The notes under the pieces: generated by a model | What the model was told of the DNA's origin: nothing | What the model saw: the letters and a program-made list of their open reading frames with translations, nothing else | Database searches by the model: none | Translations under genes and position numbers: made by a program | Origin: Daucus carota subsp. sativus | Taxonomy: Eukaryota > Streptophyta > Magnoliopsida > Apiales > Apiaceae | Assembly (NCBI RefSeq): GCF_001625215.2 | Contig: NC_030381.2 | Coordinates: forward strand, 5,109,131-5,173,130 | Length of the DNA: 64,000 nucleotides | Reading direction: 5' to 3' | Shown: positions 1-64,000 of the stretch, piece after piece | Layout: each line of letters begins with the position of its first letter | How positions within the stretch are numbered: position 1 is the stretch's first letter

Positions 1-1140
1 ATGATTATTTGGTAAGCTGTGCACAGTTAGTCTTTTTCCGGGAAAAAAACAAAGGAGAGAGCAAAATGGGTTTGAAGAGTATGATCTCAAAGTGGAAGCG
101 GAAGGTGCTGGGAAGACCAAGAACATGTGTAATGTTAGGTCATTTGAGGAAAGTTAAGACACGTCATGTGGAAACAAAGAAAGATGTACTCCCACCTTCC
201 CATTTTTAATTGTCCACTTAGCCAAAATCACACATATTAAGAAATCATAAATATAACTCATTTTGTCTACTATCATTGCACGGATTACACAAAAAAAAAG
301 ATAAAACTCATCTGTCATATTAATTACTTACTGAATACAATGTTAGACTTGTTCACATATACTCCAGCTTCACAGCCAGCTTTACGTACTGCCGTAGGAA
401 ATTTATGGGGATTGTGCATATGGGGAGTAATAGTCAATTCTTGAAACTACAATATTTGCTTTGAATGAAGAACTGGACTAATATTATGGGAAATTTTTTT
501 TTTGCTAAGTGGACAATTAAAATGGGAAGGAGGGAGTATATTTTTTTAATGATATTCAGCGTAGGAGAAAGATGAGCATAGCATCTTTTCAGTGGCACAG
601 TTTGTATCTGAAACAGTGTATAAAAAAGGAAAAGTTGATGGCATTTTTTGTAATTAAGATGCAACTATTGAGGTAGGAGGTGTAAAAAGGGCTGGTTTTT
701 GGCAACAGGATTTAATATTTAAGGGATTATCGAGTCATAAAATGGTAAAAAAATGTATGAAAAAATATCAGCATATACCGATTGTCATAATTTAATTTGA
801 ATATATTATTCTTTTTTAACATGAACATACACTAACCATCAATTAGACTGTGAATTCATGTTGGCTTTACGTCATTTATAATGATGACATGCATCCACAT
901 AAATCTGGCACAATTATATTATTTTGATTAAAAAAATAATTGTTAATGTGCCGGAACATAAATACACAACAAGAAACAACTTTTTTTCTTTTTAATTTCA
1001 AAAAAAAAAAAGAAACAACTTTTTTTTTTCTTACAGACTAAGAAACAACTTTTAATAGTAAAATAATATGAAAAATTGTTTTGTAAGTTAACCTTTACAG
1101 TTTCTTTGTGCCTAGAAGAATACAAATGCGTCCCCTCACA
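1..1140. other. 5' spacer, no gene recognised
   Basis: AT-rich sequence. Bases 61-170 can be read as a short basic peptide or, in another frame, as an acidic one; neither is a family I recognise and there is no clear gene structure. They could be the edge of a gene lying to the left. The only defined element is the MITE at 189-536. From 537 to 1140 I see only A/T-rich runs. Confidence 0.5.
189..536. mobile_element. Stowaway-like MITE
   Basis: The ends are inverted copies of about 35 bp: the left arm begins ctcccaccttcccattttt and the right arm is its near complement, ending aatgggaaggagggag. A TA dinucleotide lies on each side (187-188 and 537-538), as expected for Tc1/mariner-type target duplication. 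The ctccct...tccca end sequence is typical of plant Stowaway MITEs. There is no coding capacity. The arms differ at several bases, so this is not a very recent insertion. Confidence 0.75.
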
Positions 1141-1154
1141 TTCTGTCTCGGTGC

Positions 1155-1868
1155 TATATAAACTCCAACCGTCACAATAACAAGCTACACAACCTTATAT
1201 CTAGTCAAGCTTTACAGCTTCTCACAAGAACTTTAGAGGTCTTCACCATCAAAGGTATGATCTACATGCTTTATATTGTTTACTTTATTTTCAGTAATAC
1301 TAAACTATTTTAATCTTCTGGGATTTAGCCCTGTAATTACAAATCTTGGATCCGCCACTACTTGTTTATCTTGTTACAAAGTCACTTACAGGCTTTACAT
1401 GTGTTAGCTTCACTACAGTAAATCATATCATTTCTTTGCGTTATTTTTACTCAACTATTTTGGCTCTTCAGATCCTGTAAAAATGTTATATGTTGCAGAG
1501 GAATGTTGGTAAATGTTAAATTTATGCATCAGCAGTATGAGATTGAGCATAATGTTTATTTGTTTTTTTTTTCTTTTATAAAACTAAATAAGATTTTGTT
1601 CTTGGTTGAGTGATTTTGCTGTCCTAAATTCATGTAAAGTGGACCCTTTTAGCATTTTGTTGTTGGTGACTAACATGCGTAAAAATTAACAACGGCCAAG
1701 AATCAAGAGGCTTTGTTGTGAATTTTGTTGATTGCAGAAATGACACAAGTGCTTAATATGCTACTTGCCTGTGATCAGTTTCTTGTACCACCAACAAAGA
1801 ACATTTGTTCTTTGATTCTGATCTGAATCTTGCAGTAATTTTCTTGTTTCAGTTAACTTAATTTAATA
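1155..1868 (+). promoter_or_regulatory. TATA box, 5'UTR and 5'UTR intron of the AIG1 gene
   Basis: A TATATAAA box at 1155-1162 would start transcription near 1185-1195. A good donor (AAAG|GTATGA) at 1254/1255 and an acceptor (TTTCAG) ending at 1852 define a probable 5'UTR intron of about 600 bp. This leaves 16 bases of leader before the ATG at 1869. The pairing is inferred from splice signals only. Confidence 0.55.
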
Positions 1869-3911
1869 ATGGGTGGGAGTGCTGTTGATGATTACTGTGT
1901 GATTCCTTCTTATACCTTTGCACCGCGAACTCTGGTTCTAGTAGGATGTACGGGGAATGGAAAAAGTGCCACCGGCAATACTATTTTGCAAAGAAAGGTA
2001 TTTCATTCTAAGACCCAATCTTCTGGGGTCACACAAACTTGTGAGCTGCATTCTGCTGTCCTTAAAGACGGACAGATCCTTAATGTTATCGACACTCCAG
2101 GTACAATCTTCCTCTAGGTTTAATCATAAATCATGTTTTATTTTCTGAAAAGTATGTGATTTTGTGCTCAAGTCAAAATGAAAAATCTTACACAATACCT
2201 ATGGCAGGTTTATTTGATTGCTCTGTTAGAACAGAAATCACTGGCAAAGAAATTGCCAAGTGTATCAACATGGCCAAGGATGGTATCCATGCTGTTCTTG
2301 TTGTTCTTTCAGTCAAGACTCGTTTCTCAGAAGGGGAAGAACAAGTCATCAATAGCCTGAAAATATTATTTGGAAACAAATTGACAGATTACATGATTAT
2401 TGTTTTCACTGGCGGTGATGACCTCGACTATGATGAGAAAACATTGGAAGACTATCTAGGTCAGAATTGTCCCAAACCACTACAGGTAATATTTCTATGC
2501 TGCCAGTTGAAATTATGATTGCATATATATATATTTGCTTGTGTATCCTACTGTCAAATTGTATTATGAGTTTTATCAACCGTCGACACTGGTACACTCT
2601 CAACCCCCTCAATATATATGTTTCTTTCTTTTATTTTGCTACCTGGTGAATTTACTTGATGCCAACACTAGGATATATGTCTCTCCACTGATTTTTAGGT
2701 GATTTCTTATTTGTGTAGTTATGCTGTTGGTTAGATTTGAGACCTCTTATCCATTACTTAGTAGTGGATTTCAAGAAAATTAATTTTGATATTGAAGTAG
2801 AATCCGTTATATGTTAGTGCCGTGAGGAAATGTAGTCTGTGTGTCTTGTGTGTGATTACTGATACCCAGATGAAGAGTGATTCACTTCTGCTTTCCGTCC
2901 GCATCTTGAATCCCACCCAGAATCCTAAAGCCAATCCTGTATGTCGATATAAGCAATAACAAACAAAAAATTTATGTTATTAATGTGGTTTTAAAGATTT
3001 ATATATATAGGAGTCGATGCTTAATGTTCATATGTTGAATAAAATGTTAATATGTTGAATAAAAATGTTGATATTAACAGTAGTAATGTTTTATTTGAGC
3101 TATTATTCAGAAACTTCTTCATCAATGTGAAGATCGAAGGGTTGTCTTTGATAACAGAACACGTGACCAGAACAAGAAAGATGAGCAGCTTCAAGAGTTG
3201 TTGTCTCTTGTGAATCTTGTCGTAGTGAAGAATGGTGGAAAACCATTTAAAGATGAGCTATTCGTCGAATGGAAGGTGATACCATAGTTGTTATGCAGAT
3301 ATGTTACATCTTTATGCTTTAATCCTTATGGTAAGTGTACATCTTAAACTAATACTGACTGCCCCAGCAGAATGAAGCTCCAAAGGGTAAAGATCAGACA
3401 GATGAAGGAACCAAACAGGAGAATGAGGAGAAAATAATTATGCGATTAACAGAAATGGTAAAGCTAAGAGTATATATTTTATTGTTTATAGAGTTTATCA
3501 CTATATGGTGCTTGCTAAATTTAAGTTTTTCTAGTTCTGACAGACATTGTGCATTGTTGTTTACTTGTAACTCAAAACATTCTAGATGTAAAATCTAGTA
3601 GCTATATTTGGGAAAAATGATTGCAAAACTATTATTTACAGATTGAGTTAAAGTTTAAAGAGAATATCAGTAGGCTTGAGCAGCAGCTGGTCGAAGAGAG
3701 GTCAAGGTTTGAGCAGCAGATGGTCGAAGAGAGGTCAAGGCTTGAGCAGCAGCTGGCGGAAGAGAAGGCTGCTAGACAAAGTACAGAGAAGATGATGCAG
3801 ATTGCTGAAGAGAAGTCAAACGATAAAATTCATAAAATGAAAGGGAATTTGGAGAACGTAGAGCGGCAGCTAAGGGAGGCTGCTGGAAGGATTAACTGTG
3901 TTATTCAGTGA
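1869..3911 (+). CDS. AIG1/IAN-type (GIMAP) GTPase
   Basis: Five coding exons fit in phase: 1869-2100, 2208-2485, 3111-3275, 3371-3457 and 3642-3911, giving about 343 residues. The N-terminus holds the AIG1 G domain: P-loop GCTGNGKS at residues 26-33, switch/G3 DTPG near 75, and the family-typical VFTGGDDL as G4. The last exon encodes a charged heptad-like coiled coil with a duplicated unit ([33 protein letters not shown]). This layout, a G domain followed by a C-terminal coiled coil, is that of Arabidopsis IAN/AIG1 proteins, which are linked to immune and stress responses and act at membranes. The stretch between G domain and coil is shorter than I recall for IAN9-like proteins, so a further small exon could be missing. 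The fourth acceptor is a CAGCAG tandem. Confidence 0.88.
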
Positions 3912-5021
3912 TGAGATGCAGTTTAACTACTGATACTTTTGCTACTTTGCAACTTTTATCTGTACTTTTGGAGTTTTGGCATGTCAAATTGCTATGGATT
4001 GTGTATTTGTGTGGATGGTTAAACTATTTAGATCTTATAAGTTGTATCACTAAGTTTTATGAAAGCAGAAATATAAATCTGCTTAATGTTTTTGGACGAG
4101 GGTTGGTGTTGGTTAATGTCATATTTTAATTATTTTAGGCTAACTTGGCATTATTTAATAAAGTATTCTAAGAAAAAATTGTGTTATTTTATGATGATTT
4201 TGCTAATAGGTTTTTTATCCTGGCAAATGTAACTTTTATCTGTACTTCTCAACAGCTCTAAGCCTCTAACTTTGTTTATCATATTTACAGATGCATGTAT
4301 AATTTTGTCATTTTTAGAACAATTTATATTTGCAGGTGAAAAAATCGCTTTTAATAGGCATGCATTAAACAAAACTGCAGAAACATTGATTTCGAAATTT
4401 GAACCTGAATATACAACAGACATTTAGCAAAAGACCAACTAGTTTTTGTTCTAGCAAAACTTAGAAATTTGTAAAGATGGTTCATAGCTAACAATTAGTT
4501 GAAGGAATGACTAACCAAAAATGCTATATTACTTGACAGGCACAGGCACAGGGTCGGAACATATACTACACCGACTACAACTGAATGCATATTAGATAAA
4601 TATAATTTGCGAAAAACAGAAGAAACCAGCAATAATGATTACTGTTAATGCTTGGTGTATTCGGGCCCAAGGGTCGGGTGTTAATATGTTCACAGCATTT
4701 TCAATATTACAGGTAAAATTTCTTTCTATACCTAATTAACGTAGAGGACGTAAAAACTTCCCAAGTATGAAACATACAAAAACCGACTCCCACTAGTGCT
4801 TGGGATTCCAAAGCACTTTGCTCTCTGACTGCCAATAAATAACAAAGTTGGTACCTTTTCATCCATCATCCATCTAGAGAAGGATATGACTGCTTCGTCT
4901 ATGTTATACTGTGCTAGTTTTAAGCGTCCGCCAAGCAGCAAAGTGGAGTATACTCATATGTATCTCTACTGTACATATTACCCCTATAGTTTCTACTTTT
5001 CTGATTCTCTGACGAATTTTC
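3912..5021. other. convergent spacer between AIG1 and CPNA2
   Basis: This spacer separates two genes that point at each other and should hold both 3'UTRs. It is AT-rich. I see no further gene, repeat pair or RNA in it. Confidence 0.5.
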
Positions 5022-8000
5022 CTAAGGAGTTATTCCGGGAACAAGAGGAATGGGTGGTTTTGGAGTCTTTATCTTCTCCACCAGTACAGCTTGAGTGGTC
5101 AAAATTATACCAGCAACGGAGACAGCATTCTGAAGTGCACACCTTGAAACCCGACATGGATCAACTACTCCAACAGCAAGTAGGTCTTCATATCTGTTGT
5201 TCATTGCATTGTAACCTATTTGCCACTCAGACGCCCGTATATTGTCCACAACTATATCTCCATCAACTCCTGCATTAGCTGCTATCAATTTCGAAGGTGC
5301 AAGAAGTGCCTGAAATTTATTTAATATAATAATAATAAGTTAATAGGTACACGCAGTAACTAGTATATACGATAAATTTGTTGGTTTCCTTAAAGACGTT
5401 TAGATATTTGATCATAGATATTGTATTTTATTTGACATTTCATAGATAAATATTTCATCCTTGACATATAACACACGACCTCCTTGATGTATATTTCTTC
5501 CTTGGTGACTGTTATGAGACCTCATCTCAGTTCTTTCTGCAAGTAACATGTAAAGGAATTCTAACTTAAGAATACAAACGAGGCAAGTTGCCAAAACACA
5601 GCCAGATATCGGCTGCACATTAAACAAAAATTTGAGGTTTTTTCATGAAAAATATATACATCTAAAAAGCATGATAAGTGCATAGCACCAACTCATTTTT
5701 ATGCTTAATTTTTTTTTTTAGAATCTTATTTTTATGCTCATATGTGAAATATAAAATCAATTTCTTATCAAGGAAAACAGTAAGGAATAAAAATGAGGTA
5801 GGCTAACTCAATTTCTAGATGTGGAGAGTGCCCGGTGAAGGATGACTAGATAACGTCTTACCATCCCAACAATGTCAGCGCCAATTTTCTCATCTGGGTC
5901 CATCAAAAAGGTTTTTATATTGGGAATATGTTCCGAAATATGGACATATGTAGCTCCACCTCCAGGTACAATACCTTCATCCATGGCAGCAAAAGTTGCA
6001 CTTTTTGCATCCTCAATTCTAAGCTTTCGGTCTTCCAGCTCCATCTCAGTATGTGCTCCTACCTAAAAACACACAGAAATGGCTTTACAAAGGCATTTTA
6101 GCTTGTTTTTGAGTAATTAATAGTAATTTCCTTCCTACAACTAATTTTCCAGCTAGATTAGATATAAATAAGCTAGAAACAAAAGTTGCATCTAACATCA
6201 CTGCTTACGAGTTACTATTATCAAGAATTTATTTAGTTGTAATCAGGAAACTCTACCACAAGATACATATATATTCTTCTTCATTAACACTTTCAATCAG
6301 GCGATCCATATTTCATTACAAAGAAAAAGAAACTCTGCAGATACATATTACAGAAGGGGCATGTACCAGACAGACAACCAAAGAAACACAAGTTAAAGCT
6401 TTCTGAGGAAATTCCTAATTACTTGAGTGACCTGCTATAATAATTCCATAATCATCAAGAAAATATGACAAAAAAAAAAAGTATATCTCAATGAAAACTC
6501 AACAGAAGAAAATATTATATTTATTAGAAGTAGAACCAAACTGGTTTCGATTTAGGAAAAAAAGGTAAAAGATTTGAGTCATGGAAAAAACTTTAACAAA
6601 ATCATCTGTATACTTTAAAACTAATATCCCATCAGTGTTCACAGTTGTACTTGATATAGCAACACTGTTAAGCAACTAACCGGCTGAAAAGCTGGAAAAG
6701 TAGATCTGAAAGGTATAGTTTTTATATATCTTCACACCTTAATAATAGCTACACCACCAGAAAGTTTTGCGATTCTTTCAGATAGCTTGCGTGACATATA
6801 ACTAGAATCTGATTCAGCAAGATCCTTCTTTATCTGGGAAATTCTAGCATGAAGCTCAGCTTTGGTTGAAGGATCAGCAACAATGGTTGTAAAATCACTA
6901 GTTATGGTTATTTTCCTTGCAATACCAAGCTGATCAGAGGTTGCACCCTCAAGACTCAGGCCCAGATCCCCGGCAAGATAATCAGCTCCTGATCAAAATA
7001 AGATGATGTGGACTTAGATAAAGGTGCAATATTATTTGCTACTGGTATAAGCACTCACTAGACTTAGACTACATTAAGCAGATGCACAATATGAGAATTA
7101 GAGGTCAATATTTCTGCATCGATTTTCATGCTGGTAAGCACTTACAAAACTTAAGGGTGAATAAGAGAATTTTGTTGAGCTGATTCATTTTTAAAAATAG
7201 AACACTGCGTTTAAAGTCACCTGTCATAAGAGCTATATCTTGCAATAATGCTTTCTTTCCTTCTCCCATTCCTGGACATTTAACAACAGCAACATTAAGT
7301 AAACCTCGCACTTTATTCATGACTAGTGTTTCCAGCACTTGTGTTGAAATATCCTCAGCTATAATAAGCAGAGGAACGCTCAGTTGGGTTGTCTTTTCTA
7401 GCAGAGGAACAATAGATTTGACAGTTGATATCTTTTGATCGGTTACCAGCACTCTAGCATTTTCGAATTCGACAATAGCCTTGTCATGATTTGTGATAAA
7501 CTGATGTGACATATAACCTTTGTCAATCTGTAGAGAAGAAAAGCACAATAGAAGTTCAAAAATTCAAAGATGGAATATGGGAAAGCTGGATTATGCCAAT
7601 ATAAATCATGAAACAAAGAAATGGCATATGATGATAAATCTAATTGGGAAAATTATATTGCAAATAATATCTCACTATATAGCATGACAAGCTCGTTTAG
7701 GAGTAGACAAACATTTTCATCTCTGTATAATCACTCAATTTCATAGAAATAATAAAAATATTTTGCGAGTTCCAGTTTTTACAACTTCAAATTTTGTTCC
7801 ATGCGTATATCGAGAATCACTGAAAATATGGTGGCACAGAATTGAAATGTTAATATGCTACTACAGGTAATTGTGAAGGATATGACACAGCAACTCAATA
7901 AGATCAATAGATCATAATAGTACCTGACAGAATGAACGGCCAGGAGAATACACAAATTACCTTCATTCCTTCTTCTACTACTACAGAAGTTTCAGACGAT

Positions 8001-9651
8001 GATGAAGATTCAATGGAGATGATTCCATCAGGGCCAATCTTGTTAATTGTTTCAGCGATCAGGTTTCCAATAAACTCATCATTGCCAGCTGAAATTGAAG
8101 CTATCGCTGAAACAAATATATAAATGAAAAAAGATTAAAATGTCAGCTTTATATTACCATAAATTGCAAGGACACACCAGTGCACCACTCACTCTCACAC
8201 ACACATTTACACACCTTTTATGTCATCCGATCCTGTTACTGGTAAACTTTTCTCTTTTAAAATTTTGACCAGTTCTTTTACAGTCTTCTCCATTCCATTT
8301 TTTAATGAAACAGGATTTGCCCCAAAAGCAACAGCAACTAACCCAGATTTAATTATTTCTCGAGCCAATATGATTGCAGTTGTAGTTCCATCTCCAGCTG
8401 AATCATTTGTCTTGGTTGCGACCTGAAGATGTGATTTAATGATTATAGGCCAAGTATGGAAATTGTTGCTTAATAAAGTAAATTGTTTGACTAGCTAGAA
8501 TGACCTCTTGGATTAGCGAAACACCAGCATTCTCAATTGCATCCGGAAGCTCAATGGCTTTTGCTATTGTAACACCATCGTTAATAACTTTAAGATTTCC
8601 TGACTCTGAAAGTACAACATTACGTCCTGCACAACCCAATGTCAAAACTATTACATTAGTTTACAAACAGCATAAATATTTGGAACTTAATGTAAAATGA
8701 TGCATATGTGACGGTGTTTTACAACCAGGCACAAGAGAACTCTGACTTTGTTTGCAGTTTCATTAGAAACAGAGACGCACTCACACACACATAGAGAGAG
8801 GAATGAAATTCGGGCTTCAGTTTCATTTGTTCAACACAGCACTATTTTCAAAAATTCGGGGAAACCGCGTAACAGGAAAACTAAAATCTAGCAAGATATG
8901 GAAATATTCCCCTAAAAACAATTCTACAATAATTAGTATCCACAACATAACAAAAATTATTAGCAGTTTAGCACCCACAATTCCAAGAACTAAAGGTATG
9001 CCTGCCAGGTCTTCGAACGCAGTGATTAGCTCTTTCATCCAGTAAGGCCTAGCAGTGCAGCTTATTGCTCACTTACTTTACATCCCAGTCTAATCATTCA
9101 ATATACTCATCAACAAAAAAAATTAATCAAAAAACATTTCTCCCAATGGCTCAACTTTTTTAAACAAGAATATATTGCTAACAAAATTTAGGACAATTTA
9201 AATTAAAAAGGCATACATATACATATACACAAACATAATGAGGCAAGAATTGCAACTTAAATATGAAGAAAAATCAAGAATTGCAGAATCAAGAAGTCTT
9301 TAAAGGGGAGACCTTTAGGGCCAATAGTGACAGAAACAGCATCAGCAAGTTTGTTGATTCCAGCTAATAACCCATTTCTGCATTCTTTATCAAATGAAAC
9401 CCTTTTGGCTCCTGCTCTTATTACACATCTCTTCATCTTCTCTTTGCTTCTCCATAGCCCACTTCTTCTTTCACTCAAATTCTTGAGTAAGATTTATTTT
9501 GACAAGAAAAGGAGAGAACTTCAGAACAAAATTGAATAAAACAAGAGAGGGAGGGGGAGAGAGAGTGGTAGAGAGAGAGAGAGAGAGAATTACATACAAA
9601 GCTTGCAACTTTAGGAGGGAAGAAGAGTGAGGAAGAGTAGGAAATGGACAT
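5022..9651 (-). CDS. CPNA2: chloroplast chaperonin 60 subunit alpha-2-like
   Basis: Nine coding exons in phase: 9598-9651, 9313-9481, 8505-8626, 8215-8422, 7961-8106, 7221-7527, 6738-6988, 5862-6062 and 5022-5309, giving about 581 residues, close to the family length. Group I chaperonin hallmarks are present: [14 protein letters not shown], the ATPase motif SAGDGTTTA, a substrate-binding apical domain with [11 protein letters not shown], and [10 protein letters not shown] near the end of the equatorial domain. Residues such as LVTDQKIS and VKCPGM match the divergent alpha-2 subunit (Arabidopsis At5g18820) better than alpha-1 or mitochondrial HSP60, from memory. The first exon is only 54 bp and Ser/hydrophobic-rich; with the next 30 residues it makes a plausible plastid transit peptide. 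The alpha-2 subunit forms part of the stromal Cpn60 folding machine with a specialised client set. Confidence 0.92.
9543..9588. repeat. GA-rich tract in CPNA2 intron 1
   Basis: A GAGAGA run on the plus strand (CT on the sense strand) lies just inside the first intron of CPNA2, directly after the GTATGT donor. Such tracts near plant gene starts can bind BPC/GAGA-binding factors; here that is only inference. Confidence 0.5.
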
Positions 9652-10688
9652 TTTTACACTGTTTGAAGTGCTATTTCTCCGGAGGTTTTTAGGGGGTTTT
9701 ACTTGCAGATTGACCGAGCTGGGCACCCGAGTTTCCGAGTCGGCTCAGCTGCGCAATTGCTCAATGTAGCAATGTTTATATTCTTACTTGCCTCTTCCCG
9801 GTGTCTATTTTATATTTTTATTCAAGTTTCTATTTTAAAAAATTCTATTTTTTTTCCGAGTTTACGTAATAGACTGCAAACTAAAAATTCTATTTTATTC
9901 AAGTTGAATATGTAGGTAACTTTTGTTTGCTTGGGATATAAAAGATCCCGATTTATTTTTAAAAAAAATGATTAGTTATTAAAAAATATATTATCAATTT
10001 GATAATTACATCCTGACTTTAGCAAAAATCTATTATTTAAAGAAAAAATATTTAATAAATCATGAATTTTTAGGTAAACTGACTAGTTACAATTTCCGAT
10101 TTTACGTCTTATCAATCATGGATTTGTAACTAATCAAATTTAAATTATGTTGCAACACGACATTCCAATTTGTAATTCACCAAATATAATTTTGTCCAAA
10201 GCATTCACCATGTCGCTTCCAACTTGAAACACTAACGATTCATTCTAAGAAGGCACAGCTATAATTTTCATATAACATGTTGCCCGAATTGGAGTTGTGT
10301 ACCTGCAATTTGGTTCTACTTCCCCAAGATCTTACGTTATTTACTTACTTTTGTCTAGCATTCAAGTATGAAGTTGTAAATGGGGGTGGTGGCATACTGT
10401 AAACATAGCCACACTTGTCCTACATAATCCACCATTATAAGACTAGACAAACAGAACAGACGAGCCCTCGAGGACTCTGGACTGTGAAAATGGTTCCGAT
10501 AGGAATGCAAAATCAAGTATAATATTCTTAGGGGGGAAAATCCAACAATAAAGCATTTGCTCGTAGAAGAGGAATGCAGCTAAAACTAATCAAGAAAACA
10601 GATGCAAAAATGCATTCCTCCAACTTATACTCGAGCTGACGTGCAACATGATTTGAGGAAAAGCCGCTTTTGCCGGCGGCATGGATCA
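9652..10688. other. CPNA2 promoter and GCSH 3' region
   Basis: Bases 9652-9780 are GC-richer and should hold the CPNA2 leader and core promoter; no clean TATA box is obvious. From 9780 to 10500 the sequence is AT-rich with no recognisable gene. The last 200 bases should be GCSH 3'UTR. Confidence 0.4.
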
Positions 10689-12496
10689 CTAATGCTTTGC
10701 ATCTTCTTCATCGCAGAACTTAGAGTATCCGTCTGAATCCATTAAGGATTTCAATTCATCATTGTTGCTCAATTCGACCTTTATAATCCATCCTTTTTCA
10801 TAAGGGCTGGCGTTCACCTAAACAAGAAAAATAGGTCAACTTCTATGAGGTGAGCACAATACACGTAATAAGAAGGGAAACATAGTAATCAGTATTAAGA
10901 GCTTATGTGTATAGTCATTCAACATATATACGAAGATGCTGTCCTCCAGTTTCGACAGACACTAAGATCAGATCATATTACAGATTATAAAGGTTTGCAT
11001 CTATTACTTCACTGTTTTACGAAGTCATGCCTTTAATGTCATCGACAATCATAATCAATTGCACTGATTTAGTTGTTTAGATGTATTTTGGCGGAATAGT
11101 TGGGAAGGTAAACTGCGAAATAATGTTGTACAATGTCATTGAGCAATTCGTTTCGAAGATTAAGCTTTCACAGACTACATTAAAAATGTTTGTTACTTGT
11201 CCACCAATATTAGCATGGCTTATTTAGCAAAAACTTAGAAAAATATTAGCATGGCATTTGAAGAAGAGGGAAATATAAGTCGAGTCTTGAGACCTACATA
11301 GCAATAAGTGTACAGTCAACCCTTGGTAAAAAGCCTAGCAGTTACCCTACACATCTCCTGTTGGTCCCATGAGGTTGAGGGTTGAAGCTCGTCGAACGCA
11401 CAAGTGTGTGTATTTCAAATTCATGTAACAAACAGAACACATAAAATTAATGCAACAAATTTATTTAGCTAAAGATGACTCACCAAAGCAGGAGAGTCAT
11501 TGAGCTCTTCATTGACCTCAACCACCTTTCCAGAAACAGGAGAATTGATGTCGCTGGTGGCCTTGACACTTTCAACTGCACCAAAGCTGTTTCCCTGTGT
11601 AACATCAGTTCCAACTTCGGGTAATTCAACATACACTACATCCCCTAAATGATCTTGGGCATGGTCAGTGATGCCTACAGTAGCAGAATTTCCTTGGACC
11701 TTCACCCATTCGTGTGAGTCAGCATACTTCAGATCTTTCACGACTGCAAGTAGGTGAAGGTAAAATATGTGCTGTCAATTAAATACACAGCATAACAGAG
11801 AACATCAACATTCATGGTACCTCCAAACAACATGATTTTTTTACCTCAAAAAGTGTCAATTCGAAATCGGACTAATACTAGAACAGTAAAAATCAATTAC
11901 AGGAGAAAACCTGCAAAGTATACCTAAGTTGGCCCAGATGATTCTTTTTACCCACTATAATTATACTACTACACCAAAAAAAAAACTGTCATTTCGACTT
12001 GAGCCACAAATACAAGAAAATAACTTAAAATAATGTAATTCATCTTTCAATATAAACACTCACTCCCACACACATACACATAGGATATACGTTCCAACGC
12101 AAACCTATTTACTCTGCAACTAGCTACAAATCAGACGTCACAGACTGTGAGGGGGGTTTGGATCATGGGATTCCAATCCGATTAATGACAATGAAATTTC
12201 AATAAAAAAAATGTATTAAAATCTCATTTTCATTCCACCATTAACTACGATATAATCCCATGATCCAAACAACGCTAAAATCACCCTCCTAGATCATGGG
12301 ATTCCAACCTGGTTAATGGAAATGCCATTTAAATATAAGAAATGTATTAGAATCTCATTCCCATTCCCGTTAACCACGTTAGAGTCCCATGATCCACATG
12401 ACAGCTAAATCACCATACGAAAATCCCCATCAAAATCACTTGTTTCAGTATAAATAACAGTTTGTCGACTAAACTACTTTGCATCCGAACAAACAC

Positions 12497-12532
<36 letters not shown>

Positions 12533-12891
12533 CCAAAAATCTTAACATATTGAAACACACAAAATCCACCACCCTACAAGATCAAACCCTACAAAAGAAC
12601 CCAAACAACCCAACAATCATTCTATCAAGCAAACGCCAAAAACAAGCACAACCCACTTAAAAATATCAAATCTTTACACCAAAGAACCACAGATCAAGCC
12701 TCCAAATCGACCAAAAAAAATGCATATCCAAAAAAAATTAAAAAACTTCCAAGAACATTAATAAAAAACAAAATGTAAATGAAATTAAAAGAAGGGTTGA
12801 TTAATAATTGTATACCAGTAGCAAAGGCTCTGTTGAAAGTTGAGATCTTGAGGTACGAAGCAGACCTTGATGCCCACAGTCTCAGTGCCAT
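10689..12891 (-). CDS. GCSH: glycine cleavage system H-protein, mitochondrial
   Basis: Three exons in phase (12816-12891, 11484-11743, 10689-10817) give 154 residues. The first 24 or so are Arg/Ser-rich ([15 protein letters not shown]), a typical mitochondrial presequence. The mature part follows the H-protein fold: [28 protein letters not shown], then the lipoylation loop [16 protein letters not shown] in which Lys86 should carry lipoate, and the C-terminal [13 protein letters not shown]-protein shuttles the aminomethyl group between the P, T and L proteins of glycine decarboxylase in the mitochondrial matrix, essential for photorespiration. A TATATAAA box lies about 48 bases upstream of the ATG, so the leader is very short. 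Confidence 0.95.
12152..12400. repeat. two adjacent short foldback elements in GCSH intron 1
   Basis: Two units, about 12152-12275 and 12285-12400, each begin with gatcatgggattccaa and end with the complement (...tcccatgatcc). Each has an inner pair (ttaatg/cattaac-like) and a shared middle containing aatgtattagaatctcatt-like sequence. They look like two copies of one small MITE-type foldback in direct tandem order. No target duplication could be fixed. Confidence 0.55.
12499..12531. repeat. AC dinucleotide microsatellite
   Basis: About sixteen uninterrupted AC units lie in the first intron of GCSH, roughly 290 bases downstream of its donor site on the sense strand. Confidence 0.85.
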
Positions 12892-13918
12892 CTTTTTTTA
12901 TTCGCCCACCAAACAACCCCTCTGCTATTTTTCTCTTGTTTATATACTTGCGTACATAGTTGGTGACTAATGAATAAATTAACCAATAATTAATTGTTTC
13001 ATACATATTTAAATATTTTAATTTTAATTCTATTATGCTTTATAAGAAGTTTTGCAAGATTATAGTCAGAAAATCTGTTTTTGTTATAAAATTGTTCGAT
13101 GGATTGTGGATTTATAAATGTTATAATTATTGTTTTAAATATTTATCTAAACAACTTTTTCCGGTAGGTACGAGAAAAAAAATAATATGGAAATTGATTA
13201 AAAAAAAGTTACAAGGAGTAGGTGCATGGATGCTACATCTCAACAAACCTAATTTCGTGATGTAATTTGGCAAATTAGAAAGTGGTAGGGCACAGCCTTT
13301 TGCTTTAGAAAATTCAAAGATAACACTAAGTAATGGCACACTTTTCTAGCATTAAAATTTGGAAAAAACGTAATGTCCCAACAATTACATTACTCCAGCT
13401 CTTCATATTGTATTGGTTCTCAATGATGATGTATTCTTTTCTGATACTCGACATTCAGATATAGATATTTGATCTGAGTATAAAATTTATTTTAAACCAA
13501 AAGCACGTAAATTTTTCAAAATAGTCTCGGATCCAAAATGTGAACAAGTATTTATGTAGGACACTTCTAGCCGAGTCTTGCTGACATAGGTCCCACAAAA
13601 ATGCAGAAAGTCATACAGTATTTCTAAGATGTCGAAAGTCATATGGTGCTTCTGAGTGAGATATACATGATGTCGCGTTTGTTTGAATGTTTTTGTAACA
13701 ACAGATAGTTCTCTATAATGTTTATTTATAATATGTTACAAACTCAAATTGCATTTTCCCCTGATATTCAACACAACCATGCTAGGAAGTTGCGAAGAAC
13801 ACTAACCTTTCTTTAGTCTATAGACAATGTCAGATGAAAAATTCGAGCAACTGGTATATATCTTCCTTTTCTTCAACATTTCTAGTTAGAATTCTTCAGG
13901 CTGTATCACTGCTGTGGC
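12892..13918. other. GCSH promoter and PPR 3' region
   Basis: The GCSH TATA box (12939-12946, TATATAAA on the minus strand) lies here, with an AT-rich upstream region. Between 13020 and 13860 I see no gene or clear repeat. The last stretch should be the 3'UTR of the PPR gene. Confidence 0.5.
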
Positions 13919-16900
13919 TTAAATTGGCGAGGCGATCTTCATATCCTTGTGCATTGTTCTGATTATAGCAGTGACTTGCGCTATTTGTTCCTCGCTTGAA
14001 CAAGCTGAAAGAAGTACCTTAGCTGTTCCTCCATCTGGATAACAACCCTCCGTAATCATTTCTTCAAATATTTCTACGCATTTCATGTACTGTTTCTTCC
14101 TAGAGTAGGCTCCAAGGCGAGAAGTCCACGTCTTTACATCTGGTTTTAAGTTTTTGGCAGGAAGCGAATGGAATGTCTCCTCCATTTTCTCAAAAAATCC
14201 TGCCCTGCCATATATGTTGATCAAAATGTTGTAGGTACTGATATCTGTGAGATATGGGCCGTTTTCCATGGCGCTTAAGACTTCTTCCATCTTTTTGAAC
14301 TGGCCTACTCGGCCATACAGGTTGAGCATACTATTGAGGACAAAAGTATCAGGCTCCACACCAGATTTATGCATCTGATTTACAAGTTCTTCGCATTTGG
14401 GTACATTACCAACTTTGGAGTAGGCTGATAAAAGAAGCATGTGGGACTTCATTGTTGGTGTCATTCCTAGCCGCTTCATTTCTTCAAAAACTGATTTTGC
14501 ATCTAAAACACGGAGAAGACATGATTAGGGAGAAGAATAGACCAATGTGTGTAAAGTGAAAAAACTTATGGAATAGAAACCAACTTGTGGTGGCATTACT
14601 CTTCAATACCCAAAAAAAAGAAGAGGGATTTTATTTTGATTTTTACCTTCATGGAGACCAGCTCTTCCATATGCATCCATCATAATATTATATGAAGCTC
14701 GGTCTGGTTCACACCCCATGTGCTGCATGAGAGAGAACACTTCTGCCGCGCCATAAGGATAACCAGCACGACTGTTGGAAGAAAACATTAAGCAGTGCTG
14801 AGGAAATCCTGCTTGACTTAAGAACTTGACCAGGCAAGAGAAGTCATGGCTGATTTTGATAATAACCTGTAAGCTTCCATGAGGGCATTATAAGCATAAA
14901 CATCAGGTTCATACCCAGCTTCCTGCAGCTGCTCAAAAATTTCCTCTGCTTTTTCACAAAGTCCATCTCTAGCAAATGCATTCACTAAAGCGGTATATGT
15001 GCAGATGTCAGGTGTACACTTTTGGCTTTTCATTTCATGAAAAACCTTCAAGGACATGTAGGACTTATTTGCCTGAAAATAAACAAGGATCAAACGAAGA
15101 ATTGAGAAAATATTGGTCTCAGTTGTAATTCTCTATTTTTTTGGTTGACCTTGGTAATATTTCGAACTGTAAAATTGTAGTGGCATATTCTTGATATGCT
15201 TTTAATAGACATTAAGCTTAAGACAGGAGCACATATTGTTGTGGGAATTACTACTACCTGATATTCTAGATATCTATAATCTGTACTCAAGTTGCAGAAA
15301 TGTTAATTGTATTCCATTATCTGAGAACAATTTATTTTCACAAGAAACAGCCATTTAGATTACAGGTCTCATAACATGACATACCTTTCCATACATGTTG
15401 ATCAACATTGTATATGTGTCGGTAGATGGTTGGCACTGCTCAGTCTTCATCCTTTGAAATATCTCTACTGCTTTTGACGTGTTTCTTCCTCTAATTAGTC
15501 CATTTATATAAGCATTGTACACAATTGTACCTGCGAAAATTACACCAATTGAACTATTACAACTGAACATCGGTGATACTTATCTATCAAGATTCAGATA
15601 TTTTAAATAATTATTACAACACTTGCTTGGTTAAATACTTAAATTTGCTACAAGTTTATAAGCGGAACATACTTGGAGGAAGGCCATTTTTCCTCATCTC
15701 AATACAGACCGCTTCAGCTCTATCTTGTAGTCCAGATGTGCAGTAAGCCCTTATAAGGAGGGCATAAGTATCTTCAGTAGGGATACATCTAGCTTCAAGA
15801 AGTCCTAGATATATCGATTCTGCCTTCTTATATTGTGACTTTTGCCCATAAGCATCTATAAGCAAATTGTAGCAGATGATATCAGGCTGGAAAGAACTCT
15901 TGTACAATATCCACTCACACATCTGGAAATATGTTTAGATTGAAAGTCATTAAACAAAATAAATCATAGAATGAAAATGTTACACAAAGGGAATAGATAT
16001 CACGATTCAGTTTGTTGCAGAATTTCAAATTTTGTCGTTATACATTGATCAGTTTTCTGTACCTAAACATTCGTAATACTGAAAAGCAATTAAGGACCCT
16101 TGCACTTGTGATTTTGTTTAGCATGCTTACTGTTATAGCTTAATATACAGACAAGCCTCATCGAGAAGAAGAATGGATTAATTCAAGGGGAGTGGAAAAA
16201 AGTTATAAAAATGAATTCTGATTATGTGATTCTCACCAGTATGATAGAATCCCACTTTTTGCTCATACGAAGTTGAACAGCTACACTGATGATTTCATCC
16301 CAAGTGGCATTCGTGGGAGGAAGCGTGTCAAGTGCACCCCAAATCCTATCTACGTTCCTTTCTCTCTTCAAGAAGTTGAGCATCTGCTGACCAATAGGGC
16401 TCAGCACTGGAAATATACCATCAACAAAACCAGATCCATATTTCCATCCTTGTCCTCTTAAAGAACCACCTAAGATTGATTATTTACAAAGTTCTTAAAG
16501 AAATTCGGAAGGAACAATATATGTTTATGCACATAATGTTATGCTATTTTACATATTTTAGGAACCAAAAGTGTTGAATATCGTCGCTACCTTTTTTTCT
16601 GGACACCTTTTTATGGTTGAAGTGTGTTAATTTTCCCTTTTTATCGATAAAAAGACTGTCACGTCTGGACTTCTTCTCAGTAGGCTCCTCGGTTGGATTA
16701 TTTGCTCTGCATATGAAACCGCCTTTGGAAAAGTTTGCCTTAGTGACAATATAAATTGCTGCACATCTGGAAATCAACCTAAACAAAAGAAGATATAAAA
16801 CAGTCAGACTAATCTGTCTGGAAACTAACTAAATTTGTTCCGCACCAGAATGGCCACCAGAAACAAGACATAATGCTATATTCTAGGATTGCTTAAGCTC

Positions 16901-17242
16901 AACATCTTAGAATATCGAAGCTTAAGTCCCATTAACTCGAAAAAAGCAGTGACAATGTGATGCTTAGATAATGCAGTCTTATCAAATAGAAGTAAAAACT
17001 ATTCAGCCCTTCAAACCACCAAATGTAACGTTGTTGAAATGAACCATGAATAGAGGAATATAACTGCACTGTTTCCGTATCATAAATCACTTCTACAAAA
17101 ATTCATTACTAGGCCACAATCATACTTAACACAAAGAGAAAAAGAAATCCATTCGCTTCGACACCATACCATGCACAGATGTACTAGAAGCAACAAAGAA
17201 AACATATACAATCAAGTACCTTTCAAGCTTAAATACAAACAT
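13919..17242 (-). CDS. P-class pentatricopeptide repeat protein, At2g35130-like
   Basis: Exons in phase: 17220-17242, 16591-16778, 16237-16469, 15673-15922, 15385-15530, 14867-15072, 14647-14771 and 13919-14502, about 584 residues. The repeats are classic 35-residue PPR units, for example YNLLIDAYGQKSQYKKAESI, YTALVNAFARDGLCEKAEEI, YNIMMDAYGRAGLHEDAKSV and YNILINIYGRAGFFEKMEET. No E, DYW or SMR domain follows, so this is a P-type protein. The N-terminal block SRRDSLFIDKKGKL and the GGSLRGQGWKYGSGFVDG stretch match what I recall of At2g35130. The first exon (23 bp, MFVFKLER) was found only because its donor and phase fit; it is the least certain part. P-type PPRs bind organellar RNA sequence-specifically. 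The target and organelle cannot be told from here. The many introns are unusual for a PPR gene, as most lack them. Confidence 0.88.
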
Positions 17243-19257
17243 GTTGCAGGACAAAAAGAAGTGTTATTAACATGCTAAATAAATTCCTGCTAAAAAAGTT
17301 CTTATCTCTGTATTGTGCACTATAACACTAAATTACACAGCTGAAATTTGCAATACATGGTTCTTAGATACTTATCCTAAGGTCAAAATGCTAGTATCAT
17401 GTACCTCTAAGAAACAATCCAACAACAAAAATCTATAGTCTTAAAGATACAAATTATGAGTAAAGTATCAACTAGATAATCAAATGAAAGAATTACATGT
17501 AACATACATGGGCCAAAGTGCAGTTCATAAGCAGATACATTACAGACAAGGATAACTGGATAAGTAAATATGCAAGAAGTAGAATTGTGAAACTAGCAGG
17601 CTTGAAGATAAGAGTTTGTACATAGATAAGGCCTTGTGTGTCCTGCCCAGATATAGTAGTTGTTATAGAACTCAAACAATCTGCTCCCAGTGTGAAATGT
17701 TACACTAGAATATCTATCCACACACATGTGACATGTGTATATGTGTGTGAGAGTGTATGTACAGTAGTGTTGTTTTTAAGGTTGAATAACAACAAAAGGA
17801 TATCCATAACGGTTAAGCTCAGCCATATGTGGAAGCTTGTAATATACTGTACATGAAAATTGTAATTTATTTTACGTACCGGTACAGACTATGTCGATCT
17901 TTGAAATTTCGAATCTTGTCAAAACATGGGTGAGTGTTTTAATTATAAAAATATTATTTTACATATGTTTCAGTACTTTTGTGTATTTTTCTTATAACTA
18001 AATGTTACTCCCTCTGTTTTTTTTTATATGACGCTTTGACTTTTGGCACACACTTTTAAGTGCTTTGACCGGGTAGTTAAAAATATTATTTTTTGAATTT
18101 TTTTTTTCTGAATAATAAAATATAATCAAAATTTTTATTCAGAAAAAGAAAATTTAAAAAATAATATTTTTAACTACCCGGTCAAAGCACTTAAATATGT
18201 GTGCCAAAAGTCAAAGCGTCATATAAAAAAAAACAGAGGGAGTATTTGTTTTTCTATAAATTGTAGGGGTAAATTTAAGTAACAACAGTAATTTTTGTGA
18301 GTGGGCCAAACAGGCAAGAGCTAATACAATTCTTTTCTCCTTCACTGTGGCTTCTCTGTTTTTCTATCTCTAATCCAAAGTCAACATTTCACTGAGTGTT
18401 TTTCTTCTGTTGTGGACTTCTGGTAAAATCTTCAAAGATTTATGAGAAGCAATATACTTGCTTAATTGCTTAGTACGAGAAATGTAGAGTAGGATGTTCT
18501 TAGGCTGTTCCTAATTGAGAACTGTATGTTGCAGCTCGAAAACTGAAAATCTGTTTTCATTTATCTAGTGATCAGCTGCAAATTTTAAGTATTCTGAAGG
18601 TATCTTGTGGTTTATGCATGAATCATGATCATCATACACGGGCGGCAATACCGGACACGACCCGAAACCCGATCCGAACCCGATCCAACCCCCAACCCGC
18701 AACCCGATTTACTGAGACAAAACCCGAAAATCACCTGATTGATCAGTTCTCCTATTATTCTAGATTGTGCATTCCTGTATCCGCACCTGCACTGATTATC
18801 ACTTAAATTAACCTCAGTTCATTTTAGTATTGCAGAAATATATCAAGCGACTGAAGATATATTCTTGCATGGATAAAAGTGGAGAGTAGGAGTAAAATCT
18901 CCAAGACACACCATCAGAAACAAAACAGTGTATAAAAAGAAGAAATAAAGTCTTGTTAATTTTGGATGCACTGGTGCCTAATTTTTGTCGGTTCCTCTTT
19001 TGCTATAAGTCTTCACTTTTCTTCCCTTTCCAGAATTCACAACAGCTTCTTGTAAAGTGAAGACCACAGCGAAAACTTCTGGGAAATGCCTGGTAATTAC
19101 TTGGATTGATCGTGATAATGAATCAAACCAAACATATCTGGTATGTAACCTGGAAGAATATTTAAGATACCTAGCGTAGGAATATGAACAACACTGAAAG
19201 TAAAGCACCCGAATTTAATTCAACATTCACAAAACAAATATGCTAAACTAATAGTAC
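17243..19257. other. spacer upstream of the PPR gene and downstream of the EXORDIUM-like gene
   Basis: This holds the PPR promoter, a palindromic MITE (18008-18242) and, at about 18645-18715, a GC-richer run of imperfect ACCCGA-type units (acccgatccgaacccgatcc and kin). Such runs are common in plant repeat debris. I see no other gene; bases 18800-19257 probably include the 3' end of the EXORDIUM-like transcript. Confidence 0.5.
18008..18242. mobile_element. palindromic Stowaway-like MITE, copy 1
   Basis: The 235-bp element begins ctccctctgttttttttta, ends with its complement (aaacagagggag), and is flanked by TA on both sides (18006-18007, 18243-18244). Nearly the whole length pairs with itself: arms of about 100 bases including tatgacgctttgacttttgg and gctttgaccgggtagttaaa are matched on the other side with few differences. 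A relative lies at 45981-46214. If transcribed it would form a long hairpin. Confidence 0.85.
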
Positions 19258-20229
19258 CTAATCCATAGCATTAGGTCCAAAACATCTTCTCTTTACAGGA
19301 TCCCAAACCCACTGAACAAGGAACTTCCTCCCCTTCACTCCATTCACATTATACCCATCTCCCCATGAGTCCTTGTACACTTCCCCCACGAACCCTCCCC
19401 CCGCGCCTGATCCAAACACTCCCACACACAAATCCGCTATCTCAGTAGGCGCGCTTGGCTCCTCCCCTGCATACCATGCATTCACTAGCGGATTACTTGA
19501 CACCTCAGCCAGCTCATGTGCAATCACACTAATCATCCCATCCACACCCGCGTCACCATTAGGCGCCCTCATGATGCTGTTGCCACCATTTCGTGGCGGA
19601 TTGCCTGAATACTTAGGCCATGCAAAGGGGTAAGCACACAAGCCAGGGCACTGAGTGCCACTGTAGCCAACCCATGCATAAGGCACTGTGGCACCAACAA
19701 TAATTGGAAATGTAAAATAGTGAAAACCGCAGACTTCTCTGCAAAAATCCTCAACTTGAACATCACCAGATGTTAGTACTAAATACACACCATTCTGATA
19801 ATTTAGAGGCAATGCAGCATGTTTGATAATAGACTGCATTGTTAAGCGTCTCAAATTCGCCCCATGCGAGTAATGCATGTCATGAAATTCACCTGAGAGC
19901 CTGACAGTTCCTGTGATGTTGGAATTTGTCTGATCAGCGTAGAGGCGAACAGTCTGCCACCAATCCGCGACAGAAGGAGGAGGCGCGGGAGAAGAAATTG
20001 AATAAATGAAATCTTTGATTGTAGCTTGATGGTTCCGGTTCCAGTTTCCATACCATATAATGTACAGATTTATGGGGTAAGCGAGAACCGGACCCATGTG
20101 ATATTGCAGGTTGACAAGATCAGAAGAGCCTTCATAATTTTCAGGGTCTTGGAATTTTTGGTAGTTCCATGAAAGAGCTAGAGAGGCAGAACAGAAAAAA
20201 GAGAGCAGAAGCAAAGAAAATCTCTGCAT
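19258..20229 (-). CDS. EXORDIUM-like secreted protein
   Basis: A single open reading frame of 323 residues without introns, as usual for the family. The N-terminus [20 protein letters not shown] is a clear signal peptide, so the product should enter the apoplast or cell wall. The family core is visible: [66 protein letters not shown], and an [16 protein letters not shown] stretch followed by EIADLC. The conserved HE pair looks like a metal site but no catalytic role is established. EXO/EXL proteins are linked to brassinosteroid growth responses and carbon status. The ATG at 20229 is preferred because the signal peptide starts there; a TATATAAC box lies about 55-65 bases upstream. Confidence 0.93.
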
Positions 20230-20284
20230 TTTTGTGTGTGGTAACTGGTAAGGAGTAGCAAGTAGCAACAGTTACATGAGGTTT

Positions 20285-20292
20285 GTTATATA
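20285..20292 (-). promoter_or_regulatory. TATA box of the EXORDIUM-like gene
   Basis: TATATAAC on the minus strand, about 55 bases before the ATG, so the leader is only about 25-30 bases. Confidence 0.6.
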
Positions 20293-20299
20293 ATGAGAA

Positions 20300-22565
20300 A
20301 TATAAGAATATTAGGCGACGTTGGGATGTGAGAATGAGAATCGTAAATAAGAATGAGAAGTATGAGAACCGGTATATAAGGGTGCGGAAGAAATGATTTG
20401 ACATCAAATGAGAATGAAATTCTCATTTCATATCACGAAATGACTAATCCAAATACCAGTAGATGAGTTTTTGAGATTCTGATTTCCGCTAACTCATAAC
20501 CAATAACCATGGACCACTTCTTGGATTCTTTGTTTCTTTTAGGTTATTGTGATTTGTGGGAAACAAAGGCCTGTGACTAATGATGATTAAAGAGAACTTA
20601 ATTATGGATTACTTTCTGATTGATTGCCATGACTCATAATCAACACTTTTTCTTTGTTTCCCATGAAATTTTATAATGCTGACATGACATATTTGTCTGT
20701 GTAGCAGTATAAAAGATTTAGTAAAAGCATTGGGATCATGAAAGAAATATTTTTGTTGCATCTTTAGAATCATAGTCAATACTCAATAGTCATGGCACAG
20801 GATTGTGTTAGTGAAGTCTTACATATTGTGCTCATACAGATAGACCAATTCAATCAGCTAATAATTCGAAATATCGAGCAATGTTTTGTACAAAATCTTT
20901 TCATAAAAAAAGATCGATGTTTCGCATTTCACGTTTTAGTAATACTCCATCAAATTCGTTATTTCGTGAAAATAAAGAAAAAAAATAATCTGTTTTGTAA
21001 TCGATGTTTACTTTTGATTATAGTAGGATCTTGATTGAAGGGGGAGATTTTTCACTTTCAATATTGCCCTGTGCTTAGCAAAAAGCTATAGAAGATAAAG
21101 CAACCATGTCCATGTGAGTGATGCCTTTTTATTATTTCACCCTTTTGGAAGACTCTTACCACTCGTTAAAATCTTTGACCAACTGTCCAACTGCCATTAT
21201 TTTCTTGAAAATCTTACCCAAAATCTCATGAAAAAGAAATTTCTCTCTTAAACTTGACTGAAAGTGTCGGTCATGAAAATTTTATAAATTTTTAAAAATA
21301 ATTATATTTATACTTAAAATGAATTTTCAAATATTATATTAATATCTGAGAATCAAATGTTCAATATTCTAAATCTAGGACCAGTGATACTTTTATGGGG
21401 TCATTAGTCAAATGATGTTGTCTAATTATTGTTGAGGATAGGACTTTTAATCATGTAAAGTTAGGAGAAGTCTCATGTGAGGTGCAAGCTAGCAGGCAAG
21501 AATCTTCAATCTTCACCATTTTTCAAGGAATGTGTCTTCTTTTTTGTTTTCAATTTTGCTTTTCTTTTTGAGGAAAAAATAAATGAATCTGTACAAGTCT
21601 TCAGCTAGACAGCTACATATAAGTTTTGGATTTTACTCCTTCCCAATAGATTTTTAGCTTTTGCATACAAGATTATTACTTAGAGAAGAAGTTTTATTAA
21701 CCAGGAAAGTCAACAAGTGACATGTTAACACGATGCTTAGAGAAGAAATTTTATTAAAATCAATAGTATTATAACAAGTGATATTTTTTTTATTTTTTTT
21801 CTGCACTCCAAAAAGTAGTATTATTTTTTCTCTGAATAAAAAAAAATATATACATTATTTATATTCTAATTTAAATATTATTATAAATAAAACTAGATTA
21901 AGACTTCATTTGGCGTTGCTATTGCAGAAGACAACAACAATGTTTTGTATAAAAATAGATGAAAACAGTTCAATAAATTTAAAAGTATCTTTTAATTTAG
22001 AAGCTGTTCTTGAAAAAAGTATCTGTTCATGCTTTTAGTAAATCTGTTTTTCATTTTCTGAAAGTAGATGGTACAAATTTCACTATCAAACATCATCAAA
22101 AATATTGTTATTTTATATTATAACTTAAAATATATAAATATCAAAATATATTATCAAACAATTATATGATTTTTATGAAAATATTTGTTTTAACAACAAT
22201 TTTACTGACAATAGATTCAATCCATCCCCAGCAGTCGTCAAAAAGAAAAAAGGCCTCCAATAACTCGTTGCTAATGGGCTCTTTGGATGGTTTTATCAGT
22301 GTTGCTATATATTTGTGGGCTCTGTCTTTTAAATCATTTCTGGCCCAGATATTTCAACAGCCCACTTAGACATCATCAAGATTTTGTCATCTGTCCCACA
22401 ATTCAACATATGATGACCCCTTTCTATAATGAAAAATAAAAATATAGCCGGATAGCCCTCCTAATTTTTCTATTCACATCGAACACTTCCCCTCATCCAA
22501 TCCAACAGTCACCGTCAAAAGTTGCTGGTGCCGTAGTTTTCGGACTTAACTCAGCTATAGGCTAC
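20300..22565. other. AT-rich spacer with small repeats
   Basis: No gene is supported. At 21677-21790 a unit of about 56 bp is tandemly doubled (cttagagaagaagttttatt then cttagagaagaaattttatt, followed by aacaagtgacat/aacaagtgatat). Between about 21900 and 22110 the sequence has the look of a decayed hAT-like MITE (cttcatttggcgttgctatt near the left, cactatcaaacatc near the right), but the ends could not be fixed. The base composition changes to GC-richer near 22480. Confidence 0.4.
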
Positions 22566-22583
22566 ATGCTGATGCTTGCGATC

Positions 22584-22706
22584 ATGTCGTCTAATGGCCG
22601 CGTTTTCATCGCGATTGTCGTCGGAATCGCGGCCGGATATTTTATGCTTCGGAGTGGTGATGAGGATGATCAGGTGGTTGTTGATAATCCTTGTGCTTGT
22701 GTCTGA
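22584..22706 (+). CDS. possible 40-residue single-pass membrane protein
   Basis: I do not recognise this gene. The frame opens with [20 protein letters not shown], a short basic head followed by a strongly hydrophobic small-residue-rich segment ([16 protein letters not shown]) that would span a membrane. An acidic stretch (SGDEDDQ) and a Cys-bearing end (NPCACV) follow. An in-frame ATG at 22566 would add six residues (MLMLAI). It sits in an island that is GC-richer than its AT-rich surroundings, with C/G common at third positions, which suggests a coding past. The final four residues resemble a CaaX-like or palmitoylation site, but that is speculative. It could equally be a chance frame in a transcribed leader. 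No TATA box or neighbour context helps. Confidence 0.35.
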
Positions 22707-25700
22707 TTAATCTCCGTATGGTGCACAAATAACGAATCAAGAACAGATTGTCGAGTTTCATGAAACTTTTAGTCTTTTCGACAAGATGCGATCTTTCCAG
22801 TACATAAAATTTTATGATTATGGTTATGTGATTATTTATAGATTCACAGTATATATTGTTATAGCGTGGCTCATAATTTCATGATTAAGTATAATGGGGT
22901 GATGTGCTTGAATCTATTAGTGTATGTGTTTTGTATCCTATTTTGTCATTCCTTAATCTATTTTGCCTGACTTGGAGGAGATTGGGTATGTAATCATTTT
23001 TATATTATATGATTAGTTGCATTTTTGAGTTCTGGATTCTCATTTTCGATTCTTAGTTTTCGCTAGTGTCCATGATGATTGTTTGCTTTATTCTGGTTCT
23101 TGCACGGTGAGGGTGGAGGTGGTGTAATGACGACTTAATTAGCGCATGTTTTGATATTTGATAGTATTAGATTATTCTGATTGACTTAGTTTGTTGCATG
23201 ATTTTAGTTTAGACATGAAAATTTGGAATTTATTTGATTTTAATATTAATAAATGTAGATCTTAATTTTAGTTTTGTGAATGGCAAGTTGACTCTTTAAT
23301 TTATTTGGTTTTGAAATTTGAATTTTCTCTTCATACTTTATTTTGAACTTTTATGTAGTCATTAGAAGATTTATTAAAAGATTCGAATTTTGAATTTTGT
23401 AAATGAATGCATTTAAATCTATTCGTACTATTTTGAATTTTGAATCTTGTAAATGATTGCATTTAAATCTATGTACCATTTATGGGTGGCCATGATTGAT
23501 GGCATATATTCTTGGCCTAGCAGGGGTAATTTGGTGCCATTTTGTTGGCTTATTTATTATATTTAACTTGTTATCTAAAATTTTAAATATTATTTTGAAT
23601 ATCAAAGTTTTATTTTAATATTTATTTTTTAGTACTTATTAATTATATTCTTAGCAATTATTTAGCTTGTTATATATCTAGCCAAAGGGTCTCCCTTTGG
23701 TTAGATATATTTTTGCTTTTTATATTTATCATCTATTTTGCCAGTTTATTTTATATTTATTATTTCATCCAACTACCTTCTTTTGACGAATCATACTTTT
23801 TTAATAATTAATTTATAATTATTTTTCTTGTTATTAATGGATTGTTCTTGTTTCAGGTAGCATGATCTTACAAGATGGGACGTTTCACTTTTCGGACATT
23901 AAGTGTTATTGTCTAAACTTCCGGAGACATTTTCATGTCTTTCGGTTAGATAATAAGCTTTTTGAATGAAAGAAACTCCTCGGAGTATGGTATATTCTCA
24001 ATACGAGCAAGTGAATTTCAGTCAAAAAAAAAAAAAAAACATATGATGTTCAGATATAAATTAATAGACTTCACAGCTGTTAATTAAAAAAAAAAAAGAA
24101 ATTGCAAAATTATTGATGGCAAAATGCTTTGTCACATAAAAGACATACAAATATATATTATTATCGTGGTATTATCATGATAATATTTTATCAAAATATA
24201 TAAAATAATTGAAGATACTAATCATGTACCTTAAAAGCCGCGGGCCTTTTGATAACAGAAATGATTAAAAAAAAACAATTAATTATTCACCGGTACTGTT
24301 AATGGGCCGGCTGTGGGCTATATTACGTTATCTTTTGGTACAATGTCCAAATAATAAGTCCCTATCAAGTAAATATTGGGCCCACTGAGCATTTTATTTC
24401 CTTATCATTGTATTTCAGGTGCCATGTGTCAATAGATTGCTCGGTTGCTATTTGTGATTTTTTCCCTTTTTTTTTTTCAATTTCGAGAAATAAAATATTA
24501 AATACTTATCTGAAGTATTTTTTTGAAACAAAAATATTTAGCTAAAGTATTAAATGTTATTGATCAAACACTCTATTCTAAAAAGTCGAACTTAAAATTT
24601 AATGGAACTGTTTGAATGAGTTTAAAATAAGTATTTCTTACTTAAAGTAAAAAAAATGAAATAGAAGTTGAAAACTAGGTAAGACTTATAAGTAATACTT
24701 TTTACACAAACGGTACAGAGGGGCAAGCCCCTCGATTATAAGTATAAATTTATTATTATTTTTATATTATTATGATAAATAGAGATTTATATAATCATTA
24801 TTTAAACAAAAAACATCATAATAGGAAAATCAAAAAGACTATTTCAACAATATATCGATAATATAATTACTGGATAGTATCGCATATGAAATGATGTTAA
24901 TATGTTAATACTCATCCTCAATTTCCTGATGGGAAAGGAGTAAAATAGAGATCGACGTTCAAAATAATTTTCTTAGTCGGTAATTTATTGTTAAATATAT
25001 ATTTTATAGATATAAATTAGTCTATTTATGAATAAACTCATGTAATTAATATATGTTTTTTTAAAAAGATACCACTATTTGTTTTAATCATTTAAAAAAA
25101 TTAGTTGAGAAGCCGCGCGTTGCGGCGGCCTATAAAAATTATATTAATAATTTATTATTAATATTTGTATGGTAAAATAATTTTGTGCCTGTCTATAAAA
25201 AGTATATATTAATGATTCAAAATTAATATTTGTAGAATAAAATAAATTTTATATTATAAAAATCTTGATGTAATACCAATAATAATAAATAAAATTGCAA
25301 AATTGGACTATAATTCATGGTGAAAAAATGAAAATAAATTTATACACGTAATTAACAGGTTAAAGTGTACGACGAATCTTAATTTTATTTATGTTTTCAA
25401 AAAAAACAATCATGTTCTTACATTGTCACCTTCCTCCAATTTTTTTGGATTGATTGTGCACAAAATCATCTAACTTAGATCCGTTAGATAGTGGTGTATA
25501 GCTACCCTTGCAAATCGAGCAAGACTATCACCAAAATCAGATTCTGAACCTTACTTCTAATATACCCAAAATTAAAAAAGATAATTCTAATTTTTTGATA
25601 TTTTTCATCCAAAAATTCCAGAAAATTAGAAAAACATCCAAAAATTTCAGAAAATTAGAAAAATAGAACAGAGCGACGTGAGAGGCGCCACCTACACGCC

Positions 25701-26400
25701 CCTCGCTTCTCCTTTATATAAGTATATATTGATGATTGATTGATGATTTGATTATTAAAGTAGATTTTATTCTATATTCTGATTCTATTTACTCTAATTT
25801 TCCGAATGTATCAACAGATTTTATGAAGTGATTTATTCACAAGTGAAATAAATTTTATATTTATATAAAATTAAATATATATATATGTGTATAGCACACT
25901 AAAATCCACCTGCAACTTTGCAACTTTGATGATGAAATTCGTATTATATTTATTTTGTAATATATTTACTAAATTATTCCTGTAAATATCAATGTGAATT
26001 GTTTTATTTATTCATTATAAGAAAAGAGGGAAAAAAAGAGAGAAAAAAAGGACTATTCACCCATGATGTTAATCTTGAACAAGCTTCTAGTAAAAGTGAA
26101 CAGCTTTTGGGGAGCAAATAAGAATGGCCCCTTCCCTCATTCCTAAACCCCACCAATATTTACCATCAATGGCATCCAAGAATTTCTTGTATCTTTCTGC
26201 CCCATCTCTCTCCCATTGAAATCTCTCCTCTCTCTCCTTCACCCCTTCCCCCCCATCAGCAGTGTCATTGACCCAACTGAGTGCCAATCAACTGCATTAT
26301 TGACTTTGACACCAAAAGGAAAGAAACAAATAAAGGGTACTTAAGAAAATAAAAAAAGTTCACATCTTTATCACAATTCTTGATTCTTGCACAAAACCAG
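22707..26400. other. long AT-rich repeat-laden spacer
   Basis: No protein gene is supported. It contains a tandem duplication of about 52-60 bp at 23385-23480 (tgcatttaaatctat in both units), a 17-bp hairpin at 23673-23709, and a poly(A) run at about 24026-24041. The poly(A) run follows a sequence that could be the 3' tail of a LINE or SINE (about 23870-24025). A motif ccgcgcgttgcggcggcc at about 25111 heads an AT-rich repeat (two similar arms with ttaatatttgta at 25140-25250) of a type common in plant mobile debris. Bases 26087-26290 are GC-richer and CT-rich, perhaps the distal promoter of the NAL1 gene. Confidence 0.4.
23673..23709. repeat. 17-bp perfect-loop hairpin
   Basis: The arm tatatctagccaaaggg (23673-23689) pairs with ccctttggttagatata (23693-23709) across a 3-base loop with one G-T pair. 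It may be the tip of a foldback element. A microRNA is unlikely because the stem is too short. Confidence 0.6.
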
Positions 26401-27656
26401 CATTCGCTATTGATATGCCAGTCTTTTTACTAAATAAAGTTGTGTACTTTTGCAGTTTTGTGATCATTTGTTGATTGTGTTCATACTGCCACTATTTGAT
26501 TCTTGATCAAGTGTTTCACTTGCACAAGCTTCTGGTTAGATAAAGATAGTTGAGTGGGTGCTAGCCTGCTAGGGAATGGAAATCTTGATGAGGGCTTGCT
26601 GTTGATTTCAAATTCAACAGTGTCACCATTGCTAAAAGGTGAGATTTTTTTTTGCTGCAAAGCCACCATTTTTATTTGAGCCCAATGTCTGTTTCTGCTT
26701 GCTTGATTTATATGGTTGATCGGTCTTGCTTGGTATGTGAATGTATATAGATATATAAAAGGTACATGCTCAGTTATCCGGCTTAGAGCGGGTTCTGAGG
26801 AGAGCAGGATGTGCGCAACTATTTGGAGAATGTATATAAACATGTTTAGAATTTATTTGAATTTATAGTTGTCACTATACTGCTTTGTGAAGTTCATGTA
26901 TCAAATATTGCAGATTTCATGTATTGTCCTTGAACTGGTGATTGGGATATGTTAACCATGTTCCCCATTTCTTTATGTTAAATTAGTTAGCTCAGTGCAT
27001 TCAGATTTTTCATCCTCATGTGGTTTTTCAGAATAAAAATGAGTTTATCAAGCCTTTATTAGTTTTTTCGGTTAAGTTTCTTCTTTTCGTGCTGTCACCA
27101 ATTTAAAAACATTATCACAGTCATTACTCAGCTATTTTGTTTTTAGTTTAATGGAGTCTCTGCTGTACAGGAGCAGCATGAGTGGGTTGACTTGTATATG
27201 ATCAGCATGAGTGGGGTTGACTGACTTAATTGGACACCTCTAAATTATTTTGTTGCTTTTCTTGTATCACTCTTAACTTTTCAGTGTCAGAGTTCTTTGA
27301 TTAAGAAATTTCATATAGGTAATTACTTCGAACTTTTATCATTCTCATCATTTTCACTTCATAAATTGGTTTCTGACAGATATATAAATTATATATATAT
27401 GATTGTGGTGTGATCAGTTTGGTGTATGAGTTTTTTGTTCATGGCTTCCTTTTGGCTTTTTGCTCGAAATGATCAAAGTTATTAATGTTATGTTAGAAGC
27501 TAGCAATTTAACTCTTACTTCACTACTAGATTTCTTATCCTCTTTTTTGCTGGCTAAAGCTCATGCATGCTAATACTTAACATATATACTAGATTGAGGT
27601 TTTTCCTTGACACTTTTACGAGTACTTGGACCAATGTTATGTAGGGAAGCTTGAAA
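26401..27656 (+). promoter_or_regulatory. probable leader and 5'UTR intron of the NAL1 gene
   Basis: A likely first exon ends at AAAAG|GTGAG near 26638. An acceptor (TTATGTAG) at about 27643 precedes the ATG at 27657 by 13 bases. Together they give a 5'UTR intron of about 1 kb. The transcription start was not fixed. Confidence 0.5.
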
Positions 27657-30600
27657 ATGGAGAAAACAAGAAGTGATTCAAAACATAATCCTTTTGGTTC
27701 AGCACCATCAGCCGAATCATCTCTGGATCTGGAAAGAAACTACTGCAAACATACTACACGAAGTTCTTCACCGTTACAGGCTTATCCATCATGTTGTCAG
27801 TTTAGCGAGAGCAGTGCTGCCTACTTCTCGTGGCCTACTAGCAGCCGCTTGAATGATGCAGCTGATGATAGGTTAGAATACTTTCGAAACCTGCAGAAGG
27901 GTGTTTTGCCAGAAACTTATGGGCGACTGCCTGAGGGGCAGCAGGCTACCACTTTACTTGATGTTATGACAGTCAGGGCCTACCATAGCAAAATCTTGCG
28001 TCGATTTAGTCTTGGGACAGCAGTTGGTTTTCGTATTCGGGGTGGTTGTCTGACTAACATACCGGCCATTCTTGTCTTTGTTGCTCGAAAAGTTAACAGC
28101 CAGTGGCTTAACTACAATCAATGTTTACCCACTGCTCTTGAGGTAACTCGGTTGTTTTAGCCTTCAAGTATTTGCTTATATCCTATATACATGTTATGTT
28201 TCCCTAATACATTTCAAGACTTGACTATTACTTGTGGTGGTCCCAGGCTAGAAGGAACATAAATTTATGTAACTTCTTGGTGACATTCTTTTTTAAATCT
28301 TTAAACTTGACAAGACAACTGCCCTAAATGCTCAGGCTTCAGTGATCTTTACATCTTTGCCGTATATATATGTTTTTAAAATTTAAACTTGACAAGACTC
28401 CTTTGCTTAATTGAACAGGGACCTGGAGGTGTATGGTGCGATGTAGACGTTGTTGAGTTTTCTTACTTTGGTGCACCTGCTGTAACTCCTAAGGAAGAAT
28501 TTTACACAGAGCTGGCAGATGGTTTGCGTGGAAGTGATCCATTCCTTGGCTCTGGTTCCCAGGTGCCGTTCTCATATATATTCATTCAAAAGTATGGGCT
28601 GTGAAGAAATTTGTATATGATTTATTTTATCATCAGTTTATCACAGTTCTAGTGATAGGGGAAGGCTATCATTAATTTATCATTATATTTCTCAACAATG
28701 TTAGTGTACAAAATTATATAGGAAAGGAACCTTTTCTGCTTGAGAATCAATGGCAGCACAAGTTAGTACGGTGATATAGTACAATGAGATAGCTTTGTCT
28801 ACTGTTTTTGTCACACATATTGCGATTTTGCACTGAGGTGAGTAGTTTCTGTAGACAATAGGCAACTGTTGCTGCTGAAAAACTTGTCAGTTAGAGCCGC
28901 TGTTTTCCTACAGGTATTACTCTCACTCGTGTAAGGTATTAAGCTAATTTGAGAATTGACCAGAAAATGTTCACTGTTATCTTCTAAACTATCCGGATAT
29001 TTTAGAGATTGATTGTTTCTGACTTTTTGGACTTTGCACCGTATGCAAGGCAGTGAGGCACCTGACACTAAATTAAGTTAAATGAACCTGACAGCATATT
29101 TTTGTGGTGTTTGTTTTTCTAATTCCATTATTTTTTTCTTTTGGTTGTTCATCTTTTTAAAATTAATTTCTTCCATAGCTAGGTTGCTAGCCAAGTGACA
29201 TATGGAACCTTGGGTGCTATCGTGAAAAGCCGCTCTGGAAAGCGACAAGTTGGTTTCCTGACTAACCGACATGTGGCAGTTGACCTGGATTACCCAAACC
29301 AGAAAATGTTTCATCCTTTGCCACCAAGCCTTGGACCTGGGGTGTATCTTGGTGCGGTTGAGAGAGCAACATCTTTCATAACAGATGATCTTTGGTATGG
29401 CATCTTTGCTGGGACGAACCCAGGTACTTATATATAAATCACATATGTCTAATTTGCAGCAACTATATATTCTACTTCACCATTGTAAGGATATTCCTAA
29501 TACATTTAGACTAGGTATAATATTGTTTTAGAAAACAAGAGCAACAAACTAACTAGGACCTGTGAAAATCAACCTGTAATTTTCTGTGATTCAGTGAAAC
29601 AATTTTTTTGTAGACATGGGTTTGGAGTCGCGGAAAAAGATTGCAATACTGTGGTCTGTTTAGCATGGCACATGAGTTCGTCTGTGTCACTTTAATTGTA
29701 GAATATTTTGGTTTGTTTTCATAAAGCAATCTCTGTCAGTTCTCAATTACTCTGATTGAAACCAGTTCCATGTAACCTTAGCCCTAAATTAAATATCAAT
29801 CTACTTCTGTACAAATTTATTATACAAGTAGCTAGTTTCACAATTGCTAATATTGCTATTGATTAAGTTATCTTTAAATATTATTCTGAAGTTAGTTTTT
29901 CCTAAATCCTCGTGTACTCTTGCTTCCGTGTATGATAATCGAGACAGTGATTTTGCAGAAACTTTTGTTCGAGCTGATGGTGCTTTCATTGCTTTTGCGG
30001 AAAGCTTCAATATATCCAACGTATCTACATCTGTAAAGGGCATAGGTGACATTGGTGAAGTCAACACCATAGACTTGCAGTCTTCAATTAACAGCCTGAT
30101 TGGCAGACAAGTGATGAAAGTAGGACGAAGCTCTGGTTTGACAACTGGGACGATAATGGCTTATGCTTTGGAGTACAATGACGAGAAAGGGATCTGTTTC
30201 TTAACTGACTTTCTTGTAGTTGGGGAGAACCAGCAAACTTTTGATCTTGAAGGTGACAGTGGAAGCCTAATTCTTCTTGCAGGTCAAAATGGTGACAAAC
30301 CGAGGCCTGTTGGGATCATTTGGGGTGGCACAGCTAATCGTGGTCGTCTGAAGTTAAAGGTTGGTCAACCTCCAGAGAATTGGACAAGTGGAGTTGATCT
30401 GGGGCGCCTTCTTGATCTCCTCGAACTTGATCTCATAACAACTGCAGAAGCTCTTCAAGGTTTTGCAATTTTAAAAATACACAATAGTTTCTTTTTTCTT
30501 TTATTCAAAAAAGTTCGGATCACTCTAAAAAAATTTTGAGAAAAAAATTGTTATGTTAAATGTTAGGCATATCGCATATCCTCTTCATTTTGAGGGCACC

Positions 30601-31359
30601 ATCTAGACATAAGGTTTATTTCCGGCCAATTGGTAGTAAAGAGCCAAAAAGTTTAGCATAGACGTATCATGTATCAAAGTTAACTAGGGCATAGGATCTG
30701 CCATATCACCTTGTCATATATCTTTGCCTGCCAAGTAGTAGCATTTGGTAATTGGTTGTAAATTAGCTTATTATATTTCTGCAGGATGTATGTTATATTT
30801 ACATAACAAAATTCGTTTTCGAGGTGTTTAATCGAACTCAAGTACTCGACATGTTCTAGACTGGCAGTATATATTTTGCATGGCTTCTCATCAAACAGAC
30901 ATTTTCCTTCTATTTACAACCTTATCGGCTTGTTTTTTAACAGCATCTGTACGGGATCAAAGGAATGCTTCAACTGCTGGAATGAATTTGGCTTTTGGAG
31001 AGTCTTCTCCCCATGAGATGCAACAACTTCAAGCATGTGCTGAAAAAGTATCCAAGCCACTCGAGACAATTCCTACAGAAGGTGCATCTCATTGCAGGAT
31101 TACCCGCCAATTCATGCGCAGGGAGTTTCACATTGAAGGCGGTAGTACACTTGCTCCAAATGTTGAACATCAATATATTCCAAGCGCAGCAGGTACATCT
31201 ATCATGCATCAAAACAATAAACAGGACAATGTAGATTCAGAAAGCCTTCCGGCATTGAGGAGTTGTGAAGATATTTCTATTTCACTGCAGTTGGGCGAGC
31301 CCGGGCAGAAGAGACGGAAACAGTTTGATTATTTATCGGTCACTGAAGATCAAAACTAA
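27657..31359 (+). CDS. NAL1: NARROW LEAF 1-like trypsin-fold protease
   Basis: Five exons in phase: 27657-28142, 28419-28562, 29183-29423, 29959-30459 and 30944-31359, about 595 residues against 582 recalled for rice NAL1. Long stretches agree with rice NAL1, including AAYFSWPTS, KILRRFSLGTAVGFRIR, IPAILVFVARKV, GPGGVWCDVDVVEFSY and QVGFLTNRHVAVDLDYPNQK. The serine-protease triad fits His240 (TNRHVAV), Asp297 (VRADGAF) and Ser391 (EGDSGSL), matching His233/Asp291/Ser385 of rice. The C-terminal region (last exon) is diverged and ends with ISLQLGEPGQKRRKQ, an EAR-like SLQLG motif next to a basic patch that could serve nuclear import. In rice the gene controls leaf width, vein number and polar auxin transport. 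The start is set by the first ATG after the splice acceptor. Confidence 0.94.
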
Positions 31360-32503
31360 CGGAGAATTTTTGCCTGGTACTGTAAGTACATTCGATGCCT
31401 CGAATCTCAGGTTGCGAGTAAACTAAAGTTTTGTCAGCAGAAAATATAGAATAAAGTCGAGAGTGACTACCCTCTGCTAATACCTGTGGTAGCCTGGTAT
31501 GTGCTATCAATATCTCTGGATCCTAATGTTTAGGAGATATTTGTATGTAGAAAATCCGAGTACTAGTAGTCAATTAGCATGAATAAGTTGCTTTTTTGTA
31601 ATTTGAAATGTGTATAAATTATAAGATCAAGACACATGGTGCAGTATATGTATATTTTCATAATATGAAATAATTTCATGTTCCGAAAAATTTGAAGTTC
31701 TGAATATTGAACATCACAGCAAGAAGGAGAAAAACTTCATATACCACAATTTTCATATGAAATATTCCAAGAATCGATAATAAATGATCTAAAATATCAT
31801 TTATTAACGCCGAATCAACTATTAACCAATACACTAATCTAACATTTTTCTGAATTCGACTTTATCTCACGCCCAAAATTGACAAATTGTATTTGTGAAC
31901 TTTAAGATACCAAATTTTACTTAAATATCTCTTTCTTCTTTTTTTCTTTCGAGAAAAAGAAATTTCAATAACCACAAATTATTAAAAACCCGATCCCACA
32001 CATTTTATATCATAATCATAATTATTTTAAAATAAAATATAAATGACACTTCATGAAAAGTGAACACCAAAGCTAAAAGTAAAATCAACGAAATCGAATT
32101 CCCATAAATTACTTCAAATTATAATTTTATCTACAGTAATATTAAAACAACAAATAAAAGAAAAGGAATAGTAAACTAGTAATCAACCAATTTGACATAT
32201 TTGATCATAAATAATATTGAAAAAGACTCGAAGCGTAATAATAAATATTCAACTACTCAATTTAAATACGCAATTGCATAAAACACCGAAATAAAGTTTG
32301 AACAAGACTCCTAGTCGACAAAATAACCAATAATTACGTACCACAAATCACACTCATTCTCCATCTCTGTATCTATCTGTATCTATATATCATCACCTTA
32401 TCTATTTTGACCCCTAATTTTCCCCAATTTGAAACCCTAATTCCCCAAATCTCAATTCGATTGCAAGTAACTTTGTGTCTGTAATTGATTAGGGTTTTGA
32501 GAT
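31360..32503. other. spacer between NAL1 and the LCAT4-like gene
   Basis: The first 300 bases are probably the NAL1 3'UTR. The rest is AT-rich, with pyrimidine-rich sequence and tatctatatatc near 32380-32400 that may be the core promoter of the next gene. No repeat or gene is seen. Confidence 0.45.
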
Positions 32504-32738
32504 ATGGCGGTGTTGTTGGAAGACCTAGTGCGAGCAATTGAGCTTTGGTTGAAGCTACTGAAGAAACCGGAGCCTTATGTTGACCCGAATCTTGACCCGG
32601 TTTTACTAGTTCCGGGTATTGCTGGATCGATATTGAAAGCTGTTGATGACAAGGGGAAGGAGGAGCGTGTTTGGGTCCGGATTTTCGGGTCGGATCGTGA
32701 GTTTTGCACTAAGCTTTGGTCCAAGTTTGATCCTCAGT

Positions 32739-32788
<50 letters not shown>

Positions 32789-35700
32789 CCTCCCTCCCTC
32801 CCTCTGTCCCTCGCTCTCCCTCCCTCTCTCTCTCTCTCTCTGTATATGTTTTGTTAGTTGTAATTTGGAATACTTGAATTGAATGACTGAAGTAGATATT
32901 TGATTTTACGGTAGTGATCGGAGTGTATATTGCGTTTTGGTAGTGTAATAAGTGATGTGGAGTCTGATGTTTCGGGTTTTGTTGTAACAGGAAAATCTGT
33001 TTCTTTGGATCAGAAGACGAATATTGTGGTCCCTGAGGATAGAGATGGACTTTATGCAATTGATGTATTGGATCCTGATATGGTACGTTTTGTATCATAT
33101 CTGCGGTGTAGTTGTTGATTTAGCTTATTAAGAGTTTGTGATTGTATTTTTTGTTTTTGGTGTGGCTGAATAATTGGAACTTAAATTGTGAGTTGTGTAG
33201 GCTTTTATGATGATAAGAAAGACTACATCTAATATGCAATAACATGATAGCGTAGCAGTGCAAATGCTGAAGTAGATTAAATAAGGAGAATGAATTCTTT
33301 CTTAGGCAATGAGTAAGAAATGTACATGCCATATATTGGATCCAACAGTGCACTGTAAATGCCATATATTGGGTCGAAGAGTGGATCAGACGCACACATC
33401 TCTGGGGCAATAATTTGCCTTTGCATTCATAATAAATCACGAGAATGCGTTCAATAGAAATTATGAGAATATTCGGGGTGTCAGAGAATTGAAACCCAAA
33501 CCGAGCTCTGATATGATACCATATTAAGTAATTAAGTTAACCATTTACCAAAAACCTAAGGAAGAGGATCATATTAAACTCAAACAAAATTGCTTACAAA
33601 AGCAAATGAGGAATGTATAGTTGAAGTGCTCTGTCCGAAAAAAATAAGCGTGTCGGATGAAATTTCCGTCGTAAAGCATTTTGGTGGCTAAGTTTCTGAA
33701 TATTTGTTGGCGAAGCTTTGCTTTTATTTTTGTAAAAAGTTTTCAACAGGGCTCACACCCACTTCTGTAAATAATAAAAGCAAAGTCGAGCCATCATTTT
33801 TACTAATAGCCACCTTTTTGAAAGACCGAAGTCGTATATGGCCTCCACATTGCAATTCGGAGATTCCAGTCATCAAAGCTGCAATTAATAGGGTTTAGGG
33901 ATGGCAATATAATCCGGTCTGATGCATACCCGATCTTGTTGAAATATAAGCATAAGATCCATAAAGGGGCCTCCTCTAACACCTTATGGTTTTAGATGGA
34001 TTGGTTCCCTACATGGTATTAGAGCTCTAGTCTGCGGGAGGTCTCGGGTTTGAGCCCCTGCCACCCCCAATATTCTCATAATTTAAAATGGTCACGAAGA
34101 CAATTTATACCCCAAAGATGGGTGCCCGTGATCCACTCTTCAACCCAAATAATGGGATTTCGAGTGAAGGGGAGTGTTTAAATATAAGCATAAGATCCAT
34201 AAAGGGGCCTCCCCTTACACCTTAAGGTTTTAGATGAATTGGTTCTCTACAGATCTGTTCTGATCCGACTGGATATTCCTGAACCCGAAATTCGGGATTT
34301 GGATTTAAAGTGGTAGCTAAAGTGGCAAAGGGTCATATTGACTTTGCAATTTACTTTAAAAAAATGAATGATAGCCTAGTTTCACATATCTGTATCCAAT
34401 AAACACACCCAAACATAAGTTGAATCTTGAATACTAACTAAATTAAATGCTTTACTTGTATATACTCGATAGAAGTCATATGCAATTATTTAAGTCAACT
34501 TCAACAACACATCATTTTAACTTTTTGACCTACTTTAATCTACCTAAGCATTTTCGTACTTGCTAATCAGTTTTAGTATATGATCGTGGGTAAGGTATTC
34601 TGATTTTATATTTTGTTTTTTTTGCAGATCATTGGGCGTGATGGGGTAAATTATTTTCATGATATGATTGTGGAAATGACCAAGTGGGGTTACCAAGAGG
34701 GGAAAACACTTTTTGGTTTTGGATATGATTTTCGACAAAGCAACAGGTAGCATCTCATAGCTTAGCAATATGTTTTAACTATGAAATTAGTCATTTATTT
34801 TGTCATAAGATATACATATATCGAAATTTATTAGTTCTAAGTACAAGGGGAGGGGGAATGAAAATCTAGTCCCATGAATTTTGTCAGGGGGAAGGGTGGG
34901 GTATGAAGTGCTGTAACTAGGCTATAAGGAATTCCTTTTTATACATATACATAACTTTTTTGTTTTATTTAATTTTTTTTCTTGTTTAGATACTTTAAAT
35001 CCAGGAAGCTGGGATACTAGATTACCCAACGCACCCCCAACTGATACTCAAATTATTTTTACAATCCCTGCTTAACAGTACTAATGTTCATTTATATTCT
35101 GTAAGTATTAAAAGTTTTTACATGAATTTTTGTTGATGCTTATGTTATGCATATGACTCAATGTACATAAAGTTTTTAGTTTTGATCGTTTACATCATTC
35201 ATAACATTAAATATATATTTATAATTTATTAAATATGCAGCAGCACCTCACACCTGTATATTGTATTATCATATTTGTCGTAGCTGTGTATGCCTACACT
35301 ATGCCCTCGTATCTCTTATGGTTGCCTCGTACATCTAAATTATAAATGACATATCTCTGCATATCTCACTATACGAGATGACGTATAATGTGCCTCTCTC
35401 TGGAGTTCTGAGTGGTCAGATTAAGAATTAGTCTCTTTACATCTACGAACTGATTCTCCTTTTATAAACTTATGATTTAGGCTGTGGAATTTATTAAATC
35501 CCTTGGTAATACTACTAGTATATCTTTCACGCGGAATGAGGAAACATTCTCACCTCAAGAGGGTTCTGCCGAAAATTGTGCAACTCATTTATCACTCCGT
35601 GTTCCTTCAGCTGCTACCTAGCCCTTGAATGGGCTGAGTCGTTTTTGACCAGTTGTTGTTCGATTAGGTAAAGTCTTCCCTAGCAGCTCTAAACTTAAAA

Positions 35701-36500
35701 TAGGAGAAATCGAACTCAAAGATATAAAAAAGCCAAATACAAACAATGGCAGATCTGTTAAATAAAGCCAGTGAGTGGCATGAAAAGATGTTCCCAAACC
35801 TATTCAGTTTTTTCGATAATAAAGCATGTAACTGAGCATTGTGATCATACTTGAAAAATGTTAAACCCTGATAATCAAGTTTATGTCGTATCCAACTGAA
35901 GCGAAGTTCTCTGATAGAATGTCACCAACACCGCTATTCAGAGTTTATATCAAGTTGAACTCGAACCCATCAAACTTAATGAACCAAACTCAATTTCGAG
36001 TTTAAATTGAACTTGGTTCCTTGAACACTACAATTTTATATTTTGCAGGCTCTGCTCATTTCCTTTACAGCCCTGTTGTTATCCATTATATCATATATGG
36101 CATACAATCACTTTAACCCATGTCTTTAATGCATTCTTCATTAGATGGGCACTGTCCACCACATGTACTCCCAACTTTGTCAATTACCCTGAGATTGTGT
36201 TTGGTAACTTGAAACTCATTTATAATTATAGATTTCAAGTGACATGAATTGAGTTGCCATTTCAAATTCTCAAATTTACAGTTGAATTTGAATACTTGGA
36301 ATTTTTTCAAATCTAAATCCAAATGCTCTTGATTATTATAACATGTTATTTGTGCAAGTCCATAATTTAAATCAAATCCAAGTTCCCAAACAAGTCATAA
36401 AATGAATTGTCTATCATGCATATCCATGTCTAACTGCTTGGTGTCGAACACTACTTGTAACATATCTAATTACCGCTAATTCCATATGGGAGACTCTTGT

Positions 36501-36556
<56 letters not shown>

Positions 36557-39500
36557 ATTTGTTTTCTAGGAAAACATGTCTTTTGTTGGCAGTTAGCAGC
36601 TAAAAAACTTTGGTCCAGACGTTTAGCTGTCTCTAAAATGATTCCTTCAGCATGCATGACCTTGTATAACTGTTGAGTGTCAATCACGGTGCAGAGTTGT
36701 GATAACATAACTAATTACCACTAGAACTGCATGGGAGATTCTTTTCGAAAACATTTTTAGCGGTTTCTGGGAAATTAAGTCTTTGGTTAGCAGTTGAAAG
36801 AATTTTGTCCAAACATTCTGCTGTCTAGAGTCTTCTTTTTTTTAGGGGTAACTAAAGTGACAGCTAGATGATTTCTGTTGGAATATATTTGGACATTCTT
36901 ACTGTAAATTGTGGCTTTCTCTATGAATGTAGCACCAAGCAAAGTGATATCAGGGTCGAGTCAAGGTGTATCTTGTTTCTAATTTATATTGATCAAACAA
37001 TGATTCCATAATTTTCTTCTTGATGAGAAGTTTTGTCCTAGGGCTATCATTATTAGCTACTTATTCTCTTATGTGTTAGAAATTAAGATATTGGACATCC
37101 TCTCAGTTATGTGGTTATTATTGTAAATGATACCCTGATATCCACTTGCTTGCTTACCTGTTCATATATTAGGTTTAAAGAAACATTGGAGCAGTTTGCT
37201 GCAAAACTGGAGCTTATGTTCACTGCTGCAGGAGGAAAAAAGATTAACATTATATCCCATTCTATGGGCGGCCTCCTGGTTAAATGCTTCATGAGCCTGC
37301 ATAGCGATGTATGCATGCACATATTTTAATATTTTTACTCGTTAAAACTATCTTGCTATATTTTTCTTGACTTCTTAATGTGGGCTTCTTGGTTCCATGT
37401 CCTGGTTGGTCTTTAAATGTAACTCACGTTGGAGAATATTATCATCATGCAGTTATTTGAACGTTATGTGAAGAATTGGATTGCAATTGCCGCTCCATTT
37501 CAAGGTATTTAGCCCTTTAGTATGTAGCATTTGTACAGAGTAAGCTTCTGGGTGGATATCTTGCACAACTACTTTAAATGACATACATAAGCTGAAAATT
37601 GATTCTTGTAAAAATACTAGTAGGTCATGACTTTTAGAATCTGAACTCATGTTATAGATTAGTCCCTGTAAGGACTAAAGCATCTCATCCAACAAATTAT
37701 TCATTGTCTTTACTTTCACCTAGATATAAGATAATACACAAGTTGTTGACATTATGCGAACTACCCTTATATGCATTCTGCTGAGTATCAATCCAGTTTC
37801 CTATAATTTATTATATGAAATAATCATTAATTAAAATAGTGAATGATAAAAGTAGTGACTCGCTATATTATATATTAATTACTTGCAGGTGCACCTGGTT
37901 ATGTCACATCTTCCTTTTTGAATGGGATGTCGTTTGTAGAAGGATGGCAACAGAATTTTTTCGTCTCAAAATGGCACATGCACCAGTTGGTATGTATTGA
38001 TGAACACTCATCTTAAATTATATCTTACTTACGGGATATTGTTTTACTTGATATCATTGGAACTATATTCCGTAATGGTAATTCGTTTGTATTCAAGGCA
38101 AGCTAAACTTAAATCTGTTCCCTTATGAGAAATGTAGATAGGATTATGAACCTCAATCTTATGGTGAACCCATATGGATATCTTTACAGAGAAATGTAGG
38201 ACTTGTCAGAGTGACTGTAGTGCTTACTGCTATTCGCATCGCAAATATTACCCTCCCTATTGACAATGAACACTTTCGAATGTTTTATATTTCTTCAATT
38301 AATTAATATATCTATTTGACATACTTGGATGGGGCTGCTACTGTCCCAATTATTTCCTGGGTTTGGTAATTGGGAATGCCAGTATTTGTTCAGGTTATAT
38401 CCCTTCCTAAAAGCTAATATGAAGTATCTTTGGTACGATTTGGTTTGGGATATTCGAAGTATCTTTATTTTGGTTTAAAAGTTCAGTACACTGGTTATGT
38501 TCATGGACTCCCAGGTCCATAATAGTCCTCTTTGCAAGTCACTTGTGTATTTTTACTGTTAATATGTTTTTTATAAATAAAACATTACTGTCAATTATTA
38601 TATTGTATACAATAAATTTCTAATCTCATGTTTTGACATTTTTGTCTTTGTAATTGATGACTGACAGTGTTTCATGTTTCAGTTAATCGAATGTCCGTCA
38701 TTGTATGAACTGATGGCTTGTCCCGATTTTAGTTGGGAACACGTTCCACTTTTACAATTTTGGAAGGAGAATCTCGATGTTGATGGAAACTCCAGCATTT
38801 TATTGGAGTCTTATTCCCCAGTGGAAGCTGTATCAGTTCTCACTCAAGCACTCTCAGTAAATAAGGTATAATATCTTTGTTTTGTGGATGGTATCTTCTC
38901 AAAGGAGGATGATATTCAATAAACTTGGCATGATTGTCTAGTTCAAGGCATAATTTTGACCTCATTATACATACTGTTATTTATTTGAAAAACTGTAATG
39001 TTTTCATGATGTCATAGAAGAATTAAAGTAAGTCAGTACTTTATCTATTGCATGATGTCATTTTCATGTGCAATCTGGAAGTTTCAACCCGAGTTCTTTT
39101 ATATGTTGAGCACTTGAGCCTCCATTATATACTATAAACTAGTCTAAGTGTTCTCCTCGACTTCTGTTCCCCATTTTTTTATTTTGCACCAACCTCTAAT
39201 TATGCCCAAGAAAACCTGATATAAAAAATTATGTTCAGGCTCTGATGCTACATTCTTTTTAATAAATGCTTACATCGTCAATTCCGCTGAGAATTTCAAC
39301 TGGTTTACCAGTTGTCTTCACGAAAGATTTGAGCTTATGCTTTGCTTTAATATGACACAGTGACTTTTCTTTTACAGATTAACTACGATGGGGCGGATAT
39401 ACCTTTACCATTTAACTTAGAGATATTAAAATGGGCGAATGAGACAAAAAAGGTCCTATCTCGTGCCAAGGTTCCTCCTGGAGTTAAGTTCTACAATATA

Positions 39501-40531
39501 TATGGCACTAATCTCGACACACCTCATACTGTGTGGTAATGCTGTAACACTTTATATTTTAATAATATAATTAGACAATACTTCAGTTGTCAGCATTTTA
39601 CTTTACACTTTGCTTTAAGAATGAAAAAAAAATATTTCCTGGTCATTGCTGCAGTTATGGAAGTGAAGATGCACCTATAACAGACATTCGTGAGATACCG
39701 TTGCTCTTGGTAGTAATCATCTACCGAAACTTGTTTACTTGTGTGACTTTTGTTGTTGATATGTAAATACGTTATTTTAATTGTATATGTATTTTGCATC
39801 CACATCCTTACAGGCCAATTACGTATGTGTTGATGGTGATGGTACAGTCCCAATGGAATCTGCAAAGGTACACTATAATGCATTTTCCCCCTAAATATTT
39901 CTTGTGTCAGAGATACCAAATTACCAATTGTGATCTCGTTATGAGTAATCTCAGCAAGACTTGCCATATTTTTGAAATCCATTCCTCAATCTTTTTTTAT
40001 TTGTTTCATTCATAGCATGTGTAGTTTTCTTGTTTTCTTTTACCTGACTTCAACTTGTATCAATTGTAAATATTAATGCCAATGGGGTTTAAAGTTGGTA
40101 ATATAATTTTGCAGGCAGATGGGCTTGATGCAGTAGCCAGAGTTGGGGTCCCAGGTGAGCACCGAGGAATCCTTTGTGACCGTCATGTGTTCCGTATTGT
40201 CAAGCACTGGCTGAAAGCCGATCATGATCCTTTCTACAATCCTATAAATGATTATGTTATCCTCCCAACCTCTTTTGAGATTGAAAGTCACCAAGAAAAA
40301 GGCCTACAAGTTACTTCCCTCAAAGAGGAGTGGGAGATTCTCACGGCAGATGAAGCAGAAGACGATACATTTGCTAATTCAAAGCCCATGGTGGGTTCAA
40401 TAGCTGTTTCTCATAAGGGGGATGATCAGTCTCCCAGTGAAACAGCACGAGCGACTCTTACAATTCATCCGCAGAGTGAGGGTAAGCAACATATTGAACT
40501 TAATGCTGTCGGTGTATCTGCGGGTGCTTAA
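32504..40531 (+). CDS. LCAT4: lecithin-cholesterol acyltransferase-like 4 phospholipase
   Basis: Eleven exons in phase: 32504-32741, 32991-33082, 34628-34746, 37173-37308, 37453-37504, 37889-37989, 38683-38865, 39378-39535, 39655-39709, 39814-39867 and 40115-40531, giving 534 residues, essentially the length of Arabidopsis At4g19860. The start region YVDPNLDPVLLVPGIAGSI holds the lipase lid/oxyanion area. The nucleophile elbow is ISHSMGG with Ser180; VDGDGTVP around Asp385/387 and GVPGEHRG with His412 supply the rest of the triad. Members of this branch act as phospholipases A on phosphatidylcholine rather than as sterol acyltransferases. There is no signal peptide, so a cytosolic or membrane-associated enzyme is expected. 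Introns 2 and 3 are swollen by mobile elements. Intron 1 begins with a CT microsatellite directly at the donor. Confidence 0.94.
32743..32840. repeat. CT-rich microsatellite at the splice donor of intron 1
   Basis: An uninterrupted CT run, then CCCT and CT-rich units, starts at the second base of the donor (TCAG|GTCTCTCT) of the LCAT4-like gene. The weak GTCTCT donor is therefore part of a repeat expected to vary in length. Confidence 0.85.
33290..33620 (-). mobile_element. TRIM-type LTR-kin fossil, diverged copy in minus orientation
   Basis: Read on the minus strand, a primer-binding-like tggtatcat followed by cagagctc (about 33500-33520) is preceded by a possible LTR and followed by an inner region. 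That region includes gatccactcttcgaccca, also present in the intact copy at 33937-34251 in the opposite orientation. The second terminal repeat was not recognised, so the element looks incomplete or old. Borders are approximate. Confidence 0.5.
33937..34251 (+). mobile_element. complete TRIM retrotransposon fossil
   Basis: Two direct terminal repeats of 77 bp (33937-34013 and 34175-34251), both starting TG and ending CA, flank a 161-bp inner region. The inner region starts with tggtattagagc, close to the initiator-Met tRNA primer site, and ends with a purine-rich gtgaaggggag before the right repeat. A perfect 5-bp target duplication GATCT flanks it (33932-33936, 34252-34256). It has no coding capacity, as expected for terminal-repeat retrotransposons in miniature. 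The repeats differ at about 6 of 77 bases, suggesting an age of a few million years at usual plant rates, with a wide error. It sits in intron 2 of the LCAT4-like gene, inside an older ACCCG-type repeat. Confidence 0.88.
36193..36396. mobile_element. foldback MITE (gattgtgtttgg family), copy 1
   Basis: Left end gattgtgtttggtaac and right end ttcccaaacaagtc are inverted partners. The interior (catttcaaattctcaa and kin) matches, in reverse orientation, a second copy at 42045-42198. The tttgg...ccaaa ends suggest hAT-type parentage. It lies in intron 3 of the LCAT4-like gene. Confidence 0.6.
36441..36830. repeat. direct duplication of about 190 bp with an internal TA microsatellite
   Basis: The stretch 36441-36640 recurs, diverged, at about 36675-36830. 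Shared blocks include taattaccgctaattccat versus taattaccactagaactgc, atgggaga.tctt, and gttagcag..ttt.gtcca then ctgtct. A TA run (about 36504-36553) has expanded only in the first unit. Confidence 0.6.
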
Positions 40532-41457
40532 AATAAGAGACTGTTGTAATGTGCATGTAAATATGTCTTGCTTGGGATCTATGTGTCATTGTTGGTGCTG
40601 TGTGCTATGTCTATATTTATCCGCATCACCCAAATATCTGTAACTACTAAATACTTATATTATCAGAAATAAAAGCAATAAATCAAATTGTATCTGCTCA
40701 TTCTATCTTCTTTTGTATCCTTGGAATAATATGATTTGTTAGTCCTGTAGAATATTCAAGATATTTAAAAAAAGTTGTTTGCGCGTTTACTTGACTAATT
40801 GAGTTGATTTACAGTTTGGACAAAACAATATTGTTTAATTTCTTAATTATATATTATTTGGTGGACCACATAGTTCATGAGAATACCGATGACAAAAAAG
40901 TTGTCCCCAATTTCTAAATGATACTTTGAACGGTTAATGAGCGCAAGGCAAAAAAATAAATCTTACTACCTTCTTTTTCTTGTTTGCATATATTTCTTGC
41001 TAAAAAAATTTAAAAAATATCTTACTTAATACTTATCCTCGTGGTTGTAGAATTCGCAAATCAGCTACAGGTGTTGCTTAGAAATTAAGGTGTTGCTTAG
41101 AAATTAACGTGATGATTGAGAGTTAATCGGATTAAAATTGTTCGTTTAAAATTTATAAAAAATAATGAGAGTTTAAAAATCGAATCGAGTATACACCTTA
41201 CAGAATACTAATATAAGGACTTTTAGAACCATGCTTTAGGCACCATTAAATATGCCTAAAATTTCAAACATAACGCAAATTTTATTTTCTTGACACCAAC
41301 AAATTCAATGTTTATTACATGAACACCCAGTACCAAAGTAAACCGGGGCCAAAATCATAACTTATCACAAGACACAAACACAAATCACAGAAAATCACAA
41401 CCACCATTTATCAAAAACATAAAATCATGAATAATACATAGAATTCATCAGCTGGAC
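40532..41457. other. spacer between the LCAT4-like gene and PP2 gene A
   Basis: 3'UTRs of two convergent genes and AT-rich DNA. At 41072-41105 the phrase gtgttgcttagaaattaa is repeated in tandem. No gene is seen. Confidence 0.45.
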
Positions 41458-42575
41458 TCAATATTTGGGCACAATGAGAGCCCCAATCACAACAATCCCA
41501 CGCTTCCAGTTGCTATCAGTGTTAACCATTGAGAACTGGATTTCCCCACAGCCAGAAGACTTGCGCACACAGAACTGGCCAAGACTGATGCAGATGATCT
41601 GGTTTCTTGGCATCTGCATGCAGTTCTTTCTGCACACTTGCTTGCATCCGTTAGGATCGACAAGGGTGCATGTGATCGGTCCGGTGATGCAGAGGCAGCT
41701 CAAGAGCTTCACCACGATCTTTACCTCGTAGTGCATACCTTCAGTCAGACAATGGATGCCGTATCTTCCGTCCACTTGTAGCCAGCATACGTTGGTTAAT
41801 TCGTAGCAAGTCACACAGTGGCAACTGCACATAGGTGTCGAGACAAGCTTATCAGAAAAAATAAGATCTTGTTGGAGTTTTCCTCTAGCACCTTAAGGTT
41901 TTAGATGTGATGGCTACTTTTGTTTGTTTGGTTATATATGTTCAATTGTCTGTTCAATCTTACGATTAGGAGGGAGTGTTAAATAATATGATGACTTGTT
42001 TAAGCACTTGACTTTCATTGAAATTTTGGGTTTAAGCAAAATGACGTGTTTGGATATGCAAAAAAGTTGGATTTGGATTTCATTTGAAATTCAGGAAATT
42101 CAAATACTAAAATAAAATTGAGAATTTGAAATGACAGTCCAAATCATGTTATTTGAAATCCAAAATTTAAAATGAATTACATGTTCCTAAACACAATCTA
42201 AAATTATTTTAAAGATTTTAAACGAGTATAATGAACATAGTATATAAAGAAATAGAACTAATCAGTTGACATGAATGAAAATTTCCAGCCTGCTTCCTAG
42301 TTCTTACCCAATCTGTGTGGTAGTGCATTTCCAGTAACGACAGTCTGAACCCCAGCTGATTGAAAGACCGCCAGCACCCATATGCCCAACAATACTCTAA
42401 AAAAAAAATTAAAAAAAATTAAAGACAAAAGTTAATGTTAATGGATCGATGTGGTGCAAATCACAATGCTTATTATTACTGTATTGCACTGGGAAGGACA
42501 GTGGAGCCTCTGTCGATTACAGGCGTGAGACCATAGCGAAGAGATATCATGTGGAGACCAATTTGATAGTGCCAT
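41458..42575 (-). CDS. phloem protein 2-like lectin, gene A
   Basis: Three exons (42480-42575, 42308-42396, 41458-41824) give 183 residues. This 96/89/about 370 bp exon pattern with phase 0 and phase 2 borders is shared by all genes of the cluster. PP2 (Nictaba-related) hallmarks are ELTNVCWLQVDGRY, the LTEGMHYEVKIVVKLL strand, the short NQIICISLGQF, and the ending KRGIVVIGALIVPKY. These match Arabidopsis PP2-A1 (VCWLDITGKF, KKGLSLKGVAIRPK). The protein lacks the long N-terminal extension of PP2-A1 and has no signal peptide, so it should be cytosolic or phloem-sap located and bind GlcNAc-type glycans, if binding is kept. It is Cys-richer than its sisters. Its intron 2 holds a MITE and an LTR-like remnant. 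Confidence 0.85.
41868..41985. mobile_element. possible remnant of a TRIM-like terminal repeat
   Basis: The phrase caccttaaggttttagatg is shared exactly with the right terminal repeat of the TRIM at 33937-34251, here with a diverged start. About 70 bases on, a purine-rich gaggagggagtgtta-like junction resembles its tract plus repeat start. This is a fossil too short to type with confidence, inside intron 2 of PP2 gene A. Confidence 0.35.
42045..42198. mobile_element. foldback MITE (gattgtgtttgg family), copy 2
   Basis: It is in the opposite orientation to the copy at 36193-36396. On the minus strand it starts gattgtgtttaggaacatg and runs through catttcaaattctcaa. It lies in intron 2 of PP2 gene A. 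Confidence 0.6.
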
Positions 42576-42656
42576 CTTGATGGATTCTTGATTTTCAGAG
42601 CAGCTAGCTTTGCTGTTGTATGTTGTTGATGCATTGAACACTCAACATATGAGATG

Positions 42657-42664
42657 TATTTATA
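42657..42664 (-). promoter_or_regulatory. TATA box of PP2 gene A
   Basis: TATAAATA on the minus strand about 80 bases before the ATG. All PP2 genes of the cluster carry a TATAAAT box at a similar distance. Confidence 0.65.
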
Positions 42665-43868
42665 GCTGGCAAAATGAGTATTAGTCATCTAGTATATATT
42701 TGTTTTAGTTGACATTATTGTTTAAGAAGTATAGCTGATCAGGATTACATGAATGCCAGGTGTCATACTATCATGTTAAAACGTATAACAATATGACGTA
42801 TTCATAATTCTGGTGTCTCCAACAAAATAGCTGCAACTATTGATCAATCCGCTATTATTTACAGATAATAGAATTAAAACGTCATTTTTATACGAAGGAG
42901 CTCATTATTCTATCCGTAACTTAAAATAATATCCGTTATTATTTACTGATGATCGGGTTAACATGTCAGTTTATTTGGTGCACCTTATTACTTCTCCATT
43001 GTTCATTTATTTGAGTTATTTGCATAAGATGACAAGCTTCTGTTTGTTAGGATTTTACATTGTCTAGGTCAAGCTGTGATGGCCAGACTAGGCCAGAATG
43101 TAACCAACGAATTTTTGATAGGTTCATCTAATTAAATAAACTATTTGGTTGGTAAACAAAATTGTGAGAGAACATCCACCGTGCTGTCCCATTTATGGAT
43201 AGTCTTGATCATCACTATGTTGTCCCAGTTATGGCAACTCATTTTATGGTTTTATCTGGAAACACAAAAATAGTTTTAAATGTATATTTAAGGTGATATG
43301 ATCGAGTTATCGTTTAATAGTTTGAATTTCAGGTTTATGTTTTTGAATGTCATTTAACTTGTGAATTTTAATAAAATCTGACATTTGCAAAGAAATTGGT
43401 CAAGGATACAGCTGATGATCATCATAGTTACGTACAGGCAAGATGTCATATGTGACGTCAACACGCTTATGTGATTATGTACCCATTGTCTATTTATTAC
43501 TACAACAATTTTCATAAGATGACAAACTTTTGTTTGTTAGGGTTTACACTGTCCAGGTCAACTGTGATGTCTAGTTGGATTAAATATTTGTTCAAGGAAA
43601 TATATTACTCACAGTATTAATAATGACATCATAGATTCTGGTATATACAGCTCTCTTAAATTTTCATATTCTTCCCAGTTCTGATCACATAAAAATTTGC
43701 TTGCCAATTTATCATTTTGAACTGAAAAAACCCTTCAGAATAAATTTTCATATTCATCTGATTTCTGATCACATAAAAATTTGCTTGCCAAGTTACCATT
43801 TCGAAAAGAATCCTGCGATATTAACAAATCGTGCTTCCAACCAAATAAGAAAACAACCAAAACAAATG
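42665..43868. other. spacer between PP2 genes A and B
   Basis: Two local duplications are present. A block of about 70 bp (cataagatgacaa..ttctgtttgttag, ttacattgtctaggtcaa) occurs at about 43022-43090 and again at 43512-43575. A block of about 65 bp (tctgatcacataaaaatttg then cttgccaa) occurs at about 43659-43730 and 43741-43805. No gene is seen. Confidence 0.5.
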
Positions 43869-44665
43869 TTATAGTTTAGGCACGAGAAGAACACCCATTA
43901 TAACCAAGCCGTGCTTCCAACAATCATCAACCTGCACCATAGAAAACTTGATTTCACTGCTTCCAAACACCTCCCGGGGCTGAAAATCTCCCACTGTGAT
44001 GCCTATGACTTGGTTCTTGGGCATTTCCATCAACTTTTTTCGACGCACCTGAGTGCATTCACCAGGAGGAGTGAGGCGAAAGGTCACTGGTTTCTTAATG
44101 TTAAGATCATCCAACAGCTTAACCACAAACATCACTTCATAATGCACTCCTTTAGTGAGCTTTTTAACCTCATATTTCCCATCAATCTGTAGCCAGCATA
44201 CCTTCACTAGCTCAGTAACATCAACCACTCGACCTCTGCAAATTGTTTCAAACATAATCTATCAACCAAAAAAAGAAAAAAAAATAGTTTGAGCAGTTTA
44301 TATTTCAGCCATCTCATGACCAAATTTTCGGGTTTTTTCAGCTTACCCTATATCCTCAGAGATGATTTCCAGTACTGACGAGGGTCTGAACTCCATACAA
44401 TTGAGAGATCCCTTGCACTCAGCTTGCCCACAATGGCAGTCTTTTAATTTAAGGCGCGGTAACACAAAAATACGACATCTTAATATTAGTATAACAAATA
44501 TATGTAGCAAAATATTTGCATGTAATATTGTAAAAAAAAGTAATAATATTCAGAGTTAACAATATCAGAATCTGAATTAAGTACCCTATTGGTGTGATTG
44601 GCACTGTGGAGTTTCTTGCCTGCTGTGGCATGAGACCATAATGAATGGATGTCATGTTGAGACAT
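43869..44665 (-). CDS. phloem protein 2-like lectin, gene B, exon 2 damaged
   Basis: Exon 1 (44585-44665, MSQHDIHSLWSHA) and exon 3 (43869-44235, ELVKVCWLQIDGKYEVKKLT to KHGLVIMGVLLVPKL) are intact PP2-type exons with the cluster's splice phases. Exon 2 as in the sisters would span 44347-44440 and encode AIVGKLSARDLSIVWSS. Near its donor it is one base out of step and runs into TAG, and the phase no longer fits exon 3. A GT at about 44372, after DPRQ codons, would restore phase but delete the conserved YWK stretch. So this is either a gene with a shortened exon or a recent pseudogene. A TATAAATA box lies at 44764-44771. Confidence 0.55.
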
Positions 44666-44763
44666 ATATGTATCCTTTCTTAATCTTGATTATTTAGCAC
44701 TAATCTTTTTTTTTCTTTTGCAGAGCTAGCTTGTCATATTATATCTTTCTATCATGAGAGCAG

Positions 44764-44771
44764 TATTTATA
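44764..44771 (-). promoter_or_regulatory. TATA box of PP2 gene B
   Basis: TATAAATA on the minus strand, inside gtactataaatactg, the same core-promoter phrase found before genes D and F. Confidence 0.6.
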
Positions 44772-45980
44772 GTACAATTTTGATTCGTTAATCCTGATTC
44801 CTGAATCATGCATTATTCGTTTCAGTTGACATTGGATTAATTTAAACAATATTGTAAAATTATGTTAATCATCAAATGGCAGCTAAATATTTTTTGAATC
44901 TTGGAGATGGATACTGATCTTATGACATCTATTTGTTTAATCCAACATGAGTGTTAAAATACCAGAAGAATTTGTATTATGGCATGTGCATGATTAAGGT
45001 CAGTGATCAGTGATACATGAAACATGGCATGACTAAGAACTCACTAATCATGCAGCAGCGAAATTATATTCTTAACAAACATAATTTAGTGCATGAAAAA
45101 CAGTGCTAAGCATATTCAACTAATTAATGTTAGTGTTTCTGTAGCTGCTAAAAAAATCCTTCCAAATCAAACAAGTCTGGATGAGAACAGAGTCTCTGTT
45201 GCTAAGCTCTCGCTGCAAGCAAAACAGCTAAATTTGACATAAATTAAATTTGAGGGGATTCTGTCGAACTTAATTCACCTCAAATTTATCCTATTAAATT
45301 TTATAAATGCGCCGACTCTTCTTTGAATTTATTTTCTGGCAAGTGAAGCAGAGAGAAATTTAATTAATCCACCCAAATTTAGTTAAATTTTTTTTGAAGA
45401 TATTATTATTCCAGGCAGGCTCTCTATCGGATTTATTACTTTTGTCAGAAATCCATGACACAATCTATTGGTAATGTCAGATTTTCATCAAATTTATATA
45501 TTCCACAAAATTCCGTAAAATTTATACATTTAACGAATTACTGAAAATTATAGAAGTGCCTGATTTATGATACTATGCCATTGTACTTCAAGAGTCACTT
45601 ATTGCATGATTTGTTTATGGAAACTAACTTGACTTTTAAGCTTGTGAGTTGTGATGGCCAGTTATTTGTAAATCTGACAATTCTGACTTCTGGTGGTAAC
45701 TATAAAGAAGTTTTTGCTAAATTTTTGTCCGGAGATAGTAAGAAATGACTGATGAAGATTCGATGAAAACAAAACCAAATTGTTTTATTAAAATTTTATC
45801 TTAGCAACTCCGATCTGTAAAAGTTTTAGTTAAAAAAATGAGTTGACATATAAAAAATAAAAAATATAAATAATAATCTCAAAATTCTCTGAACATACGG
45901 GTCGGCTAAATTATACGTGTGTAAGACATTATGTGAATTTTGTTGGTTATAATGATCGGCTAAATTGGACTTATAAAAGA

Positions 45981-46214
45981 CTCCCTCTGTTGTTTTTTTA
46001 TATGACGCTTTTGACTTGAGCACGCACCTTTAGATGGGTTGACCGGATAGAAAAAATTATTATTCTTAATTGATTTTTTTGTGAATTAAAATTTTGATTA
46101 CATATTTTTATTCAGAAAAAGAAAATTTTAAAAATACTACTTTTAACGATCCGGTCAAAACACTTAAAAGTGTGTGTCAAAAAGTCAAACGTCATACATT
46201 AAAAAACAGAGGGA
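45981..46214. mobile_element. palindromic Stowaway-like MITE, copy 2
   Basis: A 234-bp relative of the element at 18008-18242: ctccctctgttgttttttta at the left and aaacagagggag at the right. Inner blocks are also shared (tatgacgctttttgac-like, gaccggata, tttttattcagaaaaagaaa). The right flank TA is kept; the left flank is GA, so its target duplication has decayed. Confidence 0.75.
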
Positions 46215-46709
46215 GTATTATGTAAAATTTGCTGAACTTGTGACATATTTTGTTTCGATAGTACTGATTATATTGATTAATTATATTTTAAATATAGTTG
46301 CAAATATTGCCAAACTTGTAACATATTTTGTTTCGATGGTACTATGATTTTGAGGAGATTATCTAATATTTTTATTTTTGATATACCAACTCATTTTTTA
46401 ATTAGAGTTTTATATGCTTGGAGTTTCTCTCACATTCCCAACATACATTCCTCTTATCTCTTGTGGATGACTATATTAGTCCAACGGCTACAGATTTGTA
46501 GCAAATGTCACGCCATCGATTATTATATTAAAACAATATTATCTATATACAATAACTTGAATAATAAGAATAATATACTTTTTTTAAGATATAATCGATC
46601 AATATATAATCAGTATTATCAAAACAAAATATCTTATAAATTCTACTAAATTTTACATAATATCTTACGAATACAACAAAATGAATATGGAGTATCACAA
46701 AAGATAGTG

Positions 46710-47372
46710 CGTGTTTGGCTGCGTGACTTCTGGGCTTAAACGCCTCAGAAGCTCACTTCAGCTTTTACACGGACCGTTTGGCAACAAAAGAAGCTGGTGG
46801 ATTAAGCGGAAATAAGCCCAGCAAAATAAGCTTTGAAACCTAGCTTATTTTTCACCCCCGACTTCTGCTTCTTTCTAGGTGGTGTTTAGGTGTTGGGAAT
46901 TTAGGAGTTGGGTTGATTGCTGCGAAGTGTAAGGAGATGCAGAGTTTGGATCTGTCTTACTTGCCGGTAATAAATTATTTATGTTCTTTAGCTGATAATA
47001 TTGCTCTTAGATCTAGAATTTAGTGTATTAAATTTAGTCCAAAATTTCTTAATTTTAATGCGGTTATTAATTTTTTAATTTTAATGCAACGTTTAAAATT
47101 TGGTACTTGTAAAATATTTCATGTATTAACAAAAAAAGATCTTTTGTAATTATAATTGATTTTTTAAAAGAAACAAATTATTTATATTACAAAATTACGA
47201 AACTAATACCAACTTATAAGTTAAGTTATCCAAACACTTAAAAAAACTTCTGGTAGCTTATAAATCACGGTATCCAGGTAGCTTATAAATCACGGTATCC
47301 AATCACTTTTAATCCACTTCTTTATTTTGAGCAATAAGTCACTTCTTTTAATCTCAGCAAAACGGCCCCATA
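46710..47372. mobile_element. non-autonomous hAT-like element carrying a gene fragment
   Basis: The left end (gtgtttggctgcgtgacttctg) and the right end (on the minus strand ggggccgttttgctgagatt then aaaagaagtgactta) have the tttgg/ccgtttggc look of plant hAT-type MITEs. Sub-terminal blocks such as agaagctggtggattaagcg and agaagtggattaaaagtg are mutually inverted. A 26-bp unit (gtagcttataaatcacggta then tcca) is tandemly doubled at about 47260-47310. No transposase is encoded. Borders are approximate and no 8-bp target duplication was found. Confidence 0.5.
46889..46966 (+). pseudogene. captured exon fragment of an FBL3-type F-box/LRR gene
   Basis: One frame reads GVGNLGVGLIAAKCKEMQSL then DLSYLP, matching the leucine-rich repeat of plant F-box/LRR protein 3 that I recall as VGDLGIGAIAVKCKKIRTLD then LSYLP. 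It stops at a GTAATA that looks like the parent gene's splice donor, so the copy was taken from genomic DNA and not from a spliced transcript. Nothing of the remaining gene is present. It lies inside the hAT-like element. Confidence 0.65.
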
Positions 47373-47889
47373 ATCTTGCGGACATAATACGGGTATCTAT
47401 CCAAAAGAGAGGGGATAGATGTATATATAGGATATATTCCAACAATTGACATGCACTAAATTTATACAGGAAGATGTGTGTTACTCGAAGATTCTCTTTA
47501 TAACATGATAGATACTGTACTTCTCGATCTGAAGAATAATATATTTATAATTATATTATATTTTGACAATTTAGACTTATATACTCACAAACTAGTAGTA
47601 TTTGTTCCGATATTTCACAGTTATATAATGATTCTTTCCATAAACATATATATACACATGCCTTGTGATTACTGAAACATCTTATCTTCTCCGATCACCA
47701 CATTATATAACTGGATACTTGAGTTGCATTGGATTATGAATGGATTAATTAGCGGTTTAGTTCATACCACGTTGATGCTGGTGAATAAGGAGTAATATAA
47801 ATGATGGCTTATTCTAGACTTTTGAGTCATCGCAATTGAAAGTAAAACACTAAGTAATTAATTAACACTTGTGTTTTTGAGCAGGGAAG

Positions 47890-48601
47890 ATGATGAGGCT
47901 GAAGAAGAAGTTGCTGGTGATGAGTCACTTTGGTGTCAGGCCAAGGCAGGCCAGAGATTGTCGTGTCCGAAAAACATGAACATTTTGGTAAGCCTGGTTA
48001 TGAAATTGTCGGTACAAATATTTAATTATGTGTTATGAAAAAGTTAACTGATCGATCTTTCTGTATAGAGTGTCATCGGGCATCAGGATGCAAGGGATCT
48101 GAAAGTGGTTTGGGGTTCCGACTCTCGTTACTGGAAATGGAAGACTATGCAAATTGGGTGAGTTGAACAAGGTCTTGTATAATTTTCTCTATATTTTTGT
48201 AACTTTTGTGCTGAAAATTTCTCAGTGGACTTAAAATGGAAGTCGCGGAATTAAAGAATGTGTGCTGGCTGGAAATCAATGGGAAATATGCAATGAAAAA
48301 CCTTACGGGAGGATCGGACTACCAGGTGAAATTTGTTGTGAAGCTCTTGAAAAAATTTAACATTGACAAACCAGTGACCTTTAGCCTGACTACTCCGCGG
48401 GGATGCAAGCAAGAACATACTGAGAACATGATGGAGATGCCGAGAAACAAGATCATTACCATCACTGCCGGGGAATTTGAGGTCCCCTGGAATACTTATG
48501 GATGCGGGGAGATAAGCTTCAGTATGATGAACACTGATGGGTTCTGGAAGCGTGGCTTGGTTGTTATTGGAGCCCTTGTTCTGCCTAAGGTTAATTGGTA
48601 A
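47890..48601 (+). CDS. phloem protein 2-like lectin, gene C, start altered
   Basis: Exon 2 (48069-48157) and exon 3 (48226-48601) are intact and in phase and encode the PP2 core (VVWGSDSRYWKWKTMQIG, ELKNVCWLEINGKYAMKNL, KRGLVVIGALVLPKVNW). Exon 1 aligns with the first exon of D, but the ATG at 47893 is one base out of step and reaches TGA after about 28 codons. In the paralogous frame (ESLWCQAKAGQRLSCPKN) no upstream ATG precedes it. A start at 47976 (MNIL, then exon 2) would give a protein of about 159 residues that keeps the lectin core. TATAAAT is at 47796-47802. It could be a shortened functional gene or a pseudogene. Confidence 0.6.
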
Positions 48602-50081
48602 AATATGTAATGGAAATCAGCTGTATAATAATGGTGGCTTGATATTCATGCAATATCAATTCAATTAAATGAATAAAATAAATGAGTGGTTGGTTTACTA
48701 TTTACTTGCCATTCTTGTCATCGCGTTAGCAAAAACGATCAAGATTCAAACAGTAATACAAGCAAGAGCTCAAAATAAAGAACTGAAAGTGGAATATCGA
48801 AAATAATAAGATGCTAATTCAAACTATAACAAAACCGGAGAAGAAGTGGAATATCGTTGTTGCTCAACCTCTCCTGCCATCGAAAATTTGAAATTATAAG
48901 AAGAAAAAGTAGTTCAGAGCCCGTTTGACTGAGTTTTAAACTGTGTGACCGATAACTTAACCTGACTTATTGTGATAAGCCGAGAGTTTAAAATATACTA
49001 CTAATAACTTATGGATTATTAAAAATGTAATAATAAAAATAAAAGTAAATTATGGGTAACTTATAACTTATGGGTAAAATTATCAATTTTTTTTTTTTTT
49101 TAAAATGAAGTCATCGAAAAATATAACTCAAACTAATTTCTCGATTTAAGTCCGTTTTTGACTTATTTATGTGTTTAAGTCTTATTACAAAAACAAATAT
49201 TTTTGTCACAAACATTCCTAGTCCCCTCAAGTCAAGCGTAGACAAACAACTACACTTTCTTGATAAGAGAATTTGAGACTTCGAGGTGAAACAGCTCGTT
49301 ACATACATTTTTCTAAAACATTCATTTATATTGTTGTATAAAATTGTCAGGTCTCAGTACAACTCTTGCTTGGGAAGTGCTTGCTATTTAATAGGATACA
49401 TGCACCTTTCAACAGCTGAGAAATAACAAATACGTGCCGGAAGCTTGGCCGGTTGGGCCTAACTTGTACACTTACAACTCATGCTGACAGGAAACTGAAA
49501 GAAAGCTTGAAATAGAACCAAAATTTTGTGGTATTTTGGCTAATTTGAACATACAGGATTGCCAAGAATATTATTGCAATCTGCCAACTGAATATAGGTT
49601 TCTATCTAAAATAAAGAAGATGCATATATTCCAAAATTTGACCCACACACAACTTTATACCTAATCTGGATAACTGCCTTTAAGGCTTTTAAGAAAACAT
49701 ATTCCAGAAGATGAGGGTTCCTTGTAAATTCTTTGCAGCATGAATGCATACTTTTTATTTCCTATCAATTTTAGTGCATAAAGAATCCAGTTGAATTGCA
49801 GAGGAACCTTTATGTATAGACTAATTTGAGGAAGAAATGTTTATCAAATTTATCCAACTAAAACTTGGACATAGTTCATAATGATATATGTTGTCGATTT
49901 TCAGTGATTTCTCAATGTTATCACTTCCTGAAATGACCAGATCAGAATTTTCCGCGTGTTAAAATCACCAGAATTATTCTTCTGTGAAAGGACCACAATA
50001 GTTAGGAACAAGAATCCAATTGGAATGAAAAGCTTGCATGCATTATTGGAGATGTTCTGGAAGATCCTGGTTTCTGAGTAC
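48602..50081. other. spacer before PP2 gene D
   Basis: The 3'UTR of C, then AT-rich sequence. From about 49430 it is homologous to 53130-53823, the upstream region of gene F: aagcttggccgg, tattttggctaatttgaaca and actttatacctaatctg are shared blocks. No gene is seen. Confidence 0.6.
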
Positions 50082-50089
50082 TATAAATA
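50082..50089 (+). promoter_or_regulatory. TATA box of PP2 gene D
   Basis: TATAAATA within gagtactataaatactgg, 82 bases before the ATG. The same phrase precedes gene F. Confidence 0.65.
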
Positions 50090-50170
50090 CTGGTTGATTG
50101 TAGAGTTTTAAGTCATCGCAATTGAAAGGAAAACAGTACTAAGTTAATACTTGTTCTTTCAATCGAGATA

Positions 50171-50918
50171 ATGGCTCAAGCAGTGAGGTGTCTTGATGGT
50201 CAGTCACTTTTGTGTCAGGCCAAGGCCGGCCAGAACATGCAGTGTCCCAGGAACCAGAACAATTCGGTAAGCCCTGAGTGTGAAATTATCGATACTAACA
50301 TATTTATCTATTGACACTGGCATAAATATTTGATGGTCTTTCTGTATAGAGTGTCATTGGACATCAGGATGCAAGGGAACTGGAAATCATTTGGGGTTCT
50401 GACACTCGCTACTGGAAGTGGACAAGCATGCAAATCGGGTGAGTTCAGTACTGACAGGAATGGATCATCATTCAAACAACTCTGCAATAGTTCATTGCTC
50501 AACTCATTTTCAATATTTTCTGACATTTTAGTTTGTATTACGCAGTGGACATTGCATTGAAGTTGCTGAATTGATTGATGTCTGCTGGCTGGAAATCAAT
50601 GGGAAATACGCGATGAAAAAACTTACTCCAGGAATGGATTACCAAGTGAAGTTCGTGTTGAAGCTTAACAACAACTTTAACATTGACAAACCAGTGACCT
50701 TTAGCCTGACTACTCCAGAGGGATGCAAGGAAGAGCATAAGGAGAACATGATGCAAATGCCAAGAAACCAAATCATTACCATCAATGCCGGGGAGTTTCA
50801 GACCCCCCGGAACAACTGTGGATGTGGAGAAGTCAAGTACCAGATGATGAACACTGATGGCTTCTGGAAGCGTGGCCTGGTTGTCATTGGAGTCGTCATC
50901 GTGCCCAAATACAATTAA
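50171..50918 (+). CDS. phloem protein 2-like lectin, gene D
   Basis: Exons 50171-50266, 50350-50438 and 50546-50918, all in phase, encode 185 residues: MAQAVRCLDGQSLLCQAKAG at the start, LEIIWGSDTRYWKWTSMQIG from exon 2, and ELIDVCWLEINGKYAMKKLT through to WKRGLVVIGVVIVPKYN. The conserved Trp of the VCWLE motif and the Y-W of RYWKW are kept. This is the best-preserved member of the cluster and serves as the reference for C and F. PP2-A1-type proteins are abundant in phloem sap, bind GlcNAc oligomers and are thought to act in wound sealing and insect defence. No signal peptide or extra domain is present. Confidence 0.9.
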
Positions 50919-51641
50919 ATAAAACCAGTATGCTAGTGAACTACTCCTAAATACCATCTCTATCAATAAATGCAACTCAGTTACATGGGTGGCTGTTACT
51001 AATCAGAATGATATGTAATAGATAACAACTACCTGCTAATGGTGGCTTGATGATCATGCATAAATATGAATAAATATATGATGGTGGTTTATTATTTTCT
51101 TTGCAGTTATGGTTTGCAGAAGAGGATTTATTTTTATTACTGAACTCTGAACTAAAACAAATCTGAAGTTCCGAAGTTGGACTTAGATTTTTCTTCTGAA
51201 AAACCCATAACAGTTACTATTTTTATATATCAAATATCGTCGATTCTTTGACATAACATTTCTGTCAGAAATATTTTCTTCGGAAGAAACAATTAAATCC
51301 TCCACCTTAATGTAGAACTGATCCTATTATGCAGCAAGTCTGGAGACCAAAGCAAATCATTTTATTGGTAATCTATTCATATAAGCCAACCAAACACATT
51401 CGTTGGCTCAATCTTGGCTGATATATATTGACCTAATAAACAAAGTAAATGCCAACACACACAAGCTTGTCATATTATTGAACTTGTACTAATACATTCG
51501 TCACTTCAATCTTGGCTACGGTACTCAATTGTTGACCTAGTAAAGAATGTAAAATGCCAACATACAGAAGTTTGTCATGTCATGAATGTATTCTTGTTGA
51601 GTGTTGTCGTCAACTAAAACAAATATATCCTCAACGACGAC
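50919..51641. other. spacer between PP2 genes D and E
   Basis: The D 3' region (atgggtggctgt..., shared with the region after F) is followed by the E promoter. The repeated phrase acacacaagcttgtcat / acatacagaagtttgtcat occurs at about 51457 and 51559. No other gene. Confidence 0.5.
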
Positions 51642-51649
51642 TATAAATA
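51642..51649 (+). promoter_or_regulatory. TATA box of PP2 gene E
   Basis: TATAAATA about 92-99 bases before the ATG at 51741. Confidence 0.6.
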
Positions 51650-51740
51650 TTACAGCCTAACAGAGAGAGTTCAAGTCATTGAAAATACTTCAACAAGCTA
51701 GCTTCATAAGACATATAACCAGAATCAATATATCAAGAAG

Positions 51741-52489
51741 ATGGCACTATCAAATTGGTCTGCGTATAACATCTCTGCATTATGGTCTTATGCCCGTGAT
51801 GGGAAAAGGCTAAGCTGTCTTTCCCAGCGCAATAATACGGTACTAAGTTGTTCCTCAAGCGCGCACACAATATTTTATTGTTTTATAGATCAATGATTTT
51901 TTTTTTTTCTTTAGAGCATCGTCGGGATTGTAGGGGCAAGCAACCTCAGAATTAACTTGGGTTCTGACAGCAGTTGCTGGAAACGCACTACCAGATTTAT
52001 TAGGTAAGTCGGAAGCATGCCTGTGTAGAGTTGGTGTCAATCCAAGTTCCACGTCATAAAGATACTATTTATTTCAGAACTTGTCTAATTATTTGATATC
52101 ATACTGGTCATTTTGGCAGAGGTTCCCATGCCAGTTGTTATGAATTAACAAGCATACGGTCGCTACAAGTGAGTGGAAGATACGGGATACATTCTCTGAC
52201 AGAAGGAATGCGTTATAATGTGCTGATTGTGGTAGAGTTGTTACAAACTTGCATTACTGGGCCGCTGACATGCACTCTTATTGATTCCACCGGACATAGG
52301 CATGACTCCAAGAAGTATTACTGTTCGCAAATGGTGAAGAACCAAATCATAAGCCTTCATGTTGGCCAGTTCTGTGCCCGCAAGTCGTTATTTGGCTATG
52401 GAGAAATCAACTTCTCCGTAGTCAACACTGATAAAGAACGGAAGCATGGTATCGTCGTGATTGGAGCTCTTGTTGTGCCTGTAAAGTAA
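51741..52489 (+). CDS. phloem protein 2-like lectin, gene E
   Basis: Exons 51741-51839, 51915-52003 and 52120-52489 in phase give 185 residues. The first exon (MALSNWSAYNISALWSYA) is nearest to that of gene A (MALSNWSPHDISSLWSHA), so A and E form one subfamily although they lie on opposite strands. The PP2 core is present (YGIHSLTEGMRYNVLIVVEL, KNQIISLHVGQFCARKS, KHGIVVIGALVVPVK). But the almost invariant VCWL of the family is IRSL here, and exon 2 has SSCWKR in place of RYWKW. The frame is open, so the protein may be made but its glycan binding is doubtful. Confidence 0.82.
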
Positions 52490-52889
52490 AATAGGCCGGG
52501 AAGAAAGTCTGGATAGAAATGGGCATACCTACATTGAAAAGTCCCCCATATACATCAATACACCAAAATCCCATATGCAGAGGAATTTCTACTGTTTTTT
52601 CCTTATTTTGCATTTGGTTAATGATATGACGAATGGAACTTATAGCCACTACTGCATGTTTCAATTTATAGACCATAAATTATAATACAATTTTCACTTA
52701 ACTAGTGCCACACATCATGAATCTATTTTAATTAGACAAGTCTAAACAACAAATTGACACAACAGTACATTTGTAAGTGAACTCCTACAAAAATTGATCA
52801 ATAGCTTACCCAAACTGTTTAAATATTAGGATTTACATAAATCTTCCTCAGAGTCCCTACCCAGATGTAAATATATTATCTTCTAATAT
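52490..52889. other. 3' region of PP2 gene E
   Basis: Homologous to 54821-55200, the region between the E-copy stump and the end of EXO84C (caaaatcccatatgcagag, aacaccaaaatccc-type phrases, cttcctcag.gtccctacccag). No gene. Confidence 0.6.
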
Positions 52890-53066
52890 TCAACCCTCGG
52901 AATCTGTCAAATAAATGGGGCTTTCCAGATCAGCTGCAGTTGCTGAGGCAAAAGAGTCAAAACTATCTACAGATGACAAGGAAGAAGGGCAGTTGTATGA
53001 GTCTGTAGAAGTTTGTTTATTGCAGCCTTTGCAGCTTCAACAAACCATTCATCCTCTGGTGATGCA
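52890..53066 (-). pseudogene. duplicated last exon of EXO84C
   Basis: On the minus strand this reads like the end of EXO84C: a splice-acceptor-like tttgtag, then codons for [11 protein letters not shown]-type residues, and the terminal [12 protein letters not shown] region with the same stop position. Relative to the true exon (55201-55450) it has lost about 70 internal bases of the acidic Ser-rich tail. It has no upstream exons, and gene F lies between it and the rest of EXO84C. It is a by-product of the segmental duplication. Confidence 0.82.
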
Positions 53067-53736
53067 CTACAAAGATATTACAATCTCAGATTGAGGCAGA
53101 AGGAGAATCTTCCCAGTTAAAGGTAACAGTTGTACACTGGGAAGCTTGGCCGGCTAGGACTTGTACACTTACAAGTCATGTTGTGACAGGAAATTTTAAA
53201 AAACCTTCAGGCAGAACCAAATTTTTTGTTGTATTTTGGCTAATTTGAACATACAGGATTACAAAGAATATTATCGCAATTCTATCTGCAATAAAGAAGA
53301 TGCATATATTCCAAAAATTGACCCACACACAACTTTATACCTAATCTGTATAACTGCCTTTAAGGCTTTTAAAAAAACATACTCCACAAGATGAGGGTTC
53401 CTTGTCATTCTTTGCAGCATGAATGCATACTTTTTATTTCCTATCAATTTTTAGTAAATAAAGATTCCAGTTCAATTCCAGAGGAACCTTATGTACTTAT
53501 TCGAGGAAAAAATGTATTTGTTTATCTAATTTATCCAACTAAACTTAGACATAGTTCATGATATATATGTTGTCGATGTTTCATGATTTCTCAATGTTAT
53601 TACTTCCTGAAATGACCAGATCAGATATATCCTAATTATTCTTCTTTGCCAAGGACCAAAATGAATGGAACAAGAATCCAGTTGGGTGAATGAAAAGCTT
53701 GCATGCATTATTGTAGATGTTCTCATTTCTGAGTAC
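53067..53736. other. duplication junction and F upstream region
   Basis: A short piece of EXO84C intron-like sequence runs to about 53095. After the junction the sequence matches the upstream region of gene D. No gene. Confidence 0.55.
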
Positions 53737-53743
53737 TATAAAT
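53737..53743 (+). promoter_or_regulatory. TATA box of PP2 gene F
   Basis: TATAAAT in gagtactataaatgctgg, about 85 bases before the ATG, a near copy of the D promoter. Confidence 0.6.
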
Positions 53744-53823
53744 GCTGGTTGATTGTAGAGTTTTAAGTCATCGCGATTGAAAGAAAACAGTACTAAGTAA
53801 TACTTGTTCTTTCAATCGCGAAA

Positions 53824-54513
53824 ATGGCTCAAGCAGTGAGGTGTCTTGATGGTCAGTCACTTTGGTGTCTGGCTAAGGCAGGCCAGAACAATTCGGTAAG
53901 TGTGAAATTGTAATTAGTACGTTCATATTTATTGACATTGGCATAAGTATCCGACGATCTTTCTGTATAGAGTGTCATTGGGCATCTGGATGCAAGGGAA
54001 CTGGAAATTACCTGGGGTTGCGACACTCGCTACTGGAAATGGATTGGCATGCAAATCGGGTGAGTTCATTTAAAAAGATAGATAGGAATATATGATCATT
54101 ACTATAATCCTGTCTAACATTTTTGTTTCTATTACACAGTGGACATTGCATTGAAGTTGCTGAACTGATTAATGTCTGCCGGCTGGAAATTAATGGGAGA
54201 TACGCGATGAATAAACTTACTGCAGAAATGAATTACCAAGTGAAGTTCGTGTTGAAGCTCTTGAACAATTTCAACATTGACAAACCACTGATCTTTAGCC
54301 TGACTACTCCAGAGGGATGCAGGAAAGAGCATCAGAAGAACATGATGCAAATGTCAAGAAACCAAATCATTACCATCGATGTCGGGGAATTTCAGACCCC
54401 CCCGGAACAATTGTAGATCTGGAGAAGTCAGGTTCCAGATGGATAAAACTGATCACTTTTGGAAGCGTGGCCTGGTTGTCATTGGAGCCGTTGTTGTGCC
54501 CAAATACAATTAA
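53824..54513 (+). pseudogene. phloem protein 2-like lectin, gene F, frameshifted
   Basis: Exons 53824-53895, 53971-54059 and 54140-54513 follow the cluster pattern. Exon 1 is 24 bases shorter than in D (MAQAVRCLDGQSLWCLAKAG then QNNS). Exon 3 is open for about 90 codons, then a C homopolymer one base longer than in D shifts the frame, and translation stops at 54414-54416 instead of near 54513. The product would lack the last PP2 strands, including the KRGLVVIG segment. The VCWLE motif is VCRLE here. The promoter and splice sites remain, so a transcript is likely. Confidence 0.8.
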
Positions 54514-54730
54514 ATAAAACTCAGTTTACATGGGTGGCTGTGACTGTAATAGATAACAACCTACTAATGGTGGCTTGGTGATGATGCATAAATATGAATA
54601 AATATACGATGGTGGTTTATTTTCTGAACTCCTAGATTTTTTTTGTTTGATTTTCTATAAGATATCCAACTCTAAACAATATGTACAAATAAAGATCAGA
54701 ACCCCATTAAGCTAAAACAAATCTGAAGTT
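54514..54730. other. 3' region of gene F up to the deletion joint
   Basis: Matches the 3' region of D up to about 54625. The stretch 54630-54720 is AT-rich, and the last bases before 54731 match 51160-51175. Confidence 0.5.
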
Positions 54731-54820
54731 GGAGAAATCAACTTCTCCGTGGTTAACACTGATAACGAGCGGAAGCATGGTATCGTCGTGATTGGAGCTC
54801 TCGTTGTGCCTGTAAAGTAA
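54731..54820 (+). pseudogene. 3' stump of a PP2 gene (copy of E)
   Basis: The last 90 bases of a PP2 coding exon: GEINFSVVNTDNERKHGIVV then IGALVVPVK and stop, nearly identical to the end of gene E. No exon 1, exon 2 or promoter is left. Confidence 0.85.
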
Positions 54821-55200
54821 AAGTCTGGGATAGAAATGGACAGACTTATTACACTGAAAAGTCCCCCAAATACATCAATACACCAAAATCCCATATGCAG
54901 AGAAATTTCGTACTGTTTTTTCCTTAATTTACATATGCTAAATGATATGAAGAAGTGGACTTATAGTCCACTACTGCATATTTCAATTTATAGTCTAGAA
55001 ATTATAATGCAATTTTCACTAAACTAGTGCAACACATCATGAATCTATTTTATGTAGACAAGTCTAAACAACAAATTGATACAACAGTACATATGTAAGT
55101 GAACTCCTACAAAAATTGATCAATAGCTTACCTAAATTAAGATTTACATAAATCTTCCTCAGGGTCCCTACCCAGATGTAAATATATTATCTTCTAATAT
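54821..55200. other. spacer before the EXO84C 3' end
   Basis: Copy of 52490-52889. It probably holds the EXO84C 3'UTR on the minus strand. No gene. Confidence 0.5.
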
Positions 55201-58200
55201 TCAACCCTCGGAGTCTGTCAAATAAATGGGGCTTTCCAGATCAGCTGCAGTTGCTGAGGCAAAAGAGTCAAAACTATCTACAGATGACAGAGAAGAAGGG
55301 GAGTTGTCTGAGTCTGTAGAGACCTCCTCGTCGTCTATTAGAATATGCTCTTCATCAATTTCTGATGTATCTGATCCAGATGCACCTAATAGAAGTTTGT
55401 TTATTGCAGCCTTTGCAGCTTCAACAAACCATTCATCCTCCGGTAATGCACTACAAAGATATAATAATCTTAGATTGAGGCATTTCTATGTATGAACTTG
55501 GGAAAATTGCAATCGTAGCGTACTTCTAAGAATGTCTGAGCACTTTATCACAAAATGCAGTAATGTACCTTTGTGGTTCTATGCCTCTAGCCGAGAATGT
55601 CTTAATTGCACGCGTAATTATTGACGATGCTATCTGCTGCACATGTCTGGATGGATAACCAGCAAAACGTGCAATCTCAACAGTAAAATGCATGTCAAGA
55701 ATTAACTGCAAATTAAGTTGAATAACAGTTCAACTAGGAGGAACCGAAAAACAATAGATCTAATACAAGATACATAATAAGAGGGAATACAGGCATACAA
55801 CATTCTTCGGAACAAAATTGTATATGTTTAGGCTAGTCATGTTTAGCAAGTTAAAAGTATGATAATGGTTTATAAGTGATATAAGCAAGAGCCCAGGAAA
55901 TATTCTGGCCCAGAAGATGCCACATTAAATCAGTAACCCACTTTAAACATGAATCACAAAATATTCTTAGCATGCACCGGAAGTTGGAGTATGTCTGGAC
56001 TACATAGCCTTCCGATCTTATCAAACAAGATATAGGTCGATGATTTTGCTTACACATATCAATTCAAAATTTATTTAACACCAATAAAGAAATATTTAGA
56101 AAAAACTGTTCATAGTTTGCCATAAAAGCCTAGAGGAATATTAGAATAGAAAAACCAGATTCTGTGTCCAAATTCTTTGAGTCCAAATGAAGCCAGGTGA
56201 ATAAATAAATATGAAGGGAATCACCTACTCGACTTTCCTTATACTAGCGTACTATACACAATTAATTAAAATAAATCAAAATTTCATATTCATTTATGTA
56301 TTTAAATTTATAATTTATAAAGTTATGGAATTTTATATCTATCAGATATGTGGGGCCTGATTAGAGGTACAAAGTTTATTAATCAACTCTAGTCTCTTGC
56401 TACCACTAACTTTATCGTGCATCTTTATCGTGTTTTTTTTACACTAATCAGTTTAATTAAAATAGTATATTGTTTAAAGAATCAAGTATTTATGTATATA
56501 TATACTAGCAAATAACCTTCGCACGGGCATAGTTTGAATTTTATATGATTATAAGAAATTATATTAAATTAATTACTAATATTGATTAATAATACTGATA
56601 ATATATGATTTAACGGGGGGAACAAATAATATAAAATACATATAGTTTATATTGGATTTTCACTTATTTGAGATAAAGAATTTAGAATATTGTAGTTGTA
56701 GAATTATAATGAATCTAATTCACTCTGGCAAGCATAAAATTAATTTTAGATAGATGAAACAGTTAAAATGTCAGAATATATTTCAAACGAAATCTATTAA
56801 ATTTAAGAGATCAAACTTTGATACTATGGCATGCCATGCAAGTATAAGGAGGTTCCGTAATAAACAAAATACTATAACACATAAAAAATTATTATATTAT
56901 ATGTTTAATGCTTTTAGTTATTAAAAATAGTCTATGTTCATGTACAGTAGAATTCTAACGAAATGAATCTAAGTGTAACACATAAAAGTTAAATAAGTCA
57001 AAACCGATATAGTTAAATAAACGAGAATAAATAATTTTTTAGCTACTATAAACATGATTGCAGAAATCGGAACTAATCAGTTGACCTACCGATTCAAGAT
57101 TTATTGGGGATTTATCGGAAATCTTTCGATAAAATTGGAAATTTTTAGTCAAATCGGAAGGTAATCGGTAAAATATTTTTTAAGGATTAATCGATAAGTA
57201 ATATCAATATTTGATACTTCCACAAGAAAGAGATTCAATTATTAATAGAAAGTATTTAATAGTATTGCTTGATCAGTTAAAAGAGTTTCATTATCAAATG
57301 CAATTAAAATGAAAAATCCTTTAAAATCTTATATAAATATTATAAGACAGAATATCAAACGTAATATATTATGTCAGTTTTTTGAAATTGAAAACATAAA
57401 GAAGCCAAGTTTTAGAAATTATAATTAAATACTACTACACTCGTCAAGATTATGAAATATATATAATAAATAGTTCAACAACGTATTAGAAATAGAATAA
57501 AGAATAAAGTGTGTAAAACTATCCAATTAGAATGACACACTTTTACTAACGAGAATGTAACAAAGCTCCTAGGGGGTTTCGGTTATTAAAAGAAATAAAG
57601 GCAAATAATTAAATAATGGTGTTAACTAATGGTATTTTGGTACTTATGGACAACCTTTAAGGTGTTTCGGTTATTAATAACGAGATGCAATCACAATATG
57701 TACCTGCTGCAACCCTATTGACTGCAGACGAGCTGACTTGTCTTCTAAAACACCCCAAAACTCGTTTTCATCAGACAACCAAATGACCACAGTCTCCGTA
57801 AGCCTAGCAAGCAAAACCTTTTGTATCTTTTCCTTCCCGAGTAAGACATCTCCAGCTACAGTTGCTAGCTGTTGCAGCTTTCCAAATAACGCCTGCAGGC
57901 ACAACAGAATTTTCTTTTTTGATCACCCACACACAACAAAATTTTATCCATACAGTACAGGTAATTCAACCAAAAACAAAATTATGAAGATGTGCCAAGT
58001 TAGGTTCAGACTTATATCTAGAAAATTTTGTTGGTGTTTAGCAAACAAACAGTAAAAACTAGTGAGAAGCATGGTCAAAGGTACAGCAGTATTTAAAGAA
58101 TAAGTCAAATTTCTCCATGGGGGATTGTCAAGAAGACCCGACCAGAGATGGAAGTTGGAACAATTATGAGCCTCAGCTGAATTAGACTACACGCGTGGAT

Positions 58201-61200
58201 CATCTACCACAATCAATAACTATTTAGTAAAGCATAGAAAGAAAACAGGAACATTATTAAGCATGCAAAGAGTTTTTTTTCTAATTATGCAAAGAGGATT
58301 ATCCTTACACTACAGTCTCAATAATGAGAAAAAGAATAACCTGGAATGGTAACGAAGGAAGAGGGTCAGAATCCCAGACAAGGTCATCTCCTTCTCCATT
58401 TAGATAAATTTCTGCATCTAGTCGGGCTTCACCATCTCTAGAATATATAAAGTTCAAAACATACTGCCGACAAAAATGATCTCTCAGCTTATCCAGTGAA
58501 CGTTGAATGTGGCGTCTCCATTCCTTAAAATCTATGTTACTACTAGGAGAGGGAGTTGTTTTATTAAGAGCACTTTCAGCTTCCATGAGTTCATTCAATA
58601 CACTCCAAATTCTTGAAACAACCATCGGCAGTAGCTCATCTGCAACTGTAAATGCAGTTCCTAATAGTGCAAGCTGCTGGGAATCTGTTTCAGCTCTATA
58701 AGGTATAGCCTCTTTCAGCTCCGTTAGACTATCATCTTCCGAAGGACTAGGTAAGGCTTTGATGAGAGCATCAACATAATTATCAAATAGCTGTGAAATT
58801 CTAATCAAAGTACTGCCTCCAAAGTGTACAATGGTTAGGCGGGTTAGCTGCTCTACTATATCCTGTTGAGTTGAAGAAAATTACATGTTAGATTCCAAAA
58901 AAACTGAAATATCTTTTTTAAGCAATTACAAGAATGTTTAGGTGAGAAGATCATCTTATAGGTATTTAGTTATGTGTTTAAATGTAACATATACTTGGTA
59001 GGCAGGATAAAAAAATCACTGAAATATTATCAATATTTTCTTCAAATGAAGTCCCAATCCAAACTGATGCATTCGAATTCTCCCATCTCAATTAGCATTT
59101 CATAGGTAGAATACAATGGATTTTGAGGGAAAAACATGTAAATACAATACATGCTTGAGTTAAATATATAACATACAACTATCCAGAGTATATAAGCACA
59201 CCGGAACTGAATCTATGTTATCCACACAGGTATTGGAATATACATGTAAAAGAGCTGAATATATATTTAGAATTGGATGAGATTCTATACTTAACTACAA
59301 TATATTTTTCAGTCAAATTAGAGCAATGAATGATCCCTTACTACATTAGGTACATTCATTGATGCACCAAGAACAAAAGGGAGTGCTCTTGACTTTAACA
59401 TATTAGGAGGTATAGCTGGAAACAGAGGATAAAGGAACCCTCAAAACCTAAGAAACCTTGCTTATTTTGAGATAAATGTTTGCTGCCTCAACTTTATATC
59501 AGATAAATATATGATCCAAGTCTGTTCCAACATATATTATATGTGCAATGTTTACACAAGTCCCACTAAAGACTACTCTTCAGTTCAGTAACGACCACTG
59601 CACTTTACTTAAGAATTCAAAGGTTAAAGCAAGCTTTAAACAATTTCAGCATTCAGCAATAATGTAGAAATTATAACTCACTTTGACATTGAAAATGAAC
59701 CTCATTCCACTGTCAACAATCACATTATTAGATGATGCTGAAAATATAGACAGTGGAGATGCCAAACGAGGTGACAACGGCAAGCTCTCATCATTTCCTG
59801 CCAGGTCAAGAACCACCTTTCGAGCCCGTCGAAAATTTAACTCCAAAACCTCTTCTATGTATGGCCGCAAAAGCACCAGTAACAATTCTGAGAGTTTTAT
59901 GCCTTGAGACTCTAATGCAGAACAGTGGTTAAGACTAGCCTGAACACAAATGCTAGCAACACGTAAAGCAAGTACTGTTTCGGAAGAGGGTGCATTTTCC
60001 TTGACTAATCGTATATAAGTTTCAACCTCACATTCTGCCCATTGAACAATTCTACTGCTGTGAAGGGGATTATCACCAAACATCTGAACAGCATCCCTTG
60101 CTGTCATAGAAATTGCAGAGAATAAAAGATTAGACAGCGTAGCTGGATATGTTCCAGGGTAACATGGGCAAAGGGGAATAAAATTTTCTATGCTTCTTTG
60201 AAGGCGTGATGCATATGCTTTTAGCAGTAGCTGATGAGCCAATGGACCTTTTCCGAGCTTTACCAAACCAGACAAAACCTCCTTTAGTTCAGTGGAACCC
60301 GCTGATGGCTGTTCCGCGATCTCAACTAGCTGATTTTCAAGCATTGATTTTCTTTTCAGAAAGACAGACTTGAAAGATGAAGTTTCAGTAGAAGAAGGAT
60401 CACCAATGCCTTTTAGCTGGGGGTTACTTTTCTCTTCTGCACAAATCAGCTCTATTGCTGCTTCTACTCTGTGCTCAACCAGAAGAACATCAATATTCTC
60501 TAAAACATTTGACCTGTGATCTTCCTCTTCACTTTGTAAGGGATTCTTCATATCAACTTTTTGAGATTTCTGATCAGCTTCAATAAAGCCTCCATTAGCA
60601 CTCGTCCATTCTTCCAGTTCCCGGCATACACCACTCATCAAATCCTGCACAAGGATTCCTTGTCCAGAAATTTGCTTCCGAAGTTCATTTAATTCATGTT
60701 CCATCTCTACAACCTCTTCTGATAACCTACAACGATTCCACAATCAGCTATTGAGATTCATGGCTATCAATACTTTAAGTATGTAATACAGTGTTCAAGC
60801 CAGGGAACCAGGATAGAATCCTTTCTGACTTCTCTTTTGTATTGAGGAAGAAAACATATTGTAAAATCATATTAACAGCATTTAATTATAAACCTTCTGA
60901 TAGCTACTACAGGTATGCAGTGATATAAGTTGAGTAACTAATGCAAAAATGTGAAATTATGTCATAGGAGTGGAAGTATATACTCACAAATAATGAATCA
61001 ATCTTGGCATGTTAAAACCCAATAGATCAAAAATAGAGTTGCAACTAGTGTAAGTTTCCAAAGTGTACTCCTTAGTTTCACTCCAGTGGATTTCTCCCTC
61101 TTTTAATTGGTGCACCTAGAGCAAAAACAAAAGCCACAAGTCCTGTCTTTGGCATCTATATTTTGTTTATCCTTCATCAGTGTTTTATTCTTTTACTAAA

Positions 61201-62217
61201 AAAATTCTACTGATTGCAGAAAACATAGATATTACAGTAAAGCTTAGTTCATAATCCACTCTCCCGAGTAGATTACTAGTGTTGAACTATTATGCAAAAG
61301 ACTATCTATATTTGCTACCAATTACTATGACAATTGTGATTGAGGCAAATAGGCCACAACTAATTTCAATCAACAATACTCGTAGTTATATAAACGTTTA
61401 ATGGCAAATTGGAAACTGTATAACAGATCTCAGACAGCACATACGAGTAATTTTGTTTTTTTTTAAAAACAAACTGTTGTAAGAGATATTCACAACTTTA
61501 ATGCAATATACTGTCCCACATAATACAAAAGTATGCATTCGTATTACCTCAAGAAAGCCATATGCTTTGCACGAGTGTTCCCACATAAGTTCTCTACTGC
61601 ATCCTTTAAATCCAGAAGCTCAAAACATATCTTTCTGATGCCCTACCAACGTGAATATCCAAGCCGTTATAGGAACAGAAGATTAAAACATAAATTCTTC
61701 AATTTGAGAAACAACATTGTGATGTACACTACTGTGAAGTAAAATCCTCAATCGGCGCAACAAGTTCACACATTTTTTACTGAAAACCAATACATTAAGT
61801 AGATAAAGCTACTTCAACATGAGTATCACACAAAAACCCCCACATCAAAACTAACATCGGGCATAAAGCAATCATTTTCCTCACTATAAATCAATCAAAT
61901 GGCACAAAAAAGAATTTTAATTTTGCCAGGCCAAAAATTAAATCTTTTGCAGTTTATGCTTATGTATTCAAAAATCTATAGCCAAATTAAGCAAAGAACA
62001 CATCAAACCCCATCACAAATCCATAACTTAAACATAACATAACATCAAGATTTGGAAGTAGAGTAGTAAACCACATTTACCATCACTCAAACAACAATAA
62101 AAAAGAAAAGATTTTGAATACCTTTTCGAACTTGGATTGATACGAAGAATCAATTTTAGATTGTGGGGTGACAGATTCAATTGTTGGGAAATCATCTTCT
62201 TCTTCACTGCTCTCCAT
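55201..62217 (-). CDS. EXO84C: exocyst complex component EXO84C-like
   Basis: Seven exons in phase: 62122-62217, 61548-61642, 59682-60726, 58341-58862, 57704-57892, 55569-55705 and 55201-55450, about 777 residues. The N-terminal part ([58 protein letters not shown]) forms the CorEx-type coiled coil. The EXO84 core follows with [20 protein letters not shown] and [20 protein letters not shown] and continues to [20 protein letters not shown]. The C-terminal tail is acidic and Ser-rich. EXO84 is one of the eight exocyst subunits that tether secretory vesicles to the plasma membrane; the C isoform is the divergent plant form. Exon 2 splices straight to the large exon 3; the ORF-like stretch at 60985-61115 is not needed. 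The start [15 protein letters not shown] is set by the first ATG after the GA-rich leader. Confidence 0.92.
55750..57690. other. enlarged EXO84C intron with mobile-element debris
   Basis: The intron 55706-57703 is 2 kb, mostly AT-rich. At about 56500-56530 the phrase tatactagcaaataaccttc followed by gcacgggcatag resembles the end of a widespread plant repeat type (compare the ccgcgcgttgcgg motif at 25111). The element could not be bounded or typed. Confidence 0.35.
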
Positions 62218-62325
62218 CTCTCTCCCTCCCCCCTCTCTCTCTCTCTCACTCTCTCTCACTCTCTTTCTTTCTCACTCTCTCTCTCTGTCTCTCTCTCCCT
62301 CTCTCTCCCTCTCTGCCTTGCTTTC
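62218..62325. repeat. CT/GA-rich leader of EXO84C
   Basis: About 100 bases of CT-rich sequence on the plus strand, GAGA on the sense strand, directly upstream of the EXO84C ATG. It is probably 5'UTR and a possible BPC-factor binding tract. Confidence 0.65.
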
Positions 62326-63299
62326 TCGATTGTTTCTTCAGACAGAAATTGCGTATAGAATGAAAATTTGAAATCAGGGGGTGTTTGTAATGTGGGTCTA
62401 TTATGCTTCAGTACAAGTGTTTGCAGAATATAATGCAATTTGATATGGGCAAGTTAATTAAACTCACTTTACACACATTTTATTTATTTTATTTTGTGGT
62501 TTTACTTTGTTGACAATGACAGTTTACTTTTTTTATTGGCTTTTTTGCTACCAAATAAATGTACTTCCCACTCCTGTCTCTTGATTGCTATGAAGAATAA
62601 TAGCATATAAATAATAGCATCGCATATATTTCAAAATTAAAAATGAATATATAACTTTTGTTCAGATAGGTTAAATACAAAAGCATATAATGGAAAATTT
62701 TATATTTTTAATAATTAATAAATTAAAATTATATATTTTATATATTACATGAAAGGCGAGATATATTTAATTGAAAAAACGAACCTAATTTATCTTGAAT
62801 AAATATATGAAACAATTTTATATATAATAAAATTTGTTATATATTCATGTAATTTTTTAAAATACATGTAAATTTGTTGGATCGATTAAAAATTTTAATT
62901 ATATAAAATTTCGGATCATATTAAATTAGTTTAAATCATTACTATAAACATCTCAAATCGATCCAATTCTGATCGAAATTGCAATATATTCAACACTTCA
63001 ATAATTCGACTTTCATAAATCTAACGATAATTTATTCAGATTAACTCAAAATTCTAAAATAAACAAACTCAAACCACTTTAAATCAGCTTTCATTGCAGC
63101 TGTAACCCACTAACCTTGAAACCAATTTGATATATTCTCACTTAAAACATTAATCACAACATTTGACTCTCTCTCCTCTCTCTAGAACCCAAGAAAAACA
63201 AACCAGCGGTCAGTGCCCAAGAACAAAAAGAGTCTACAGCAACATTACACACACCTTTCATTCATACCCACCAAAACCAAGATCTGGGCTGCAAGAAAA
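62326..63299. promoter_or_regulatory. shared divergent promoter region of EXO84C and VAMP72
   Basis: The two ATGs are 1082 bases apart, head to head. The middle (62450-63060) is AT-rich. Bases 63160-63299 are C/A- and CT-rich (ctctctcctctctctag) and are probably the VAMP leader. No clear TATA box was assigned on either side. Confidence 0.5.
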
Positions 63300-63489
63300 A
63301 TGGGCCAAAAGTCACTGATCTATGCATTTGTAGCAAGAGGGAGTGTCATATTAGCAGAGTACACAGAGTTTAGTGGCAACTTCAATTCTATTGCTTTTCA
63401 GTGTCTGCAGAAGCTGCCTTCTTCAAACAACAAGTTTACTTACAATTGTGATGGGCATACGTTCAATTATCTTGTTGATAATGGCTTCA
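63300..63489 (+). CDS. VAMP721/722/726-type R-SNARE, first exon only
   Basis: The exon encodes [20 protein letters not shown], then [20 protein letters not shown] and [20 protein letters not shown] with NGF, the start of the longin domain of plant VAMP72 proteins. It ends in phase 1 at TTCA|GTAAGC, where the family continues TYCVVA. The SNARE motif and C-terminal membrane anchor must lie beyond the window. VAMP721/722 drive fusion of secretory vesicles with the plasma membrane and act in cell-plate growth and immunity. The MGQKS start is nearer to the VAMP724/726 branch as I recall it, so the exact paralogue is open. Confidence 0.92.
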
Positions 63490-64000
63490 GTAAGCATTTC
63501 TTGCTTTGTTTTGAGTTAAAGATCATATTTTGACTTTTTGTTGACTGTTTTTTTGAGAAATAATTTGTGGGTTTTGTGTTGAAAGGTGTAAATTTGGTGG
63601 TAATGATGTGTTTCTTTTGATTTTTTGTTGTTTTGTTTAGAGAGATTGGAACTTTATATAGGTTATGAAACTCTATTTAGGTTGTTTGTGTGAATTTTGA
63701 TGGTTTTAAATTGACTTTTTGTTGACTGTTTATTTTAAGAAATAATTGATGAAGCTGTATATTGTTGATTTCTGTAGAAAGATTGAAACCTAATGTTGGT
63801 TGTGATTTGGGTGAGTATATTATGTCAGTTCAGTCATTTTTGGCTTTGTTTTCTGGCCAAGAACTCATTTTGAATTTTTGTTGAATGTTTTGATTGATTA
63901 ACAAAATAATCAATGGTTATGTTTTGTAGCTGTGAATTTTTGGAACTGATGGCATGCCTGATATATTGGTATATCGTTGTGTTGTAATGAAAGATTGAAG
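63490..64000 (+). other. first intron of the VAMP72 gene
   Basis: T-rich intron sequence without an acceptor that continues the longin frame; the gene runs off the window. The phrase gactttttgttgactgttt occurs twice (63531 and 63713), a small local duplication. Confidence 0.6.

Follow-up and report, generated by a model that had tools for sequence, protein, structure and literature searches.

A direct tandem duplication in a carrot PP2 gene cluster includes the last exon of the neighbouring EXO84C gene

Genes and duplicated units at the locus

The window, i.e. the whole 64,000-nucleotide stretch of carrot DNA analysed here (Daucus carota subsp. sativus, NC_030381.2), contains a cluster of several similar genes of the phloem protein 2 (PP2) type. 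Two of these, gene D (exons 50171-50266, 50350-50438, and 50546-50918) and the more divergent gene E (exons 51741-51839, 51915-52003, and 52120-52489), lie on the plus strand, each with an open frame of 185 codons in hand-made models. They are followed on the same strand by gene F (53824-54513), a copy of D with a frameshift and a premature stop, and by a stump of E (54730-54820) consisting of the last 29 codons of exon 3 and the stop codon. D, F, and E all score above the curated cut-off of 25 bits for profile PF14299, with 111.2, 72.7, and 45.5 bits, respectively, although the match of F stops at profile position 118 of 148. Among solved structures, D and E are both closest to hinokiresinol synthase alpha (8jmq), with a 17 kDa phloem lectin (7yaq) next for D; “lectin” serves here as a family label, and sugar binding by these proteins is putative. 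In a protein tree, gene E is placed on a long branch beside gene A (open frame 41461-41892, minus strand), while the grouping of D with F is not resolved.

On the minus strand, the living EXO84C gene (55202-62217) was modeled by hand as an intact gene of 777 codons in seven coding exons (62217-62122, 61642-61548, 60726-59682, 58862-58341, 57892-57704, 55705-55569, and 55450-55202), the model lacking the final base of the stop codon. Its product, an EXO84-type exocyst subunit, matches the Exo84_C profile PF16528 with 51.5 bits (cut-off 32 bits). The putative label of isoform C fits the neighbourhood seen in Arabidopsis, where AtPP2-A10 (AT1G10155) is near Exo84c (AT1G10180), judging by locus number. 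This proximity suggests that the PP2-EXO84C neighbourhood is probably older than the duplication described below. A dead copy of the last EXO84C exon (52890-53066, minus strand) lies between E and F; it keeps the splice acceptor, but its frame is shifted and it carries a 73-bp deletion between TAGA repeats. Next to it lie 32 bp duplicated from the last EXO84C intron (53067-53098, minus strand). In a genome search, the last two EXO84C exons matched only the living gene and the two pieces of this dead exon.

Self-comparison of the window, performed also base by base, revealed two collinear units arranged head to tail. Unit 1 (49439-53098, plus strand, 3660 bp) includes the region upstream of D, D, E, the E-EXO84C spacer, and the dead last exon with its 32 bp of intron, which form the right end of the unit. 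Unit 2 (53140-55482, plus strand, 2343 bp) includes the region upstream of F, F, the E stump, the spacer, and the living last exon with 32 bp of intron. The diagonal consists of three collinear blocks, namely 49439-51093 vs 53140-54621 (78.6% identity), 52399-53009 vs 54730-55320 (88.5%), and 53006-53098 vs 55390-55482 (94.6%), which together cover the coding parts of D and F with sequence before and after them, the end of E and the spacer separating it from EXO84C, and the last EXO84C exon with 32 bp of the last intron. The first-pass annotation had proposed a tandem duplication joining two PP2 genes with the tail of EXO84C, and its order along the plus strand (D, E, dead EXO84C exon, F, E stump, 3′ end of the living EXO84C) is the one found here. 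Its limits of 49430-53125 and 53126-55500 are refined by the present alignments, which leave 41 bp between the two units.

Alignment scores within the units were far above those of composition-matched controls, with 848 for the region upstream of D and F, 541 for the right spacer, and 217 for the EXO84C exon, compared to 29, 30, and 32 for the best of 100 controls. Beyond the unit limits, similarity fell to chance, with 185 of 300 and 227 of 300 controls equalling the observed score. Introns, upstream DNA, and spacer all align between the units, so that coding and non-coding DNA were copied together, and not by retroposition. A search of the whole stretch against the 441-Mb genome returned at least 6 matches, all within the window, and no third copy of the non-coding parts of the unit was found among the matches listed. 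These adjacent, same-orientation, collinear copies confirm that the direct tandem duplication is real.

Divergence and decay of the copies

Gap-free non-coding differences amount to 109 of 926 sites (11.8%) in the left part of the units and 34 of 366 (9.3%) in the right part (P = 0.24), i.e. without a difference between the two sides, as a single event predicts. Divergence is nevertheless not uniform along the unit, since introns 1 and 2 of D and F differ at 33 of 148 sites, more than the upstream DNA (69/671, P = 0.0002) or the right spacer (34/366, P = 0.0001). Short, gappy intron alignments may be the source of this higher value, and gene conversion, or constraint elsewhere in the unit, may alternatively explain the uneven divergence. 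Between the EXO84C exon copies, 5 of 118 sites are different in one stretch and 2 of 61 in another (the two overlapping by 3 bases), roughly half the level seen in non-coding DNA, which is expected where the dead copy alone drifts freely. A history in two events, one producing F from D and the other, at a different time, copying the end of E together with the tail of EXO84C, would fit the unequal identities of the three blocks and the more diverged introns of F. However, the blocks retain their order, orientation, and adjacency, and non-coding divergence is alike not only on the left and right but also between the D/F upstream region and the right spacer (P = 0.66), and we consider such a history improbable.

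Each unit carries lesions of its own. Unit 2 is shorter than unit 1 mainly because of a 1.2-kb deletion inside E, the missing ~1226 bp being equivalent to 51173-52398 in unit 1. In F, a run of C (54397-54403) is one base longer than the corresponding run in D (50803-50808), which shifts the frame, leads to a stop at 54414-54416, and leaves F with 32 codons fewer than D. F thus carries a disabling lesion typical of a pseudogene, although this frameshift comes down to a single extra C in the run and might be an artefact of assembly. With F frameshifted and the second E reduced to a 29-codon stump, the picture of two functional lectin genes placed in new contexts is not supported.

Substitution patterns between the copies differ with the codons compared. 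In exon 3 before the frameshift (91 codons), the D-F comparison yields a dN of 0.129 and a dS of 0.122, i.e. a dN/dS near 1, compared to a dN of 0.171 and a dS of 0.706 between C and D (123 codons). Across the three exons (176 codons), dN/dS for D and F is 0.096/0.193 or 0.105/0.146 depending on which of two methods is used, and this lower ratio of 0.5 to 0.7 makes it likely that one copy has been under some constraint. With exons 2 and 3 of gene C (48069-48601, plus strand) as an outgroup, 10 amino-acid-changing and 2 silent codon changes among 114 codons were placed on the F lineage and 2 and 4, respectively, on that of D, with 13 further codons placed on neither, an excess in F that is not significant (30 vs 17, P = 0.08; N/S table, P = 0.11).

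Given its splice acceptor, the stranded exon might conceivably serve as an alternative last exon of EXO84C, or read-through from E might give an antisense RNA able to pair with EXO84C mRNA. If the exon were used, the EXO84C protein would lack its acidic, serine-rich tail and the transcript would run antisense through F. We regard either use as very improbable.

The junction and the break sites

The 41-bp filler between the units (53099-53139, not assigned to a strand) occurs at one place in the genome, even when up to 3 mismatches are allowed. It does not appear to be a diverged flank, as alignments to both flanks were at the level of chance (42% and 88% of 2000 shuffles equalled the score). 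Nor was a template recognized within 60 bp of the breaks, where the longest match is 9 bp (TTGTACACT), a length equalled by 9.2% of 3000 random 41-mers from the window (P = 0.09). The 109 bp to the left of unit 1 matched only themselves, as did the filler, and the CTCCCTC/GAGGGAG ends of inverted-repeat elements are found away from the breaks, the nearest at 46209 and 58549; a third copy or a transposon at the breaks was therefore rejected. When 400 bp from each of the two break sites were compared in both orientations, the sites were no more alike than chance, with 263 of 300 and 222 of 300 controls equalling the score.

The right breakpoint falls within the last intron of EXO84C and not in an exon, which explains why the gene stays intact. 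Taken together, the filler and the missing homology at the breaks suggest that the join results from end joining with filler. The first-pass annotation had inferred a single event spanning ~3.7 kb and breaking at one side within EXO84C, and this is upheld by the collinearity, the unique join, and the similar non-coding divergence on the left and right. Its further suggestion that the event “used” sequence of EXO84C as a breakpoint is not borne out, however: the break sites are unalike, the join contains unmatched filler, the break is intronic, and the right-hand unit leaves the gene whole. Likewise, nothing indicates that the lectin genes were “moved”, as both units remain at the locus.

An assembly artefact, with two haplotypes or a misjoined stretch placed end to end, is highly unlikely in our judgement: unmerged alleles do not usually diverge by 9-12% in non-coding DNA, nor do they usually show large separate deletions or a stranded exon that ends within an intron, and the join is unique sequence rather than a repeat. 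Unequal crossing over is expected in a PP2 cluster with several similar genes, but a crossover of this kind, between pre-existing related sequences at the two breaks, is just as implausible given the unalike break sites and the filler at the join.

Origin of the duplication and its meaning

A single direct tandem duplication of ~3.7 kb via error-prone joining of unrelated ends, followed by separate decay of the copies, is in our view very probably the explanation for this locus. A DNA end upstream of D would have been joined to an unrelated end within the last EXO84C intron, EXO84C being the convergently transcribed neighbour of the duplicated PP2 genes, with ~40 bp of filler left behind. The right-hand unit would have retained a complete EXO84C, and the left-hand unit a stranded copy of its last exon. 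We further infer that redundant pieces would later have decayed separately and neutrally, with unit 2 losing 1.2 kb of E, F gaining its frameshift, and the stranded exon gaining its 73-bp deletion. Gain of a new function is unnecessary to account for any part of the duplication or the decay.

Comparable processes are described in other plants. In the portions of PMC2846932 considered here, tandem duplication, coupled with birth and death of copies, is reported to enlarge the lectin families of soybean, rice, and Arabidopsis; a single event sometimes copied two or more genes of a cluster (data not shown by the authors), and many partial copies could count as pseudogenes according to the same authors. 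The carrot locus, which these portions do not discuss, resembles these families in its clustered copies and tandem origin, but its unit also holds the last exon of an unrelated neighbour. For the chimeric maize p2/p1 gene, the relevant sections of PMC2686159 describe end joining with a 50-bp filler, which similarly involved a rearranged tandem gene cluster, a join in an intron, and tens of bases of filler. In the maize case, however, two related genes became fused through a deletion, with filler derived from two sites close by, whereas the carrot event is a duplication that linked an intron of one gene to sequence upstream of an unrelated one, and a search for the source of its filler found none. 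On a broader scale, a survey of five plant genomes indicates, in the part considered here (PMC7935947), that tandem duplicates are commoner among pseudogenes than among functional genes, except in grape, and that tandem pseudogenes retain flanking homology best, while the present case concerns a single locus. No description of this carrot locus was found among the open-licence papers listed, judging by titles or the start of abstracts.

The tandem copy is therefore real and old, yet represents ordinary gene-cluster evolution, i.e. duplication followed by decay, and general views are unchanged by a duplication beside EXO84C. For annotation, it comes with a warning, as it would be a mistake to count F as an additional functional PP2 gene or the stranded exon as another EXO84C. 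Overall, the locus provides a clean example of a tandem duplication in a plant gene cluster capturing a piece of a neighbouring gene, in which an intronic break spared EXO84C while decay affected the redundant exon, one surplus gene, and the larger part of a second.

Extent and content of the tandem duplication

The tandem duplication is real. Comparing the window with itself and aligning it base by base revealed a diagonal that links 49.4-53.1 kb to 53.1-55.5 kb in three collinear blocks of like orientation. Scores for three stretches along this diagonal were 848, 541, and 217, against top values of 29, 30, and 32 among composition-matched controls (100 for each stretch). The limits of the two units (49439-53098 and 53140-55482, separated by a 41-bp filler at 53099-53139) are sharp, as similarity outside 49439 and 55482 falls to control level (equalled by 185/300 and 227/300 controls). 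In the genome, the left flank (109 bp) matches itself alone, and the 41-bp junction piece has a single location with up to three mismatches allowed. A query of the whole stretch against the 441-Mb genome (11 contigs) returned at least six matches, all within the window, namely the query itself, four segments from other PP2 genes, and one inverted self-match of 51 bp; the non-coding unit had no third copy among them. The structure proposed by the first-pass annotation was correct almost to the base.

Unit 1 carries the PP2-family genes D (50171-50918, plus strand) and E (51741-52489, plus strand), which in hand-made models each have three exons and 185 codons with intact frames, and which score 111.2 and 45.5 bits, respectively, against the PP2 profile PF14299 (cut-off 25). 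For both, "lectin" is best taken as a family name only, because hinokiresinol synthase alpha (8jmq; 62.4 bits for D and 35.2 bits for E) is the solved chain closest to each. For D, 17 kDa phloem lectins come second, slightly behind at 58.5 bits and below; for gene E, 8jmq is the sole match with an E-value < 0.001. The neighbouring EXO84C (55202-62217, minus strand) lies in the opposite orientation, is intact over seven coding exons and 777 codons in a hand-made model, and scores 51.5 bits against Exo84_C (PF16528; cut-off 32); the isoform letter C, taken from the first-pass annotation, is provisional. The last EXO84C exon starts at 55450 and the copied part stops at 55482, 32 bp inside the last intron, and the break is therefore intronic. 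The true last exon comes from the right-hand unit, and the copy in the left-hand unit (52890-53066) is the spare one.

Divergence and decay of the two units

Non-coding differences between units amount to 109/926 sites on the left and 34/366 on the right (P = 0.24), with no significant contrast between the two sides, as a single event would predict. The EXO84C exon copies differ at 5/118 and 2/61 sites (three bases are in both counts), near half the non-coding level, as expected if the dead copy alone drifts. Introns 1 and 2 of D and its unit 2 copy F (53824-54513, plus strand) differ at 33/148 sites in short, gappy alignments, above both the upstream DNA (69/671, P = 0.0002) and the right spacer (P = 0.0001); this high divergence counts against uniform one-event divergence. 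If plant DNA changes at 7e-9 substitutions per site and year, a divergence of 0.11 would correspond to some 8 million years, a guess of scale only.

Both units have since decayed. Unit 2 lost ~1.2 kb of E at a joint with short matching bases only, leaving the final 29 codons of exon 3 and the stop. The spare EXO84C exon kept its splice acceptor and had its frame shifted by a 73-bp deletion between two TAGA copies. In F, one extra base in a C run, relative to D, leads to a stop at 54414-54416, so that F is 32 codons short of D beyond the part they share. Exon 1 of F is also shorter by 24 bp, and in place of the CWLEI tryptophan common to D and the PP2-type gene C (47880-48601, plus strand), F has an arginine.

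Across exon 3, D and F are identical at 88% of sites and C matches them at 79 and 76%, so that C was taken as the outgroup. Over the 114 codons before the frameshift (13 further codons being unassignable), 10 codon changes in the F lineage alter the amino acid and 2 are silent, against 2 and 4 for D (P = 0.11). Counted by site, unique changes numbered 30 in F vs 17 in D (P = 0.08). Exon 3 dN and dS were 0.129 and 0.122 for D-F (91 codons) and 0.171 and 0.706 for C-D (123 codons); over all exons (176 codons), D-F values were 0.096 and 0.193, or 0.105 and 0.146 with a second method, a ratio of 0.5 to 0.7. On balance these data favour an unconstrained F and some constraint on D, but they fall short of proof.

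Older history of the PP2 cluster

A tree of 14 rows hand-picked from the PP2 matches, a minority of the 67 exon-level matches listed for the genome, placed E as sister to A (41461-41892, minus strand) with support of 100/99, and left the branching order of B, C, D, and F without resolution. The A-E split, at least, therefore predates the duplication studied here. B and A (41461-44442, minus strand) stand in the same order as D and E (50076-52489, plus strand) on the other strand, with identities of 64-70% for A-E and 63% for B-D, and also 65% for A-D; B/A may possibly be an older inverted copy of a two-gene pair.

E has an intact frame, a long branch (0.66, vs 0.015 for A), and no CWL tryptophan, which may reflect either fast change or early decay. 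Gene C, in the frame that matches exon 1 of D, lacks an ATG where D starts; it may be damaged or have its start elsewhere. A dense run of PP2 matches outside the window, at C1:51869622-51912084, also seems to be growing in tandem, because the scores are equal within each of two pairs (65.8 and 64.2 bits). The window further holds an inverted-repeat element at 18006-18244 (113-nt arms, 96% complementary) and a related one at 45971-46225, both with CTCCCTC / GAGGGAG near their ends, which recalls Stowaway-type miniature transposons.

EXO84C at the break

The first-pass annotation went one step too far in its interpretation, namely that the duplication moved lectin genes by using EXO84C sequence as a breakpoint. 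Such use finds no support: compared over 400 bp apiece, the two break sites resemble each other no more than controls do (263/300 direct and 222/300 inverted controls reach the score), and the join carries filler, which the surroundings explain no better than chance. Nothing was found in favour of a move either. Arabidopsis locus numbers follow chromosome order, and by their numbers AtPP2-A10 and Exo84c should also be close there. These are AT1G10155 (PMC3030531) and AT1G10180 (PMC10425460), respectively. Most likely, PP2-type genes adjoined EXO84C long before the event, and the break fell in this nearest neighbour.

Comparable features are described for other plants. The maize p2/p1 gene has a 50-bp filler at a rearrangement joint (PMC2686159) and, like the join studied here, thus shows a filler of tens of bases in a plant gene cluster. 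In soybean, rice, and Arabidopsis, tandem duplication enlarged the lectin gene families and left numerous partial copies, arguably pseudogenes (PMC2846932). Plant pseudogenes often include tandem duplicates whose flanks are conserved (PMC7935947). Overall, the duplication is real but ordinary: any duplication with an end inside a gene catches part of that neighbour.
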